A DNA stretch of 64,000 bases, from the NCBI GenBank assembly GCA_025452255.1, contig CP104974.1:1365001-1429000 (forward strand), read 5' to 3'. Of this stretch, positions 1 through 64,000 are shown one piece after another (the stretch's first letter is position 1; every line of letters starts with the position of its first letter). The notes beneath the pieces were generated by a model that searched no databases, was not told where the DNA came from, and saw only the letters and a program-made list of their open reading frames with translations. A program made the translations under genes and the position numbers. Source of the DNA: Devosia sp. A8/3-2. GTDB taxonomy: Bacteria; Pseudomonadota; Alphaproteobacteria; Rhizobiales; Devosiaceae.

Positions 1-248
1 GTGGGCGCCAGCACCCGGGCTCGGCCGAGCCGGTCGACGACGCGCGAAATTTGCGGGGCGAGCAGGGCATTGGTCAGTGCATAGGCGGCCGAGACGGCGC
101 CGGCGAGCCAATATTCGCCATGGGTCTGGGACAGCATGGCGACAATGCCGATGGGCGCCATGGCGATGGGCATGCGAGCGAAAAAGCCGGCGCTGGCGAA
201 TGCCTTGGCCCCGGGGGCTTTGAAAATCTGTGCATAGGGGTTCGACAT
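1..248 (-). CDS. MFS transporter, N-terminal fragment cut by the window edge
   Basis: The first 82 codons read MSNPYAQIFKAPGAKAF and continue with a hydrophobic stretch, a GEYWLAGAVSAAYAL helix and the loop ISRVVDRLGRARV, which resembles the MFS loop 2-3 signature (DRxGRR). It is therefore probably a major facilitator efflux permease in the inner membrane. The gene diverges from a TetR regulator, and the 120 bp between them carry three palindromes, so it is the likely regulated target. The substrate cannot be told from this fragment; drug or metabolite efflux is the usual role in this arrangement. Confidence 0.75.
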   Translation of the reverse strand, partial: MSNPYAQIFKAPGAKAFASAGFFARMPIAMAPIGIVAMLSQTHGEYWLAGAVSAAYALTNALLAPQISRVVDRLGRARVLAP

Positions 249-293
249 TTCGGACCGTCCTCGACATTAATGAAGTGCCACCGCAGGTTTCAC

Positions 294-359
294 ATACGCG
301 GCGTATAACAATTAAATAGTCGCATACGAAACGTATGTCAATTGACATTCGACGCGTAT
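294..359. promoter_or_regulatory. Three-site operator array between MFS and TetR genes
   Basis: Two perfect palindromes of the form ATACGNNNCGTAT lie at 294-306 and 324-336. A third copy with one mismatch (ATTCG-ACG-CGTAT) lies at 347-359. Centres are 30 and 23 bp apart, and the last site ends 11 bp before the TetR start codon. TetR proteins commonly bind such short palindromes and repress both themselves and the divergent transporter, so this is most likely the TetR operator. Binding is inferred, not shown. Confidence 0.7.
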
Positions 360-369
360 GTGAATAGGT

Positions 370-966
370 ATGGCTATGACCCGCAGAACCCGCAGCGAGA
401 TGATCGTCGAAACCCGCGCCAAGCTGATTGCCGCCGGACGGCAGGCCTTTGCCACGCTGGGCTATGCCGAGGCCTCGATGGACGATTTCACCGCAGCGGC
501 CGGGCTGACGCGCGGGGCGCTTTATCACCATTTCGGCGACAAGAAGGGGTTGTTCGAGGCGGTCGTTGCCCAGATCGACGGGGAAATGAACACGCGGCTG
601 AAAGAGCGCGCTGCCGTGGCGCCAAGCCGGTGGGAGAGCTTTGTCGAGGAGGGGATCGGCTATATCGAAATGGCGCTGGAACCCGAGATCGGGCGCATTT
701 TGTTGCGCGATGGCCCGGCCGTGCTGGGCGATCCCGCGTCCTGGCCCAGCGCCAATGCCTGCATCATGACAATGAAGGCGAGCCCGGACGCCCTGCTGAA
801 TGACGGCGTGATCCGCAACGTCGATACCGAAGCGACTGCCCGCATGGTCAACGGCGCGTCATGCTATGCGGCGCAATGGATCGCCAATGCGGAGGACCCG
901 GTGGCGATCTCAAAACGCGCGGCGGAGGCTTATCGCCAATTGATCGAAGGCTTATTGCGGCAGTAA
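370..966 (+). CDS. TetR/AcrR family transcriptional regulator
   Basis: The 198-residue protein has the standard length of a TetR repressor. The N-terminal helix-turn-helix spans about residues 12-58 and includes the signature RGALYHHFGDKKGLFEAVV, with AFATLGYAEASMDDF before it. The remainder is an all-helical ligand domain. It starts at the ATG at 370; a second in-frame ATG follows two codons later. It faces the MFS gene across an array of three palindromes and probably represses both genes until an unknown ligand binds. The frame is intact. Confidence 0.92.
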   Translation: MAMTRRTRSEMIVETRAKLIAAGRQAFATLGYAEASMDDFTAAAGLTRGALYHHFGDKKGLFEAVVAQIDGEMNTRLKERAAVAPSRWESFVEEGIGYIEMALEPEIGRILLRDGPAVLGDPASWPSANACIMTMKASPDALLNDGVIRNVDTEATARMVNGASCYAAQWIANAEDPVAISKRAAEAYRQLIEGLLRQ

Positions 967-978
967 CGGCCCCTGAAG

Positions 979-1338
979 TCACGTGCCGCTATTGAGGAAC
1001 AGCACCCGCGTCAGCTGGGTGTAATTGGCCTCGAGCGCCATCAACGCCACAAAGACCAGAATGAGGACCGGCGGTACTAGGATGGCGTAGCTCAGCGCCA
1101 GCCGCTCCCAGCGCATATGCATGAAGATCGAGACGATGAGCCCTGCCTTGAGCAGCATCAGCGCCAGGATCAGGCCCCAGCGCAGCAGGCCCCGGAATTG
1201 CAAAATATCGACCATGTACGAGCCGACGCTGAGAATGAAGAGCCAGACCCAGACCACCAGATAGAGCCGGATGGGATGTTGTTGGCTGTCGTCGTGGCTC
1301 GGGGCGGGCGTTGCGGAGGCGGTCGCTGAATGACTCAT
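979..1338 (-). CDS. Cytochrome c oxidase subunit IV (prokaryotic type)
   Basis: This small membrane protein of about 119 residues has three hydrophobic segments (LYLVVWVWLFILSVG, WGLILALMLLKAGLIV and YAILVPPVLILVFVALM) and the conserved loop FMHMRWER between helices 2 and 3. This pattern is typical of the prokaryotic COX4 family, which sits at the edge of haem-copper oxidases and aids assembly or stability. The start was placed at the MSHS codon (1338) because it lies just past the stop of the preceding subunit III gene; an upstream in-frame start would run into that gene. It is the last gene of the cox operon and converges on TetR with a 12 bp gap. Confidence 0.85.
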   Translation of the reverse strand: MSHSATASATPAPSHDDSQQHPIRLYLVVWVWLFILSVGSYMVDILQFRGLLRWGLILALMLLKAGLIVSIFMHMRWERLALSYAILVPPVLILVFVALMALEANYTQLTRVLFLNSGT

Positions 1339-1343
1339 CTCAA

Positions 1344-2064
1344 TCACCACAGGTAAAAGAAGGCGAAAATGAAGACCCACACCAGATCGACGAAGTGCCA
1401 GTAAAGGCCCATGATTTCGACGATCTCATAGCGGCCCTTGCGGGCGGTGAAGAAGCCAGGGCGGCCGGTGTCGAAGTCGCCGCGCCAGACCTTGCGGGCG
1501 ACGATCAGCAGAAAGATGACGCCGATGCTGACATGGGTGCCGTGAAAGCCGGTGATCATGAAAAGATGGCGCCGAATTGCTGGGCGCCGAAGGGGTTCTC
1601 CCGTGGTCGCACGCCCTCGGAGATCAGCTTGCTCCATTCAAAGGCCTGCATGCCCACGAACATGGCGCCGAAGGCCGCAGTCAACAGCATGAGCACGGCG
1701 GTTTTCCTGCGGTCGCGGCGATAGCCGTAATTGACCGCCATGGCCATGGTGCCGCTCGAAGTGATCAGCACGAAGGTCATGATGGCGATGAGCAGCAGCG
1801 GCATGTGGTGACCGGCGATTTCCAGCGAGAAGACCTCGCTGGCATTGGGCCAGTCACGGTCGTCGACATGCGCGCCGTCATGTAGGAGAGCAGGAAACAG
1901 CCAAAGATGAAGGTGTCGCTGAGCAGGAACACCCACATCATCACCTTGCCCCGGGAGGCAGTCTTGAACGAGCGCTGGTCGGAGGACCAATCCGCAGTAA
2001 TGCCGCGCCAGCCGGGCAGGCGCGCGGCGGGCTCGTGGGATGGTGTCACTGCAGGATCGCTCAT
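1344..2064 (-). CDS. coxP: Cytochrome c oxidase subunit III (second copy, CoxP-like), frame broken
   Basis: Subunit III of a haem-copper oxidase. The N-terminus reads MSDPAVTPSHEPAARLPGW, followed by VMMWVFLLSDTFIFGCFLLSY, a typical subunit III first helix. The C-terminal part has ITGFHGTHVSIG and MGLYWHFVDLVWVFIF, the classic HG-H and YWHFVDxVW motifs. These pieces lie in three frames, with breaks near 1870 and 1560, so two indels must be assumed. The ATG overlaps the stop of the upstream subunit III gene (ATGA). Tandem subunit III genes are the hallmark of the coxMNOP operon of Bradyrhizobium, hence the symbol. Confidence 0.82.
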
Positions 2065-2779
2065 GGCATTCCCCCTTGGGACAGGATCTGGCCGCAAAAG
2101 GCCAGGGAATTCTGCCGGCCGAGCCGGACAGCACCGCCAGCAGCAGCGCCCAGATCAGCAGCATGAACAGCCAATAGGTGGTTGAGAGCTCGACGCTGAG
2201 GCGGATGCGCTCGGGCCGGTCGCGGCGCCTGATGCGCTCGAACGTGCCGGCCGGGGCAAACATGCCGCCGATGACGTGCAGGCCATGGGCTGCGGTCATC
2301 AGGTAGAAAAAGCTGTCGGCGGGACCCGAATTGACGAAATTGCCTGATGCCGCCAGCATGCGCCAGGCGACGAATTGGCCGACGAGGAACAGCAGCGCCA
2401 GTCCGATGGCGGCGAGCACGCCCATGCGCACGCTTGCTGTGTTACCGCGATTGGCGGCGGCGAGCGCCCATTCGAGCGCCAGCCCAGTGCCGACCGGGGT
2501 CAGCGTATTGGGCCAGACGATCCGGGGCAGCGGCATATCCCGCCAGTCCAGCCCTTCCGAGCGCAACAGATAGCCGGTGATCAGTAGGGCAAAGAGCGAG
2601 CCGACAACGGCGAGGAACACGCCCAGCCCCACCTGCGCTGGCGCATAAGGGTTGGGATTGGCCGTGACCCCGCCGGCCTGATCGACCTGCAACCACGGCT
2701 TAACGAAGAGGCCCTGCCGGGACAACCACCAGCCGACAATCAGGGTGAGAATTGCGATGAAACCCAGTATGGCGCTCAT
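2061..2779 (-). CDS. coxO: Cytochrome c oxidase subunit III (first copy, CoxO-like), frame broken near its end
   Basis: About 238 residues with several membrane helices (ILGFIAILTLIVGWWLS, VGLGFLAVVG-like, VLAAIGLALLFLVGQF). The subunit III motif DSFFYLMTAAHGLHVIGG is followed by YWLFMLLIWALLLAVLSG. Near 2110 the frame is lost. Shifting one base restores the ending SLAFCGQILSQGGMP and a stop that overlaps the next ATG as ATGA. Its own ATG overlaps the stop of subunit I in the same way. It belongs to the membrane core of the oxidase beside CoxN and lacks metal ligands, as expected for subunit III. Confidence 0.82.
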
Positions 2780-4547
2780 CCGGGGTCTCCCTTGGTCACC
2801 GGGCCGGGCTCGTTCTGGGGAATGAAATCCTCCTTGGCGCCGGGCACGCTGTAATCATAGGCCCAGCGATAGACATTGGGCAGGTGATCGCCCCAATTGC
2901 CATGCGGCGGCGGGGTGGTGGGCGTCTGCCATTCCAGCGTCGTGGCCCGCCGAGGATTGGGGCCGGACGGCTTGCCGTGGCGCAGGCTCCAGATCAGGTT
3001 GAACACGAAGACCAACTGCGCAGAAGCCGACGATGAAGGCCATGATGGAGATGAAGGCGTTCAGGCTGTGCCCTGACTCCGGCATGATCATGATGCCTTC
3101 GGTCTCGAAATAGCGGCGCGGCAGGCCCATCAGGCCCAGATAGTGCATGGGGAAAAAGATGAGATAGGCGCCCGAGAACGTGACCCAGAAATGGAACTTG
3201 GCCATGGCGTCGCCCAGCATTCGCCCGGTGACCTTGGGATACCAGTGATAGATGGCCCCGAAGATGACCGGGATCGGCGCCACCCCCATCACCATGTGGA
3301 AATGGGCGACCACGAACATGGTATCCGAGAGCGGCACGTCGACCACCACATTGCCCAGGAACAGGCCCGATAGCCCGCCATTGACGAAGGTGACGATGAA
3401 GCCCGGGGCGAACAGCATGGGCGGATTGAAGTGGATGTCACCGCGCCATAGCGTCAACACCCAATTATACACCTTGATGGCCGTCGGCACCGCGATGATC
3501 AGCGTGGTGGTGGCAAAGAAGAACCCGAAATAGGGGTTCATGCCGCTGACATACATATGGTGCGCCCAGACCACGAAGCTGAGCACGCCAATGCCCACAA
3601 TGGCCCAGACCATCATGCGGTAGCCGAAGATATTGCGGCGGGCATGGGTGCTGATCAGGTCCGAGACGATGCCGAAGGCGGGCAGGGCGACGATATAGAC
3701 TTCGGGGTGCCCGAAGAACCAGAACAGGTGCTGGAACAGGATCGGACTGCCCCCGCCATAGCTGAGCTGTTCGCCCATTTCGACCAGTGGTCGGCATGAA
3801 GAAGCTGGTGCCCAGATATTTGTCGAACAGCATCATGACGGCGGCAACGAACAGCGCCAGGAAGGCCAGCAACGCCATGACGGTGGCGACGAAAATGCCC
3901 CAGATGGTGAGGGGCAGGCGCATCAATGTCATGCCGCGCGCCCGCGCCTGCAGCACGGTCACGGTGTAGTTCAGCCCACCCATGGTGAAGCCGATGATGA
4001 AGATAATCAGCGATACCAGCATGAGCATGATGCCCCATTGCTGACTCGGCGTATTGGAGAGAATGGCTCAGGGCGGATAGAGCGTCCAGCCGGCCCCGGT
4101 CGGCCCGCCCGGCACGAAAAAGCTGATCACCAGCAGCATGACCGCGACGAAATAAAGCCAGAAGCTGAGCATATTTGCATAGGGGAACACCATGTCCCGG
4201 GCGCCTACCATCAGCGGGATCAGGTAATTGCCGAAACCGCCGAGAAACAGCGCGGTCAGCAGATACACGACCATGATCATGCCGTGCATGGTGATGATCT
4301 GGTAATAGCGGTCCGCGTCGATGAATTCGACCAGACCGGGAAAACCCAGTTGCAGGCGGATCAGCCAGGACAGCACCAGCGCCACAAAGCCAATGACCAG
4401 CGCCGTCACCGCATATTGCACCGCAATGACCTTGGCATCCTGGGAGAAGACGTATTTCGTCCACCAGCTATGGGCGTGGTAAAGTTCCATCTCCTCGAGT
4501 TCGGCGGGCGGCACCGTGGCGCTCGCTTCATGGGGGATGTCGGCCAT
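2776..4547 (-). CDS. coxN: Cytochrome c oxidase subunit I (CoxN-like), three frame breaks
   Basis: The catalytic subunit reduces O2 to water and pumps protons. Restored length is about 590 residues. Ligands are visible: MHGMIMVVYLL holds a low-spin haem histidine, WFFGHPEVY holds the His-Tyr cross-link and a CuB ligand, WAHHMYVSG holds the two further CuB histidines, and FVVAHFHMVMG holds the axial histidines of both haems. The coding pieces sit in different frames with breaks near 4070, 3785 and 3017. An intact set of ligands spread over three frames argues for sequence error rather than decay. The ATG at 4547 has a strong GAGGAGGA Shine-Dalgarno site. Confidence 0.9.
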
Positions 4548-4618
4548 ACGTTCCTCCTCAACTCTCCTCTTTGAAGTGCGGCCGTCTTATGCGGCTCGGC
4601 GCTTCAACCCCCTTTGGT

Positions 4619-5408
4619 TCAGGAGGACAGGCTGGCAAAAGTCGACTGCGACGTCAGCCAGTCCTGGTATTCTTCGTCAGTGACCACGGTCACGGTGCCG
4701 CGCATATAGGAATGCCCGACGCCGCACAGTTCGGCGCACAGAATTTCGTAGGTGCCGGTCTTGGTCGGGGTGACCCAGAAATAGGTCACCGAGCCGGGGA
4801 TCATGTCCATCTTGGCGCGGAATTCGGGCACGTAGAAATCGTGCAGCACATCGACCGAGCGCAGCAGGAAGCGGACCGGCTTGTCCACCGGGAGGATGAG
4901 TTCGCCCCCTCGATCAGCAGATCATCCTGCCCCGGGGATCATTGGGGCTTACCCCCAGCGTGTTATCGCCGCCGATCAGGCGATTATCGGCGGCGCCCAG
5001 CTTGCCGTCGGCGCCCGGCAGACGAAAGCTCCACAGCCATTGCTGGCCGACCACTTCGATATCGGTGGCGGTGTCGGGAACCTCGACATATTGCGCCCAG
5101 ACGAACAGTCCCGGCGTCAGCATGGCGATGACGCCGCCGGCGGTGAGGGCGGTCAGCCATCCTTCGAGTCGCTTGTTCTCGGGCTCGTAGCTGGCCTTGC
5201 GGCCTTCCTGATGGCGGAAGCGGTAGAGGCAATAGGCCACGAACAGCACTACAGCCGCGAAAACCGCGCCGGTAATGGCGAAGGTCAGCACCATTGTGCT
5301 GTCGATATAGCCCCAATTCGATGCGAGGGGCGAAAACCACCATGGGCTGAAGACATGGAACGCCACCGACGCGACGACGACAACCACCATAATGACGGCA
5401 ACGAACAT
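4619..5408 (-). CDS. coxM: Cytochrome c oxidase subunit II (CoxM-like), frame broken near 4900-4920
   Basis: Subunit II carries the CuA centre that takes electrons from cytochrome c. Two N-terminal hairpin helices (MFVAVIMVVVVVASVAFHVF and AITGAVFAAVVLFVAYCLY) precede the periplasmic cupredoxin domain with VVGQQWLWSFRLPG and the CuA motif CAELCGVGHSYM (C-x3-C-x3-H-x2-M). There is no C-terminal cytochrome c domain. Between NDPRG and GELILPVD, two one-base deletions about 20 bp apart (a missing C after GGGG, and five Gs where six are needed) explain the break. It is the first gene of the operon, with AAGGTGAGGGG before the ATG. Confidence 0.88.
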
Positions 5409-5789
5409 GACCCCTCACCTTCCATCCGGCGGGAGAGATCGCGGTGCAACAGCCAGCAAGCATCCGCCGTGAACGAGCGGACCTGAACGGCCATGATTTC
5501 GCACTTTGGTCATTGGCATGGCCACGCTCCTTGCATCACCCCCTCCGGTGACCTCAATGCAGGAACAGACACGACGCTAGTCAGTGAGGAGCATCGATCG
5601 TTGCGGTGCGGCTCACTCAAGGGGAAGGCTGTCATTGACTTGATAAAATGTCAACGTGCTGCCGCAACACCTGATTTGGGCTCACGCAGGTTGCAGAGGC
5701 GCCAGCATTGTCCAGCTTGGGCTGAACTAAATCCGGCTCCCAAGCATTGCTCTTTAAGAGTGTTTCCCGCGCAATCGGAGGATTTCAGA
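5409..5789. promoter_or_regulatory. Intergenic region with cox operon promoter; inverted repeat at 5635-5654
   Basis: This gap of about 380 bp separates the divergent cox operon and the DUF2934 gene and must hold both promoters. The only clear structure is an inverted repeat TTGAC-N10-GTCAA at 5635-5654. It is similar in outline to, but not a match for, an FNR/FixK box (TTGAT-N4-ATCAA). No coding sequence is supported here. Confidence 0.4.
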
Positions 5790-6086
5790 ATGGCTGACGA
5801 TATTGACCCATGGGTGGACAAGCATTTCGAGGCGGCAGTGCGAGACACGGCCTATTTCCTCTGGGAAAATGATGGTCGCCCGTTCGGGCGCGAGACGGAA
5901 TATTGGTTCGCCGCGCTCGAAAAATGCCTGCGGCAGCGGGGTGCCGATGCCCAGCTGCGCCGAGGGCCGGATGACGGCGAGCGGCCGGCCGACGACAATA
6001 TCGATGATCTGGGCCGGCCAGTGAACAACCCGCAGGGCAAGCCGCTGGAACAGCCGCTCGATAACGGAGACACACCGCGCCGGTAA
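5790..6086 (+). CDS. DUF2934 domain protein
   Basis: A 98-residue acidic protein. Residues 14-48 match the DUF2934 pattern: a helix AVRDTAYFLWENDGRPFGRE followed by TEYWFAALEKCL, with the conserved W-E-x-x-GRP-x-GR core. The rest is a disordered, proline- and aspartate-rich tail. The start at 5790 is fixed by GGAGGA eight bases upstream. DUF2934 proteins are small, of unknown function and common in alphaproteobacteria, sometimes stress-linked. Nothing in the neighbourhood adds a clue. Confidence 0.75.
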   Translation: MADDIDPWVDKHFEAAVRDTAYFLWENDGRPFGRETEYWFAALEKCLRQRGADAQLRRGPDDGERPADDNIDDLGRPVNNPQGKPLEQPLDNGDTPRR

Positions 6087-6093
6087 ATGCCCG

Positions 6094-6517
6094 TCAGGGC
6101 GTATCGGTCTCGCCCAGCGAGCGTTTTGCCGCTTGTTCTGACAACCCGGTGCAATTGCTTGATTTCGTGTTCGCTGAGCCGTTCGGCGCCGATAAAGGCG
6201 TTCTTGGCCGCCTTGCTGGCCAGAATGAGATCGTCCAGCTTGGCATGCAGAGCCTCGCTATCGCGGTTTTGCGTATTCTGCAGCACGAAGACCATCAGGA
6301 AGGTGATGATCGTGGTGCTAGTGTTGACGACCAATTGCCGGGTCTCGGAAAACCCGAAGAACGGGCCGGACACAGCCCAGACAATCACCCCCAGCAGCGC
6401 AATGCCGAAGGCGAGGGGCTTGCCGGCGGCGTGGGAAACGCCGCTGGAGAAACGCGTAAAGATGCTCTTTTGCGACACTGTTGCACCTGATTGCTCGTGA
6501 GCAATTATGTGTCCCAT
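6094..6517 (-). CDS. Low-affinity iron permease family protein, frame broken near 6137
   Basis: About 140 residues starting MGHIIAHEQSG. Two membrane helices, PLAFGIALLGVIVWAVSGPFF and TTIITFLMVFVLQNTQNRD, are followed by the family signature NRDSEALHAKLDDLI and AKNAFIGAERLSEHEI. This matches the small bacterial members of the Fet4-like iron permease family (PF04120). Near 6137 the frame shifts; the alternative frame gives a plausible ending EQAAKRSLGETDTP. Whether these short bacterial proteins transport iron at all is not settled. Confidence 0.75.
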
Positions 6518-6728
6518 CAACGCCGGAGGCGATAAATCGATCCCCGTTGCGGCTCTCCCACCCCACCCGTTCTGCCATGGGCGCCGCTTCCACATTGACC
6601 AATTTGCACGCGTGCAAAGACCGTTTCTTCTTGGAGTCGAATGAGATGAGCGTCGCGCTGGAGCAAAAGATGGAAGCGGCCGATCCGGTATCGGCATGGA
6701 TTTTGGAAGCCGGCGAGGGCCAGCTAAC

Positions 6729-8334
6729 GTGACGCGTTTTGCCGTTATTGCCGACCCGCATTTCCATGATGCCAATTTTACCGGAACCGGCGACCAGCTG
6801 TTTCTGCGCAGCCTGATCGACACGGCGGAATCCACCCGCGTTTTCAACGAAAGCGCGCCGGCCTTCCGTGCCGCGCTGGACCAGATTGCCGCCCGGGGCA
6901 TCAAGACGGTCATCATCGTGGGTGATCTGACCGATGACGGGCAGGCCTATGCGGTGGATGGCGCTGTGGCTTTGCTTGAGAGCTACGCGGCCGGGTTCGG
7001 CATGCGCTTTTTCATGACAATGGGCAATCACGACCTGTTCTGCCCGCGCCGGGCGGCATCAATCCAAACGCATCCTGCGGGAAGATGGGCGCTATGATCT
7101 GGTGACCAGCGACGGCAAGGCAAGGGATACCGGCGCCGCCAGCCATGTGGTGACCGAAGCGATGTTCGCCGGCGGTTACGACAATGTGGTGCCGGCACTA
7201 GGTCGGCTGGGCTTCATGCGCCACCCCAAGGATATTCATTGGGAGAGCCCCTTCGGCAGCGACGATGCGCTGGCAAGCCGGCTTTATGCGGTGCGTTCGG
7301 AAGATGGCAGCCAGAGCGTGGACATGGTCGACGCTTCCTATCTGGCGGAGCCGGTGCCGGGCCTGTGGCTGCTCTCGCTCGACGCTAATATTTATCGGCC
7401 CGAGGGCGACGGTTTTGCCGATTGTTCGGAGGCGGGCTGGAACGCTGCCCTCGAGCACAAATCTTACCTGCTGGCCCGGACCGCCGATGTCGTGGCGCGG
7501 GCGCGGCAATTGGGCAAGCAATTGGTGGCGTTCTCGCACTATCCGGTGGTCGACCCACTCGATGGTACGCTAGAGGAGGAACTGACCCTGTTGGGCAAGA
7601 CCACCTTCGCGCGCCGCATGCCGGTCCCGGCCGTGTCAGAGGCGTTCCTCCCGGCGGGGGTGAAGCTGCATTTCAGCGGCCATTGGCATGTCAATGACAC
7701 GGCGCGCTTTGCCGATGATGGCACCTATGTGCTCAATCTGGCAGTGCCGGCGCCGGTGGCATTTCCGCCAGCCTACAAAATCTGCGAACTGTCGGCCGAA
7801 ACATTGCATGTCGACACGGTGATGCTGCGCGATGTGGCGGGCTATGATGTGGGATTTATCCGCTATGCCGCCGAATGCGCGGTGACAGGCTATGATGATG
7901 AGGGGCTGCGTGCCGCGGGTGATCATTTCGGCTTCATCAGCCGGCATCTCGATCTCTTGGTACGCGACCGCTATCTGCCGCGCGAATGGCCAGAAGGCCT
8001 GCGCGGCATGGTGGAAAGCGTCATGCTTGGCGCCGTGGCCGGGCTGGCCGGCGGCGCACTAGCGCCGGACATAGCGGAATTGCCGTTCATGGCGGCGGTG
8101 GTGGATTGGTACAAGCTGCGCAAGGCCGGCGATCTGGCGTTGGGCGATATCAGGGCTGCCCGGCTTGCGGCCTATGCCGACTCGGCCGCACTGTTCGCCG
8201 TGCGCGACTGGCCGGAAGGGTCGACCGAGCGGCAGCTGGGCCGGTTTTTCGGCATGATGCTGCGCTATGGCGCGGGCCTGCCGGCCACGCGCTTCCAGGT
8301 GGATCTCGCCAGCGGAACGGTCACCCCGGATTAA
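6729..8334 (+). CDS. Metallophosphoesterase of about 530 residues, frame broken near 7060
   Basis: A calcineurin-like phosphoesterase. All metal-binding motifs are present in order: ADPHFHD (D-x-H), GDLTDDG, GNHD, FSHYP and GHWHVN. The GTG at 6729 was chosen because the first beta strand (TRFAVIADPHF) follows immediately. The first 110 residues lie in one frame and the remainder in another, with the break near 7060 between GNHDLF and KRILREDG. The last 200 or so residues form an extra C-terminal domain not recognised here. The stop codon shares TTAA with the stop of the convergent ATPase gene. The substrate is unknown. Confidence 0.82.
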
Positions 8335-9413
8335 AGCCGTTTACCGGTGGCGCTGTCAAAATAGGACGCGTTGGCGAGGTCGAGGCCCAGCGTCACGCCG
8401 TCGCCGACCGCACCGGCAAAATCGCCCGGTATGCGCAGGCTGAAGACGCCGCTATCGGCCTCGCACCACAGGATCGTGTCGGGCCCCATGGCCTCGATCA
8501 CGCTGACCTTGCCAGCAAAGCCCGGCAGGCCAGAAGCCGTGCCGAGCACGATCTGTTCGGGCCTGCAACCCAGCGATGACCGCGCGTTCCTCAGCGACTT
8601 GCGCCGCGGACTGGGGCAGTTCTGAACGTGCCCAGTTCCGAGCGAAAGAATGTCTTGTCCGCCTTGGGTACCAGCGTGCCCGAGATCAGATTCATGGCCG
8701 GCGAGCCGATGAAGCCGGCGACGAACAGATTGGCGGGCCGGTGATAGATTTCGCGCGGGCTGGCCAATTGCTGGATGACGCCATCGCGCATGATGGCGAT
8801 ACGGTCGGCCGTGGTCATGGCCTCTACCCGGTCATGGGTTACGTAGATCATCGTGCTCCCCAGTTCCTGGTGCAGTTTCTTGATTTCGACGCGCAGCTCG
8901 GTGCGCAGTTTGGCGTCGAGATTGGAAAGGGGTTCGTCGAAGAGGAAAATATCGACGTCCCGCACTAAAGCCCGCCCGATCGCCACGCGCTGTCGCTGGC
9001 CGCCAGACAGCGCGGACGGGCGGCGCTGCAGATAGGGCTCGAGCTGCAGGATCGCCGCGGTGCGCTTGACCCGGCGGGCGATCTCGTCCTTGGCCATGCC
9101 GGCCACCTGCAGGCCGAAGCTGAGGTTCTTTTCAACATTCATATTGGGGTAGAGCGCATAGGACTGGAACACCATGCCGATGCCCCTGTCCTTGGGATCG
9201 GCCCGGGTGACATTGCGCTCCCCGATCCAGATTTCGCCGTCCGAGAGATCGGACAAGCCCTGCAATGGCATTGAGCAGGGTGGATTTGCCGCAGCCCGAG
9301 GGACCCAGCAGCACGAGGAATTCGCCAGCGGCGATCTCGAGATCGAAATCCTTGACCACGGCGGTGCTGCCATAGCCGATAGCGACGGAACGCAGGGAAA
9401 CGGGAACGGACAT
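8331..9413 (-). CDS. Sugar ABC transporter ATP-binding protein (UgpC/MalK type), frame broken
   Basis: The ATPase of a carbohydrate importer, about 360 residues when restored. It shows Walker [11 protein letters not shown]-loop [11 protein letters not shown], signature LSGGQRQR, Walker B IFLFDEP and the switch YVTHD. A C-terminal TOBE-type regulatory domain begins with GFIGSPAMN. Frame breaks lie near 9265, just after Walker A, and near 8550-8610, inside the C-terminal domain. It is the last gene of the minus-strand sugar operon, five bases after the second permease, so it probably energises that importer. Confidence 0.87.
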
Positions 9414-9418
9414 GGCAG

Positions 9419-10310
9419 CTAACCTTTTACGGAACCGGCAGTGATGCCGCGGACGAACCAGCGGCCGGAGACGAAGTAAGCAACGAGCGGGACCAAGGCG
9501 GTCAGTACGGTGGCGGCCATGTGGACATTGTACTGCGCTGGCCGGTCGTGGTGGTGACGATATTGTTGAGCTGCACGGTCATGGGGAGATTGTCGCGGCC
9601 GGCAAAGACCAGAGCCGAGTAGAAAATCGTTCCAGATGCCGGTCATCTGCATCAGCCCGGCAACCACCAGCATGGGCAGCGACAGCGGCAGCATCAGCGC
9701 GAAGAATATGCGCCAGAAGCCGGCCCCATCGACGCGCCGCCTTGAACAGCTCCACCGGAATGGCAGCGTAATAATTGCGGAACAGCAGCGTGGTCAGTGG
9801 CAGGCCGAACACGACATGCACCAGCACGATGCCGGCCAGCGAGTTGTAGAGCCCGAGGGCCGCGGTGGCGCGCACCATGGGAAACAGGAAGATTTGCAGC
9901 GGAATGAAGCCGCCAATGGTGATAGCGGCAAACAGCAGCTTGGAGCCCGGCGGCTTCCAGAAGGAAAGGGCATAGCCAGTGACCGCGCCCAGCAGCACCG
10001 ACAGGATCGTGGCGGGCACGGTGATCTTGACCGAATTCCAGAAACCGACGCTCACCCCGTTGCAATTGATCCCGGCACAGGCGCTCGACCGGGCCTTGAT
10101 CCAGAATGACCAGTCGAGCATGTGCGGCAGGGCAAAGATCTGCGCCGAGCGGATTTCGCCCATGCTCTTGAACGAAGTGACGATCATCACATAGGCCGGC
10201 AGCAGGAAGAACAGCGCGGCAATGAGCAGAAAGGCATAAAGGCCGATGCGCGCAATGGTCAGCTGTTGCGGGTGCTGGCCGCGGGCGGCGGCGGGAAAGG
10301 GGTCGCGCAT
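9419..10310 (-). CDS. Sugar ABC transporter permease (MalG type), frame broken
   Basis: Inner-membrane permease with N-terminal helix [19 protein letters not shown] followed by SFKSMGEI, the typical loop of MalG-type subunits. Further helices and the EAA-loop region ([11 protein letters not shown], frame lost just after) follow, and it ends [16 protein letters not shown], the conserved C-terminus of this family. Pieces lie in several frames, with breaks near 9725, 9605 and 9545. The ATG at 10310 overlaps the stop of the upstream permease by one base. It pairs with the MalF-type subunit to form the channel. Confidence 0.83.
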
Positions 10311-11253
10311 CAGAGCCTTCCGTTCTGGCGGCGCGTCCAGATATCGCGCGCATAAAGAATGGGGATGGTGACGGCCATCACGGTGAACAGCATCACGGTG
10401 GCGCCGGCCGTGGCCGAGCCCAGTCCCGGCGGGCGAACAGGCTATCCATGATGAACTTGGCCGGCACTTCGGTGGATTGGCCGGGGCCGCCATTGGTCAG
10501 CGCCACTACGAGGTCAAAGGTGCGCACCGCGCCCATGGTCAGCAGCATGAAGGCGGTGGCCACCGAAGGCCCCAGCTGCGGCAGCACGATGGTGAGATAG
10601 GTGCGCCACATCGGGATGCCTTCGATGCGGGTGGCGCGCCACAGATCGGCGTCGATCCCGCGCAGCCCGGCCAGCATGAGCACCATGACCAGCCCCGCGC
10701 TTTGCCAGATGCCGGCCAATGCCACCGCATAGATGGCCATGTCGGAGCGCGTGGTCCAATCGAAGGTGAACCAACCCAGCCCTGCGGCACGCGCGGTGGC
10801 TCGGATGCCGATTTCGGGGTTCATCAGCCATTGCCACATCAGGCCGGTGACGATGAAGGACAGCGCATAGGGATAGAGAAACATGGTGCGCCAGGCGCTT
10901 TCAAAGCGCACGCGGCGGTCGATGGCGATGGCGAGCAGCAGGCCGACCAGCATGGCGCCCAGCACGTAAACCACGCCGAAGATCAGCACGTTCTCGATGG
11001 AATTGGACCAGCGCGCGGTGCCGAACAGGCGCTGATATTGCGACAGCCCGGCAAATTCATTGGAGGGCAGCATGCGCGATTTGGTCAGCGAGATCTGCAC
11101 CGTCCACACGGTGGTGCCGAGATAGACCAGCAGGATTATGAGCCGGGCCGGCGTCAGCGCCGCCATGGCGGCCACTGGCAAGCGAAGCCTGCCAGTGGCC
11201 CTCGATCGGGCGGCGGTTGACGCAATGGAACGCGCGCCCGATTGATCAGCCAT
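10310..11253 (-). CDS. Sugar ABC transporter permease (MalF type), frame broken near 10430
   Basis: Six-helix permease of about 314 residues. It has the first helix ARLIILLVYLGTTVW, WRTMFLYPYALSF, the EAA loop LWRATRIEGIPMWRTY and the family motif ALTNGGPGQST. Near 10430 the run CGCCGGGACTGG lacks one G; restoring it gives LFARRGLGSATAGATVM and a normal ending RRQNGRL. The start overlaps the stop of the binding-protein gene by 8 bp, so translation is probably coupled. Confidence 0.85.
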
Positions 11254-12470
11254 TGGCGAAAGCAGCCTTGTATTGCTCGATGAAGGCCTCGCTGGTCATC
11301 GCCGGATCGGCAAAGAAAGCGCCCACGGCATCCTTGAAGCCGCCATTGATGGCAGGCGAAAGCGTCATGGCGGCGTCGGGAACGATCTTGTCCTGCTTGA
11401 CCAGTTCGACAGCCTTTTGTGCGCAGGCATCGAGGCCGGACGTGTCCACGTCGGTGCGGATCGGCAGCGAGCCCTTGAGCGCCGAGAAATCGGCCTGCAC
11501 CTTGGGATCGAGCACGGTTTCGGCCAGCAGCGCCTGCGCCTTGTCCTCATCGGCATTGCCGGTCTTGGGGAAGGTAAAGGCATCGGCCAAAAAGATCAGC
11601 GAATCCGTGCCCGGGGTGAGGGCGCAGCCATAGTCGACGCCGGGTTTTTCGCCGGCCGTGGTGAATTCGCCCTTGATGAAATCGGACAGCAATTGCACGC
11701 CGGCCTCGTCCCGGATCACCATGGCGGTGGCGTCATTCCAGTTGCGGCCGGCGGCGCCGGCATCGACATAGTCGCGCATGCGGCCAAAGACATTGACCGC
11801 CTCGGCAAATTCGGGCGTGTCGATGACCGACAGGTCGCTGTCTTTGTAAAGCTTAGTGAAGGCCTCGGCGCCAATGGTGGAGAGCACCACGGCATGGAAG
11901 ACGATGCCTTCCTGCCGAGATTGGCCGCCCCGGGCGATCGGCACCGAGCCCGCCGCCTTGATCTTGTCCATGGCGGCAAAAAAATTCGTCCCAGCTGGTC
12001 GGGGCTTTGGTAATGCCGGCCTTTTCGAAGACCGGCATGGAATAGAACATCCAGCTGCCCGCATGCATGCCGGTGGGGGCCATATAGACCTTGCCATCCA
12101 CGGTGATGGCGTCAAGCACGACACGGGGCACCACGCCATCGGGCACGGCAGTGTGGAAGGCGGTGTCGATGTCGTTCATCAGGCCCCGGGCGATGAGTTC
12201 GGTGACTTCAGGCCCGGCAACGGCGGTCTTGGCGGTGGGCGGGTCACCGGCGAGCAGGCGGCTGATATAGGCCGCATTGGCGCTTTCAAAGCCGGCCACG
12301 GACCAATCGACCCATTTGCCGCCACGGGCGGTAAAGGCATCGGAGATGACCTTGACCGCGGCGGCTTCGCCACCCGAAGTCCAGGAGTGGGCGACTTCCG
12401 CGGTGAGGTCCTGCGCCCGGGCGGTCGAAACCAGCAGTAGAGCGGTGAGACTAGGCAGGAGTAGACGCAT
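11246..12470 (-). CDS. Extracellular sugar-binding protein (family 1), frame broken near 11985
   Basis: Periplasmic binding protein of about 408 residues. A short signal peptide (MRLLLPSLTALLLVSTARAQ) precedes the mature start DLTAEVAHSWTSGGEAAA, the usual opening of family-1 sugar-binding proteins. The C-terminal half includes NWNDATAMVIRDEAG and FIKGEFTTAGEKPG, matching the hinge region of these proteins. The frame changes at a run of six A residues near 11985. It lies upstream of both permeases and downstream of the TIM-barrel gene in one operon. The ligand is unknown; the neighbours suggest a sugar or polyol. Confidence 0.85.
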
Positions 12471-12518
12471 TGGGGGTAGTCCTTCCTTGCACAGAGCGAG
12501 CGGGCGGGCCGTCGCGCT

Positions 12519-13471
12519 TTAGCCGATGATGGGGAGCAGAGTGGTCTCGACGAATTGCCGCGAGGCGATCATTTCGGACAGGGGATCGGCGGCGGCATCC
12601 AGTTCGAGAACCGCCCAGCCGGAAATATTGTGGTCGCGATACATGCGCGCCTGGGCCGGCCAATCCACGCGCCCGGCGCCCGGGCGGCAGAAATAGGCTC
12701 GGTGGCTGTCATGGATGCTGGCATCAATGGGAATGTCGAAGGGCATGACGCCGGTGGCGTCTTTCCAATGCGCCACGACCAGCCGGTCGATATGGCGGGT
12801 AGTGACCGCCACCGGATCGGCACCCGAGCCCAGCAGGTGGGCGGCATCGGGGCAGAAGCCGACATAGAGCGGATCGGTCAGCAGCATGAAGAGGTCGACA
12901 TCGTGGGACGTGCAGAACACCGAATGGGCTTCGGTATGGAGGGCGAGTTTGACCCCATTGCGCAGCGTCAGTGCGCCCAGCTCGTTGATTACTTCGGCGA
13001 TGCGCTGGGCATAGGGCAGGTCGACAAATAGCGGCGGCTCGGCGTCGCGGGTGCGGCGCATGGGCAGGCCCACCACCATGGCATCGCCACCGCAGGCGGC
13101 AATCACTTCGGCATAGGCTTTGACGAGATCGAACAGCTTGGAGCGGACCGCCGGATCGGCAATGTCGCTGCCATGTTCGAGATCGGCAAAAAGCCGCTGG
13201 CCAGCGTCAGCCCGCGTTGCTCCATGGCCCGGGAAAACCCGGCTACGGAACCGAAAGTCTTGATCGCATGCTGCCAGTTGAACGGGGAAAAGGTGGGCTC
13301 GATGCCGCGCAAGCCCGCCGCAGCGACAGTGTCGAGAATCTTGTTCCAGAACAATTCTGGTTTTGATTCGGCAAGAGAAAGGATGTCGCCGTGATTTTCA
13401 ACACCCCAGAATTCGGGGTGGAAGAAAGTTACAAGATCAACTGCCATGTCTATTTTGGTGTGCAGCGTCAC
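12519..13471 (-). CDS. Sugar phosphate isomerase/epimerase-like TIM barrel protein, frame broken near 13180
   Basis: About 317 residues of an AP-endonuclease-2 type (xylose isomerase-like) barrel. Visible strand ends include MAVDLVTFFHPEFWG, GLRGIEPTFSPFNW, VKLALHTEAHSVF, GFCPDAAHLLGSG, VVAHWKDATG and WAVLELD, with the metal-binding E, D, H and E residues expected of this fold. The GTG at 13471 has AGGAG six bases upstream, the best site available. It is the first gene of the operon and faces LacI. Such genes often sit in inositol or rare-sugar loci as isomerases, epimerases or dehydratases; the exact reaction cannot be told. Confidence 0.8.
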
Positions 13472-13540
13472 GACGTGCTCCTACTCGACGCACGCAAAAA
13501 TTTTGCGGCGTTTTGTTTCATCGATCTGAATGTTTTTGGA

Positions 13541-13558
13541 TTGGCAATCGATTGCCAA
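13541..13558. promoter_or_regulatory. LacI-type operator (perfect 18 bp palindrome)
   Basis: TTGGCAATCGATTGCCAA is a perfect palindrome with the central CG typical of LacI-family operators. It sits 70 bp upstream of the TIM-barrel GTG and 122 bp upstream of LacI. It is the best candidate for the binding site of the adjacent LacI protein. Confidence 0.7.
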
Positions 13559-13581
13559 CGCGATATTGATTGCACATGACG

Positions 13582-13613
13582 TTTTGGTGCGCAAGCGAAA
13601 AAGTGCACCAAAA
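13582..13613. promoter_or_regulatory. Second inverted repeat in the LacI/TIM-barrel promoter region
   Basis: The arms TTTTGGTGC and GCACCAAAA are exact inverse copies separated by 14 bases, 68 bp upstream of the LacI start. It differs in sequence from the 18 bp palindrome, so it may bind another regulator, or form a hairpin in the LacI leader. Function is unknown. Confidence 0.5.
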
Positions 13614-13680
13614 TTAGGCTGTGTTACGTGTTTGACGGCACACGATTTTTATCGGCAAGAAGGGCAGAGGAGGGGAAGCG

Positions 13681-14791
13681 ATGACCAAAAAACCAGCGCC
13701 TGACCGGATATCTGCGCCGTCCGTTGCCGATGTTGCGCGCGAGGCCGGGGTGGCGCCATCCACGGTCAGCCGCGCGCTGACCATGCCGGGACGAATCGCC
13801 GAGCCGACCCGCCTCAAGGTGGAGGCTGCGGCACGCAAGCTGGGCTATATCGTCAACCAGACCGCGCGCAATCTGCGCATCGGGCAGACCCGCACGATCA
13901 TGATCGTGCTGCCCGACGAGCTTTATATCGGCGCCTCCCAGACCGTGCTCGAAGTGCTGCGCTCGGCGGCAGCGGCATTGACGGCGCGGGGCTATTCGCT
14001 GGTCATCGCCAATGTTTCCCGCGAAGCCCAGACCGATGAGCATATTCTGGCGCTGGCCTTTGGCGGCACGATATCGGGCGTGCTGCTGATGGCCAGCCCC
14101 GTTCCCAGCATCGGGGATCGCAACCTGTTGCAAGCCGGCCTGCCGCTGGTCTCGCTGCATTTCGACATGAGCGCGCAGAACGTACCCAGCGTGATCAGCA
14201 ATGACAGCGCGGCGATCGGGGAGGCCGTCGAGGCTTTGGCCGGCCCGGGGCACAGCCGGTTTCTCTACATTCGCGGCCGGCCGGACAATTACCACGACGT
14301 GGAACGCCTCAAGGGCGTGCGCCGGCCCTGCAACGCAGCGGCCTCGTACCGGACGACCTCAACACGATGCAGGGCGATTTCAGCTTCAGCGGCGGCATCA
14401 GCGCCGGGCAGCTTTATCTCTCCCCGGCGCCGCAGGAGCGCCCGACCGCCGTGGTCTGCGCCAATGACGATACCGCCATCGGCTTTATCAAGACCGTTCT
14501 CGATGGCGGGCTGAGCGTGCCGGGCGATGTCTCGGTGGTCGGCTTCGACGGCGCGGCAGTGGGTGCATTCATGACGCCGAGCCTCTCCACAGTCCAGCAA
14601 TCGACCGCCGAAATGGGGCGGCGCGCCGTCGATCTGGTGATCGACATGGCCTTGGGGAGCTCGCCAGCCCACCCCTGCGGATCGAAGTGCCCTGCCAATT
14701 GGTGCTGCGCCAGAGCGTGCGCGCTGCTGCCCGATCCATCCTAATTCCACCGCGCGTCCAAGCCGGGCGCTTCACCACAGAAAGCCGATAG
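13681..14791 (+). CDS. LacI family transcriptional regulator, frame broken
   Basis: About 370 residues. The HTH is clear at residues 14-60 (SVADVAREAGVAPSTVSRAL, the hinge KLGYIVNQTARNLR), followed by a periplasmic-binding-like sensor domain with VVCANDDTAIGF and VVGFDGAAVG. Frame breaks lie near 14325 and 14660-14680. The frame restored at the end runs to a TAG that abuts the ATG of the next gene (TAGATG). GAGGGGAAG precedes the ATG. It probably represses the divergent ABC/TIM-barrel operon and the downstream oxidoreductase, via the palindrome at 13541. Confidence 0.87.
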
Positions 14792-16426
14792 ATGTCTAAA
14801 GCCCAGTTCGACGCAATGGTTATCGGCTCTGGCGCGTCGGGCTCGTTTGCCGTCCAGGAATTGACGGCCCGGGGCCTCAAGGTCGTGTTGCTGGAAGCGG
14901 GGCCGGAAATCGGTCCCAAGGATTTCGAGGTCAAGAGCAAGATCCGGCAATCGGACATCAATCTGTGGCAACGCGCCAAGGCGACGCTGAGCGGGCAGGG
15001 GGTGCAGGCCCGGGCGGCCTATTTCGACATGCGCATGCGCAATCTCTTCGTCAACGATCGCCAGCACCCCTATACGACCCCGCCCGATGCCCCCTTTGTG
15101 TGGATCCGCGGCCGCCGGGCGGGCGGGCGCACCCATACATTCGGGCGGGCGCTGCTGCGCTGGACGGACGATGATTTCAAAACGCGCACGCGGACCGGGC
15201 GTGGCGAGGATTGGCCAATTTCCTATGCGGAGCTCGTGCCCTATTACGAAGAGGTGGAGCGCTGCCTCGAAATCTACGGCCGCGACGACAATGTCCCGAC
15301 CCAGCCCGACAGCGTCTATACTCATGAGGCGCGGCTGACCGAGGCCGAGCAGCTGTTCAAGGCCGATCTTGAAGGCAAGTGGCCGGATCGGCGCGTGATC
15401 ACCGGCGCTATATCGGGCCCGAACCGACGCGCGTATGTGCGCCCGCTGCGCGAAGCCATGTCCAGCGGCAATCTCGATATTCGCTACAATGCCATTGCCC
15501 ATCGGGTGCTCACCGACGAGCAGAGCGGCCGCGCCGTCGGCGCCGAAATCATCGACCGGCAGACCGGGCAGCGCAGCACCATCACCGCCTCGGCCGTGGT
15601 GCTCTGCGCCTCTCCCGTCGAGAGCATCCGCCTGATGCTCAATTCAGCGTCGGCCCGCCATCCCAACGGGCTGGGCAATAGTTCGGGCACGCTGGGCCGC
15701 TATTTCATGGATCAATTGCCCTGCATCGCCACCGGGTCCTATCCCGGGGTCAAGGGCGCCGCGAGTGCCGATACGGCGCCGCCTGACCCTTTCTATGGCC
15801 CATCCGGGGGCATTTTCGTGCCCCGTTTCGTCGGCAAGGACGGTACGGCGGCGAGCGAGTTCAACTTCCGTGGCTCCATCGGCCGCTACCCGACCGGCTC
15901 CTCGGGCAATGCGCGGCTGTCATTTTTCGGCTTCGGCGCCATGCAGCCCGCGGCCGAAAACCGCGTCACCATCGATCCCGGGCGCAAGGACGCATGGGGT
16001 ATCGCCGTGCCGCATATCCGCTGCAAGATGGGTCCCGCCGACGAGGCTACACTGACCAAGCAATTGGATACGCTGACCGAAATTGTCGAGGAAACCGGCG
16101 GAGAACTCGAATTCATCGGCTCGCCCCCGGGGCTGGTCGAAAAGGGCCGCGGCGCCTATCCCGATGCCGATCCGCTGAGCCGTTTCTTGTTCCGCCGCAT
16201 GTTCACCAAGACCATGGTCATGGGCGCGGCGATCCATGAAGCGGGCGGCGCGCGGATGGGTCGCTCGCCCGACCAATCGGTGCTCAATGGCGCCAACCAG
16301 AGCTGGGACGTGCCCAATCTCTTCGTCACCGATGCCAGCGCCTTTGCCAGTAGCGGGGTGGCGGGCACGACGCTGACCATCATGGCCCTGACTGTACGCG
16401 CCTGCCGCCACCGGCTCAGGAAATGA
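14792..16426 (+). CDS. GMC family FAD-dependent oxidoreductase
   Basis: This intact 544-residue flavoprotein starts with the Rossmann motif VIGSGASGSFAVQEL (GxGxxG at about residues 12-17) followed by the acidic LLEAGPE. It carries RGRRAGGRTHTFGRALLRW, the FAD-covering loop of GMC enzymes. The C-terminal GARMGRSPDQSV and NLFVTDASAFASSGVAGTTLTIMALTVRA complete the FAD-binding region. GMC enzymes oxidise alcohols, sugars or polyols. Its start directly follows the LacI stop, so it is likely co-transcribed with the regulator and oxidises the imported compound. No signal peptide is visible, so it is probably cytoplasmic. Confidence 0.88.
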   Translation: MSKAQFDAMVIGSGASGSFAVQELTARGLKVVLLEAGPEIGPKDFEVKSKIRQSDINLWQRAKATLSGQGVQARAAYFDMRMRNLFVNDRQHPYTTPPDAPFVWIRGRRAGGRTHTFGRALLRWTDDDFKTRTRTGRGEDWPISYAELVPYYEEVERCLEIYGRDDNVPTQPDSVYTHEARLTEAEQLFKADLEGKWPDRRVITGAISGPNRRAYVRPLREAMSSGNLDIRYNAIAHRVLTDEQSGRAVGAEIIDRQTGQRSTITASAVVLCASPVESIRLMLNSASARHPNGLGNSSGTLGRYFMDQLPCIATGSYPGVKGAASADTAPPDPFYGPSGGIFVPRFVGKDGTAASEFNFRGSIGRYPTGSSGNARLSFFGFGAMQPAAENRVTIDPGRKDAWGIAVPHIRCKMGPADEATLTKQLDTLTEIVEETGGELEFIGSPPGLVEKGRGAYPDADPLSRFLFRRMFTKTMVMGAAIHEAGGARMGRSPDQSVLNGANQSWDVPNLFVTDASAFASSGVAGTTLTIMALTVRACRHRLRK

Positions 16427-16471
16427 AGGCGGGCCGGCTTTAAGGGTTTAAGCGCGTCAGCCGGTTGAACG

Positions 16472-17387
16472 CTATCCAATACCGGGTAATGCCTTGAGGG
16501 CATCGCTGACCGTGTCGATCAGCGAGCGGACACGTTTGATGCGTGCGCGGCCGGGTACAATGAGGATGGATAGCGGCACTGGCTCTAGCGTGTAGTCTGA
16601 CAATACCTGTTCCATCGACCCAGCCTGCAGCAGGTCGTCCACCAGCCAGATATGAGCGGGGGCAATGCCGCGCCCCTGCATCAGGGCTTCTCGGGCGGCG
16701 AGGCCGTGATCGACCAGCAGCAGACCATCGAACGGTATCGAGCAAGACCGCCCCTCCTGCGAGTGGAGCACCAGCATTTCGCTTCCCACTATATTGCTCA
16801 TGCGGATAGTTCGATGGTGCAGCAGATCATCCGGCTGCTGCGGGCGTCCATGCTCTTCCAGATAGGCTCGTGAAGCCACGAGCACCCGCTGGGAATTGCC
16901 GATGGCCTTGCGCTGCATGGAACTGTCGGCGAGCGGCCCCAGCCGGATTGCAATATCCACCGCCTCGCGTACCAGATCAATTTGCACGTCTGACAGCCTG
17001 AGGTCGATGCTCACATTTGGATGCTGATCCTGAAACGCGAACAATATCCGCTGGACATGTCGCACCCCCAAAGCGGCGGTGCAAGAAACGCGGATTTTTC
17101 CATCCAGAGCGATCACCCGCGCTGCGCGCATCATCGGCGGCTTCGTCCACCGAGCGCAGGATCGTGCGTGCATTATCCAGATAATCCGTGCCTTCGGCCG
17201 TAAGCGTGACGCGCCGGGTGGTCCGACTGAGAAGGGTGATGCCAAGCGCGCCCTCCAGCTCCGTGATGTGGCGGGTGATGGTGGCTTGGCCGACACCATG
17301 TTCGCGGGCCACGGCGGAAAAGCTGCCACGCTCCGCAACGCGGACGAAGCTGCGCATCCTCTCCAAGGTGATCGCTGATTTATCCAT
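16472..17387 (-). CDS. LysR family transcriptional regulator, frame broken near 17120
   Basis: About 305 residues. The N-terminal winged HTH reads MRSFVRVAERGSFSAVAREHGVGQATITRHITELEGALG, then LLSRTTRRVTLTAEG. The effector domain includes IRVSCTAALGVRHV, VDIAIRLGPLADSSM and GRGIAPAHIWLVDD. The HTH and effector halves lie in different frames, with the shift near 17120. It diverges from an NmrA-type gene across 94 bp and is the likely regulator of that gene. Confidence 0.85.
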
Positions 17388-17392
17388 TTATC

Positions 17393-17412
17393 GGAACTAT
17401 CCTATACGTTCC
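17393..17412. promoter_or_regulatory. Inverted repeat in the LysR/NmrA intergenic region
   Basis: GGAAC-N10-GTTCC lies just upstream of the LysR start and 70 bp before the NmrA-type gene. LysR proteins bind dyads of similar length (T-N11-A type), so this is a reasonable candidate for the autoregulatory site. Confidence 0.4.
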
Positions 17413-17481
17413 CGCTATCTACCGAATAACTGGCGCAATGAATAGCTTCTCGGCTGACCCACAGGCTAACCAGCAGAGAGC

Positions 17482-18436
17482 ATGATGTCGCTGACCCACA
17501 AACCCCTTATCACCGTCGTCGGCGCCTTGAGTAAGCAAGGCCGCAGCGCCACGCGATCCTTGCTGGAAAGCGGCAATTTCCGCGTACGGGCACTGACTCG
17601 CCGCCTAGATTCGGCAGAGGCGCGAGACTGGCGCATGCCGGGGCGGAACTCATGAGCGTGCCGTTGGAGCTGGGGCAGAAACAGATGATGGTGAGGGCCT
17701 TTGCAGGCTCCCACGGCGCCTTCCTTATGACACCGCCCATCGCGCCACCGGATACCCACGAAGCCGCACTTGGCAAGGAACTAGCCGACGCAGCCGTCGA
17801 GGCCGGCGTCCAGCATGTTGTTTTCAGTAGCTTGGAAAATGTCGATCAAATCACACAGGGGCAAAAGTTCGCTCCACATTTTACCGACAAGGCAAACATC
17901 GAGGATTATATCCGCACGCTCCCAGTGCAGAGTTCCTTCATCCTGCTGGCCTTCTTTTACACCAACCTGCTTGAATATTATACGCCGCGCTCGGATGGCG
18001 GCACTTTGGTATTTCCGATCTATCTACCGGAAGATTTCCGGGCGCCCTTTGTCGATCCTGTGAGTGCAACGGGGCCGGCGGTCCTGGAGATATTCTCTCA
18101 TCCGGAGAAATATGCAGGCAAGTCCATGCCGGTCATCGGCGACATTCTCTCGCCCTGGGAAATGGTCGCCACGTTCACCCGCGTCACGGGTCGGAAGGCT
18201 GCATATAGCTCGGCTTACACCCGAGAAGGGTTGCTCCGTCACTTCCCCGATTTTGCGGCGAACGAACTCCTGGTGCGCGAGCTATTGGGGATGGCCGAAT
18301 ATGCCACCGAATATGGCTATTATCGGCAGGATCGTGATCTCATGTGGAGCCGGGACATAAATCCGAACAGCCTCACATGGGAGCGTTTTTGCGATCGACC
18401 GGCTGGCAAGGGCAGGCCCGGTCCTTCGGCGCCTGA
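17482..18436 (+). CDS. NmrA family NAD(P)-binding protein, frame broken
   Basis: About 317 residues. The N-terminus LITVVGALSKQGRSATRSLLESGNFRVRALTR is a Rossmann-type dinucleotide-binding strand-loop-helix, with GALSKQGRS in place of the usual GATGxQG. Later motifs VVFSSLENVD, FKAPHF-like APHFTDKANIEDYIR and GDILSPWEMVATFTRVTGRKA fit the NmrA/HSCARG family of redox-sensing or quinone-reductase-like proteins. The frame breaks near 17625, and again near 18390 where five Ts replace six; restoring a T gives ERFLRSTGWQGQARSFGA and a stop at 18434. A catalytic or regulatory role is equally possible. Confidence 0.8.
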
Positions 18437-18451
18437 CTTGCGAGATCGCGA

Positions 18452-18482
18452 GGGCCGGAAGCTGTCTGGCAGCTGCCGGCCC
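18452..18482. terminator. Bidirectional hairpin between convergent genes
   Basis: GGGCCGG-A-AGCTG, a five-base loop, then CAGCT-G-CCGGCCC forms a 12-pair stem with one mismatch, in the gap between the convergent NmrA-type and amphi-Trp genes. There is no T-tract on either side, so termination efficiency is uncertain, but the location fits a shared terminator. Confidence 0.6.
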
Positions 18483-18523
18483 CGGAAACGATAGCGGACA
18501 TTCAACCTACCGAGGCCAAGGGC

Positions 18524-18835
18524 TCAGGCGGGAGACGTCTCTTCGCTCTTGGCGGCGTCGTCATCCGCCAGATCGTCAGCCTCTTCCGCGTCCTCTTCGA
18601 CGTCTTCGTCTGCATCTTCGCCGGTCGACCAAGTCAGCTGAAATTCAAGCTCGACTTCGCCATTGTCGATCTCATGGGCGACCGACATCAACGCGTCGGC
18701 TGGCAGCGTCACCGTTTCGCCGTCGATTTCGATGGCATAATCCGCCCCCGATTCCAGCGCATCAGCCGGGCGGCGCAGTTCGGCAACGAAGGCGGCGAGC
18801 TCGTAATTCACTTCCACATCGCGGTCGTCGGTCAT
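18524..18835 (-). CDS. Amphi-Trp domain-containing protein
   Basis: This 103-residue acidic protein has the layout of the amphi-Trp domain: EVNYELAAFVAELRRPADAL, then DGETVTLPADALMSVAHEID, then a strand ending in VELEFQLTWS with the hallmark tryptophan. The last 30 residues are almost all Asp, Glu and Ala and are probably disordered. The domain occurs in small proteins of unknown function in bacteria and archaea. It is transcribed alone, divergently from the phosphate locus. Confidence 0.75.
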   Translation of the reverse strand: MTDDRDVEVNYELAAFVAELRRPADALESGADYAIEIDGETVTLPADALMSVAHEIDNGEVELEFQLTWSTGEDADEDVEEDAEEADDLADDDAAKSEETSPA

Positions 18836-19052
18836 CTCATACTCCTCTCAGGGGTTGGATGCATAAACGCTGCGCCGGCAGCTGCGACGAACCAATGACG
18901 CTTCGGCTGCAACTCGGCGAAAATTGCGTGACGATTGCTAGGTGCCCCACGAGCGGGCCATTTTGGTTAATGGTTCACGAACCCGTCATGGGCCCCTGTT
19001 AGACCGCTGCAGTCCTGCAAAAAGCTGCGGGTGGAAACCGGGGGTCTCACAC

Positions 19053-20162
19053 ATGCTTGCGTCCGGGAATGATGGCGTCGCCGTCGTGCGTCAACCTTGG
19101 TCGCTGGGACGCCGCATCGCAATTGCGGCGATCACCTTTGTGGGGCTGGGCTTTCTGGTCTTTGCCACCGCCGGCTCCAATGCGGAAGGGCGCCTGATGG
19201 GTGCCGGCTCGACGCTGGTGCAGCCCATTCTGCAAAGCGTGTCAACGGCCTATCAGGGCTATATCGCGGCAGACCGCGTCAATCCGGCCACCCGGGAAGG
19301 GCAAAGCTCGGACTGGGCCGGTTCGGTCTCGGCCCTTGACTATGATCCGGTGGGCTCCATCGGCGGCCTTGTGCGCCTCGACAACCCAGCCGTGCATTTC
19401 GCGGCAACGGAAGTGCCCATGACCGTGGCGGAGCTGGCAGCGGAAGACAGAATGCAGTTTCCGCTGATCCTTGGCGCAGCTGCGCCAGTCGTTAATCTCG
19501 ACCTTCCCTCGGGAATGCTCACGCTCGACGCCGATGTCCTCGCCGCGATCTATGCGGGCACCGTGACCAACTGGAACGACCCTGCCATTGCTGCGCTCAA
19601 CGGCGCGACCGAACTGCCCGACCTGCCGATCGCGGTGCGCCACCGGCGTGAGGGTTCGGGCACCACCTACACCTTCACCGGCTATCTGGCCAAAAGCACC
19701 AGCTGGACCGCTGGCCGGGCAGCGCAACTGAACTGGCCGGTGGGCGAGGCGACCGATGGCAGCAGTGGCATGGTGGCCGCGGTTGCCGCCACCGAGGGTG
19801 CTATCGGCTATGCCGAAATCGGCCGAGCCCGCCGTGCCGGGCTGACCGTGGTGAACACGGTCGACGGCGACGGGGTCAACGTCGCAGCCACGCCCGAAAC
19901 CATCGCTGCGGCTGCTACAGGCATCGACTGGTCCGCCGGAAACGCGGCCATCACGGGCGCAGGCTGGCCGATGACCGCCATCGTCTATGTGGTGACCAAG
20001 GCCGAGAAATCCGCCCAGACTGACAGGGCGCTCGCCTTCTTCCGTTACTTTTATGCCGAAGCACCCCGCCGGGCGGACGAGCTCGGCTACGTGGCCCTCC
20101 CGCCCGCTGCCGTGGAGGCCGTCGAGGGCCTTTGGGCCAGCCACTTCGAACAGAAATCGTAA
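19053..20162 (+). CDS. pstS: PstS-like phosphate-binding protein
   Basis: 369 residues, intact. After a basic N-terminus and one hydrophobic segment (IAIAAITFVGLGFLVFATAG) comes LMGAGSTLVQPILQ, the phosphate-binding GAGST loop of PstS. IYAGTVTNWNDPAIAALN, RHRREGSGTTYTFTGYLAK and GSSGMVAAVAATEGAIGY are all canonical PstS motifs. The start at 19053 was chosen because it places the hydrophobic segment at a normal signal distance; longer in-frame starts upstream have no support. The following gene is a Na/Pi symporter rather than pstCAB, which is unusual. Confidence 0.87.
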   Translation: MLASGNDGVAVVRQPWSLGRRIAIAAITFVGLGFLVFATAGSNAEGRLMGAGSTLVQPILQSVSTAYQGYIAADRVNPATREGQSSDWAGSVSALDYDPVGSIGGLVRLDNPAVHFAATEVPMTVAELAAEDRMQFPLILGAAAPVVNLDLPSGMLTLDADVLAAIYAGTVTNWNDPAIAALNGATELPDLPIAVRHRREGSGTTYTFTGYLAKSTSWTAGRAAQLNWPVGEATDGSSGMVAAVAATEGAIGYAEIGRARRAGLTVVNTVDGDGVNVAATPETIAAAATGIDWSAGNAAITGAGWPMTAIVYVVTKAEKSAQTDRALAFFRYFYAEAPRRADELGYVALPPAAVEAVEGLWASHFEQKS

Positions 20163-20193
20163 CCCGCGCAACGCGCTCAGTTGAGGTAGGATT

Positions 20194-21912
20194 GTGGAAG
20201 TCGATCTTTTTAAGGAGATCATCGTTCCCGTGATTGGGGGCCTCGGCATTTTCATGCTCGGCCTCGAATTCATGGCCAACGGGATCCGAGCGCTCTCCGT
20301 CAACAAGATGCGTGAATGGCTGGCCAGAATGGCCGGCACGCCGGTCAAGGGTGTACTGGCCGGAACGCTGATCACCGGCATCATTCAATCCTCGACCGCG
20401 ATGACGGTGATGACCGTGGGCACGGTCAATGCGGGGGTGCTCGGCCTGCGCTCGGCCATCTCGGTGATCATGGGCGCCAATATCGGCACTACCTTGGGCA
20501 ATGGGCTGATCGCGCTGCCGCTGGGGCCCCCGGGCCTGCTGTTCGGCGGCGTGTTTTCGCTGGTCTATTGCTTTGCCAAGAATGACCGGCTGCGCAATAT
20601 CGCCCCGGCCTGCATGGGCTTTGCGCTCATCTTCTACGGCCTCAACCTGATGACCGGCGGCCTCAAGCCGCTGCGCAACATGCCCGAAGTGCTGAGCGTC
20701 ATCCAGACGCTGGACGCCTCGAACTTCGGTGGCGTGATCATCTGCGTGATGATCGCCGCCGGCATCACCGCGCTGATCCATTCATCATCCGCCACCATCG
20801 GCATCGTCATGGGCACAGGCGCCTCGGGCATTCTCTCCGGGAAACCGCCATTGCCTTTGCCGTCGGTGCCGATCTGGGCACCACCATCACCTCGTGGATG
20901 GCCTCGCTCAATCTGTCCAAGAATGCCAAGCGGGCCGCTTACGCCCATATCAGCTTCAACGTCATCGGCGTCTGCGTTGTCCTGGCGCTGTTCTTCCCGG
21001 CGATCTGGGTGCTTGGCACGGTCCTGCACATGTGGGGCATTGATCCGGGCACGCCGGTAATCATCGACGGTCAGGAAACCTTCCCGGGTGTTCCCATCGC
21101 GGTGGGCGCATTCTCGATCGTGTTCAACATCTTCAACATGGTGATCCTCTTTCCCTTCGTGAGCACTTTCGAACGCGTGCTCAGCCGCGTCGGCCACACC
21201 AGCGCCGAGGATATCGAGGACTATTCGGTCCCCCGCTATCTCAGCGCCAGCGCCGCCGCCGATTTCAATACGGCCCTTCCTGCGGTGCAGCAGGAGGCGC
21301 AGCGCCAGCTGCAGGCCGGCACCGTGTTCCTCGACATCGCCCGCAACAAGAAGGGCGCGCCAGTCGACCCAACGGAACACGCCGCGGCCGCCGACGCCCT
21401 GTCGCGCGAAATCCGCGCCTTTTCATCCCGGCTGTTTCAGGATGGCCTGTCGCGTGACCAGCTCGATCTTGTCGCCTCGATGATCGAGGAGGTGGACTTC
21501 ACCTCGTCCCTGTCCGAGACCCTCTATCAGATCGCCCGCCGCGTGAAGCGCGAGCCCTTCTCGGTCGCAGCGGTGCGGGTGCTCGATCAGGGCCTCGAGC
21601 ATGTCGACCGGGCGCTGAACCGCGTGCTGTTCGATCCCGCCATGCAGCCGCGCCTGCCCTCGGGTCACTCGACCCTGCCCTCGTTCGAGGACCTGCGCTG
21701 GCAGGTTCTGGGCCGAGGCGACATCCGAGCCGGCGAGAAGGGCGCGCTGCTGGCGCTGCTCGGCTCGATCAGAGCGGGCCGAGAACCCGGTACAGCGCAT
21801 TGTCGACGAGCGCGCCTCGGTCGACCGCAGCGGCATCACCCGCGCCCCCGTGGTCATGCCAGCCGCGAACCGCGACCTGCCACCCGCTGGGGACGTTGTC
21901 CCGGCGGAGTAA
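20194..21912 (+). CDS. Na/Pi cotransporter family protein with PhoU-like tail, frame broken
   Basis: About 572 residues. There are two PNaS repeats with paired serine motifs, GIIQSSTAMTVMTVG near residue 65 and ALIHSSSATIGIVMG near residue 198, plus many helices (GGLGIFMLGLEFMANGIRAL). The C-terminal third is helical and PhoU-like (LVASMIEEVDFTSSLSETLY). A GTG start at 20194 is preceded by a strong GAGGTAGG. Frame breaks near 20840 and 21772 cancel out, and the corrected end reads PPAGDVVPAE. It sits 31 bp after pstS and likely imports phosphate with sodium. Confidence 0.85.
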
Positions 21913-21936
21913 GCCAATTCAGCCGCTCACAACGAA

Positions 21937-21960
21937 GGCGGTGCCAATCGGGGCACCGCC
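21937..21960 (+). terminator. Terminator hairpin after the phosphate locus
   Basis: GGCGGTGCC, a six-base loop AATCGG, then GGCACCGCC forms a perfect nine-pair stem 25 bp after the symporter stop. No T-tract follows. Confidence 0.65.
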
Positions 21961-22288
21961 GAGCTAGCGCGCAGCGCGTCATGTAGAGACCGAAGCCCCA
22001 CTGCGCTCTCGGCGCCAATGATGCCCTTGCCCTGACCGCTCTCCGGGCCATGCAACTCGCGCATTACCATGGTGGTACGGGACACGCTCAGGCTCGGCGG
22101 CATCATCGACTGCCGTCTGCTCGAGGCGGCGATCGACCCGCTGCGGGATTTCGTGTTGAGTCCGAAATTCGTTCCCGGCAACTCCTGTCGCCGAATTTCA
22201 ATGCCTCTTGCGACGCTACGCTTTCGGGACACCAGTGAGTTGTTGTTTAAGCACGACATGCGGGCAGAAGGCCTTGGGCCTCGTCCAA
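21961..22288. other. Intergenic region with no supported gene
   Basis: Open frames exist on both strands but none shows family motifs, a ribosome binding site or sensible composition. The region separates the phosphate locus from the end of an AraC gene. Confidence 0.5.
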
Positions 22289-23170
22289 TTATGCCATTTG
22301 CACTCGATTCCGTATCCGCCATTGCGAGGGAGATACGCCGCTCGCCTTGCTGAACTGGGCAGAAAAATGGAAGGCGGAATTGTAGCCCAGATAGCCGGCG
22401 ATGGCCTTTACCGATCGGTCGGAGTTACGCAGCAGTTCGCAGGCGCGGCGGATACGGACTTCGGACTGATATTGTTTCAACGACATTCCGGTATGGGTGC
22501 GGAACAGCCTACGCAGGGAGGAGTAGCTGATGCCAAGCTCCAGAGCCAAGCCTTCCGGGGATGGTTGCTTGCCACTCGTATCCGCCAATTTGCGGCGGAC
22601 CTGTTCGACAAGGCGGTCCCGGCCGCGCTCGGCCGGCGCGCGACTGACACAGCAAGGCCAAGAGCTGCAACCCCGGGGTCGAGAGAGTCGGCTGGTGGAG
22701 CAGGGCGTCTTCCCGAGCAAGCCTGTGCACAGTGTTAAAGATTTCGGCGGCATCTGGCCCCGCGCTCCAGATCGGCGCATTGACGAGGTTCAGGCCCATT
22801 CCCATGACTTGATCAAAAGCGGTTCCACGGCATTCGATCCAGTTCTCCACCCAGCCCGTCATAGGGTCCGGCGAGAACCGGTGCCAGATACCCGGAAACA
22901 GCAGGAAGACGTCACCGGCCTTCACCTTGTGAATGTGTTCGGGGTAGGGCGCAGACTGCAGTTGGCCGCGCCCCTCGCTGATCAGTGCAAATTGGTAAGC
23001 CTGCAGCGTGCGCCCTTTTTCCCAGACGAAATGGTGGTCATCGGGATGCCGGACCGGCGGATAGGGGAGCCCGGCAGAATGCGCGTATAGCCCGTGGAAA
23101 CGGCCGTGCATCCCCAAGCTTCGCATAGGATGTTGTCGGGCAAATAGGTGAAGTAATCAGCTTCGGGCAT
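22289..23170 (-). CDS. AraC family transcriptional regulator, two compensating frame breaks
   Basis: About 293 residues. The N-terminal cupin-type sensor has PDDHHFVWEKGRTLQAYQF, SAPYPEHIHKVKAGDVFLLFPGIWHRFSPD and GWVENWIECRG. The C-terminal double HTH reads LALELGISYSSLRRLFRTHTGMSLKQY and RSVKAIAGYLGYNSAFHFSAQFSKASGVSPSQW. The N-terminal 23 residues (MPEADYFTYLPDN) and the HTH share one frame class while the sensor is shifted, with breaks near 23100 and 22625. It faces the isomerase/ABC operon and most likely activates it on sugar binding. Confidence 0.87.
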
Positions 23171-23240
23171 TGATCATTTTTTGCATGCACCAGATCACTA
23201 ATCGAAAGTACTAGCGGTTTTTAAAGCACCTATCGAGTGT

Positions 23241-23260
23241 TAAGGTCAATCATAAGGTCA
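23241..23260. promoter_or_regulatory. Tandem direct repeat upstream of the isomerase operon
   Basis: TAAGGTCA occurs twice, at 23241-23248 and 23253-23260, spaced by 12 bp start to start, in the AraC/isomerase gap. AraC regulators bind direct repeats, so this may be an activator half-site pair. Only two copies are seen. Confidence 0.4.
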
Positions 23261-23326
23261 CTTTTTGAATGGCCACGCGCTATGCGCAGCCCCGGCGACA
23301 AGTCCGCGGCGATGGGGAGGAACGGC

Positions 23327-24778
23327 ATGGAACTCGGCGTAGCCGTGGATGCGGCAACTCGGCCGCTCAAGATCGGCTTGTTCGGCACCGGTCTCGACGC
23401 CTATTGGGCTCAGTTCGAGGGCTTGCAGGCACGGCTCGAGGGTTATGTCGAGACTGTGGCCGCCAAACTGGCGCGGCTCGGTGTCGAAATCGTCAATCTT
23501 GGCCTTGTGGACACGCCGCAAAAGGCCGTCGAGGCCAGGCACCAGTTCAGATCGTTCGATGTCGATCTGATCTTTCTCTATGTGACCACCTATGCCCTGT
23601 CCTCCACCGTGCTACCTGCCGTGCGCCGTGCAGGTGTGCCGGTGGTCATCCTCAATCTGCAGCCGGAGCGCGCCATCGATTACGCGGCGTTCAACCGGCT
23701 CAAAAACCGCACGCAGATGACCGGCGAATGGCTGGCCTATTGCGCGGCCTGCCCGGTGCCAGAAATCGCCAATGTCTTCATGCGCTCCGGCATTCCCACC
23801 CATCAGATCACCGGCATTCTCCGGGGCGACCCACATGTCGATGCGGAGATCGAAGACTGGATAGAGGCCGCCCGCGTCGCCCACGTCATGGCCCATAATC
23901 GGCTGGGCGTGATGGGCCATTATTACAATGGCATGCTCGATATCTATTCCGATCTGACGGCCCAGAGCGCCGCGTTCGGCACCATGGTCGAATTCATGGA
24001 AATGGACGAGCTCGCTTCAATCCGCCGGGCGCTAGGCGAGGCCGAAGTGGACGCAATGCTTGCCCGGATCGAAGCCGAGTTCGACATTGAGCCCGAATGC
24101 GACCCCGCCGAATTGCGGCGCGCTGCCGCCACCGCTGCCGCGCTTGCCACCCCGGTTACGAGGCATGATCTGGGCTCCATGGCCTATTTTTACGTGTCCG
24201 TGCCGGGCCATGAACATGAGGACCTGATCTCCTCGGTCATTCTGGGCTGCTCGCTTTTGACCGCATCAGGCGTCCCCGTTGCCGGCGAATACGAGATCAA
24301 GAACGCCCGTGCCATGAAGATCATGGACGCCTTTGGCACGGGCGGATCGTTCACCGAATATTACGCCATCGATTATGAGGACGATGTCGTGCTCATGGGG
24401 CATGACGGGCCGGGCCATACGAAAATTGCGCAAGGCAAGACCAAGGTCCGTCCGCTAGAAGTCTATCACGGCAAGGTGGGCAAGGGCGTCTCGGTCGAAA
24501 TGTCGGTGCGGCATGGGCCGGTGACGCTGCTGTCCGTCATCGAGCGGGCCGGCAAGGTCGAGTTGCTGGTTGCCGAGGGCGAGTCCGTTCCCGGCCCCAT
24601 TCTCGAGATCGGCAATACCAATAGCCGCTACCGCTTCGCCAACGGCGCCCGCGCCTTTACCGAAGCACGGAATGCGGCCGGTCCCGCCCATCACTGCGCC
24701 GTCGGCGTCGGCCACATATCAGGACGATTGGAAAAGCTTGCCGGGTTGCTCGACCTCAAAATGACGCGGGTTGCCTGA
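23327..24778 (+). CDS. L-fucose/L-arabinose isomerase family protein
   Basis: 483 residues, intact. The fold and conserved stretches match the arabinose/fucose isomerase family: KIGLFGTGLDAYWAQF at the start, a DVDLIFLYVTTYALSSTVLPA strand, GHYYNGMLDIYSDLT, GEYEIKNARAMKIMDAFGTGG, EYYAIDYEDDVVLMGHDGPGHT and a C-terminal HHCAVGVGH. The acidic and histidine residues in these motifs are the expected Mn-binding and base residues. GGGGAGGA just before the ATG at 23327 selects this start over an in-frame codon 90 bp upstream. The downstream ribose-type importer suggests the enzyme isomerises an imported aldose; which one is unclear. Confidence 0.82.
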   Translation: MELGVAVDAATRPLKIGLFGTGLDAYWAQFEGLQARLEGYVETVAAKLARLGVEIVNLGLVDTPQKAVEARHQFRSFDVDLIFLYVTTYALSSTVLPAVRRAGVPVVILNLQPERAIDYAAFNRLKNRTQMTGEWLAYCAACPVPEIANVFMRSGIPTHQITGILRGDPHVDAEIEDWIEAARVAHVMAHNRLGVMGHYYNGMLDIYSDLTAQSAAFGTMVEFMEMDELASIRRALGEAEVDAMLARIEAEFDIEPECDPAELRRAAATAAALATPVTRHDLGSMAYFYVSVPGHEHEDLISSVILGCSLLTASGVPVAGEYEIKNARAMKIMDAFGTGGSFTEYYAIDYEDDVVLMGHDGPGHTKIAQGKTKVRPLEVYHGKVGKGVSVEMSVRHGPVTLLSVIERAGKVELLVAEGESVPGPILEIGNTNSRYRFANGARAFTEARNAAGPAHHCAVGVGHISGRLEKLAGLLDLKMTRVA

Positions 24779-24810
24779 GCCGGATAGATCAACAAGGAGG
24801 AGGAACGAAA

Positions 24811-25840
24811 ATGAACTATGGCAGGAGGATAAACCCATTGGTGGTGGCACTGGGGCTGGCATCGCTGATGCTGCCCATGCTCCCTGCCGCGGCGCAGGAT
24901 GCCGGCATCAAGCCACCCGCCGAAGTGGCTGCTTTCGGCGCGATCGAGCCGGGGATTGGCGAGGGGTTGACCATCGGCTTCACCCAGCTTGGCACGGGCG
25001 TGCCGTTCACCGAAGCGCTGCAGCGCGGCATGGAAGCCGGGGCCGCAGTGGCGGGCGTCAAGCTCATCACCTGCGATTCCAAGTTTGACGCCGCCGCCGC
25101 GCTCGATTGCGCCCGCCAGTTCCGCACGCAGAATGTGGATGGCCTCGTGACCTTCCGAGCCGATGCGGCCGCCGCAGCCAATATCTGTGCCGAAGGCCCG
25201 CAAGTGCCCGTCATCGCCATCGATATCGAACAGCAGCCCTGCCAGACCGCCTTTGTCGGCGCGGCCAATGCCTATGCCGGCGAGATCGTCGGCTACGCTC
25301 TCGGCCAGTATTTCAAGGCAAATTTCGACTGCAAATATGACGCCCGGGTATCGCTGGAATCGCTGGCGGTTGGCGTTGTGAATGACCTTCGCATGGGCGG
25401 CATGCGCGATGGCTTCTGCCCGAGTCTGTGGCGAAGTGCAAAACCTGCGCATCATCGATACCGGCGCTGGCGGGCAGGCCGATACTGCCCAGCGGCAGGT
25501 GACCGATACGCTGACCGCTCTTCCCGGTGCACAGCGCGTCATCACCGTCGGCATCAATGAAGACGTCATCACCGGCGCCACGGCCGCGGCCCGTTCGCAG
25601 AACCGCACCGACGCCCTCTATATCGGCGCGCAGAACTTTGATCCGGGCAATTGCCAGATCTGGACGGCTCCCCATTTCATCGCAACGGCCGCCTATTTCC
25701 CGGAAAAATATGCCGAACTGATCATCCCGAACCCGGTCAAGGCGATCAAGGGCGAGAAAATTGCAGCGCAGATTCTGGTGCCGCATGAAGTGATCACCAA
25801 GGACAATATGGTGCAGCTCTATCCCGAGACGAAGTGCTGA
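24811..25840 (+). CDS. Periplasmic sugar-binding protein (RbsB/XylF-like), frame broken near 25430
   Basis: About 343 residues. A signal peptide (VVALGLASLMLPMLPAAAQ) leads to a type-I periplasmic binding fold: TIGFTQLGTGVPFTEALQRGMEAGA, DGLVTFRADAAAAANIC, VPVIAIDIEQQPCQTAFVGAANAYAGEIVGYALGQY, then in another frame RVITVGINEDVITGATAAARSQ and DALYIGAQNFDPGNC. It is preceded by GGAGGAGG. Two cysteine-rich spots are unusual for the family. Its stop overlaps the ATPase start (TGATG). Confidence 0.84.
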
Positions 25841-27340
25841 TGTCTGACGCGGCTTTTCTTTCCGTCCGCGGAATCAGGAAGTCGTTTGGTCCGGTCAAGG
25901 TCCTCCACGGGGTGGACCTTGACCTCCCTCGTGGCAGCGTCACCGCGCTGCTCGGGGAGAACGGCGCCGGAAAATCGACCTTTGTGCGCATTCTGGCTGG
26001 CGATCACCAACCGGATGGCGGCACGATCGCTGTCGATGGAACCCAAACCAGTTTTCGCACCGTGGCCCAATCGCGCGATGCTGGTATCCGCCTGATCGCG
26101 CAGGAAATCGCCGACGCGCCAACACTCACCGTGGCCGAAAACATCGCCTTGGGCGCTTTGCCCAATCGCTTCGGCTTCGTTGACCGTTCCGCCATGCGCA
26201 AGATGGCGCAGCGGGCACTTGATGCGCTTGGCGCAGACCTGCCGCTCGATGCACCAGTGTCGAGCCTGCGCTCGGGCGAGAGGCAGATCGTGGAGATCGC
26301 ACGGGCAACCGCAGGCGACTCGCGCTGTCTGATCTTTGACGAGCCCACGGCTGCTTTGTCCGACGCCGAAACCCAGCGGCTTTTTGCTCTGATTAAGCGC
26401 ATGCAGCAGTCCGGCGTCGCCATCCTCTACATCACCCACCGCCTCGACGAAGTTTTCGCCATTGCCGACCGCGTTTGCGTCCTGCGCGACGGGCGCGTGT
26501 CGCTTAGCGCTGCTACGACGGAAGTCGATCAGGCCAGTGTGGTCACCGCCATGGTTGGCCATGCCATCTCTGCCCATCATGACCGCTACAGCTTTGCCGC
26601 TATGGGCGCTACGCCGCTCCTTGAGGTTGAAAGGCTCGGCTCCTCGACATTCCGCGATGTCGATCTGTCCGTCGCGCCCGGCGAGATCGTCGGCCTCTAT
26701 GGCAAGATCGGCTCCGGCGTGCCCGAACTGGCTGGCGCCCTGTTCGGCGCCTTGCCCTATGAGGACGGCACGGTCCGGCTGGCTGGCGAAATGGTCAAGT
26801 TCAGGCACCCGGCCGAAGCCATTGCCCGGGGTGTCGGCTTTCTGCCGGCCGACCGCGCCAGCGAAGGGCTATTACGGCCGCGTTCGGTGGCCGAGAATCT
26901 GGCGGCCCCGAGTTGGCGCCGGCTCGCCAACGGCCCGATGATCTCGCGGTCGACCGAGGCGCGCGCCTTCGGCAATTGGCACAAGGTGCTCAAGGTTCGC
27001 TCGCGGCCTGATGGTTCGGAAGGGATCGCCACCCTTTCCGGCGGCAATCAGCAAAAGTGCTGCTTGGCCGCTGGCTTGAGGCTCGCTCCAAGCTGCTGCT
27101 GCTGGTCGAGCCCACGCGCGGCGTCGATGTCGGTGCCCGCCGGAAATCTATGGCGTGTTGCGCGACCTTGCCCGGCAGGGGCACGGCATTCTGATGGCAA
27201 GCTCGGATTACGAGGACATTACCGAAGCGGCGACCCGGGCGGTCGTCATGGTGCGGGGCAGGGTGGTTGCCCACCTCACCCAGGATGAAATTTCAACACA
27301 GCGGCTCACCGAAGCCGCCGGAGGGGGCAAACATGCCTAA
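25840..27340 (+). CDS. Sugar ABC transporter ATPase with two nucleotide-binding domains (RbsA/XylG type), frame broken
   Basis: About 500 residues with duplicated ATPase domains. Domain 1 has Walker A GENGAGKST, LRSGERQIVEIARA, Walker B CLIFDEPTAAL and the ITHRLDE switch. Domain 2 has the degenerate P-loop YGKIGSGVPELA, LSGGNQQK and EPTRGVDVGA, as is usual for RbsA-type proteins. Breaks lie near 27055 and 27145, between the second signature and Walker B. The first signature is SGERQ rather than SGGQQ. Confidence 0.87.
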
Positions 27341-28324
27341 CCAAGCTCCAGTCACCATGGCCGGCGCCGATAGCGCCCTGATTGGCAAGCGCATGACACG
27401 CAAGATGAAGACGCCGGAATGGGGAGCCTTGTTGCTTTTCCTCCTCGCCGAAATCGTCTTCTTCACTTTCAACTCGCCCTATTTCCTCACCGGCCCAACA
27501 GGGTGAACATCATAACGGCGCTGTCGATCACCGGCATTCTGGCCGCAGGCGGCACCATTCTGCTCATTGCCGGGCAGTTCGACCTCTCCGTAGGCAGCGG
27601 CACAGCTTTCGTTGCGCTGATGTTTGCCATCGCCGCACAAAGCACGGGCATCATTCCCGCCACCGGTGTCGCCCTGCTGGTCGGTGCGGGCATCGGCATT
27701 CTCAACGGCTTTCTGGTGACCGTCGTAGGGGTCAATGCCCTCATCACCACCCCGGGAACCCCGGCCATTTTCCGTGGGCTCACGCTCTCCATCGGCGGTG
27801 CCAGCAGCGTGCGGATAAATGGCTTTGACTGGGCCATCGCCCGGCCGCTCTTTGACATTCCCATGTCGGCAATCCTCTTTCTGTGCATCGCCATCATCGT
27901 GGCCATCGTGCTGGCCCGCACCGTTTTCGGGCGCACCATCTATGCCATCGGCGCCAACGAGAATGCGGCACGCCTCGTTGGCATCCGCACCAAGAAGACG
28001 CTGTTTCTCGGTTTCGTCATCTCCGGTCTCTGCATGGCACTGACGGGCCCGGTCAGCGCGTCGCAGCTCGGCTCGACCTCGGGCACGACCGGCATGGGGC
28101 TCGAGCTTGCAGTGGTCACTGCCATCATTCTGGGTGGCACCTCGCTCAAGGGCGGCACGGGCAGCATGTTCGGCACAATACTGGGCCTGCTCATTGTCGG
28201 CGTGCTCAACAATGGCATGACGCTGATGAACATCAATTCGACCCGGCAGCAGGTGGCGGCAGGCACCCTCCTGATTCTGGCCGTTTCCTTCGACCAGATC
28301 CGCCAGCGTTTCATTCGTAGCTAG
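27333..28324 (+). CDS. Sugar ABC transporter permease (RbsC type), frame broken near 27500
   Basis: About 330 residues. The N-terminus MPNQAPVTMAG and first helix WGALLLFLLAEIVFFTF lie in one frame. The remainder starts with IITALSITGILAAGGTILLIAGQFDLSVGS, the hallmark of RbsC permeases, and continues with LARTVFGRTIYAIGANENAARLVGI and AVVTAIILGGTSLKGGTGS, which holds the coupling loop. It overlaps the ATPase stop by 8 bp. It forms a homodimeric channel with the two-domain ATPase and the RbsB-like protein. Confidence 0.86.
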
Positions 28325-28334
28325 GAACGTCACC

Positions 28335-30086
28335 ATGGCGCCGCAAGCGGCTTTTGCAATTCTCGATTCCGTCGAGATCCCGATGCGCGACGGCACAATT
28401 CTGCGTGCCGATATCTGGCTGCCCGACCATAGGGAAGCTCGGCCGGTGCTGCTGCAGCGGACGGCCTACCGGAAGGAAGATGCTTTTGGCACGCAATACA
28501 TCTCCGCCCTCGATTTCCGTGCAGCCTTGCGACGCGGCTACGCAATCGTCGTTCAGGATACACGCGGGCGCTATGCTTCCGACGGCGTGTTCCGGCCCTT
28601 CGCGGACGAGGCAGCCGATGGCGTGGATACGCTTGCACGGTTGCGAGAGCAGGAATTCTGCAACGGCAAGGTGATGATGTTTGGCGCCTCTTATGTCGGC
28701 GCGACCCAGATACTGGCCGCCTCGAAGGCCCCCGAGGGGCTCGTCGCCGTCTCGGCACATCTGACCACCGGGCGCTACGGCGAGACTCGGACCTATCGGG
28801 GGTGGGGCCATCGAGCTGGGTTTCCTGCTGCTCTGGATCATGGAATCGCTTGGTCCCGAAGATCTGCAGCGACGGCTGGCCTCTCTTTCTGCCCGCGACG
28901 CCGAACGTGCGCAACGCCTCCTGGGGAGATGCAGCAGAGCCCATCAAAGGTCTTTGCCCGCCTGCCGGTTCTCGATGACGACCTCCCGGCCCCGGCGCCC
29001 TATGCCGCCGGCTGGTTCAACCACGACCGGGCCGCTTCGTCCGGTGCCGATCGTGAGAACCTCGACGCCCCGGCGCGCTCTGCCCTGCCATACTTGGTCA
29101 GCGGCGGCTGGAACGACCTGTTCCTTGAAGGAACCATCGAGCTATTTGAAACAGTACGTCGCCGCTGGGTTCGGCCGGAGGACGTGCGTGACCGGCTGAT
29201 CATCGGCCCCCGGTCGCATGGTAATCCGTCTGACTGGCAGGGCGACTTCTGGTTCGGCTACTCGGCCTCGACCGACGGCCTGCCTGAAGAGCAGCTGCAA
29301 TTCTTCGACGCTGCCCGCACCGGCAGTGTGCCCTCCTCACCAATGGTGCGCTACTTTCGCTCGGGCTCCAATACACGGCATGGCGCCCCCGACTGGCCGC
29401 TGCCCGGTACGCAACGGCGTGACCTCCATCTGTCGCCCGAGTGCTCAGGCGCGCCGGCCGTCGCGGACTGGTCGTGCTTCTATCGCTCCGACCCGCTCGA
29501 TCCCGTTCCTACCACCGGCGGCGCCAATTTCATTCCCGGTTTGCTGATGGGCCGCAATTCTGGCCCCAAGGACCGAGCCACGGTTGAACAGCGCCCCGAC
29601 GTGGCCACGTTCACCTCCGCCCCGCTCGAGGCGGAATTGGAGGTGACGGGCCTTGTTGAAGCGGCGCTTTGGGTTTCATCCTCGGGCCCATCCTCCGATT
29701 GGACAGCGCGTCTCTGCGTCGTGGAGCCTTCGGGTCGCAGCATCGGGCTGGTCGATGGCATCACCCGCCGCAGCGATCGCGCCGGCAGCCCCACCGAGGT
29801 CACAGTGCGACTGGGCCATATCAGTCATCTGTTCAGCAAGGGCAGCCGTCTTCGGTTGCAGGTCGCCTCTTCGAATTATCCGCGTTTCGATCGCAATCCG
29901 CAGTCGGGCGTGCCATCGACCGATGCGTCAACTGCCGATTTCAGGATCGCTAGCCAGACCATTCAAGGCGGTCCGACAATGCCCAGCCGCCTGACCATCC
30001 CAGTCCCGGCACGACCTTTTCCGTCACGCAGCGGCTTAGCTGAAAGAGATGCAACGGCGCCGAGCAACCCAACGTCGGTGGGGTGA
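28335..30086 (+). CDS. CocE/NonD family hydrolase, compensated frame breaks
   Basis: About 583 residues of an X-Pro dipeptidyl-peptidase-like alpha/beta hydrolase. IPMRDGTILRADIWLP and DTRGRYASDGVF are typical openings. The nucleophile elbow is FGASYVGAT (G-x-S-Y-x-G), the acid is probably in GGWNDLFLEG, and the histidine in GPRSHGNPS. A jelly-roll PepX C-terminal domain follows (ALWVSSSGPSSDWTARLCVVEP, LRLQVASSNYPRFDRN). The segment 28805-28925 is read in a wrong frame; correcting it gives ELGFLLLWIMESLGPEDLQ. It follows the sugar transporter by 10 bp, so it may deacylate the imported sugar, or hydrolyse an unrelated ester. No signal peptide is seen. Confidence 0.82.
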   Translation: MAPQAAFAILDSVEIPMRDGTILRADIWLPDHREARPVLLQRTAYRKEDAFGTQYISALDFRAALRRGYAIVVQDTRGRYASDGVFRPFADEAADGVDTLARLREQEFCNGKVMMFGASYVGATQILAASKAPEGLVAVSAHLTTGRYGETRTYRGWGHRAGFPAALDHGIAWSRRSAATAGLSFCPRRRTCATPPGEMQQSPSKVFARLPVLDDDLPAPAPYAAGWFNHDRAASSGADRENLDAPARSALPYLVSGGWNDLFLEGTIELFETVRRRWVRPEDVRDRLIIGPRSHGNPSDWQGDFWFGYSASTDGLPEEQLQFFDAARTGSVPSSPMVRYFRSGSNTRHGAPDWPLPGTQRRDLHLSPECSGAPAVADWSCFYRSDPLDPVPTTGGANFIPGLLMGRNSGPKDRATVEQRPDVATFTSAPLEAELEVTGLVEAALWVSSSGPSSDWTARLCVVEPSGRSIGLVDGITRRSDRAGSPTEVTVRLGHISHLFSKGSRLRLQVASSNYPRFDRNPQSGVPSTDASTADFRIASQTIQGGPTMPSRLTIPVPARPFPSRSGLAERDATAPSNPTSVG

Positions 30087-30155
30087 ATACCGGCGAAAAC
30101 TGCTGCGGCAGCGGCCGCGCGCGCTGCGGAGACGGCTCGGTCCGGGCGTGGCAAT

Positions 30156-31208
30156 TCAGCGCCGATACAGCTCCAACACGCGACCTTGGGATATCGCTAT
30201 TGTGTCGCCTGCTGCCGCCGAGCCGCCTCCCTTGCCGCCTTCGACATTGAGGATGGGGCCAATGGCATTGCCGGCAAGGTTGTAGCAATATACCCGGCCT
30301 TGCTCGGTCAGGAGGTAGACGTGGTCGCCCACAATAAGAGGTTGGCCGGCGAAACTGCTCGGCAGGGAGTTGAACCACAATTCCCGCAGGGCAGGCTTCC
30401 TGAACAGCAGGCCTTTCTGTTCGAGCGCGATGGCGCGGATGATGCCGCTGTCGTCGGCGGCAATAATGGTGCCGTCCGCCAATACCGGTCCGGAACTGAT
30501 GGCCGTGCCGTCCGGAATGGCCGGGTGAGCCACGAGCGCGCCGGTGGCCGGATCATAGGCGTTGAGCGCGTGACGCGCGCCCCAGAGCAACAGGTTGCCG
30601 GCCATGATGACATTGAAATGATACTGATCGACCTCGACCGACCAGACTTTCTGCCCGGTTTGGTGGAGCAGGCAATGCAGGTGAATGGTGGATTGGCCAA
30701 ACTGTCGCCCGGCAACGACCGTAGCGTGAAAAACCCTGTTCCCGGCAACATGGAGGCGGTAGCTGTGGCCGCCATTTTCGGCGCTCCAGATGACCTCGCC
30801 GCTGGCCGCATCAAGGCACCGAGTCTTGCTGCCGCTGCCGCCCGTTTCTGCAATGAACAGTCGCCCATTGCTCAAAATTGGTGGGGTGACATTGCTCTTG
30901 CCGAAAGCGCTGGTCCAGAGTGCATTACCATCCCGGGCATAGGCGTGGATGGCACCGGCAAAGCTTGCGATATAAATAGTGCCATTGGCGTCGATCACGG
31001 GCTCTATGGCGACATGATCTATGGTTTGGCGCCATAGCTCGCTTCCGTCTTCGCTCGAAAGCGCTACGACTGCGCTCTCGAAAAAGTTCTTTCGGTCATA
31101 GGTGAACACAACGACGATCTGGTCGCGCCAGAAGACTGGCGTACGAGCCAAAACATTGCGCTCCTTTGGAAGCGCGTATTGCCAGAGCATTTGCCAGTTT
31201 CGATCCAT
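30156..31208 (-). CDS. PQQ-type beta-propeller repeat protein
   Basis: 350 residues, intact. Repeated blades of the form (S/G)EDGSELWRQ, RDGNALWTSAF, ASGEVIWSAENGG, QTGQKVWSVEV and ATGALVAH identify a seven- or eight-bladed PQQ-like propeller. It begins MDRNWQMLWQYALPKE with no signal peptide and no lipobox, which is odd because most such proteins are periplasmic. No catalytic dehydrogenase residues were recognised. It converges on the CocE gene and faces a lipoprotein gene. Confidence 0.8.
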   Translation of the reverse strand: MDRNWQMLWQYALPKERNVLARTPVFWRDQIVVVFTYDRKNFFESAVVALSSEDGSELWRQTIDHVAIEPVIDANGTIYIASFAGAIHAYARDGNALWTSAFGKSNVTPPILSNGRLFIAETGGSGSKTRCLDAASGEVIWSAENGGHSYRLHVAGNRVFHATVVAGRQFGQSTIHLHCLLHQTGQKVWSVEVDQYHFNVIMAGNLLLWGARHALNAYDPATGALVAHPAIPDGTAISSGPVLADGTIIAADDSGIIRAIALEQKGLLFRKPALRELWFNSLPSSFAGQPLIVGDHVYLLTEQGRVYCYNLAGNAIGPILNVEGGKGGGSAAAGDTIAISQGRVLELYRR

Positions 31209-31292
31209 GATCGTGTTTTACCGGCGCAAGCATGACCCATTTATGACCAGCCGCGTGCCGCCAATACTGTCGTGGAGTGTCGCAATCCCGTC

Positions 31293-31772
31293 ATGAAGAA
31301 CATGAAACATCAGGCTATGAGCGCGGCACGAACATTTATTGCATTGATCATCACCCTATTTCTGGCGGGTTGCGGAGCCGATGCCGCCCCGCAATTTCCT
31401 GCAAATGCGCCAGGCGTAACGACACCCGAGGAATATTCCTTTGGCTCTGCGACGCAGGGGAAGGACTGGCGGGCAACGCGCGATGTGCTCGACACACTGG
31501 AGCGCCGCTTCGGCGAAAAATCGATGCGGCAGTTCACACGCGATCTCGACGAGAGCGCAGATCCGGCCGCCATCAAGGCCTATTACGCCTCCATGTTGCC
31601 GGGCTGGACCGAGATGGACCTGACCGATGACTTCTACAGGCAGTCTCGGTCCTTTGCGCTCGTCAGTCCGGACGAGCAATATGCGTTCGCCGTCATAGCC
31701 TTGACGCCGCAGGCCACCGGTTACGCCGGCATAGTGCCAATGTCCGTGCTGACCAATCTGGCCGGGGACTAG
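31293..31772 (+). CDS. Small lipoprotein of unknown function
   Basis: About 159 residues. A hydrophobic leader (ARTFIALIITLFLAGC) ends in the lipobox LAGC, so the protein is probably anchored in a membrane through the cysteine. The mature part holds RATRDVLDTLERRFGEKSMRQF and AIKAYYASMLPGWTEMDLTDDFY and is not recognised. Several ATG codons compete (31272, 31293, 31302); none has a convincing ribosome site. Its stop shares the bases CTAG with the convergent uxuA stop. Confidence 0.65.
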   Translation: MKNMKHQAMSAARTFIALIITLFLAGCGADAAPQFPANAPGVTTPEEYSFGSATQGKDWRATRDVLDTLERRFGEKSMRQFTRDLDESADPAAIKAYYASMLPGWTEMDLTDDFYRQSRSFALVSPDEQYAFAVIALTPQATGYAGIVPMSVLTNLAGD

Positions 31773-32968
31773 CTGGCGGACTCGGCGAACGCGCCTACTC
31801 CCCTTAGTTCGGCCAGTCCCTTTAGTCGGCCGATCAGCGGATAACCCGGCTGCCCGCCACGGTTGAGGTCGTCGAGAATGTCCCGGCCATGATCGGGCCG
31901 CATTGGGATTGTCGCATCGGGGCGTCCGGAGGCCCTGCGGCGCGCCTCCTCATCGACGATTGCCTTGATCAGATCAATCATGTCGACGCTGCCGTCCAGA
32001 TGCTCGCTTTCATAAAAGGAGCAGCCCACGCCATCGCCTTCTAGCCGGACGTTGCGCAGATGCAGGAAATGCACGCGATCCCCAAGTCGTCGCATAATGC
32101 CGGCAAGATCGTTGTCGGGACGCGCTCCGAGCGCGCCAGAGCATAAGGTCATGCCGTTCGCCGCGTCCGGCAAGTGATCGAGCATGGCGCGATAGTCGGC
32201 TTCCGTCGACATGATGCGCGGCAGACCCATCAGGGAAAATGGCGGATCGTCCGGGTGGCAGCACAGGCGAATGCCGAGCCGGGCCGCAACCGGCACCACC
32301 TCTTCGAGAAAATCGAACAAATGCCGGCGCAGTCGTTCGCTCGATATGTCGCCATAGCGCGCCAGATGTTCCCACACCATATCGACGGATAATGTGTCAG
32401 CGGCACCGGGCAGTCCCGCCAGCACGCTTGCCGCCAGCCTCTGTTTGTCGGCGTCGCTCATGCGCTCAAATCGCGCCTTGGCTTCCGTCGCGACAGCCAG
32501 CAGAAACGCTCTCGGCCGCGCCTTTGCGCTGCAAGAGGTGAATATCGAAAGCCGCGAAGTCGATCGCGTCGAACCGCATGCAGGTGCCGCCATGCGGCAG
32601 ACGCCATGCAAGGTCGGTACGGGTCCAGTCGATCACCGGCATGAAATTGTAGCAGACCGTGAAAATGCCGGCTGCTGCCGAGTTTTCCGAGCTGAGCTTG
32701 TAATTGGCAATGTGTTCACGCTGGGCACCGGTCTGCCGTTTAATGTCCTCCGAAACCGGCAGGCTTTCCACGACAAGCCAGACGAGGCCCGAAGCGCGGC
32801 CATCGATTGTCGTGCCAATCTGGGCCTGACGTTTTGCGATCTCAATTATGGACCAAGGTGCGCCATCTGGAACGTGATGTAGAGCGGAGACGATGCCCGT
32901 GGCACCCGTCTGCATGATGTCCGAAATGGTGGTGACGTCGGACGGGCCGAACCAGCGCCGGGTTTCGA

Positions 32969-32972
<4 letters not shown>
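31769..32972 (-). CDS. uxuA: Mannonate dehydratase, frame broken near 32515
   Basis: About 400 residues. The enzyme converts D-mannonate to 2-keto-3-deoxygluconate. N-terminal RRWFGPSDVTTISDIMQTGATGIVSALHH is the canonical opening (W-x-G-P-x-D). Downstream, CCHPDDPPFSLMGLPRIMST, GMTLCSGALGARPDNDL, DRVHFLHLRNV, HLDGSVDMIDL and IPMRPDHGRDIL contain the metal-binding Cys, His and Asp residues. The ending PGYPLIGRLKGLAELRG is typical. The ATG overlaps the stop of the upstream ATPase gene (ATGA). It is the enzyme that best defines the locus: hexuronate degradation. Confidence 0.92.
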
Positions 32973-34059
<1,087 letters not shown>

Positions 34060-34070
34060 CAATATGGTCC

Positions 34071-35155
34071 TTACTTGATACCGGTCGAGGCAATGCCGCT
34101 GGTAATGTAGCGCTGCAGGAAGATGAAGGCGAAGGCGAGCGGCAGGGCCGTCAGCGTCGTCATCGCCAACAGGATTTCGTAGCGCACGCCGTATTCGGTC
34201 TGAAACGAGGCCGGGGCCAGTTGCAGCGTGTAGGACTCGCGCCGGGTCAGTACGACCAATGGCAACAGGAAGTCATTCCAGCGCGACAGGATCGAGAAAA
34301 TGGCCACCACTGCCAAAGCCGGCGAGGACAGCGGCAGGATGATGCGCCAGAAGATCCGCCATTCGCTGGCATGGTCCATGCGCGCCGCCTCGATCAATTC
34401 GTCCGGGATGGTCAGCATATATTGCCGCAACAGGAAGACGCCGGTCGGCGTGGCCACCGTCGGCAGGATGACACCCCACAGATTTCCAACCAGCCCAAGC
34501 TGGGCAACGATCATATAGGTGGGAACCAGCACCACCGTTGCCGGGATCATCAGCGTAGCGAGGATCGAAACCAAGGCTATGTTGGAGCCACGGAAGCGAT
34601 ATTTGGACAGGGCAAAGGCCGCCATGGAATTCATCACCGGGGTAATGGCCGTGGCCACCACGGTGATAAACAGACTATTGAACAGATAGCGCCAGATCTG
34701 CCCACCGGAGCTGGTCAGCAGGTTCGTGTAGTTCTCGGTGGCAAGATATAATTGCCGGACTGGTGTCGCGTCACCCACCGGCACGACGATCCGCTCGGTT
34801 GGATTGGCGGGATCGACCATCTGCGCCTGAATGCCGACGCGGCGCAATTGCGCCAGCCGGCGGCTTTCGCCATCTTCGCCCACCACGTCAAACAATGGCA
34901 GGGGCTCGTCATACCCCTCCACCGTGACGGTCTGGGCGGCATAGGGCAGCAGCGTCGGCGGAAACTCGGTCAGGTTTGCCGCTGTTTTGAGTGACGACAT
35001 GGCGACCCAGAGAACTGGCGTAAACATCACCACCAGCCCCGGAAAAGGTAGAGATAGGTCAGCCAGTCGGTCCAATCGAGCCTCTTGCGCCCACGCCTGC
35101 GGGTGGCGAATGCGGCGATCGATAGGCCCGGCTTTGCTTGGCTGAAATCAGTCAT
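34071..35155 (-). CDS. Sugar ABC transporter permease (MalG type) with a long periplasmic insert, frame broken near 35045
   Basis: About 361 residues. The true N-terminus [20 protein letters not shown], found in a shifted frame, has GAGGTGG before its ATG. The shift near 35045 is in TTTTCC and is fixed by one T. Between helix 1 ([16 protein letters not shown]) and helix 2 there are about 100 polar residues, including [19 protein letters not shown] and [14 protein letters not shown], far more than in a standard MalG subunit. The rest is canonical, with [21 protein letters not shown] as EAA loop. Some rhizobial sugar permeases have similar inserts. Confidence 0.85.
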
Positions 35156-35165
35156 TATTGCCACC

Positions 35166-36146
35166 TCATGAAATGCGCATTTGGATGCCGGTAAAAATCA
35201 GGAGCGCCGGGCCCAGGAACAGCGACGCGGCGGCAGCCAGGCCGAAATTGCGGGGCTGGGTGGCAAAGCCGACTTCGTAGATATACTGCACCATCAGCAT
35301 GGTGGCCGAGCCGGGTCCGCCACCGGTCAGCACATAGAGTTCGTCGAAGGTCTGCACCGAGCGGATAACCGCGAGGATGAAAACCACGAGCATGACCGGC
35401 TTGAGCAGCGGCAGCGTGATCCGGGTGAACACCCGCCACGGCGTGGCACTGTCCATTTTGGCCGCCTCGTAGACATCCCGGGGGATGGCTTGGAGTCCCG
35501 CCAGCAGAATGATCGTGTAGAAGCCCATATGGGCCCAGACGGTCACGAAGACCGACCAGAAGAATGCCGTATTAGGGAAGACCAGCCAATTGACCGGCGT
35601 CAGACCGACCCCCGAGATCAAGCCGTTGAGCGCCCCATTGCGCTGCAATATCCACTGCCGAGTCAGCGCCACCACAACGGGGGACAGCATGACGGGGAAA
35701 AAGAAAATGCCGTGGAAGAACCCGCGGCCGACAATGTCGTGGTTAAGACAGATGGCCGTCAGCAAGGCGACGGCAATCATGCAGATCACCTGCACTGGCA
35801 CAAAGACCAATGTATTGCCCAAGGCTCGCCAGAACAGGTCGCGCGAGCAGGTGGATGGATCCAGATAATTGGAACAGTCAAGCAGGCTCTGGTAATTGGC
35901 GCCGCCGACAAAGGGACGATCCCGGGGAACAGCCGGTCGCTGCCGCTCATCGAATAGAAGACGTTGATGAACACTGGCAGCAGAGCGAACAGCACGACGG
36001 CGATCAGGTTGGGCAGCAGGAAGACCCACGGCATCCGTTTGATGCCGACCCCTCGCTGGATACCGGACATTGCCGGCTCGATGAGGCGCGCTGGTAGCGA
36101 CAGGATCTGCGCCAGCGGCTGAGGCGAGTTGAACCCTTGCGCTCAT
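35166..36146 (-). CDS. Sugar ABC transporter permease (MalF type), compensated frame breaks
   Basis: About 326 residues. GAGGAA precedes the ATG at 36146. The first helix is in a shifted frame (MPWVFLLPNLIAVVLFALLPVF, with VFYSMSGSDRLFPG) between about 36080 and 35940. The rest reads ANYQSLLDCSNYLDPSTCSRDLFWRALGNT, the EAA loop VYEAAKMDSATPWRVFTRITLPLL and LTGGGPGSATMLM, typical of UgpA/MalF. The Cys pair in the periplasmic loop is notable. It pairs with the next permease. Confidence 0.84.
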   Translation of the reverse strand: MSARVQLASAAGADPVATSAPHRAGNVRYPARGRHQTDAVGLPAAQPDRRRAVRSAASVHQRLLFDERQRPAVPRDRPFVGGANYQSLLDCSNYLDPSTCSRDLFWRALGNTLVFVPVQVICMIAVALLTAICLNHDIVGRGFFHGIFFFPVMLSPVVVALTRQWILQRNGALNGLISGVGLTPVNWLVFPNTAFFWSVFVTVWAHMGFYTIILLAGLQAIPRDVYEAAKMDSATPWRVFTRITLPLLKPVMLVVFILAVIRSVQTFDELYVLTGGGPGSATMLMVQYIYEVGFATQPRNFGLAAAASLFLGPALLIFTGIQMRIS

Positions 36147-36182
36147 GAGACTGTTCCTCGAATTGGATAGCTAGGGCCGCAA

Positions 36183-37466
36183 TCAGGATTGACCGCCTGC
36201 CGCTTGAATGGCGAGGTTGACGTCTTCCTTGATGCGCTCCATCGCGGCATCCACCGTCAATTCGTTGTTGAGCACTCGGCTGATGCGGGTGGTCAGCGCA
36301 TTCATCATTGCCCGCTGATAGCGCCAGCCCCGGAAGCGATAGGCTGCGGCATCCATCTTTGGAATCTGGTTGATGAATGTGGCCAACGCCTCCGAGGTGC
36401 GGGCCGAGGCCGTTGGATACTCCACCCCATTGGCGATTTGCGATGCTGCGGACGGAATTTCGACTTCGGTCGAGATGTAGTGATCGAGATTCTCCGGTTG
36501 GGCAAAAAAGTTGATCAGCTTGCCGGCGATCTCGGCATTCTGGGTATGGGAGAAGACGGTCATGGCGCCGCCGCCCGGCATCACGGTGCATGAGGAGGGG
36601 CCGCAAGGCGCCGGGACGACGGCCCAGTCGAACAGGTCGCCGACTTCGCTATCCATCTGCGCCAAGGTCCGGGAGCCGCCGAAATAGAGGACCGTGTTGG
36701 CATTGAGGAAATCGGAAAACAGCTCGCGGTGGGTGGCGCCGCCGACAGCTCCCCAGAGGTCCATCGGCATGGTGCCGTCCCGGTGCCGAGCGACAAACTG
36801 CTCTATGGCAGCGCGCAAGCCGTCATCGACCACTGGCTGGCCCGCCTCATCCACCAATTGCGCGCCATAGCTGATGGCTAGGCTGGCAAAGCGGTGGCCC
36901 GAGCGATCCATTTCCATGGCAAACTCGGTATTGGTAGCCGCTGCCACCTGTCGCGTTGCTTCAGCCCATTCCTGCCAGGTTGCTCCCTCGGCGGGAACCG
37001 GCACGCCGGCCTGCTCGAACAAGGTCAGGTTCACGTAAGCGCCGTTGACGGTGAGCGTGGTCGGCATGCCGTAAATGGCCGTGCTGGCCGTATCGCCGCC
37101 GCGCAGCCATTGCAGCGTCTGGCCCCATTCCTGTTCGAAATAGGCCGCGTCAACAAAGGGGGTAATGTCCTGATAGAAGCGGCTCAACCCGCCCGAGTCA
37201 GTGATGATGGCAATGTCGGGACCTTCGCCCGCTTCAAGCTGTACGGGCAAACTCTCCACCAGCGTTTGGTAGCTTACCTCCTCCACAACGACGGTGACGC
37301 CGGGATTCTCGGCCTCGAAGGCTTTCCCCATTTCGGCAAAAATCTTGCCGCCAGTTCCCGTGTCGCCGGCCCACACGGTGATCTGTTGCGCGTAAGCGGC
37401 GCTGATGGGCGCAAGTGCAAGCACCAAAGCCAGCGCGGTGGTCGTCCTCAATGTAGTGCGTTTCAA
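36183..37466 (-). CDS. Extracellular sugar-binding protein (family 1)
   Basis: About 427 residues, intact. The leader KRTTLRTTTALALVLALAPISAAYA is a classic signal peptide, followed by QQITVWAGDTGTGGKIFAEMGKAFEAENPGVTV. I prefer the TTG at 37466: GGAGGAGG lies eight bases upstream, while a TTG two codons earlier would touch the Shine-Dalgarno site. PCGPSSCTVMPGGGAMTVFSHTQNAEIAGKLINFF is the usual family-1 C-lobe. It heads the minus-strand operon (binding protein, two permeases, ATPase, uxuA) and faces the Gfo/Idh operon across four palindromes. Confidence 0.87.
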   Translation of the reverse strand: MKRTTLRTTTALALVLALAPISAAYAQQITVWAGDTGTGGKIFAEMGKAFEAENPGVTVVVEEVSYQTLVESLPVQLEAGEGPDIAIITDSGGLSRFYQDITPFVDAAYFEQEWGQTLQWLRGGDTASTAIYGMPTTLTVNGAYVNLTLFEQAGVPVPAEGATWQEWAEATRQVAAATNTEFAMEMDRSGHRFASLAISYGAQLVDEAGQPVVDDGLRAAIEQFVARHRDGTMPMDLWGAVGGATHRELFSDFLNANTVLYFGGSRTLAQMDSEVGDLFDWAVVPAPCGPSSCTVMPGGGAMTVFSHTQNAEIAGKLINFFAQPENLDHYISTEVEIPSAASQIANGVEYPTASARTSEALATFINQIPKMDAAAYRFRGWRYQRAMMNALTTRISRVLNNELTVDAAMERIKEDVNLAIQAAGGQS

Positions 37467-37526
37467 TTCCAATTCCTCCTCCAGGAATGGGCTGCGTTGA
37501 AACAGCCGTTATCGCTAAGCTTGTTT

Positions 37527-37688
37527 TGGTAAGACCACAATGTCAAGTCCTTGGTATGACCAGATGTGAAAACCGAAGCTGGGTGGCGGAAATTCCACGC
37601 TTTATATGGATTAAATGCCTGATTTTTCGTTCCATCTGGTCAACCATGGTTCTTGACACGAAAAACAATTGCCTATTTGGTTTGACCA
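37527..37688. promoter_or_regulatory. GntR (FadR-type) operator cluster TGGTNNNACCA
   Basis: Three exact copies of TGGT-N3-ACCA lie at 37527-37537 (AAG), 37552-37562 (ATG) and 37678-37688 (TTG). A shorter TGGT-CA-ACCA lies at 37637-37646. Two copies are near the binding-protein gene and two near the Gfo/Idh gene, so both divergent operons would be covered. FadR-subfamily GntR proteins bind sites of this form (GT-Nx-AC core), and such a regulator is encoded 2.2 kb away at 39854. I infer it is the regulator that binds here. Confidence 0.75.
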
Positions 37689-37736
37689 ATTCGCGACGAA
37701 TGTATCTGCTCGCCGGTATCTGGAGGAATTGCCGAA

Positions 37737-38762
37737 ATGGTTAGATTTGCGGTGGTCGGCATCGACCACGGACATATTTTCGATCATGCCAAGGGCCTGA
37801 TCAGGGCCGGCGCCGAGTTTGCCGGCTATTGCCCCAAAACCTCGATCCCCAGCTCCGGTCGAGAGCTTTGCTCAAACCTATCCGGATGCCCCCAGATCGA
37901 TCGTGAAACGCTCTTTGCCGATCCCAGCATTGATGTGATCTGCATTGCCGCCATTCCCAAAGACCGCGCGGGCACGGCGATTCAGGCCATGCGGGCGGGC
38001 AAGGATGTGATGGTCGACAAGCCCGGCGTCACCACCTATGCCCAGCTCGAGGCGGTGCAGCAGGCCGTGACCGAAACCGGGCGTATCTTCTCGATCTGCT
38101 TTTCCGAACGGCACTGCGTCCGCTCAGCGGTCAAGGCCGGCAAGCTGGTCGCCGAGGGCGCCATCGGCAGGGTCATTCAGACGCTGGGCACCGGGCCGCA
38201 TCGCTCGGGCAATTCCCGGCCCGGCTGGTTCTGGCAACACGACGCATTCGGCGGCATCATCGTCGACATCGCCTCCCACCAGATCGATCAATTCCTGTTC
38301 TACACCGGCTCCGACAGCGCCGAAATCGTTGCGTCCCGAGTCGCCAATTTCGCCAATCCGCAAGCGCCTGAATTCGAGGATTTTGGCGATCTGCTCCTGC
38401 GCAGCGACAAAGCCTCCGGCTATGTCCGCGTCGACTGGTTCACCCCAGACGGGCTGCCGACACGGGGCGATGGCCGGCTCACCATATTGGGCACCGAGGG
38501 CTATATCGAGCTGCGCAAATATGTCGATATCGCCGGCAGGGACGGCAAGGACCACCTTTCCTCGGTCAACAAGCATGGCGTAGAACATATCGATTGCTCG
38601 AACGAAGAGCTCGACTACTTCGCCAGCTTTGCCGCCGACGTCCGCAACCGCACCGCTACGGCAATGCCACAGCAGCATGTCTATGAGGTGTGCCGGTTGT
38701 CCCTCGATGCACAGAGCAGAGCCGTCAACATTTCTTCCCAGAGCAAAGGACAGACCCAATGA
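37737..38762 (+). CDS. Gfo/Idh/MocA family oxidoreductase (first), compensated frame breaks
   Basis: 341 residues. The N-terminal Rossmann domain is MVRFAVVGIDHGHIFDHAKGL, an unusual variant with GIDHGH instead of GxGxxG that is seen in some MocA-like dehydrogenases. Next come DVICIAAIPKDRAGTAIQAMRAGKDVMVDKPG with the EKP-like DKP, and GGIIVDIASHQIDQFLFYTG with the catalytic-type H. Residues 40-58 are read out of frame (37855-37900); correction gives VESFAQTYPDAPQI. It probably interconverts a hydroxyl and a keto group of a sugar or uronate with NAD(P). Confidence 0.85.
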   Translation: MVRFAVVGIDHGHIFDHAKGLIRAGAEFAGYCPKTSIPSSGRELCSNLSGCPQIDRETLFADPSIDVICIAAIPKDRAGTAIQAMRAGKDVMVDKPGVTTYAQLEAVQQAVTETGRIFSICFSERHCVRSAVKAGKLVAEGAIGRVIQTLGTGPHRSGNSRPGWFWQHDAFGGIIVDIASHQIDQFLFYTGSDSAEIVASRVANFANPQAPEFEDFGDLLLRSDKASGYVRVDWFTPDGLPTRGDGRLTILGTEGYIELRKYVDIAGRDGKDHLSSVNKHGVEHIDCSNEELDYFASFAADVRNRTATAMPQQHVYEVCRLSLDAQSRAVNISSQSKGQTQ

Positions 38763-39824
38763 CCCGGAAACTGCGCGTCGGCCTGATTGGTGCCGGCATC
38801 GCCCAGCGTCACTCGGCAGGTTACAATTGGAACAAGGATCTGTTCGAGGTTCCGGTGCTCTGCTCCCTCGATGAGGACCGTGGACGCCGGGCCGTCGCCG
38901 AATATGGCGTTGGCGAATATACCAGCGATGTCGAAACGCTGTTCGCGCGGGACGACCTTGATGTCATTGACATCTGCACGCCGCCCGATTCCCACTTCGC
39001 CCTTTCAAAACGCGCGATTGAAGCGGGCAAGCATGTCATTTGCGAAAAGCCGCTCTTCGGCTCGATCGCCGATGTCGATGCGATGAGCGACATCGTCGCC
39101 GGGACCGATCGCAAATTCATGCCCATCTTCCAATATCGCTATGGCACCGGGCTGCAAAAACTCAAGCGGCTGATTGAATTGGGCTCGGCCGGCAGGCCGT
39201 TCCTCACCACGGTCGAGACCCATTGGTGGCGCGGCCCGGCCTATTACGAGGTGCCGTGGCGCGGCAAATGGGCCAGTGAACTTGGCGGTGGTCTGCTGGG
39301 CCACGCCATCCACGCCCATGACATGCTCAACTATGTCCACGGCGCCTGTGCCGAGATCTTCGCCCATGGCGCGACCCCAGTGAACAAGATCGAGGTCGAG
39401 GACACGATGACCCTTTCGGTCAAGATGGCCAATGGCTCGCTTGCCGCCCTGTCGATGACTTTGGGGTCGCGCAAGGAAATCTCCCGCCTGCGCTTCTGCT
39501 TCAGCGACATGGTGGCTGAGAGTATTCTCGAGCCCTATACGATGGGCCGCGATCCACGGACCTTTATCGCCGGCACGCCTGAACACCGGGCCAGGATCGA
39601 TGCAGCGCTTGCCGAGCACCGAGTCACCGAAGATGGCTATACAAGACAGTTCGAGCTGTTCCACGAAGCGGTGATGACTGGCGGGGAGCCGCCTGTAACC
39701 CCTGGAAGATGCGCGCAATTCGCTTGCTTTGGTGACGGCAGCGTATCATTCCCAGAGAACGGGCCAGCCGTCACAATTGCCAATCACGCCAGCGCATCCG
39801 CTTTATGGCTCCTGGCTCCCTTGA
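38759..39824 (+). CDS. Gfo/Idh/MocA family oxidoreductase (second), frame broken near 39700
   Basis: About 355 residues with LRVGLIGAGIAQRHSAGY (GxGxxG), DVIDICTPPDSHFALSKRAIEAGKHVICEKPLFGS (the EKP motif) and GGGLLGHAIHAHDMLNYVHG, where the catalytic His-x-x-x-His region sits. After GGEPPVT the frame shifts; the correct frame gives LEDARNSLALVTAAYHSQRTG and a stop at 39822. The ATG overlaps the stop of the first Gfo/Idh gene (ATGA). Two different dehydrogenases in tandem suggest an oxidation-reduction pair, as in inositol-type or uronate epimerisation. Confidence 0.86.
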
Positions 39825-39853
39825 CCGGCGGGTCGACGGCTGGGAGGCCAAAG

Positions 39854-40593
39854 ATGCAAAAGGACCGGACCTACCCGCGGCTGCAGGGCAACCAGCGACT
39901 ATACCGAGTCGTTGCGCGCCAGATCGCCGGGATGATCGAGCAGAACGCTGCCGACAAATCTGGCGCATGCCATCGGAGCGGGAGCTGGCCGAAGAGCTTT
40001 CGGTCAGCCGCCCAGTGGTCCGCGAGGCGGTGATCGCGCTTGAAATGCGCGGCATTGTCGAAGTGCGCGGCCGGGCCGGGATCATGATCCTGCCAAGCAA
40101 GCTGTCGCAGGTGAGCTTCGACCTCTCTGGAAGCGATATTGGGCCGAGCCCGTTTGAATTGCTGGAGGCCCGGCTGGCCATCGGATCGAGCGCCGCGGCG
40201 CTGGCCGCTGAGCGGGCGACCAATTACGACATCTCGGTGCTGGAAGAGTGCATCGCCCAGATGGAGCAGGAAACCGAAGTGGTTCTGCTGCAGGAGAAGG
40301 GCGATCGGGACTTTCACATGACCATCGCCGGGATGACCAATAATGCCATCATCGTCTCGATGATCGAGGCGCTCTGGGCGCAGCGCGATGAGTCACTGAT
40401 GTGGAAGAAGCTGCACGAGCACATCCACGCCGAAAGTGTGCGCCCGCTCTGGATCGGGGACCATCATGCGATCGTCTCGGCCCTGCGCATGCGCCATCCC
40501 GATGCCGCCTACAAGGCGATGGCGCGCCATATCCGCAATGTCACCAATGAACTGCTCGAGGCAGATGAACGAGGCCGCGTAGTCACTGAATAG
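39854..40593 (+). CDS. GntR family regulator (FadR subfamily, FCD domain), frame broken near 39955
   Basis: About 246 residues. Winged HTH: RMPSERELAEELSVSRPVVREAVIALEMRGIVEVRGRAGIMI. FCD sensor: PFELLEARLAIGSSAAALAAERAT, then GDRDFHMTIAGMTNNAII, then LWIGDHHAIVSALRMRHPDAAYKAMARHIRNV with the D-H-H metal or ligand residues. The first 40 codons from ATG 39854 (GGGAGG upstream) are shifted by one relative to the HTH. It is the third gene of the Gfo/Idh operon. Probably it represses both divergent operons by binding the TGGTNNNACCA sites. Confidence 0.87.
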
Positions 40594-40615
40594 CGGCCGG
40601 GGGGAGGACTTAAGC

Positions 40616-41017
40616 ATGCTAAAGGGCTTCGAACATGCCGGCATAGCCGCCAGCGACCTCGATAGAAGCATTGCGTTTTACTGTGACCTGCTGGGGCTAC
40701 GCCTCATCCTGCGAAAGGCGGCGCCGCGAGGTGGTGGCGAACTGGCGTTCCTCGACGCTGGCAACGCTCAACTCGAACTGATTTGTCCGAGCCCGAGTGT
40801 TACCTCGCCCGCTAGGCGCCTCCCCAACACTGAAGCCGGCATCCGCCACCTGACCTTTGCCTACGAAGACATTGATGCCATTTATCAAACGCTGCTTGAA
40901 GCGGATGTTTCTATAATAGAACCGCCACGCGACGCCTTGAACCAGGAAATTCTCAAACGCGTCGCCTTCGTTCTCGACCCCGACGGGAATGTCATTGAGC
41001 TCGCTCAGCGCTCCTGA
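40616..41017 (+). CDS. VOC family (glyoxalase-like) protein
   Basis: 133 residues, intact. One VOC module pair: FEHAGIAASDLDRSIAFYCDLLGLRLI, then LAFLDAGNAQLELICPS, then AGIRHLTFAYEDIDAIYQTLLEAD and FVLDPDGNVIELAQ. The H, E, H and E metal ligands expected of this fold can be picked out at those places. Members are lactoylglutathione lyases, epimerases or dioxygenases. As the last gene of the Gfo/Idh-GntR operon it may act on a sugar-acid intermediate; this is inference. Confidence 0.82.
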   Translation: MLKGFEHAGIAASDLDRSIAFYCDLLGLRLILRKAAPRGGGELAFLDAGNAQLELICPSPSVTSPARRLPNTEAGIRHLTFAYEDIDAIYQTLLEADVSIIEPPRDALNQEILKRVAFVLDPDGNVIELAQRS

Positions 41018-41030
41018 CGACCTACCGCGT

Positions 41031-41985
41031 CTACTGGCCCGGCATGCGCAGCACCGTGCGGAACCCCATATTGCAGGTCGTGGATTCGGGCGTATTGGCA
41101 TTGCGGGCGGCAACCCGATAGCGCCGGCAATAGCTATCATGGCAAAGATAGGATCCGCCCTGGATAACCCGAGCCGTGCCGCTTTCAGGGCCAGCCGGAT
41201 TGCGCAAGGGGGCGCGGCTGTAATAGCCGGCGTCGAACCAGTCACCGCACCATTCCCAGACATTGCCAATTATCTGGAAAAGGCCGAAATCATTGGCTGG
41301 GTAGCTGCGCACCGGTGCGGTGGCCCAACCAGCCATCCTCCGCCGTATTGTGGTCGGGGAACTGCCCCTGCCAGACATTGGCATGGTGCGTACCACCCGC
41401 CTCCAACTCGTTCCCCCATGGGTAGCGACGACCGGCATGGCCCCCTCGCGCGGCAAATTCCCATTCCGCCTCGGTTGGCAAGGAACGTCCCGCCCGGGCA
41501 CAATAGGCCTGAGCATCATTATGGCTGACATGAACCACCGGGTGGTCCACACCCGCAATGCCCGACAATGGACCGAAGGGATGTCGCCAATCGGCACCGC
41601 GCACCGCCAGCCACCACCGGGTGCCGAAATAGCCAATAACATCACTCCGTTCCGCAGCCGCCATGGGAGCAAAGACCGCCGAATTGCCGAACTGCTCGGC
41701 CTCGGTGACATAATCTGTTGCAGCGGTGAAGGCGGCGAATTGCGCATTGGTGACGCAAGCCCTGTCGATGCGGAAGGGATCGAGCATCACGCCATGCACC
41801 GGAGTTTCGCCATCACTCTGATGGCCCTCATCAAAATGGTCGCCCATATGGAAATGGCCGCCGGCAAGCAGCACATCATCATGCGCCACCGGCAGGTCAG
41901 GCGTGCTCTTCGCCACGATGCTGGCATTTTCCTGCGCCGGACCACTGCGGCTGGGGCTGCAGCAACCTGATTTAGCTTCACTCAT
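41031..41985 (-). CDS. Formylglycine-generating enzyme (SUMF1 family), frame broken near 41300
   Basis: About 317 residues. The enzyme oxidises the sulfatase cysteine to formylglycine. MLDPFRIDRACVTNAQFAAF, HPVVHVSHNDAQAYCARAGRSLPTEAEWEFAARGG and IGNVWEWCGDWF are core motifs. Decisively, GGSYLCHDSYCRRYRVAAR contains the Cys pair (C-x4-C) that binds copper in true enzymes. MSEAK (41985) is taken as start; a GTG five codons earlier is possible. The next gene upstream is a sulfatase with a C-T-P-S-R site, so this enzyme surely has a local client. No signal peptide. Confidence 0.9.
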
Positions 41986-42003
41986 CTGCTGGTGCCGCAC
42001 AGC

Positions 42004-43444
42004 TCAGTATGGCCCGACGCGGGGCGGACCGGCGTCAATGGCGGCCATGGTCGCGTCGAAGCTCTCCTTCAGCAGCCCAAGCTTGATTGGCTGGTGAGCA
42101 GGATCGTCCCAGAGATTGCGGTGTTCCCAAGGGTCTGTCTGCAGATCGAAGAGTTCTGCCCAGCTCATGGCCGTGATAGACCACAAGCTTATAGCGCCGG
42201 TCCCGCCACATAATGGCCCGGCTCGCCCCCGGCAGGTCGAGCGCATCGATATATTCGCACCGAACCGCGGTGCGATGTTCCATGCTCGTGCCCTCCAGCA
42301 GGGGCCTGAGCGTCTTGCCCATCATGTGTTCGGGCACCGCCAGACCGGCGAGATCGAGCAGCGTTGGAGCCTTGTCGATCAGTTCAACCAGCGCGTCGCT
42401 CACCTGCCCGGCCATGATATGTCCCGGCCAGCGCCAGATTAGCGGCACGCGGACCAGCCCCTCGTAGAACCGGCAGCCCTTCTGAACGAGCCCGTGATCA
42501 CCCGGGGTTTCACCATGGTCGGAGGTGAAGACGACAATGGTGTCCCCGGCAAGATCGAGCGCGTCCAGTTCGGCGAGAATCCGGCCGAACTGATCGTCGA
42601 TCAGCTTGATCATGGCGTAATAGGCCGCCTGCAGCGAACGAGCGTCACTCGGGCCGGGTGCCCGGCTGGCCGGATCGACAGGTGGCCCGAACGGGTTGCG
42701 GATGTCGAGTTCTTCGGGCGGGGACGGGCGCGACTGAAAGTCAACGGAAGCCAACGCCTGCTGCGCGGCGATATCGCTGTCCTCGAAATGGGCACCCGGC
42801 ATTGCTGCTGGATCGAACATGGCCCGGTATTCGGGTGGCGGGTTGAAGGGCGGATGTGGATCGTAGACGTTCACCGTCAGAAGCCACGGCGCTTCGCGGT
42901 GGCTGCGGATGAACTCGATCGAGACGTGTCGCGGCCCATGTCGTCTGATGATATGGCGTGGGAATGCCGGCGGGGTCTTGCGCCAATTGGCCAAGGTCCT
43001 GACCCCGGGCCCGTAGCCAATCGGCATAATCGTGACCTTCGGCCCAGCTATCGCGCGGCTCGTGGCTAAAATGGAAGACGCTGTAGCCATCGTCGGTCCG
43101 CGGCTCCGGGCGGCGATAGGGGCTCGCCGGTGAAGTTTGCCGACATTGCCGCAGGTGTAACCGGCATCGGCAAACAGCCGCGTCACCAGCGGATGGCTGC
43201 CCGAATAATGATCATTGCCATTGCGACTGGCGCCGGCTGTGGAGGGATAAACCCCCGTGAGGAAGCTCGACCGGCTCGGCGTGCAGATGGGTGATTGGCA
43301 ATAGGCGGTGGTGAAAGCGGTGCCGGCGGCCGCCAACTGGTCGATGTTGGGCGTTGAAACATGCGGATTACCCAGAGCGCCAATCGTATCGAAACGCTGC
43401 TGATCGGTACAAAACCACAAAATATTGGGCCGGCGCGCGCCCAT
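42004..43444 (-). CDS. Type I sulfatase, several frame breaks
   Basis: About 480 residues. RPNILWFCTDQQRFDTIGALGNPHV opens the alkaline-phosphatase-like fold with metal-binding DQQ. SPICTPSRSSFLTG carries the formylglycine site C-T-P-S-R. WLLTVNVYDPHPPF and VVFTSDHGETPGDHGL hold further metal and sulfate ligands, and the end reads LFDLQTDPWEHRNLWDD in a shifted frame. Breaks lie near 43130, 43010 and 42175. No signal peptide is present, so it acts in the cytoplasm after import. The ATG at 43444 overlaps the DapA-family stop (TGATG). The sugar sulfate it hydrolyses is unknown. Confidence 0.88.
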
Positions 43445-44415
43445 CACGCGAACAATTCCGGCAGGGCCTTGCGCACAGCCGCATGCAGAGGCGGCACTTC
43501 GGCTGGATCAATCCATCGGTACGGCCGGCGCAGCCTGTGTGCCGATGTCGGCCCATCCGCCGGCTGCAGCCAATACCTTGTCGAGCGCCGCGTTCGAATA
43601 GCCGCCCTGTTGGCCAAAGGGCCGCACGTGATCGTCGATGAAGCGGCGTAGCCTGCGCCTCGATCGCGAGTGCGCCGTCCGAGTCATCTTCCATCATCCG
43701 CGTCCAGCTGCTGCGCCGCAAGGACTGAGGCAGGCGACGTTGGAGAATGATCCGACAGCCACATTTTCGGCGACGCCCGTCGCCAAATGGTGGCCGAGCA
43801 CATAGACCGCGACATTATCGAGCCAAAGCCGCGCCTGCTCGTACCAGTGCGCGTCGCCATCTGCCAGCTTGATCCCAACCACACTCGGGGCGTGCGCGAG
43901 GATTGCGGCGAGCGCTTGGGGAGCAAATACCTTCTTGGCATGTGGCGGCATGTAGAGAACCAAGGGCACATCGGCCGCCGCCTCGGCGGCCATCGCCAGA
44001 AATCGATGGCCTCCTCCGCGCAGACCGGCCACCAATCGGGAAAGATTACCTGAATTCCGGTCGGCGCCAGACGGGTCGCTTTTCGCACGCGTTCCAGTGA
44101 AATTCGCGGATCGGGGTGACAGGCGCCGATCACGAAGGGCGTGGCCGCCGGCAGGCAGAGGCTGGCGAGACACTCCTGAATTGCGTCGAACTCAGCCTCG
44201 GTCTGGTTGTGGAATTCGCCGGCCGTGCCGTTGGAATAAATGCCGTCCACCCCGGCAGCGACAAGGTAGGCGATCTCGCGCTCAAGCCGGCCAAGATCGA
44301 TCGAGTCGTCTGCCACGATGGGCAGCAACAGCGTTGCCCAATTGCCCCTGATTGGGCCCCAGATCGCCTCTATCCTCGCGAATTTGCGTAGCTTTTGGCC
44401 GGCGTCGGAGATCAT
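43444..44415 (-). CDS. DapA-family aldolase/dehydratase (first), several frame breaks
   Basis: About 323 residues. GNWATLLLPIVADDSIDLGRLEREIAYLVAAGVDGIYSNGTAGEF is the N-terminal part of a dihydrodipicolinate-synthase-like barrel. VPLVLYMPPHAKKVFAP carries the conserved tyrosine and VVGIKLADGD the Schiff-base lysine. Breaks occur near 44010, 43710, 43650 and 43535; the corrected C-terminus includes FIDDHVRPFGQQGGYSNAAL and RLRRPYRWIDPAEVPPL. GGAGGAG precedes the ATG at 44415. Such proteins are pyruvate-type aldolases or sugar-acid dehydratases, fitting cleavage of a keto-deoxy sugar acid such as KDG. Confidence 0.83.
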
Positions 44416-44436
44416 GTACAGCAACTCCTCCAGAAG

Positions 44437-44464
44437 TCGACTTGCAAGATATCCTACAAGTCGA
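44437..44464. promoter_or_regulatory. 28 bp palindrome, candidate GntR operator
   Basis: The arms TCGACTTG and CAAGTCGA are exact inverse copies around the core CAAGATATCCTA; 24 of 28 positions are symmetric. It lies in the 85 bp between the minus-strand DapA gene and the plus-strand GntR gene, and so can control both. This is the best candidate site for the second GntR protein. Confidence 0.7.
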
Positions 44465-44500
44465 TATACGACAATCCCAGTTTCGAACGTGGAGTGCCGG

Positions 44501-45215
44501 GTGAACAAGCCGATCAAACCGCTGGAGCGCGCGCCATTGCTTCATGTAAGCGTGCAGGAGAGCCTGCGCGCCTTCATTGATGACAATCAACTGGGCGCCG
44601 GCGCGGCTTTGCCGCCCGAATCCGAGCTGGCCCAGCAATTGGGGGTCGGCCGCAATTCGGTGCGGGAAGCCATCAAGGCGCTGGAGTCGCTGGGCATTCT
44701 CGAAACGCGGCGCGGCATTGGCGTCTTCGTCAAGGCATTCTCGTTCCAGCCGCTGCTCGACAACCTCGGCCTATGGCCTGCAGGCGTCACTGCGCGATGT
44801 CGAGGAATTGCGCGAAATCCGACTCGTGCTGGAGACCGGGCTTATTCACCGCACCGTGGAGATGATCGGGCCGGACGATCTGGCGGCGTTGCGGGATGTC
44901 GCCGAACGCATGCGGCAGCGGGCCGAGCAGGGAGAGGCTTTTGCCGAGGAGGACCAGCAGTTCCACCAGCTGCTGTTCCGCTGCCAGAACAACAAGATGC
45001 TGAGCGCGCTGATCGATATCTTCTGGTCAGCTTTCTACAAGGCGTCGGGCTTTGCCAATCTGACTAATCCAACGCCGCTCGATACCCGGCGGGACCATCA
45101 CGAGATCGTCGAGGCGGTAGCGGCCAAGGATGTCGAAGCCACGCGGCGGCGGCTCGCCGAACATTACTCGGGCATTCAACGCGTCATTGCGGCCAATCGC
45201 GGCGAGGAGCCGTAG
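44501..45215 (+). CDS. GntR family regulator (FadR subfamily), frame broken near 44775
   Basis: About 238 residues. HTH: LPPESELAQQLGVGRNSVREAIKALESLGILETRRGIGVFV. FCD domain: LREIRLVLETGLIHRTVEMI, then EEDQQFHQLLFRCQNNKML, then DTRRDHHEIVEAVAAKDVEATRRRLAEHYSGI. The GTG at 44501 with GGAG nearby is the only start that keeps the HTH. It is divergent from the DapA-sulfatase-FGE operon and followed by the family-5 transporter. Likely a repressor of both, through the palindrome at 44437. Confidence 0.85.
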
Positions 45216-45257
45216 CGGCTCGGCGCCACTGCTATTCATCACGAGGGAGGAGAGAAT

Positions 45258-46843
45258 ATGCATAGACGAGGTTTCGGTAGACTGATTGCGGCCACGGGGC
45301 TGACGCTGGCAAGCGCCACGGCATTGACGGCCTTACCCGTCATGGCCCAATCGGAAAAGACCATCACCGGTGGCTTTGACGTCGGCCCGGGTGGCTTTCA
45401 GGGTAATTTCAATCCCATGACCGCCACGGCCGGCTTCACTGGCTCAATACCTATTTCGAGCCACTGGTCATCTATAATTCCGATCTTACCCAGATCGTGG
45501 GGGCGCTCGCTTCCGAGTTCGAGGTGAGCCCGGACAGCCTGTCCTACACGTTCCGGCTGGCTGACGCGAAATGGCATGATGGCGAACCCTTCACCTCGGC
45601 CGATGTGAAGTTCACTCTTGAACTCGCCAAGAATGCCGAAAGTGGCGGCCTGTTCGCGGCCCGCTCGGCGGATATCGCCTCGGTCGAAACGCCGGACGAA
45701 AGCACTGTCATCGTGACGCTGAGCCAGCCGAACTCCGCGTTCCTGTCGGTGCTGAGCTATGTGATGATGCTGCCCGAGCATGCACTGGCCGAGATTCCGG
45801 TCGCCGAGATCGGCAAGAATGCCCGGTGGTCCACCACGCCGATCGGCACCGGTCCATTCCGCTTCGTGCGCTATGTCAGCGATCAATATGTCGAGCTTGC
45901 AGCGTTCGAGGACTATCGTGAAGGCCGCCCGAAGGTCGATCGCCTGATCAATCGCTATTTCGCCAATCCGGCAGCGGCTGTGGCGGCCCTCAAGGCAGGT
46001 GAAATCCAGTTCAGCTTTGTCGAACCGGACGATGCACGCACCTTCGATGGCGACACGGCCTTCCGGGTGATCGAGGGTGACTCGTTCGTGGTGAACTATG
46101 TCGGCTTCAATCACCGCGTCGGCATCTGGGACGATGTTCGCGTTCGCCGAGCCGTGATGCACGCCATTGATCGCGACGCAATCATCACCAGCATTTTCGG
46201 GGGCGCCGCCAAGCGCGCTGATTGCGGCTATGTGGCAGACCAGTTCGTGCCTGAGGGACTGGACCCCTATGGTTACGATCCGGAAAAGGCCAAGGCGTTG
46301 CTTGCCGAGGCCGGCTGGGACGAGATCAATGGCGCTGCGCCGATCAGCTGGGTGACCTATTACAACTCGCCGCAGGTGGCCAATCTGATGGCGGCTATGC
46401 AGGCCATGCTGGCGCAGGTGGGGATCAATGTCGTGCCGCGGGCTGTGGATGTGCCCACCTATAATGGCATCGTCCGCGGCGAGACCTATGCCGACTTTCC
46501 CATGACCTATGCAGGCCTGCAGAATGGTCCGGATCCAGCTTCGCTCAATGTGGGGCTCAACGGATCGCAATTGCCTCCGGTCGGCAACAATCTGATGCGG
46601 GTCGAGATGCCCGAGCTGAGCTCGGCCTTCGATGCGGCGATGGCCGAAACGGATAGTGCGGCGGCCGCCGGCAAGTGGCAGCAGGTCTGCCGGGCGATGA
46701 ACGAGCAATTGCCTTGGGGCACCATGTGGGTCGCAAGCCGCTATGGGGTGGCTTCCTCCGATCTCGTCGACTTCCACTGGACGCCCGCGCCGGGCAGCGG
46801 CCCCTATGTCGCCCATCCCGAAGACTGGGATATCGCGCCCTAA
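45258..46843 (+). CDS. Family-5 (Dpp/Opp-type) ABC substrate-binding protein, frame broken near 45440
   Basis: About 529 residues. The signal peptide has a twin-arginine-like start (RRGFGRLIAATGLTLASATALTALPVMAQ). In the C-terminal region ASEFEVSPDSLSYTFRLADAKWHDGEPFTSADVKFTLELAK is the family-5 signature. Loss of one T (ACTTGG to ACTGG) explains the shift; restoring it gives AGFTWLNTYFEPLVIYN. Despite the dipeptide name, many family-5 proteins in Hyphomicrobiales bind oligosaccharides, and the sulfatase/aldolase neighbours favour that here. Confidence 0.86.
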
Positions 46844-46861
46844 CCCGGGGATGACCATTGC

Positions 46862-46885
46862 GGCGGCCGGATTTATCCGGCCGCC
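46862..46885 (+). terminator. Attenuator-like hairpin between binding protein and permease
   Basis: GGCGGCCGGA, loop TTTA, TCCGGCCGCC forms a perfect 10-pair stem 18 bp after the binding-protein stop and 27 bp before the first permease. Such hairpins commonly hold mRNA of the binding protein at higher levels than the permease mRNA. No T-tract follows. Confidence 0.65.
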
Positions 46886-46912
46886 ACCGACGCTGGATCT
46901 GATTGGTAGATC

Positions 46913-47872
46913 ATGTTGCAATACACTCTCCGCCGTACGGCTGTTGGCCTCTTGATGCTGCTGGCCCTGACGGTGCTCATCTTCATCATGCTCCGGCTGG
47001 CGCCGGGCGATCCGATCGACGCCTACATCAATCCGTCGGTGCCAATGTCGGCGTCCGACCTTGATGTTCTGCGCGCTCGCCTCGGGCTCGACCAACCGCT
47101 GCCGGTGCAGTATTTCGCCCGGCTCGGCGCAGCGCTGAGGGGGGATTTCGGCTATTCGATCCAGCGCGGCGGCGATCCCGTCCTGCCGCTGGTCCTGAGC
47201 CGGATCGGGCCGACCATCCTGCTGATGGTCAGCGGGCTCGTCATCGCCATCGTTCTGGGGATCGCCACCGGCATAATCAGCGCCGTGCGGCGCAACCAGC
47301 CTACCGATATATCGCTCTCGATCATGGCCTTTGTCGGCATCTCGAGCCCGGCATTCCTGACCGCGCTGCTGGGGCTCTACATCTTTGCGGTGACGCTGCG
47401 CTGGGCTCCCGCTGGCGGCATGCTGACGCCCGGTGCCCCATTCTCGTTCGCTGATCTGCTGGCACACCTCGTCCTGCCCGCCAGTCTGCTCTCGATCGGG
47501 CACGCCGCACTCATCATGCGCTATATGCGCTCGTCGCTGCTTGAAGTGCTGTCGCAGGACTATGTCCGTACGGCCCGCGCCAAGGGCGTACGGGAGTTCT
47601 GGGTCATCGTGAAGCATGCCCTGCGCAATGCCCTGTTGCCGGTCATCACCCTGATCGGCTCGACCATCGGTATCGCCATTGGCGGCGCTATCTTCATCGA
47701 GAGCATTTTCGACTGGCCGGGCATGGGGCTGTTGATGATCAATGCGGTGTCGCGTCGCGACTATCCGGTCATCATGTGCGCCACCCTGTTGACGGGGGCA
47801 TGCGTCATTCTGGTCAATCTGCTCACCGACATGGCGTATGCGGCGGTCGACCCGCGCATCAAGGTGGCCTGA
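46913..47872 (+). CDS. Dpp/Opp-type ABC permease (DppB-like)
   Basis: 319 residues, intact. [36 protein letters not shown] is the standard DppB N-terminus. [45 protein letters not shown] is the conserved cytoplasmic coupling loop, and [15 protein letters not shown] the periplasmic end. It forms the channel with the next gene. Confidence 0.92.
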
Positions 47873-47873
47873 G

Positions 47874-48759
47874 ATGACGGTGGTGGTCCAATCCGTGGCA
47901 CAGGCCCGCTCACCGGGACCGATCCGCCGCGCTATTGCGCTTTTTCGGCAACAGGGCTGCGGTGGCCGGACTGGCTATCCTCGTGCCCATTCTGCTGGCC
48001 ACCGTCACCTACGAGCTCTGGTGGCCCTACAATCCCAACGACATCGATCTGCTGGCGATCAACAAGGGGCCGTCACCCGAGCACTGGATGGGCAGCGACG
48101 GCGTCGGTCGGGATGTGATGGCTCGCTTGCTGCAAGGCGGGCGAACCTCGCTGCTCGTCGCCAGCGTTTCGATGGCGATCTCCACCATTGTCGGCTTCTC
48201 GGTTGGCGCCGTTGCAGGTTTTGCGGGACGGCTCGTCGACGGCACCGCGATGCGCCTCGTCGATCTTGCCATGACCCTGCCGCCGGTCATCTTCCTTTTG
48301 GTGCTGGCCTCGATCGCCGGCACGGGTGTGGGGCCCACGATCCTCGTTATCTCGCTGCTGTCATGGCCGGTGCTCTCCCGAATGGTGCGATCGCGGCTGC
48401 TGGAATTGCGCGAGCGCGATTTCGTGGTGGCGTCGCGCGGCATGGGCGCCGGTCTCTGGCATCTATTGTTCCGGCACGGGCTACCCAACACCATCGACAT
48501 TCTGGTTGTCTACGCGACGCTGCAGGTGGCCGGTGGCATCCTGCTTGAAGCCGGTCTTTCCTTCCTTGGCTCGGGCGTCACGCCGCCCGAAGCGAGCTGG
48601 GGCAACATGCTCAATTCGGCGCGGTCAGTCCTCGTGCTGGAAAATTACCCCCGGCAATGGATGTTCCCCGGCGCTGTGCTGGTGATCACCGTTCTTGCCA
48701 TCAATTTCGTCGGCGATGGTCTTCGAGATGCCTTCGATCCCCGCGCCGAACTCAACTGA
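47874..48759 (+). CDS. Dpp/Opp-type ABC permease (DppC-like), frame broken near 47945
   Basis: About 295 residues. The ATG at 47874 follows the DppB stop with one base between and gives [21 protein letters not shown]. The frame then slips at CTTTTTC into [77 protein letters not shown] and [19 protein letters not shown] are the DppC signatures. A downstream ATG at 47935 would remove the cytoplasmic N-terminus. Confidence 0.88.
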
Positions 48760-48769
48760 AAGGTAAAAC

Positions 48770-49688
48770 ATGCCCCTCTTCACCGGTGTCGTTCCGCCAG
48801 TGGTCACCCCTCTGACCCCCAGTTTTGAGGTCGATTATTCCTCGTTTACCCGGGTCATCGATCATCTGCTTGCCGGCGGTGTGCATGGCCTTTTCCTGCT
48901 TGGCTCGACCAGCGAGGTGGTGTTCCACGATGAGGATACCCGCCAGCGCATCATCGAACACGCGATCAAGCAGGTGAACGGCAAGGTTCCGGTGTTTGTC
49001 GGCGCCATCGATCCGGCGACGGATCGGATGATCCGCCATGCCGGGGTGGCCGCGGCAGCCGGTGCCGCTGCGGTGGTGGTCACCGCCCCGTTCTACACCC
49101 GAACCAGTCAGCCCGAGATCGCCGACCATTTCCGCTATATGCGCGAGGCGATCGATATTCCCGTGATCGCCTATGACATTCCGGTCTGCGTTCATACCAA
49201 GCTTGAGCGCGACACCACAGTCACGCTGGCCCGCGAGGGCACCATTGCCGGCCTCAAGGATTCGAGCGGCGACGATGGCAATTTCCGCTATGTGCTGTCC
49301 GACACCGCCGATATTGACGGCTTCTTTGCCATGACCGGGTCGGAGATCGTGGTCGACAGCATGCTGGCCATGGGGGCGCATGGTGTCGTGCCCGGGCTCG
49401 GCAATGTCGATCCGGCCGGCTATGTCCGGCTGTGGAACCTTTGCCAGAAGGGTGATTTCGCGGCAGCGCGCCAGGGAGCAGGAACGGCTTTGCCGGCTGT
49501 TCGAGATCGTCCGCATCAGCCTGCCGCGCACCAGCGCCGGTTCGGCAGGCGTTGGCGCGTTCAAAACCGCCATGCGCAGCCTCGGCGTCATCGACACCAA
49601 CATCATGGCCCGTCCGCAGCGCCCGCTTAACGACGCCGAGACCAGCGCAATCGAGACTATTCTGCGCCAGACCGGACTGTTGGCTTGA
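48770..49688 (+). CDS. DapA-family aldolase/dehydratase (second), frame broken near 49480
   Basis: About 306 residues. [42 protein letters not shown] in place of the GTTGE motif, [12 protein letters not shown] with the active-site tyrosine, and [14 protein letters not shown] with the Schiff-base lysine. The C-terminus [18 protein letters not shown] is in another frame. It lies inside the transporter gene cluster, between the DppC-like and DppD-like genes (TGATG overlap with the latter), which ties its substrate to the imported compound. Sequence and motifs differ from the first DapA-family gene, so the two probably do different steps. Confidence 0.87.
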
Positions 49689-50702
49689 TGGTGCAGGCCG
49701 AACCGATCCTGCAGATTTCTGGCCTCAAGACGGTGTTCCGCATCGCCCAGCGCGACGTGACGGCGGTACACGATCTCGACCTTGAGGTGGCGGCAGGAGA
49801 AACTGTTGCCCCGGTCGGGGAGTCCGGTTCGGGAAAATCGGTCACCGGCCTTTCGATCATGGGGCTGTTGCCGCGGGGGATCAGGCGCGTCGCTGCTGGC
49901 AGCATCCGGCTCCGCCGCAAGGACGGGAGCACGGTGGAACTGCAGCAGATGGACGGCCCGGACCTTCGCGGGGTCAGCGGCAATGACATGGGGATCGTCT
50001 TTCAGGAGCCGCTGACCAGCCTCAATCCAGTTTACACCGTGGGCGAGCAGATTGCCGAGCCCATCCGGATCCACTTGGGCAAATCGCGCCGGCAGGCTCG
50101 GTCTGAAGCCGTGCACCGGCTGGAAGACGTCGGCATTCCCGATCCGCAACGGCGGGCCGGGCAATATCCCCACGAAATGTCGGGCGGCATGCGCCAGCGT
50201 GCCACCATCGCCATGGCGCTGGCCTGCGATCCGGCATTGCTGATCGCGGACGAGACCGACCACGGCGCTCGATGTCACCATCCGGGCCCAGATTCTGGAC
50301 CTGCTGGCCCGCCTGCAGCAGGAGCGTGGCATGGGCATGCTGTTCGTCACCCATAATCTGGGCGTTGTCGCCGAAATCGCCGATCGCGTGGCCGTCATGT
50401 ATGCCGGCTCGATCGTGGAGACGGGAAGCGTGGCGCGGGTCTTCGCCCAACCGCGTCATCCCTATACCAAGGGTCTAATGCGATCGGTGCCCGGGCTGGG
50501 CGAGGCGACGGCGCTCAAAGCCGCCGGAACGCCGCTGCCCACCATCCGAGGATCGGTTCCGAGCTTGATGAACCTACCGCCCGGTTGTGCATTCGCGCCG
50601 CGCTGCCCCTACCGGATCGAAGCCTGCGTGACCGCCTATCCGCCGCTGGCCGATACTGGCGAGGGCCAGTTCAGCCGGTGCATACGCTGGCAGGAGGTGT
50701 GA
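49688..50702 (+). CDS. Dpp/Opp-type ABC ATPase (DppD-like), frame broken near 50258
   Basis: About 338 residues. Walker [27 protein letters not shown], signature [17 protein letters not shown], then Walker B where an extra A turns DEPTTALDV into DETDHGAR, then [17 protein letters not shown]. The C-terminal oligopeptide-transporter domain has [17 protein letters not shown], with the three cysteines of an iron-sulfur-like motif typical for DppD/F. The start overlaps the DapA stop. Confidence 0.88.
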
Positions 50703-50703
50703 G

Positions 50704-51671
50704 ATGCCGTCCGATATGCTGCTCGAAGTGAACGGGCTCACCAAGCATTTTGCGCCTGTAGCGTTCGGGCGCGGACCCCTCGTCAAGGCGGTCCGGGATG
50801 TATCCTTCCAGATTCCGCGCGGTCAGGTGCTGGGGCTGGTCGGGGAATCCGGCAGCGGCAAGACCACGATCGGGCGCATGGTGGCGCAACTGGTCGAGCC
50901 GACAGCGGGGAGCGTGCGATTTGACGGTGTCGAGACCACTGCTCTGTCCCGCCATGCGCAACGCAAATTGCACGCGCAGGTGCAGTATATTTTCCAGGAT
51001 CCTTTCGCCAGCCTGTCGCCGCGCATGACTATCGGCCAGATCATCACCGAAGGGCTCGACATCCAGCAGATCGGCACGCGCGGAACGAGCTGAACGAGCT
51101 GCGCAGGCCCCGGCCTCGGTCGATCTGCCGCCGGATGCGATCTCCCGCTATGCCCACGAGTTTTCCGGTGGCCAGCGCCAGCGGATCGGCATCGCGCGGG
51201 CTCTCGCGCTGGCGCCCGATCTGATCGTCGCCGACGAGCCGGTGTCGGCGCTCGACGTGTCGATCCGAGCGCAGATCGTCAATCTGCTGCGTGACCTGCA
51301 GCTGCGTCTGGGCCTGACCATGCTGTTCATCGCGCATGACACGGCGGTCGTCGAATATATGGCCGATACGGTGATCGTCCTCTATCTGGGACGCATTATG
51401 GAAATGGCGCCGAGCCCCGGGCTCTATGGCGCCCCCCAGCATCCCTACACACGGGCGCTGCTCTCGGCAGTTCCATCCCCCGATCCGTCCCCGCCGGTCC
51501 GACCGGCAGATTCTGACGGGTGACATACCCAGCCCCGCCAATCCCCCGAGTGGGTGTGTATTCCGGACGCGCTGCCCTGTCGCCATCGAAGCCTGCGCCA
51601 AGGTGGTGCCCGAACTGCGCGAGACCGCAGCGGGCCATTTCAAAGCCTGCATCCGAGACGACTCGGCCTGA
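50704..51671 (+). CDS. Dpp/Opp-type ABC ATPase (DppF-like), frame broken
   Basis: About 322 residues. [30 protein letters not shown], Walker [67 protein letters not shown] and [16 protein letters not shown] are standard. The tail [18 protein letters not shown] is the C-terminal cysteine motif. Breaks lie near 51090 and 51510. It completes the family-5 transporter. Confidence 0.86.
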
Positions 51672-51801
51672 TATCGACGTCCGGGCCCTGTGCGCCACAG
51701 CAAAATTCTGGTCGGTGCACCAAGGACCCCAATCGATCCCGACGGCGCCGGATAGCGGCCCGCGCCGGGACCCCATTACGCCGGCATAAGCCCGTCGTTG
51801 A

Positions 51802-52523
51802 CTATCGGGAACTGTCCAGCGAGGGGATGCGGAAATAGGTCCCGGAGATCGTGCCGCCGGATCCGCAGAAAGGAGCGGATGCGCTATCGCCGGTGGCGCT
51901 CTCTTCAAGACGCAGGGTCGCGCCTGCCCGCGTGGCCGTCAGCGACCACTTGATGTCCTCATCGGTCCGAATCTCGAAGCTTGCTTCCTCTGCACCGGTC
52001 CACTCACCATCTCCGTGCGCCTCGCACACCCACCGGCCGTCGACAGGATCGACAGTTTGGGCCTCGAACGTCAGTACGCCCGTCGCCCACTGCACCACGG
52101 TGACTTCTGCCCCGGAGGTTGCTCCAGCGCCCCACCACGCCCTCCAACGGATTATCCCGGAGCTGGTCCAGAAAATCTGCGCGTTGAGTCAGGCGTTCCG
52201 TCAACTGCTCGATCAGGTTGGCGCCATCCAGAGACACCGCCGCCTGATCTCGCGCGTCGTTGAAGGCGCGCTGATCTCGGCGAAGCGCCCGCGCGCTGTC
52301 GTCATCCATGGCATCGACCAAATCGGCGTACCGCTCGGCGATCCTTCGATCGAGGGCACCCGGGGCCGGGGTCGAGCAGATGGCCCAGCTCCACCGGCTC
52401 GGTTGCGCGGCTACAATCGACCGAAGGGGGAGCAGCGGAAGCGCCAACAGGGATTGCGACGGCGGCTAATGCCATCGCCCAGAAAAGAACCATTGCCGCT
52501 GAAGGGCGGGAAGATAGGGACAT
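51802..52523 (-). CDS. Secreted LprI/DUF1311-like protein, two frame breaks
   Basis: About 240 residues. A signal peptide (AAMVLFWAMALAAVAIPVGASA) is followed by PPSVDCSRATEPVE and, one frame on, AICSTPAPGALDRRIAERYADLVDA. This Cys-x-Cys spaced helix is the LprI (DUF1311) lysozyme-inhibitor-like domain. The long helix ALRRDQRAFNDARDQAAV supports it. The C-terminal 90 residues (TVVQWATGVLTFEAQTVDPVDGRWVCEAHGDGEW) are beta-rich and not recognised. Breaks are near 52400 and 52130. It converges on the dppF gene and is probably periplasmic. Confidence 0.6.
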
Positions 52524-52635
52524 GCCGAAGCCTCAGTGCAAATGTTGGGCTAGGCGCTGGCCGCGCTCGACGGGAGAGAAGATGCGGGCGAGGGAACGCC
52601 ACTCGCCAAGTAATGCCCACAGCTGATTTTGTCCA

Positions 52636-52812
52636 TCAGCTCGCCGAGCGTTTCGCCAGCATCAGCAGAAGTGAACCTACGATCTGCTGCAGCGCCGCCT
52701 CGGACGTGGCTTGAACGTCAGGGCGCACGCCCACACCGCCCCGCGGGTCGCGTCGAACGATCACTCGGCGCTCGCAATTGGACGGATCGCCCCACGGCTT
52801 GGGCAATAGCAT
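52636..52812 (-). pseudogene. Possible C-terminal remnant, S41-peptidase-like
   Basis: A 58-codon frame begins 3 bp after the LysR stop: LPKPWGDPSNCERRVIVRRD, then RGGVGVRPDVQATSEAALQQIV. The G-V-G-V-x-P-D pattern resembles the tail of S41-type peptidases (EGxGVxPDI), but the sequence is too short for a firm call. It lacks an obvious ribosome site and may be a decayed end of a lost gene. Confidence 0.3.
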
Positions 52813-52814
52813 CT

Positions 52815-53699
52815 CTACACTTTGAGCATGTCGATCACTGCCCGCAGGCCCGCCGAAAGATAGCGGCGGCTGGGATAGTAGAGAAACAGGCCGTTGTCAG
52901 GAGCGCACCAATCATCGAGGCAGCGTATCAACGTCCCGGCCGCCGGGTGATGCATCACGCGGTTGTCCCAGACATAGGCGAGGCCACACCCCTGTAACGC
53001 CGCCTCGACCATCAGCGCCTGATCGTCGAGTGTCACCGGGCCGTCGACCTCCACGTCGACGGCCTCACCATTCTTCTCGAACTGCCAATTATAAATCGCC
53101 CCGCTCGGATAGCGGTAGCGAATGCAGGAGTGCTGCCGCAGATCCTTGGGCACCAGCGGTGGATCGCGTTCCTTGAGATAGTCCGGGGACCCGACGACCG
53201 CGAAGCGCAACGTCGGCTTGATATGAACGGCGATCATGTCCTGCATGAGCCGCTCGCCGAACCGGATGCCGGCGTCAAAGCCGTCCTCGACGATATCAAC
53301 CAGCCTGTCCGTCGCCGCGATGTCCAGATGCAGTCCGAGATTCTGCCTCAGCAAAGGGCCCATGACGTTATGCATCACGAAGGGCGCGATGGAATTGGGG
53401 ATATTGATCCGAACCGTGCCGAACGGCGAGTCGTGGAACAGGTTCAGGCTGTCCAACGCCTTTTCGATCTGCCCGAACGCGGGATGCAACTCGGAAAGAA
53501 AACGGTTGCCAGCTTCGGTGAGCGACACGCTGCGTGTCGTTCGGTGGAACAACCGCACCCCGACCCGTTCTTCCGGGCTGCGGATCGTATGGCTGACCGC
53601 CGAGGCGGCGACACGCCGCTCGACTGCGGCCTTCTTGAAGCTCCGATAGCGAGCAACCGCGAGGAAGGTCGATAGTTCAGCAAGTTCGGTTCCGTGCAT
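52815..53699 (-). CDS. LysR family transcriptional regulator
   Basis: 294 residues, intact. HTH: ELSTFLAVARYRSFKKAAVERRVAASAVSHTIRSPEERVGVRLF, then HRTTRSVSLTEAGNRF. The effector domain has VRINIPNSIAPFVMHNVMGPLL, DIVEDGFDAGIRFGERLMQDM and GCGLAYVWDNRVMHH. It is of the CrgA/AaeR-like subgroup that often controls a divergent short-chain dehydrogenase. Here an SDR gene lies across the 150 bp gap. The ATG at 53699 is used; a GTG three codons earlier is possible. Confidence 0.88.
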   Translation of the reverse strand: MHGTELAELSTFLAVARYRSFKKAAVERRVAASAVSHTIRSPEERVGVRLFHRTTRSVSLTEAGNRFLSELHPAFGQIEKALDSLNLFHDSPFGTVRINIPNSIAPFVMHNVMGPLLRQNLGLHLDIAATDRLVDIVEDGFDAGIRFGERLMQDMIAVHIKPTLRFAVVGSPDYLKERDPPLVPKDLRQHSCIRYRYPSGAIYNWQFEKNGEAVDVEVDGPVTLDDQALMVEAALQGCGLAYVWDNRVMHHPAAGTLIRCLDDWCAPDNGLFLYYPSRRYLSAGLRAVIDMLKV

Positions 53700-53853
53700 G
53701 CGATCCACTCATTGATATGTTTCATTCACCACCATAATCACAATTCATGGTCTAATCAGCACTATATGCCTGCTGTAAACAAACAGCGACCGGCGTTTCG
53801 GCTCCCTAAATTGGCGCCTCACCGGGCTCAGATTTCAATGGATGGAAGCCGCT

Positions 53854-54624
53854 ATGGCCAAGACGCCGCCAAATACTCTTGAGGGTAAAGTTTCTCTCGT
53901 CACCGGGGCAAGCTCAGGAATAGGTCGCGCAACAGCGATCGAATTCATGCGTCGTGGAGCGAAGGTGATTGCGAGTGCACGGCGTGTCTCTGAAATCGAA
54001 GAACTCGTCGGCGAGATAAGGTCCGCGGGGTTCGAAGCGACCGCGGTCGTGGCGGACGTCAATGTCGAGCAAAGCGTGATCGATCTCGTCGAGAAGACGA
54101 TCTCGACCTATGGCCGGATCGATGTGGCCTTCAACAATGCAGGCACCGAAGGAGAGTTCACGCCGTTCGTGGATCAGTCAAATGAGATCTACGACACGAT
54201 CTTCAACGCCAATGTCCGCGGCCTCTTCTGGTCGATGAAGCATGAGGCCAAAGCAATGCTCGATCAGGGTGGTGGCACGATCATCAACAATGCCTCCATG
54301 GGTGGTGTGATCGGCTTTGGCAACGCCGCGCTTTACATCGCCAGCAAGCATGCCGTGCTGGGCTTGACCAAGACAGCGTCGATCGAATTGTTCAAGCAGG
54401 GCGTGCGGGTCAATGCGATCTGCCCCGGCATCATCGACACCCCGTTCCAGGACCGGATCTGGCCAAGCGACGAAGCAAAAAACGCCTTCGCGGCATCCAC
54501 CATTGCTGGACGAGCCGGTTCAGCGTCGGAAATGGCGACTGTCGTTGCTTTCCCGGCTTCGGAAGATGCCGCGTTCGTCTCCGGCCACGGACTGCTCGCC
54601 GATGGTGGCTATTCGATTGCCTGA
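53854..54624 (+). CDS. Short-chain dehydrogenase/reductase (SDR)
   Basis: 256 residues, intact. Cofactor motif VTGASSGIGRATAIEF, the arginine-rich SARRVSEIEEL suggesting NADPH, NNAGTEGEF, catalytic Ser in NNASMGGVIG, YIASKHAVLGLTKTAS (Y-x3-K), and the end VSGHGLLADGGYSIA. GGAAG seven bases before ATG 53854 favours it over the ATG at 53842. It is regulated most likely by the divergent LysR protein. The substrate is unknown. Confidence 0.9.
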   Translation: MAKTPPNTLEGKVSLVTGASSGIGRATAIEFMRRGAKVIASARRVSEIEELVGEIRSAGFEATAVVADVNVEQSVIDLVEKTISTYGRIDVAFNNAGTEGEFTPFVDQSNEIYDTIFNANVRGLFWSMKHEAKAMLDQGGGTIINNASMGGVIGFGNAALYIASKHAVLGLTKTASIELFKQGVRVNAICPGIIDTPFQDRIWPSDEAKNAFAASTIAGRAGSASEMATVVAFPASEDAAFVSGHGLLADGGYSIA

Positions 54625-54643
54625 TCGTACATCTTCGGACGCC

Positions 54644-54919
54644 TTATCGGTCGAACGGCCCAAAGCAGCGTGGATACGTGGGCGGCAGAGCCATTTTCAA
54701 GATCGATTGTCGTGACGACTTGTCGACCCATTTGAGCGAGGGCAATCCCCAGCGGGCATAGGTCAGCTCTCGCTTGCCGCGAAAGTTCCGTACGATGGGG
54801 GCCGTATAGTCCGGAAAAATTCCATAGAACGCCGGCATATTCAGGAACTCACCCGATAGCGCATCCACGAAATTCCGGATGGCATCTGGGTTGCTCAGCA
54901 TTGAGTAGGTGTTGCACAT
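54644..54919 (-). pseudogene. Truncated SRAP (HMCES/YedK) gene
   Basis: The first 70 residues match the SOS response-associated peptidase family: MCNTYSMLSNPDAIRNFV with the catalytic Cys2, MPAFYGIFPDYTAPIVRN and ELTYARWGLPS. After that the similarity stops and the frame ends with an unrelated tail. Full-length SRAP proteins have about 220 residues, so two thirds are missing. SRAP forms a thiazolidine cross-link with abasic DNA; this fragment retains Cys2 but lacks the conserved Glu and His, and is very likely inactive. Confidence 0.75.
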
Positions 54920-55049
54920 GACGGCCTCCTGCGGTCACGGACTCATTTGTGATCGAGGTTTTCCCCGGCCGCAACCTGTCCCATATTGTTTGACGCCGTA
55001 AAGTGCCTCACTTCGGCTACGCGGCGACCGCTGGCCCGGAGTGGCAGCA

Positions 55050-55196
55050 ATGGCATACGCAGAACTCGCTTTGATCAGTAATTTCTCCTTCCTGCAGGGC
55101 GCATCTCATCCGGGCGAGCTCGTGTACCGGGCGGCTGCGCTTGGCCTGTCGGGACTGGGGCTGGCTGATCGCAACAGTTTTGCCGGCGTGGTGCGA
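55050..55196 (+). pseudogene. dnaE2: DnaE2 (error-prone polymerase) N-terminal fragment
   Basis: From ATG 55050, MAYAELALISNFSFLQGASHPGELVYRAAALGLSGLGLADRNSFAGVVR is the start of the PHP domain of DnaE2 (about 1,080 residues in full). Similarity ends abruptly near 55190 and continues into an unrelated peptidase remnant. It is divergent from the SRAP fragment. SRAP, ImuA, ImuB and DnaE2 are often neighbours in alphaproteobacteria, so both may be the ends of one lost mutasome cluster. Confidence 0.75.
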
Positions 55197-55896
55197 GGCC
55201 AAGGGGCTGATCGGCACGGACAGCGCCGACAAGCTGCCATTGTTCGTGGCAGCCGGACGCCCCGGGCAGACTGGCGCAGACATCGAGAGGTTGGTGCGCG
55301 CCGCGAAGGCGTCAGCACGCAGGGCAGGGCACCCTTTTTCGATCGCCGATATCGGGGCGCAAATTCCTGACCCGTACAATAACCTGCCGGCCCGCACCCG
55401 CCGTCGCATCGCCATCTATCGAAACGCGCAAAGGATTATGGCCCAGTGCTGAATCTGGCGGAGATGGCGCCAAGCGCGCCGGACTTTGGCCGGCAATTCG
55501 CCAAGGGCCCATTGGAAGAGCGTTTTCTTACCGAGCAGACCTGCAATGATATTCTCGCTGTCATCATGGCCGGTCGTGCGGGCGAAGAAATTGTGTTCGG
55601 CGATGTTTCGACATTCGGATCGAGTTTCCCAAGTTCAGACTTAGCCATCGCAACGGCAATTGCGAGCGATATCGAACGCAAGACCGGATTTGGTGAATGC
55701 GGATTGATCTATCTGGATGCAGCTGATCGGGCCTCGGCGTCTCCGGCGCAAACAGCCTCAAGCATACGCCGGCGGCCCGATGCTGCCTTGGCGCGCTTCG
55801 GCCGTGCTTCTTGAGAATGCCGATGAGCTTGAGCGCATCGACGGCAGGACATTGGCGAATATCAAAGTCGCCCCAAACCTAAAACTGCTCAACTAG
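55197..55896 (+). pseudogene. AAA-M41 (FtsH-like) peptidase C-terminal remnant
   Basis: Pieces in two or three frames: GQTGADIERLVRAAKASARRAGHPFSI is the end of an AAA domain, NDILAVIMAGRAGEEIVFGDVSTFGSSFPSSDLAIATAIASDIERKTGFG is the M41 signature, and a tail ENADELERIDGRTLANIKV ends at 55896. In place of the zinc motif HEAGH the sequence reads RIAIYRNAQRIMAQ, so the active site is gone. The remnant is fused directly to the DnaE2 fragment. The peptidase is not FtsH itself but the related 'ATP-dependent Zn protease' type common in Hyphomicrobiales. Confidence 0.65.
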
Positions 55897-56354
55897 CTGT
55901 TGCCGCCGCCGATTGCCGGCCTTTGCGGTTCAACGTCGGCAGTTCGGAGCAGGCGGCGGACAGTCAGAGCTGCCCCCTCGACGACGTCCTTCGCTATGCT
56001 GAGGATACAATTTCTTCCACGTTGGCCCCGGTGCTGGTTCACTGGGCGCCACCTGTGACCAGTGCATGGCCTGAATCGGGGCATGTTGTCAGAAGGCGGC
56101 ATAAGAGGAAGCCGTCGAAATTGCGCATTCTAAACACGTTTGCATTGCTGAGATGGGTCCAACTGGCGCGAGCGATCAAAGCGCGGAAAGGCCCCTTTTG
56201 CGCCCCGTTGTCGCCATTGGTGCGGTGACCGAATCCCAAGAGTGGCCGTTCCGGTGAGAGACCGGCAACGGCGACAACGGGGTGGGATAGGGTCAGTCAG
56301 CTTTTCCGCAAAAGTTCATTAAAGCAGACATCTGGCTGGCCGGAACTGGAGGAT
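55897..56354. other. 458 bp with no supported gene
   Basis: Short frames exist but have no recognisable motif. The stretch joins the M41 remnant to a truncated LysR-type gene and is probably decayed sequence. Confidence 0.5.
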
Positions 56355-56975
56355 GTGTCCAGTGGACCAGTGACGGTCGATATTGCCGTCAACGCGGATA
56401 GCCTTGGAACATGGTTCCTGCCGGCCATGGCCGCTTTTGCCGAGCGCTCGAACGTTTTGCTCAACATCGATCAGGATCACACGGCCGACTGGTTGAAGCG
56501 AGGCCGCGTTCTCGCCGCCGTTACGTCAATGCCTGAGCCGGTGTCTGGCTGCATGGTCACTGCATTGGGGCACTTGCGCTACGCCGCGACCGCCAGCCCC
56601 GAGTACATCCGCAGGTATTTTCCCAATGGCGTGACCGCAGATGCGATGCAGCAAGCCCCCTCGCTCACCTTCAACCAGAAAGACAGCCTGCAACACGACT
56701 GGCTTGCGGCCAACTTTGCATCCACCTCGGCGCCACCTACCCATTGGTTGCCTTCGACACAGGGATTTGTTGAAGCCTGCCTGCTTGGCATGGGCTGGAG
56801 CCTCAATCCGATTGATCTTGTGCTGGCCCATATCGAGGTGGGGCGTGTTGTTGAGCTCGTCCCGGGCGCAACTACGGATATCCCCCTGTACTGGCAGGTC
56901 AGCCGCTGGGCCCAGAGCCAGTTTCCCGAGTTGACCCGCCAAGTCGTCAATGCGGCAAAGGTCTCGCTGCTATAG
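56355..56975 (+). pseudogene. argP: ArgP (LysG)-like LysR regulator lacking its DNA-binding domain
   Basis: Only the effector domain is present. VDIAVNADSLGTWFLPAMAAFAERSNVLLNIDQDHT and RVLAAVTSMPEPVSGCMVTALGHLRYAATASPEYI are strong ArgP motifs, and WLPSTQGFVEACLLGMGWSLNPIDLV follows. ArgP has about 300 residues; the first 90 (HTH and linker) are missing and are not found in any frame upstream. The frame is open for 206 codons from a GTG with GGAGGA nearby, so a product could be made, but it could not bind DNA. No lysE/argO exporter gene is adjacent. Confidence 0.75.
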
Positions 56976-57137
56976 CGCGAAGATTGAATGGCAGGTTTTG
57001 AGAATTCTGAAGTTGCCCCTAGATGGCAGAAATGGGGTCGGAGGCAGCCAGTCCTCAATGGGGTGGTTTGCGGAAAGGCCGCTTTCGCCTGTCGACCTCG
57101 AAAAGCAGACGCCCAGAACGGCACAATTTGATCAGCC

Positions 57138-57209
57138 AAGGTTTCCTCAGATGGAAACCTTATTGATATTGCCTGAGAGATGGACTATCAGTTTCCGACA
57201 CTGGAAACT
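57138..57209. promoter_or_regulatory. Twin operators GTTTCC-N6-GGAAAC upstream of GST
   Basis: AAGGTTTCC-TCAGAT-GGAAACCTT at 57138-57161 and AGTTTCC-GACACT-GGAAACT at 57190-57209 share the core GTTTCC-N6-GGAAAC, with centres 50 bp apart. They lie just upstream of the GST gene. The second gene downstream is an ArsR-type repressor, the probable ligand of these sites. Confidence 0.7.
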
Positions 57210-57222
57210 ATTGGATCAGCTA

Positions 57223-57909
57223 ATGGCTCTCACGCTCTACCTCCACCCACTCGCCTCGTTCTGCCACAAGGTCCTGATCGGCCTTTATGAGAACGGCACG
57301 TCCTTCGAGGCCAGCGTTGTCGATTTTTCAAACACCGGGTCCGCTGCTGCCCATATTGAGCGGTGGCCGGTGGGCAAAATCCCGGTGTTGCACGACAGCG
57401 TCGGCAACAGGGTGGTCGCCGAGACCAGCATCATCATCGAATATCTGCAACAGCATTGTCCCGGGCCGGTCCGACTGATCCCGAGCGAGGCAGAGCAGCA
57501 ACTCGAGGTTCGTCTGTGGGACCGCTTTTTTGACCTCTATATCAGCGTGCCGATGCAAAAGATCGTGGGTGACCGGATCCGTCCCGAAGGCGCCGCCGAC
57601 TCCCATGGGGTTTTGGAAGCGCACGCGACGCTGGAAACCGCCTATGACATGATCGAGGGCCAGCTTTATGGAAGGCAATGGATAACCGGAGAGACGTTTA
57701 GCATGGCGGATTGTTCGGCGCTGCCAGCCTTGTTCTTCGGGGCCATCGTTCATCCGTTCGGTGATAGCCGGCCGCAATTGCAGGACTATCTGGAGCGCCT
57801 GCTAGCGCGGCCATCGGTGCAACGTGTGCTCGCTGAAGCACAGCCATATTTTCAGTATTTCCCATATCGCGATGCCATGCCGGCGCGCTTTCTGGAGCCT
57901 GTAGCGTGA
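57223..57909 (+). CDS. Glutathione S-transferase family protein
   Basis: 228 residues, intact. The thioredoxin-like N-domain reads LTLYLHPLASFCHKVLIGLYENGTSFEASVVDF, and GKIPVLHDSVGNRVVAETSIIIEYL holds the glutathione-binding P and E-T/S residues. The all-helical C-domain includes GRQWITGETFSMADCSALPAL (the N-capping box S-x-A-D). A Ser-x-Cys pair (SFCHK) is at the active position. First gene of a three-gene operon with ArsR and SRPBCC; likely detoxification. The start follows the twin operators by 14 bp. Confidence 0.87.
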   Translation: MALTLYLHPLASFCHKVLIGLYENGTSFEASVVDFSNTGSAAAHIERWPVGKIPVLHDSVGNRVVAETSIIIEYLQQHCPGPVRLIPSEAEQQLEVRLWDRFFDLYISVPMQKIVGDRIRPEGAADSHGVLEAHATLETAYDMIEGQLYGRQWITGETFSMADCSALPALFFGAIVHPFGDSRPQLQDYLERLLARPSVQRVLAEAQPYFQYFPYRDAMPARFLEPVA

Positions 57910-58244
57910 CTGAACCGGACAGTATCGATCGCCTTTTCCAAGCCATGGCAGACCCTTACCGGCGCAGCTTCATAGAGAGGCTCTCGAAGGGGCCCGCGTC
58001 AGTCAAGGAACTGGCAGCCCCAGCCGACGTGCAACTGCCGGCGGTGCTCAAGCACCTTCGGGTACTTGAACAGGGCGGCATCGTGGTCAGCGAAAAGGTC
58101 GGCCGCGTCCGCACCTATCGCATGCAGAAGGAAGCCTTTTCGGCGATGAGCAGTTGGATCGAGCAGCGGCAGCGCGAGATGAATGCGGCGTTCGACCGGT
58201 TGGCCGATCTCATGGCCGAAATTCCAGAAGAGAAGGATCACTGA
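57906..58244 (+). CDS. ArsR family transcriptional regulator
   Basis: 112 residues, intact. HTH: LFQAMADPYRRSFIERLSKGPASVKELAAPADVQLPAVLKHLRVLEQGGIVVSEKVGRVRTYRM. The tail SSWIEQRQREMNAAFDRLADLM is of the subgroup that pairs with SRPBCC proteins. It has none of the metal-binding cysteines of ArsR proper. The GTG overlaps the GST stop. It probably binds the GTTTCC-N6-GGAAAC sites and represses its own operon. Confidence 0.9.
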   Translation: MTEPDSIDRLFQAMADPYRRSFIERLSKGPASVKELAAPADVQLPAVLKHLRVLEQGGIVVSEKVGRVRTYRMQKEAFSAMSSWIEQRQREMNAAFDRLADLMAEIPEEKDH

Positions 58245-58714
58245 TGGGCGTGACCGTCGATCACCGCACATTCGTCATCGAGCGGGAATTGCCGGGCAGC
58301 CCCGGCCACGCGTTCCGCTTCTGGTCGGAACACGAGCTGAAGCGGCGCTGGAATGCCTGCCATCCGGACTGGAGTGTCGATGAGGACTGGTTCGACTTTC
58401 GCGTCGACGGTGGGGAGCGCATGGTCTGGCGCATGCCAGACGGGACGGCACAGGCCATGCTCGCCACCTTTCTCGAAATTTTGCCGCGTGAGCGGATCGT
58501 CTACGCCTACACGATGCGGACCAATGGCATTGCCATCTCCTCATCGTTGGTTACGGTCGAACTCGTCGGCAGGGACGGTGCTACCACGATGACTTTCACC
58601 GAGCAGGCGGTTTTCGGCGATCCGGCCGATGGCAATATTCGTGAGGCCGGTACAGGGATTGGTTTTGCCCGGCTGCAACAAGCAATGCGGGAGGACAACT
58701 CGGCGACGAATTGA
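58244..58714 (+). CDS. SRPBCC (AHSA1-type) domain protein
   Basis: 156 residues, intact. FVIERELPGSPGHAFRFWSEHELKRRW, WFDFRVDGGERMVWRMPDG, LATFLEILPRERIVYAYTM and TTMTFTEQAVFGDPADGNIREAGTGIGFARLQQAM give the START-like hydrophobic-cavity fold. It follows ArsR with a TGATG overlap, the common 'ArsR-AHSA1' pair of uncertain function, perhaps ligand binding or detoxification. Confidence 0.87.
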   Translation: MGVTVDHRTFVIERELPGSPGHAFRFWSEHELKRRWNACHPDWSVDEDWFDFRVDGGERMVWRMPDGTAQAMLATFLEILPRERIVYAYTMRTNGIAISSSLVTVELVGRDGATTMTFTEQAVFGDPADGNIREAGTGIGFARLQQAMREDNSATN

Positions 58715-59044
58715 CAGGACCAGCCGCCGTTTCTGATGCAACGAGACCCGTCCGCTTTCGGCTAGTGATCAGATCGCCTTCAACGTCCAAAATGGGGTCG
58801 GTTGCTGCCGCTCCGGTGATGGATTGATATTGGAATCCCTGCCGCGTTCCGGACGGCCCATGTACGAGCATGTTATGTCTATAAAAGACCAACATGGCTA
58901 ATGGCGGGTGGGGGTGGGTTGCCGACAGCCCGATATAGAGCGGCCAGCGTCCACTTCTGCGTCAAAAGCGGAACTCTACCCCCGTCATCATTTGCCGCGA
59001 CAACGGGGCGAAGGTAGTCTTTGCCCACGTGGGTGGAGAGTTCG
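58715..59044. other. 330 bp with no supported gene
   Basis: Minus-strand frames across this stretch lack motifs and ribosome sites. It includes AATGGGGTCGG, a short string that recurs near 57030 (next to the GST promoter); this may be a decayed intergenic repeat. Confidence 0.4.
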
Positions 59045-59465
59045 ATGAGGCGACTCATCGTCATCAATGGAGTGATGGGCGTGGGCAAATCACCAGAGCC
59101 CGAGCGCTCTGCGACCTCTTGCAACCGAGCTTTTCCTTGATGGCGACTGGTGCTGGAGCATGTCGCCATTCAACCCCACCGAGGCGGACAAGCGCATGGT
59201 TCTAGATAATATCGCCCATCTGCTGCGCAGCTTTCTTTTGAGCGACCGCCCCTACGTGGTATTTTGTTGGGTGCTGCATGAGGACGCGATCGGGAGCTCG
59301 ATCGCCACCGAACTCGAAGGAGTAGAGTTCGAGACGTACCGGTTCCCAAGTTGCGAAATTGCCCCTAACACCGCCGTCGAAAAGTCGCTTCTGCTCACTC
59401 ACATTCCAACGTCGGATGACATTGGTAAGCCGAGGGCTGGGAATCAGAAGGGGCTCTTTCGGTAG
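59045..59465 (+). pseudogene. P-loop kinase-like gene, frame broken and 3'-truncated
   Basis: From ATG 59045: RRLIVINGVMGVGKS is a Walker A (GVMGVGKS). In shifted frames TRARALCDLLQPS, FLDGDWCWSMSPFNPTEADKRMVLDNIAHLLRSFL and YVVFCWVLHEDAI follow, as in small nucleotide-kinase-like proteins. After GVEFETYRF the usual C-terminal lid and adenine-binding parts are missing and the sequence becomes unrelated. Two breaks lie near 59092 and 59137. Possibly a transferred, decaying gene. Confidence 0.5.
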
Positions 59466-59542
59466 CGCGACACGCAAGCAGACGCCTGTATGCGTTGGCA
59501 TTGGCGCTTAGGCGCACCAAATCCATATTCGGAAAGGTGCGC

Positions 59543-59568
59543 AAAGCCCGGCTGGTTTCAGCCGGGCT
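59543..59568. terminator. Bidirectional terminator after the tautomerase gene
   Basis: AAGCCCGGCTG, loop GTTT, CAGCCGGGCTT forms a perfect 11-pair stem, followed on the plus strand by GGCTTTTG. It lies 28 bp after the minus-strand tautomerase stop and can end transcription from both sides. Confidence 0.8.
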
Positions 59569-59596
59569 TGGCTTTTGTTCAGTTCAAAATGAGACG

Positions 59597-59812
59597 TTAT
59601 GCTTCCTTGGCGCAGTAGGCCTCGGGCAGCATGAACACTTCGTCTGCGCGGCCATAGCCGCCGTCCTTGACCTCTTCGATCAGAACCATGGTGTGTGGGC
59701 GTGCTGCCTCGGTGAAATACTCGACCAACAGATCGGTGGCGCGATGAACGATTTCTGCCTTCTGGGCTTTGGTCAAAGCGGCTTCTGGCGTCTTGATGTT
59801 GATGAAGGGCAC
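59597..59812 (-). CDS. 4-oxalocrotonate tautomerase family protein
   Basis: 71 residues, intact. MPFINIKTPEAALTKAQKAEIVHRATDLLVEYF has Pro1 after the initiator Met, the catalytic base of the family. RPHTMVLIEEVKDGGYG gives the central strand with the usual V-I-E-E. Members interconvert keto and enol forms of aromatic or unsaturated acids. It is transcribed separately, near an SDR gene that it may work beside. Confidence 0.85.
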   Translation of the reverse strand: MPFINIKTPEAALTKAQKAEIVHRATDLLVEYFTEAARPHTMVLIEEVKDGGYGRADEVFMLPEAYCAKEA

Positions 59813-59863
59813 GGAAAACTTCCTTTGATTATGTTTGGAGTGGGCGAAATCAGGCGTGATGAA

Positions 59864-60012
59864 TCACGCCATTTGGGTCGGCATCATCAGGTCAGCGAAA
59901 CCGAAGCGATGCAGGAACTGCTCCTCCGCGGGCCCGGGACCATGTGTCCGGCGTTGTGGACCACCACATCGAGCCTGCCCTGCTCGGCGACGATCCGATC
60001 AAGCTCATCATA
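59864..60012 (-). pseudogene. Internal SDR fragment
   Basis: Immediately after the SDR stop, another SDR stretch reads YDELDRIVAEQGRLDVVVHNAGHM (the D-V-V-V-x-NAG motif), then breaks up. Cofactor and catalytic motifs of this second gene are absent. It looks like a remnant of another SDR gene left between the tautomerase and SDR genes. Confidence 0.5.
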
Positions 60013-60749
60013 CGACCCCGCCATTGGCCCGGATGACTCGGCCGCTGATCCATCCGCTATCGGGGCCGGTGAGGAACGAAACGACCGAAGCAATGTCGTC
60101 CGGCTGGCCGAGACGCTTAAAGGGATTCATGCCCGCAATCGCGTGAAGCTGCGCCTCACTCTTGCCGTTAATGAACAGATCGGTGGCGACCGGACCGGGG
60201 GCCACCGCATTGACGGTAATCCCACGTGTGCCGAGTTCCTTGGCTGCGATATGCGTCATGGCCTCGACCGCGGCCTTGGTCGCCGCGTATACCCCGTAGT
60301 GTGGCTGGTAAAGACCCACGACGCTAGACGAGAAGTTAACGATGCGGCCACCATCGCGGAGACGCATGCTACCCTCGCGAATGCCGCGGAATACGCCACC
60401 AAGATTGGTATCTATCTGGGTTTGGAAGCTAGCGTCATCGACTTCTGCCATGGCACCCAGATGGACGATGCCTGCATTGTTGATGAGAATGTCGACGCCG
60501 CCAAATGCCTCTTCGGCGGCATCAAATAGAGTACGAAGCCCGTTAGGGCTTGCAACGTCGGCGAGGGCCGCGACAGCACGCCCACCCGCTTGCACGATCA
60601 AGGCGACGACTGCATTGGCCGCCGCCGCATTTCGCGCGTAGTTGACGACAACGGCCATGCCATCAGTCGCCGAGGCGTTGCGCAATCGCTGCGCCGATGC
60701 CCTTGGATGCACCCGTTACGATCGCGACCTTAAGCTGCTTTTCAACCAA
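60008..60749 (-). CDS. Short-chain dehydrogenase/reductase, frame broken near 60665
   Basis: About 247 residues. VAIVTGASKGIGAAIAQRL is the cofactor motif, then in another frame VVVNYARNAAAANAV (NADP-type), GGVDILINNAGIVHLG, IVNFSSSVVG with catalytic Ser, YGVYAATKAAVEAM (Y-x3-K) and the end ISGRVIRANGGVV. One missing base near 60665 (after RLGD) explains the shift. I prefer TTG 60749, with AAGGAG six bases upstream, to the ATG at 60776, which has no ribosome site. It diverges from a LysR gene. Confidence 0.83.
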
Positions 60750-60852
60750 CAATAGCTCCTTGCTTTTGATGGTCATGATCTAGAACCGGCGCTCAATACG
60801 AACAATCAGCGCGAATCTTGACAATTCAATTCGGCTAGTGCGAACAAACGAT

Positions 60853-61746
60853 ATGGACCGTCTCGACCGCATGCAGCTCTATGTCCGGATCGTTGAGCGC
60901 GGCAGCTTCACCGCTGCGGCGGCAGATTTCAGTCTGGCCCGATCTTCCACAACGGAAGCGATCAAGCGCCTCGAAGCAGATCTGGGGGTGCGATTGCTGA
61001 ACCGCACCACGCGGCATGTGACCACCACGCTGGATGGGCAAGCCTTCTACCTCCGATGCAAATCGATCTCGGCCGAAATCGAGGAGGCTGAGTCCTCCTT
61101 TCGCGATGCGCAGCCGCAGGGCCTGTTGCGCATCGACGCGCATCCTCTTTTGACAAGGACGTTCCTGCTGCCCAAACTCTCAGAGTTCCTTGGCCGATAC
61201 CCGAAGCTGGATCTTCAACTCGGCCGGGGTGACCGGTTGGTCGACCTCGTGCGCGAAGGCGTCGACTGCGTCATCCGCGCCGGCGAGATTGCCGACAGTA
61301 CCTTGATCGTCCGGCGATTGGCGTCAATTACCGAGATCACTTGCGCCAGCCCCGCCTATCTCGAACAAAATGGGTATCCGGAAACAATTAACGATCTTCA
61401 GTCCCATCTTGCCGTTGGATTCATATCCTCTCGCACCGGGATGGTTATGCCTCTGGAATTCGTTGTTGATGGCGATATCCAGCAGGTCATGCTTCCGGCC
61501 CGAGTGACAGTCAACAACTCCGATACTATGGCTGATCTCGCCCGTCATGGCTTCGGCCTGATCCAGGCGCCACGTTATCGCCTGCAGCGCGATCTCGACA
61601 CCGGCGTTCTGGTCGAGGTTCTGCCTCGCTTTCGCCCTCCACCAATCGGACTCTCGGCGCTCTACCCGCAAAACCGTCAGACATCAATGCGACTACGAGT
61701 GTTCTCGGATTGGGTTGCCGAGCTGTTCCAGCCCGGCACTCTGTAA
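60853..61746 (+). CDS. LysR family transcriptional regulator
   Basis: 297 residues, intact. DRLDRMQLYVRIVERGSFTAAAADFSLARSSTTEAIKRLEADLGVRLLNRTTRHV is the HTH. LLRIDAHPLLTRTFLLPKLSEFLGRYPKLDLQLGRGDRLVDLVREGVDCVIRAGEI begins the effector domain. It is of the same CrgA-like subgroup as the regulator at 52815 and is divergent from the SDR gene, its likely target. ATG 60853 is used; a GTG at 60838 is possible. Confidence 0.88.
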   Translation: MDRLDRMQLYVRIVERGSFTAAAADFSLARSSTTEAIKRLEADLGVRLLNRTTRHVTTTLDGQAFYLRCKSISAEIEEAESSFRDAQPQGLLRIDAHPLLTRTFLLPKLSEFLGRYPKLDLQLGRGDRLVDLVREGVDCVIRAGEIADSTLIVRRLASITEITCASPAYLEQNGYPETINDLQSHLAVGFISSRTGMVMPLEFVVDGDIQQVMLPARVTVNNSDTMADLARHGFGLIQAPRYRLQRDLDTGVLVEVLPRFRPPPIGLSALYPQNRQTSMRLRVFSDWVAELFQPGTL

Positions 61747-61959
61747 GATAGCTAACGGGAAGCTCGTGGAAAACGAATGTCGGGTTTTGGGAGTTATCTG
61801 CCCGGGCCTGAACGGCGGGAGAGGGGTCGGAACTGGTCACTTCGGGGTGGGAAAGCCTCGGTGCCGTTCGGTGCAAGCGTAACGATCTCGGCATAGCCGA
61901 AAACGCAGGGCACAAGCGCGACCTAGAGATCAAATAAAGCTGCCGCGCGAAGGCGTGGT

Positions 61960-62904
61960 TCACATAGCTGTCCCATTCGGGAGCTGCGGCCCGCTTGAGA
62001 CGGTCGAATGCATCACGGGGACCGGCTCCGCCCGCCTCTCCCTCATCGCCAGCGCATCCTGTTTCGGCGAGCGTTCAGAATCTGCGAGCATACTCGCGAC
62101 TAAACTGGGAGACACTCTCGTACCCAACCGCTCGTGCCGTCCGCGTCACGTCATTGCCCTTGAAAAGCAACTGTCGTGCTGCCTGCATCCGCAGCGCTTT
62201 CTGGTATTGAAGCGGGCTAGTCGCGGTGACCAATCTGAAATGCCGGTTAAAGGCCGGAACGCTCATAGCGGCGACTTCGGCAAGGGCCTTAATGGAGACA
62301 TGTTCATCGAAGTGGGACCGCAGCCAATCGACTGCCTTGCGTATCTGCGCCAGACCACCCTCTTCCCAGACAAACTGCCGCAGCACGTGACCGTGCGCAC
62401 TCTGCAGCAGGCGATACAGCAATTCTCGCTCCCGCGGTTTCGCCAGCGCAGCGATATCACCGGAGCATCCAGCAGTGCCAAATGCTGGTTCCGGGCTTCA
62501 AGAAGATCAGGTGTTCCCTCCGCCACACTGAAGCTCGACAGTTCGGGAAGCGGCGGCAACAGAGGCAGATCGGTGAGCAGTTCGCTGAGCAGCACGGGAT
62601 CGACCGTGAGTCCGACTGCCACATACGGATCTCGCCTCGCTGTCTCGTACAGGCACCGTGTCGCGGGTAGTTCGATCAGCGAGGCGAATGATTGTCCGGA
62701 ACCCTGCTTCAGCGCTTGGTTTCCGATCACGAGCTGCTTGGTCCCTTGAAGCACCAGACAGAAGCCCGGGCCGCACATCGTGGTCTCTGCATCTCCGACA
62801 CCGCGCGATAACGTCACGCTTACGCGCGGAATAGGCGTCGTGATCTGCGACGCGGCGAAATGGTTCAGCACGCGATCGCGCATTGTTTCGAGCAAGTCCT
62901 GCAT
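61960..62904 (-). CDS. AraC family regulator with AraC_N domain, frame broken
   Basis: About 315 residues. The sensor domain has LSRGVGDAETTMCGPGFCLVLQGTKQLVIG, typical of AraC_N. The HTH is in another frame: HVSIKALAEVAAMSVPAFNRHFRLVTATSPLQYQKALRMQAARQLL and DVTRTARAVGYESVSQFSREYARRF. A stop follows at 62075, but shifting one base continues SERSPKQDALAMRERRAEPV to a stop at 61960, the usual tail. Breaks lie near 62440 and 62084. It is divergent from an alcohol dehydrogenase gene, a common pair. Confidence 0.83.
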
Positions 62905-63406
62905 AACCCAGACCTAATCAGAAGCGAGCGTATGCACAAGGCGGTCGATCCGATTAGGCAAAGATGGGATCGGATCCGACATTGTTTAAAAGTGGGAAAT
63001 CCCGACATTGCGGAACGGGAACGAACCGATGCCGAGAACCCGAAGTGCAGCGCCGGGAAGTGGCTCCCTGAACTCAGCACACACCCACGGAGTAGAATCG
63101 ATCACACGTAACGATTTCAAGCATCTAATCCACGGCCAATGGGTCGCGAACGAGGGGCGGGGCACGCCAGTCCGCGCCTTGCCCTTGGCAGCACCTAGAT
63201 GTGGACAAAGCTCTTGCGGCCTCGCTGCATCGAGAGTGCAGCATCGCCCGGGGCGACAAGCCTGACATCGGATGCGGTCCCTAGGCGCTCGATCCCTGAG
63301 CGCACGCTCCCGTTGCGATAGCTCAGCGAACGTCGCCTCGGCGTGCAGTTCCAAAATGTCGGCCCGATCCGACCCCCGAATCAATCAATATCAGGAGAAA
63401 ACCAAG
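62905..63406. other. 500 bp between AraC and alcohol dehydrogenase genes
   Basis: No gene is supported. The promoters of both genes must lie here. A short plus-strand frame HLIHGQWVANEGRGT near 63120 recalls the start of aldehyde dehydrogenases but goes no further. Confidence 0.45.
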
Positions 63407-64000
63407 ATGAGAGCCATGATCCTCGATGCGCTCGGTGGCCTCGATCGTATTCGCCTCGCGGAGATCGAAGATGCGCGCACCGGGTGCCAACGAGATGCGC
63501 GTCCGCATGAAGGCAAGTTGCATAAACTATCACGATTACGGCGTCGCCAGCGGCGCGGCACCAACAGAAGACGGTCGCATTTTGCTGACAGACGGCGCGG
63601 GAATTGTGGAGTCGATCGGCAGCGAGGTAACGGGCTTCCTGCCCGGTGACGCTGTGCTGACCTGCATCTTCCCACAATGGCGTTCGGGGCCACCGCAGGT
63701 CTCCGACTTTTCGCAAACGCCGGGAGATGGCGTGGACGGGGTCGCATGCGACGCGTTCACCGCGCAAGCAGCGCTGTTCACCCGGGTGCCGCGCGGCTAC
63801 AGCATGGCAGAGGCAGCGACGGTAACGACCGCTGGCGTCACCGCGTGGCGCGCGTTGCTGGTGAACGGGCCCCTCAAGGCCGGTGAAACAGTGCTGGTGC
63901 AGGGTTCGGGCGGCGTGTCGCTCTATGCCCTGCAGATCGCCAAGGCGCTAGGCGCCAGAGTGATCGCAACATCCTCCTCCCCGGACAAGCTCGCTCGGCT
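63407..64000 (+). CDS. Zinc-type alcohol dehydrogenase (NAD(P)-dependent, MDR), 5' part, frame broken near 63475
   Basis: About 198 residues before the window ends. MRAMILDALGGLDRIRLAEIEDA, then in another frame NEMRVRMKASCINYHDYGV, EDGRILLTDGAGIVESIGSEVTGFLPGDAVL, TVTTAGVTAWRALLVNGPLKAGETVLVQGSGGVSLYALQIAKALGARVIATSSS. The GroES fold and the GSGGV cofactor loop are those of MDR quinone-reductase-like dehydrogenases. The usual catalytic Cys position (SCINYHDY) is non-standard. AGGAG sits nine bases before ATG 63407. It probably follows the AraC regulator. Confidence 0.8.

Follow-up and report, generated by a model that had tools for sequence, protein, structure and literature searches.

Introduction

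Modified bases are a described source of error in long-read bacterial assemblies. In the parts of Wick et al. (2019, PMC6591954) drawn on here, default ONT basecallers failed at the CCAGG and CCTGG sites of a Dcm-methylated K. pneumoniae with an error of about 0.4%, and the Dcm motif made up approximately 70% of the consensus errors, followed by homopolymers. The Modpolish study (PMC10687267), in the sections used here, describes Listeria ONT genomes spoiled by modified motifs, which were recovered from the corrected errors, and four Listeria strains that carry a methylase-bearing defence system. According to the portion of the Kastor paper considered (PMC12007338), uncorrected long-read indels lead to false frameshifted pseudogenes in annotation pipelines.

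Here we analysed a 64-kb stretch of DNA, hereafter the window (bases 1,365,001-1,429,000 of contig 1), from Devosia sp. A8/3-2, whose genome of 4.55 Mb is assembled in two contigs. As in the native DNA of the Dcm-methylated bacterium in Wick et al. (PMC6591954), the errors concentrate in CCAGG/CCTGG; to the error of about 0.4% there correspond about 3 affected sites per kb in A8/3-2, a value inferred from motif densities. For K. pneumoniae and others, the sections of that paper used here rely on reads and a reference, whereas the Devosia case is diagnosed from an assembly and its relatives. Devosia resembles the Listeria genomes, as the Modpolish sections present them, in being a low-quality, putatively ONT assembly whose mismatches gather at a strain-specific motif. 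However, the motifs of Listeria were GCAGC and GCTGG, the errors were mismatches, and reads were used, with Illumina and amplified DNA checks (PMC10687267), whereas in Devosia the motif is CCWGG, indels occur too, and the assembly was analysed without reads. As in the part of Kastor used here, breaks were found by comparison with related genomes, but a motif is the main signature in Devosia, and the main text of that source, in the portion considered, contains no word starting with "motif" (PMC12007338). Among the matches listed by a limited literature search, there was no paper on errors of the A8/3-2 genome and no title on a methylome read from a finished assembly alone.

We conclude that uncorrected long-read errors, most likely nanopore errors and including miscalls of methylated CCWGG, very probably explain both the broken genes and the loss of CCWGG in this assembly. 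The artefact belongs to a known kind.

Results

The coxM gene is split between two frames

The minus-strand coxM gene (window 4622-5408) is a single 263-aa CuA subunit split by two one-base gaps (Table 1). The original prediction held that two one-base deletions break this gene and asked for protein lengths to be compared with close relatives. Both points were borne out with the related Devosia genome G006, in which coxM is one uninterrupted 263-aa ORF, whereas the window copy is split into halves in frames -2 and -3. The gaps had been placed within 20 bp near 4895-4925; the DNA alignment to G006 puts them 27 bp apart, at about 4907 and 4934. Of the two contexts proposed for them, the run of six G is present at the first gap, as read in Devosia sp. 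LC5. The second gap falls within CCCCGGGG of the window, a shape that could be left by the common CCTGG error class. Functional motifs had been said to be kept on both sides of the breaks, which is correct for coxM, the one gene examined; its 3' part contains CAELCGVGHSYM, which we take to hold CuA ligands.

Table 1. Features of the window and their coordinates (positions within the window).
Feature	Position	Strand	Evidence
coxM (CuA subunit II), 5' part, one frame	4926..5408	-	tblastn with the intact G006 protein: residues 20-161, frame -2, 96.5% identity; ORF 4914-5408, 164 aa; start 5408 from the ORF list
coxM, 3' part, other frame, contains CAELCGVGHSYM	4622..4912	-	tblastn with the intact G006 protein: residues 167-263, frame -3, 97.9% identity
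One-base gaps in coxM relative to G006	4907..4934	.	DNA alignment; about 4907 and about 4934
Cytochrome oxidase (cox) subunit I gene, breaks at about 3022 and 3790	2782..4547	-	two ORFs, each matching PF00115
cox subunit III-type gene, breaks at about 1562 and 1850	1347..2097	-	G006 ORF intact, 251 aa; name taken from the plasmid annotation of a similar operon
Eight G006 protein matches	6696..16411	.	seven with frame changes
Block resembling an ABC-transporter block of Rhizobium plasmids	8.7-11.0 kb
Further genes with Devosia relatives	22623..51662	.

Window positions 1000-5500 match G006 over their full length with 91% identity. The CoxM proteins of G006 and LC5 are 98% identical; thus, the window belongs to Devosia. 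As a control, LC5 was aligned with G006 over 5.4 kb, which resulted in gaps of 1, 1, 1, 2, 4, 5, 6, and 51 bases, versus thirteen one-base gaps and five longer ones in the alignment of LC5 with the window over 5.0 kb.

Frame breaks within the window

Three methods, DNA alignment, tblastn, and a coding-frame HMM, were combined, and their calls were merged as clusters of 40 bp. The union comprises 53 break sites, of which 28 were supported by at least two methods; the single-method sites came from the HMM (10), tblastn (11), and the DNA alignment (4). A few of the HMM-only sites may be false, since the HMM also calls some in control Devosia genomes. The original prediction put the damage at 50 or more breaks in roughly 35 genes. 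Its number of breaks was a fair estimate; tblastn alone finds frame changes in 27 of 49 genes.

The tblastn search, from which rows of a locus of A8/3-2 itself were excluded, revealed 37 frame changes in these 27 genes, the 49 being the window genes with a protein match in other genomes. With non-G006 proteins only, a frame change was found in 21 of 39 window genes versus 1 of 16 in a G006 stretch, which is a small control. The DNA alignment to G006 covers 16.4 kb of the window and contains 24 frame-breaking indels, which affect 11 of the 14 fully aligned ORFs. The HMM had one half of the G006 sample as its training set. Across the 64-kb window, it called 34 frame changes that lack a stop/start junction, compared with 3 in an 80-kb stretch of G006 (p 1.9e-9). 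Additionally, it called 11 in 200 kb of G006 outside the training set and 0, 2, 3, 0, 4, 0, and 0 in 20 kb each of seven other Devosia genomes. The HMM and tblastn agree on breaks at 25417, 27054, 27142, 33407, 35915, 39958, 42157, 43999, 44767, 49467, 50255, and 51079. The part from 55.8 to 64 kb is free of called frame breaks in all three methods, though CCWGG is scarce there (one site in the last 8 kb). The 64-kb window yielded no Rfam match above the gathering score and no tRNA.

Five positions had been put forward as bases missing from short homopolymers. The breaks given at 33405 and 35045 were located at 33410 and 35040, and the one at 45440 was called at 45438 by the HMM only. A break does lie near 10430 (at 10424); however, it is beside a CCTGG of the relative instead of in a homopolymer. 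The position 18390 has no break call from the DNA alignment, tblastn, or the HMM, and the alignment of a Rhizobium NmrA protein (318 aa) ends before the ORF does, at codon 254 of 280, approximately position 18413.

The arrangement of the window relative to G006 is as follows. At window 6477-6563, G006 carries about 7.6 kb extra between two syntenic blocks, and synteny with the same G006 region stops at window 16447. Window 31790-40600 matches a different place in G006 (C2:299-308 kb) and also the genome G052. The segment 58795-59345 has 97% identical copies on contig 2 of A8/3-2, at 307120-307673 and, partially, at 206891-207285. It is probably a mobile element, and its same-genome copies could act as an internal error control.

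Breaks elsewhere in the genome

The completeness of the A8/3-2 genome is estimated at 84%; of 61 genomes sampled from the genus, 55 reach a completeness of 90% or more with no more than 5% contamination. From a second chromosomal sample (C1:2.30-2.70 Mb), 209.5 kb aligned to G006 with 90.9% identity. There, 259 frame-breaking indels were found in 148 ORFs covering 158.9 kb, and 101 of the ORFs were affected; the ORFs sampled were mechanically the longest, and some look like antisense shadows, so that 148 should not be taken as a number of genes. Long ORFs (500 aa or more) occur at 5.5 per 100 kb in A8/3-2 versus 13.0 in G006. In seven further chromosomal stretches of 20 kb, the HMM called 12-17 frame changes each, whereas four 20-kb stretches of contig 2, in which CCWGG is equally scarce, had 3, 2, 6, and 9.

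Among the genes named by NCBIfam, frame-breaking indels occur in rpoB (5), dnaE (6), parE (6), and an RNase E/G gene (3), all of which are open frames in G006; the split of rpoB was also recovered by a Pfam search. These four genes are essential. Genuine decay, that is, a young genome full of pseudogenes, would account for the many frames that are open in pieces only, but the breaks are not confined to dispensable genes, and a cell with all four of these genes broken is not credible. Nor do the broken genes display relaxed selection. The substitutions at codon positions 1, 2, and 3 amount to 6.2, 3.1, and 16.4% in broken ORFs versus 5.3, 2.9, and 16.1% in unbroken ORFs, and selection seems to act on both groups in much the same way. 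The indels are moreover tied to sequence context, as described below. We therefore assign a practically negligible probability to gene decay. The original view that the breaks are read errors and not decay is supported by comparable break rates at distant places in the genome, by the essential genes affected, and by the intact ORFs of the relative.

Two further comparisons were attempted. One-base indels number 374 in 217.5 kb under ORFs versus 63 in 7.8 kb outside (1.72 versus 8.11 per kb), but this density was dropped as a discriminator because true evolutionary indels are mixed with errors outside genes. The rRNA family RF00177, considered as a frame-free control, matched none of five Devosia genomes, including A8/3-2, and was found in only 9 of 14 control genomes; it was thus uninformative.

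Sequence context of the indels

The 268 short frame-breaking indels comprise 126 one-base insertions, 114 one-base deletions, and 28 two-base events. A CCWGG lies at most 8 bases away in G006 at 55 of them (11.5 expected, p 5e-22), whereas a CCSGG lies within this distance at 10. The CCWGG share is probably underestimated, since about one third of the CCSGG pentamers are not shared by the two species. For the other 213 coding indels, the relative has no CCWGG in the vicinity, and causes other than CCWGG clearly act as well.

Ordinary long-read errors, mostly in homopolymers and unlinked to methylation, were the cause favored by the original prediction, in which many of the breaks were a base missing from a short homopolymer. 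Deletions are indeed enriched in runs of at least 4 in the relative (13 of 114, 3.5% expected, p 1.9e-4), and the dinucleotide repeats GCGCGC and CGCGCG carry indels at 35 of 274 and 28 of 204 sites. However, the 13 deletions are a minority, and insertions are equally common (126 versus 114), so that the homopolymer description does not hold for most breaks. As the sole cause, such errors are very unlikely for a further reason, the fate of CCWGG sites described in the next section.

Of the 101 one-base insertions located away from CCWGG, 48 separate the two bases of a CG (11.2 expected). When T or A was inserted into CG, 43 of 66 cases were at TTCG, mostly read as TTCTG, which corresponds to 7.9 per 1000 of all fetched G006 TTCG sites, the unaligned ones included. 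No longer motif was found around the TTC|G insertions. Indels were also located near GANTC, presumably the CcrM-type motif, at 19 of 290 sites (p 9e-5 against an assumed 2.4%), with 17 of 195 sites for GAWTC. The GANTC indels perhaps reflect adenine methylation of the CcrM kind. CCWGG is the clearest motif tied to indels, and it points to methylated native DNA sequenced on nanopore.

Loss of CCWGG from the assembly

The window contains 37 CCWGG sites (0.58 per kb; per 8 kb: 10, 6, 5, 3, 7, 2, 3, and 1). The corresponding density in 80 kb of G006 is 4.28 per kb, and CCSGG in the window itself reaches 5.53 per kb. Of 763 CCWGG sites of G006, just 54 were kept in A8/3-2, 632 were substituted, and 77 had an indel, whereas 472 of 714 CCSGG sites were kept and 15 had an indel (p 4e-136 and 5e-11 for the kept and indel comparisons). 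Most changes at CCWGG are thus substitutions, which are invisible to a frame-break search. In a count of every 4- to 6-mer in the aligned DNA, CCWGG was the most depleted 5-mer (110 versus 763 in G006), and each of the eight most depleted 6-mers contains it. Among the other palindromes of 4 or 5 bases that have 40 or more sites, none was kept below 38%, and no strong depletion was found among bipartite motifs (best z about -3, counts of at most 29).

Written as CCAGG, the outcomes at 736 sites were CCGGG (212), CCGAG (135), unchanged (56), CCAGA (40), CCAAG (36), and CCGTG (34). Neither the survival of so few CCWGG sites, when no other palindrome falls as low, nor the two-base swap of CCAGG to CCGAG is explained by homopolymer errors; miscalls at methylated CCWGG would account for both.

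A different possibility is that the strain truly lost CCWGG, by restriction avoidance or methyl-cytosine mutation, and that only the indels are errors. Real avoidance of a motif would favor silent changes, and deamination of methyl-cytosine would turn CCAGG into CTAGG. The results show that the loss does not depend on codon position: CCWGG was kept at 7 of 63, 12 of 124, and 47 of 408 sites at the three codon offsets (11.1, 9.7, and 11.5%, p 0.85), whereas the retention of CCSGG depends on the offset (p 1e-5). Trp codons were kept in 35 of 100 cases inside CCTGG versus 518 of 567 elsewhere, with 58 of the 100 read as Arg CGG, and CAG codons were kept in 63 of 186 cases inside CCAGG versus 1321 of 1554 elsewhere. 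CTAGG was the outcome at only 4 of the 736 sites. Because the loss is blind to codon position and includes common two-base swaps, selection or deamination does not account for it. The clustering of the indels themselves at CCWGG also speaks against a true loss.

The depletion extends over the genome. In all of eleven further 20-kb stretches of A8/3-2, CCWGG occurs at 0.15-0.60 per kb, compared with 1.95-4.60 per kb in nine stretches taken from eight other Devosia genomes. When the fetched loci of 3 kb or longer are pooled, the density is 0.40 per kb in 45 A8/3-2 loci (717 kb, some overlapping) versus 3.51 in 217 loci elsewhere (1.78 Mb). The pooled CCWGG:CCSGG ratio is 0.08 in A8/3-2 versus 0.96 in other genomes; this ratio overstates the loss, as miscalls create CCSGG, whereas the per-kb densities do not. 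Only one locus of the other genomes, 3.4 kb around the dcm gene of genome G004, has a ratio below 0.2. The CCWGG sites of LC5 were kept at 19 of 27 in G006 versus 6 of 25 in the window, and its CCSGG sites at 9 of 13 and 6 of 12.

A Dcm-like methylase beside vsr

Contig 2 (515 kb) carries, on the minus strand at 148,819-149,816, a cytosine-5 methylase in two frames, adjoined by vsr (TIGR00632, 125.7 bits, cut-off 97.85). The methylase fragments score 204.1 and 132.9 bits against PRK10458 (cut-off 710), and 157.8 and 50.1 bits against TIGR00675, the first over and the second under the cut-off of 100.65. Both pieces have their best PDB matches in 3lx6 and 3me5, which we take to be the Shigella Dcm; the second piece covers chain residues 204-320 of 3lx6. 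The locus resembles the Dcm and Vsr system of Escherichia/Shigella in the adjacency of the two genes and in these structural matches. It differs in that the methylase is broken in two frames and lies on a 515-kb contig of an alphaproteobacterium, and in that its specificity is a prediction. The A8/3-2 methylase would be active and, judging by similarity, specific for CCWGG. Dcm-like N-termini are also found in the genomes G020 and G051.

G004 harbors an intact pair of methylase (446 aa) and Vsr (213 aa). The G004 methylase shares 88% identity with the second A8/3-2 piece, has the same best PDB matches, and scores 464 bits against PRK10458 (cut-off 710) and 316.5 against TIGR00675 (cut-off 100.65). 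Elsewhere in G004, at a distance from the pair, four 20-kb stretches contain 3.8, 4.35, 4.25, and 5.35 CCWGG per kb, so the methylase gene alone does not deplete CCWGG. A true loss would fit the presence of a Dcm-like methylase and Vsr in A8/3-2 and the 1.05 CCWGG per kb in the 20-kb surroundings of the G004 dcm gene (C1:575000-594999), a low density that is perhaps a property of a mobile island with real avoidance there. Given the normal density of G004 elsewhere, together with the codon-blind loss and the rarity of CTAGG, we regard a true loss as extremely unlikely. On the reading of uncorrected sequencing errors, what depletes CCWGG is the sequencing of methylated DNA.

Discussion

The proposed course of events begins with native DNA, which would have been sequenced into a long-read, most likely nanopore-only, assembly without correction by accurate reads; nanopore is the platform suggested by the error signature. 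The Dcm-like cytosine-5 methylase encoded beside vsr would have methylated CCWGG, and the modified sites would distort the current. A basecaller untrained on methylated sites would then turn CCAGG/CCTGG into CCGGG, CCGAG, CCGTG, or a one-base indel. The other indels would arise from GCGCGC repeats, TTC|G contexts, GANTC sites, and homopolymers. As a result, indels would split genes such as coxM, and substitutions would silently alter amino acids.

Some observations weigh against this explanation: the 213 indels that have no nearby CCWGG, the methylase that is itself fragmented and below the PRK10458 cut-off, the fewer HMM breaks on contig 2 and the absence of called breaks between 55.8 and 64 kb, in both of which CCWGG is scarce, and the low CCWGG density around the methylase gene of G004, the control genome.

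We consider it likely that the errors are a readable imprint of the methylome, in which the missing 5-mer names CCWGG and leads to the methylase and vsr pair with no need of reads. The recovery of motifs from corrected errors, using reads, is already published (PMC10687267, in the sections used here). The fresh point is that an assembly and its relatives, without reads, reveal the probable methylation motif of a strain. The indels near GANTC and the TTC|G insertions may be two weaker imprints, left by further modifications. If this is true, screening public genomes for motifs that are missing relative to their relatives, with a codon-blind loss, could recover methylation motifs, and the same screen could flag artefact-ridden species representatives. 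The codon-offset and motif-loss tests are read-free and applicable to other assemblies, whereas a frame check alone catches the smaller part of the errors.

By extrapolation, the 4.55 Mb would contain about 14,000 wrong CCWGG sites (0.40 versus 3.51 per kb). Additionally, there would be at most about 6,500-7,300 coding indels (1.63-1.82 per kb of ORF), true species differences included, when 88% of the genome is taken as coding from the ORF cover of G006. The A8/3-2 genome represents its species in the genome set searched. Its apparent pseudogenes are most likely artefacts, and the broken genes would be intact in the cell. The completeness of 84%, the apparent pseudogenes, and many of the amino-acid differences of this strain are not to be taken as biology.
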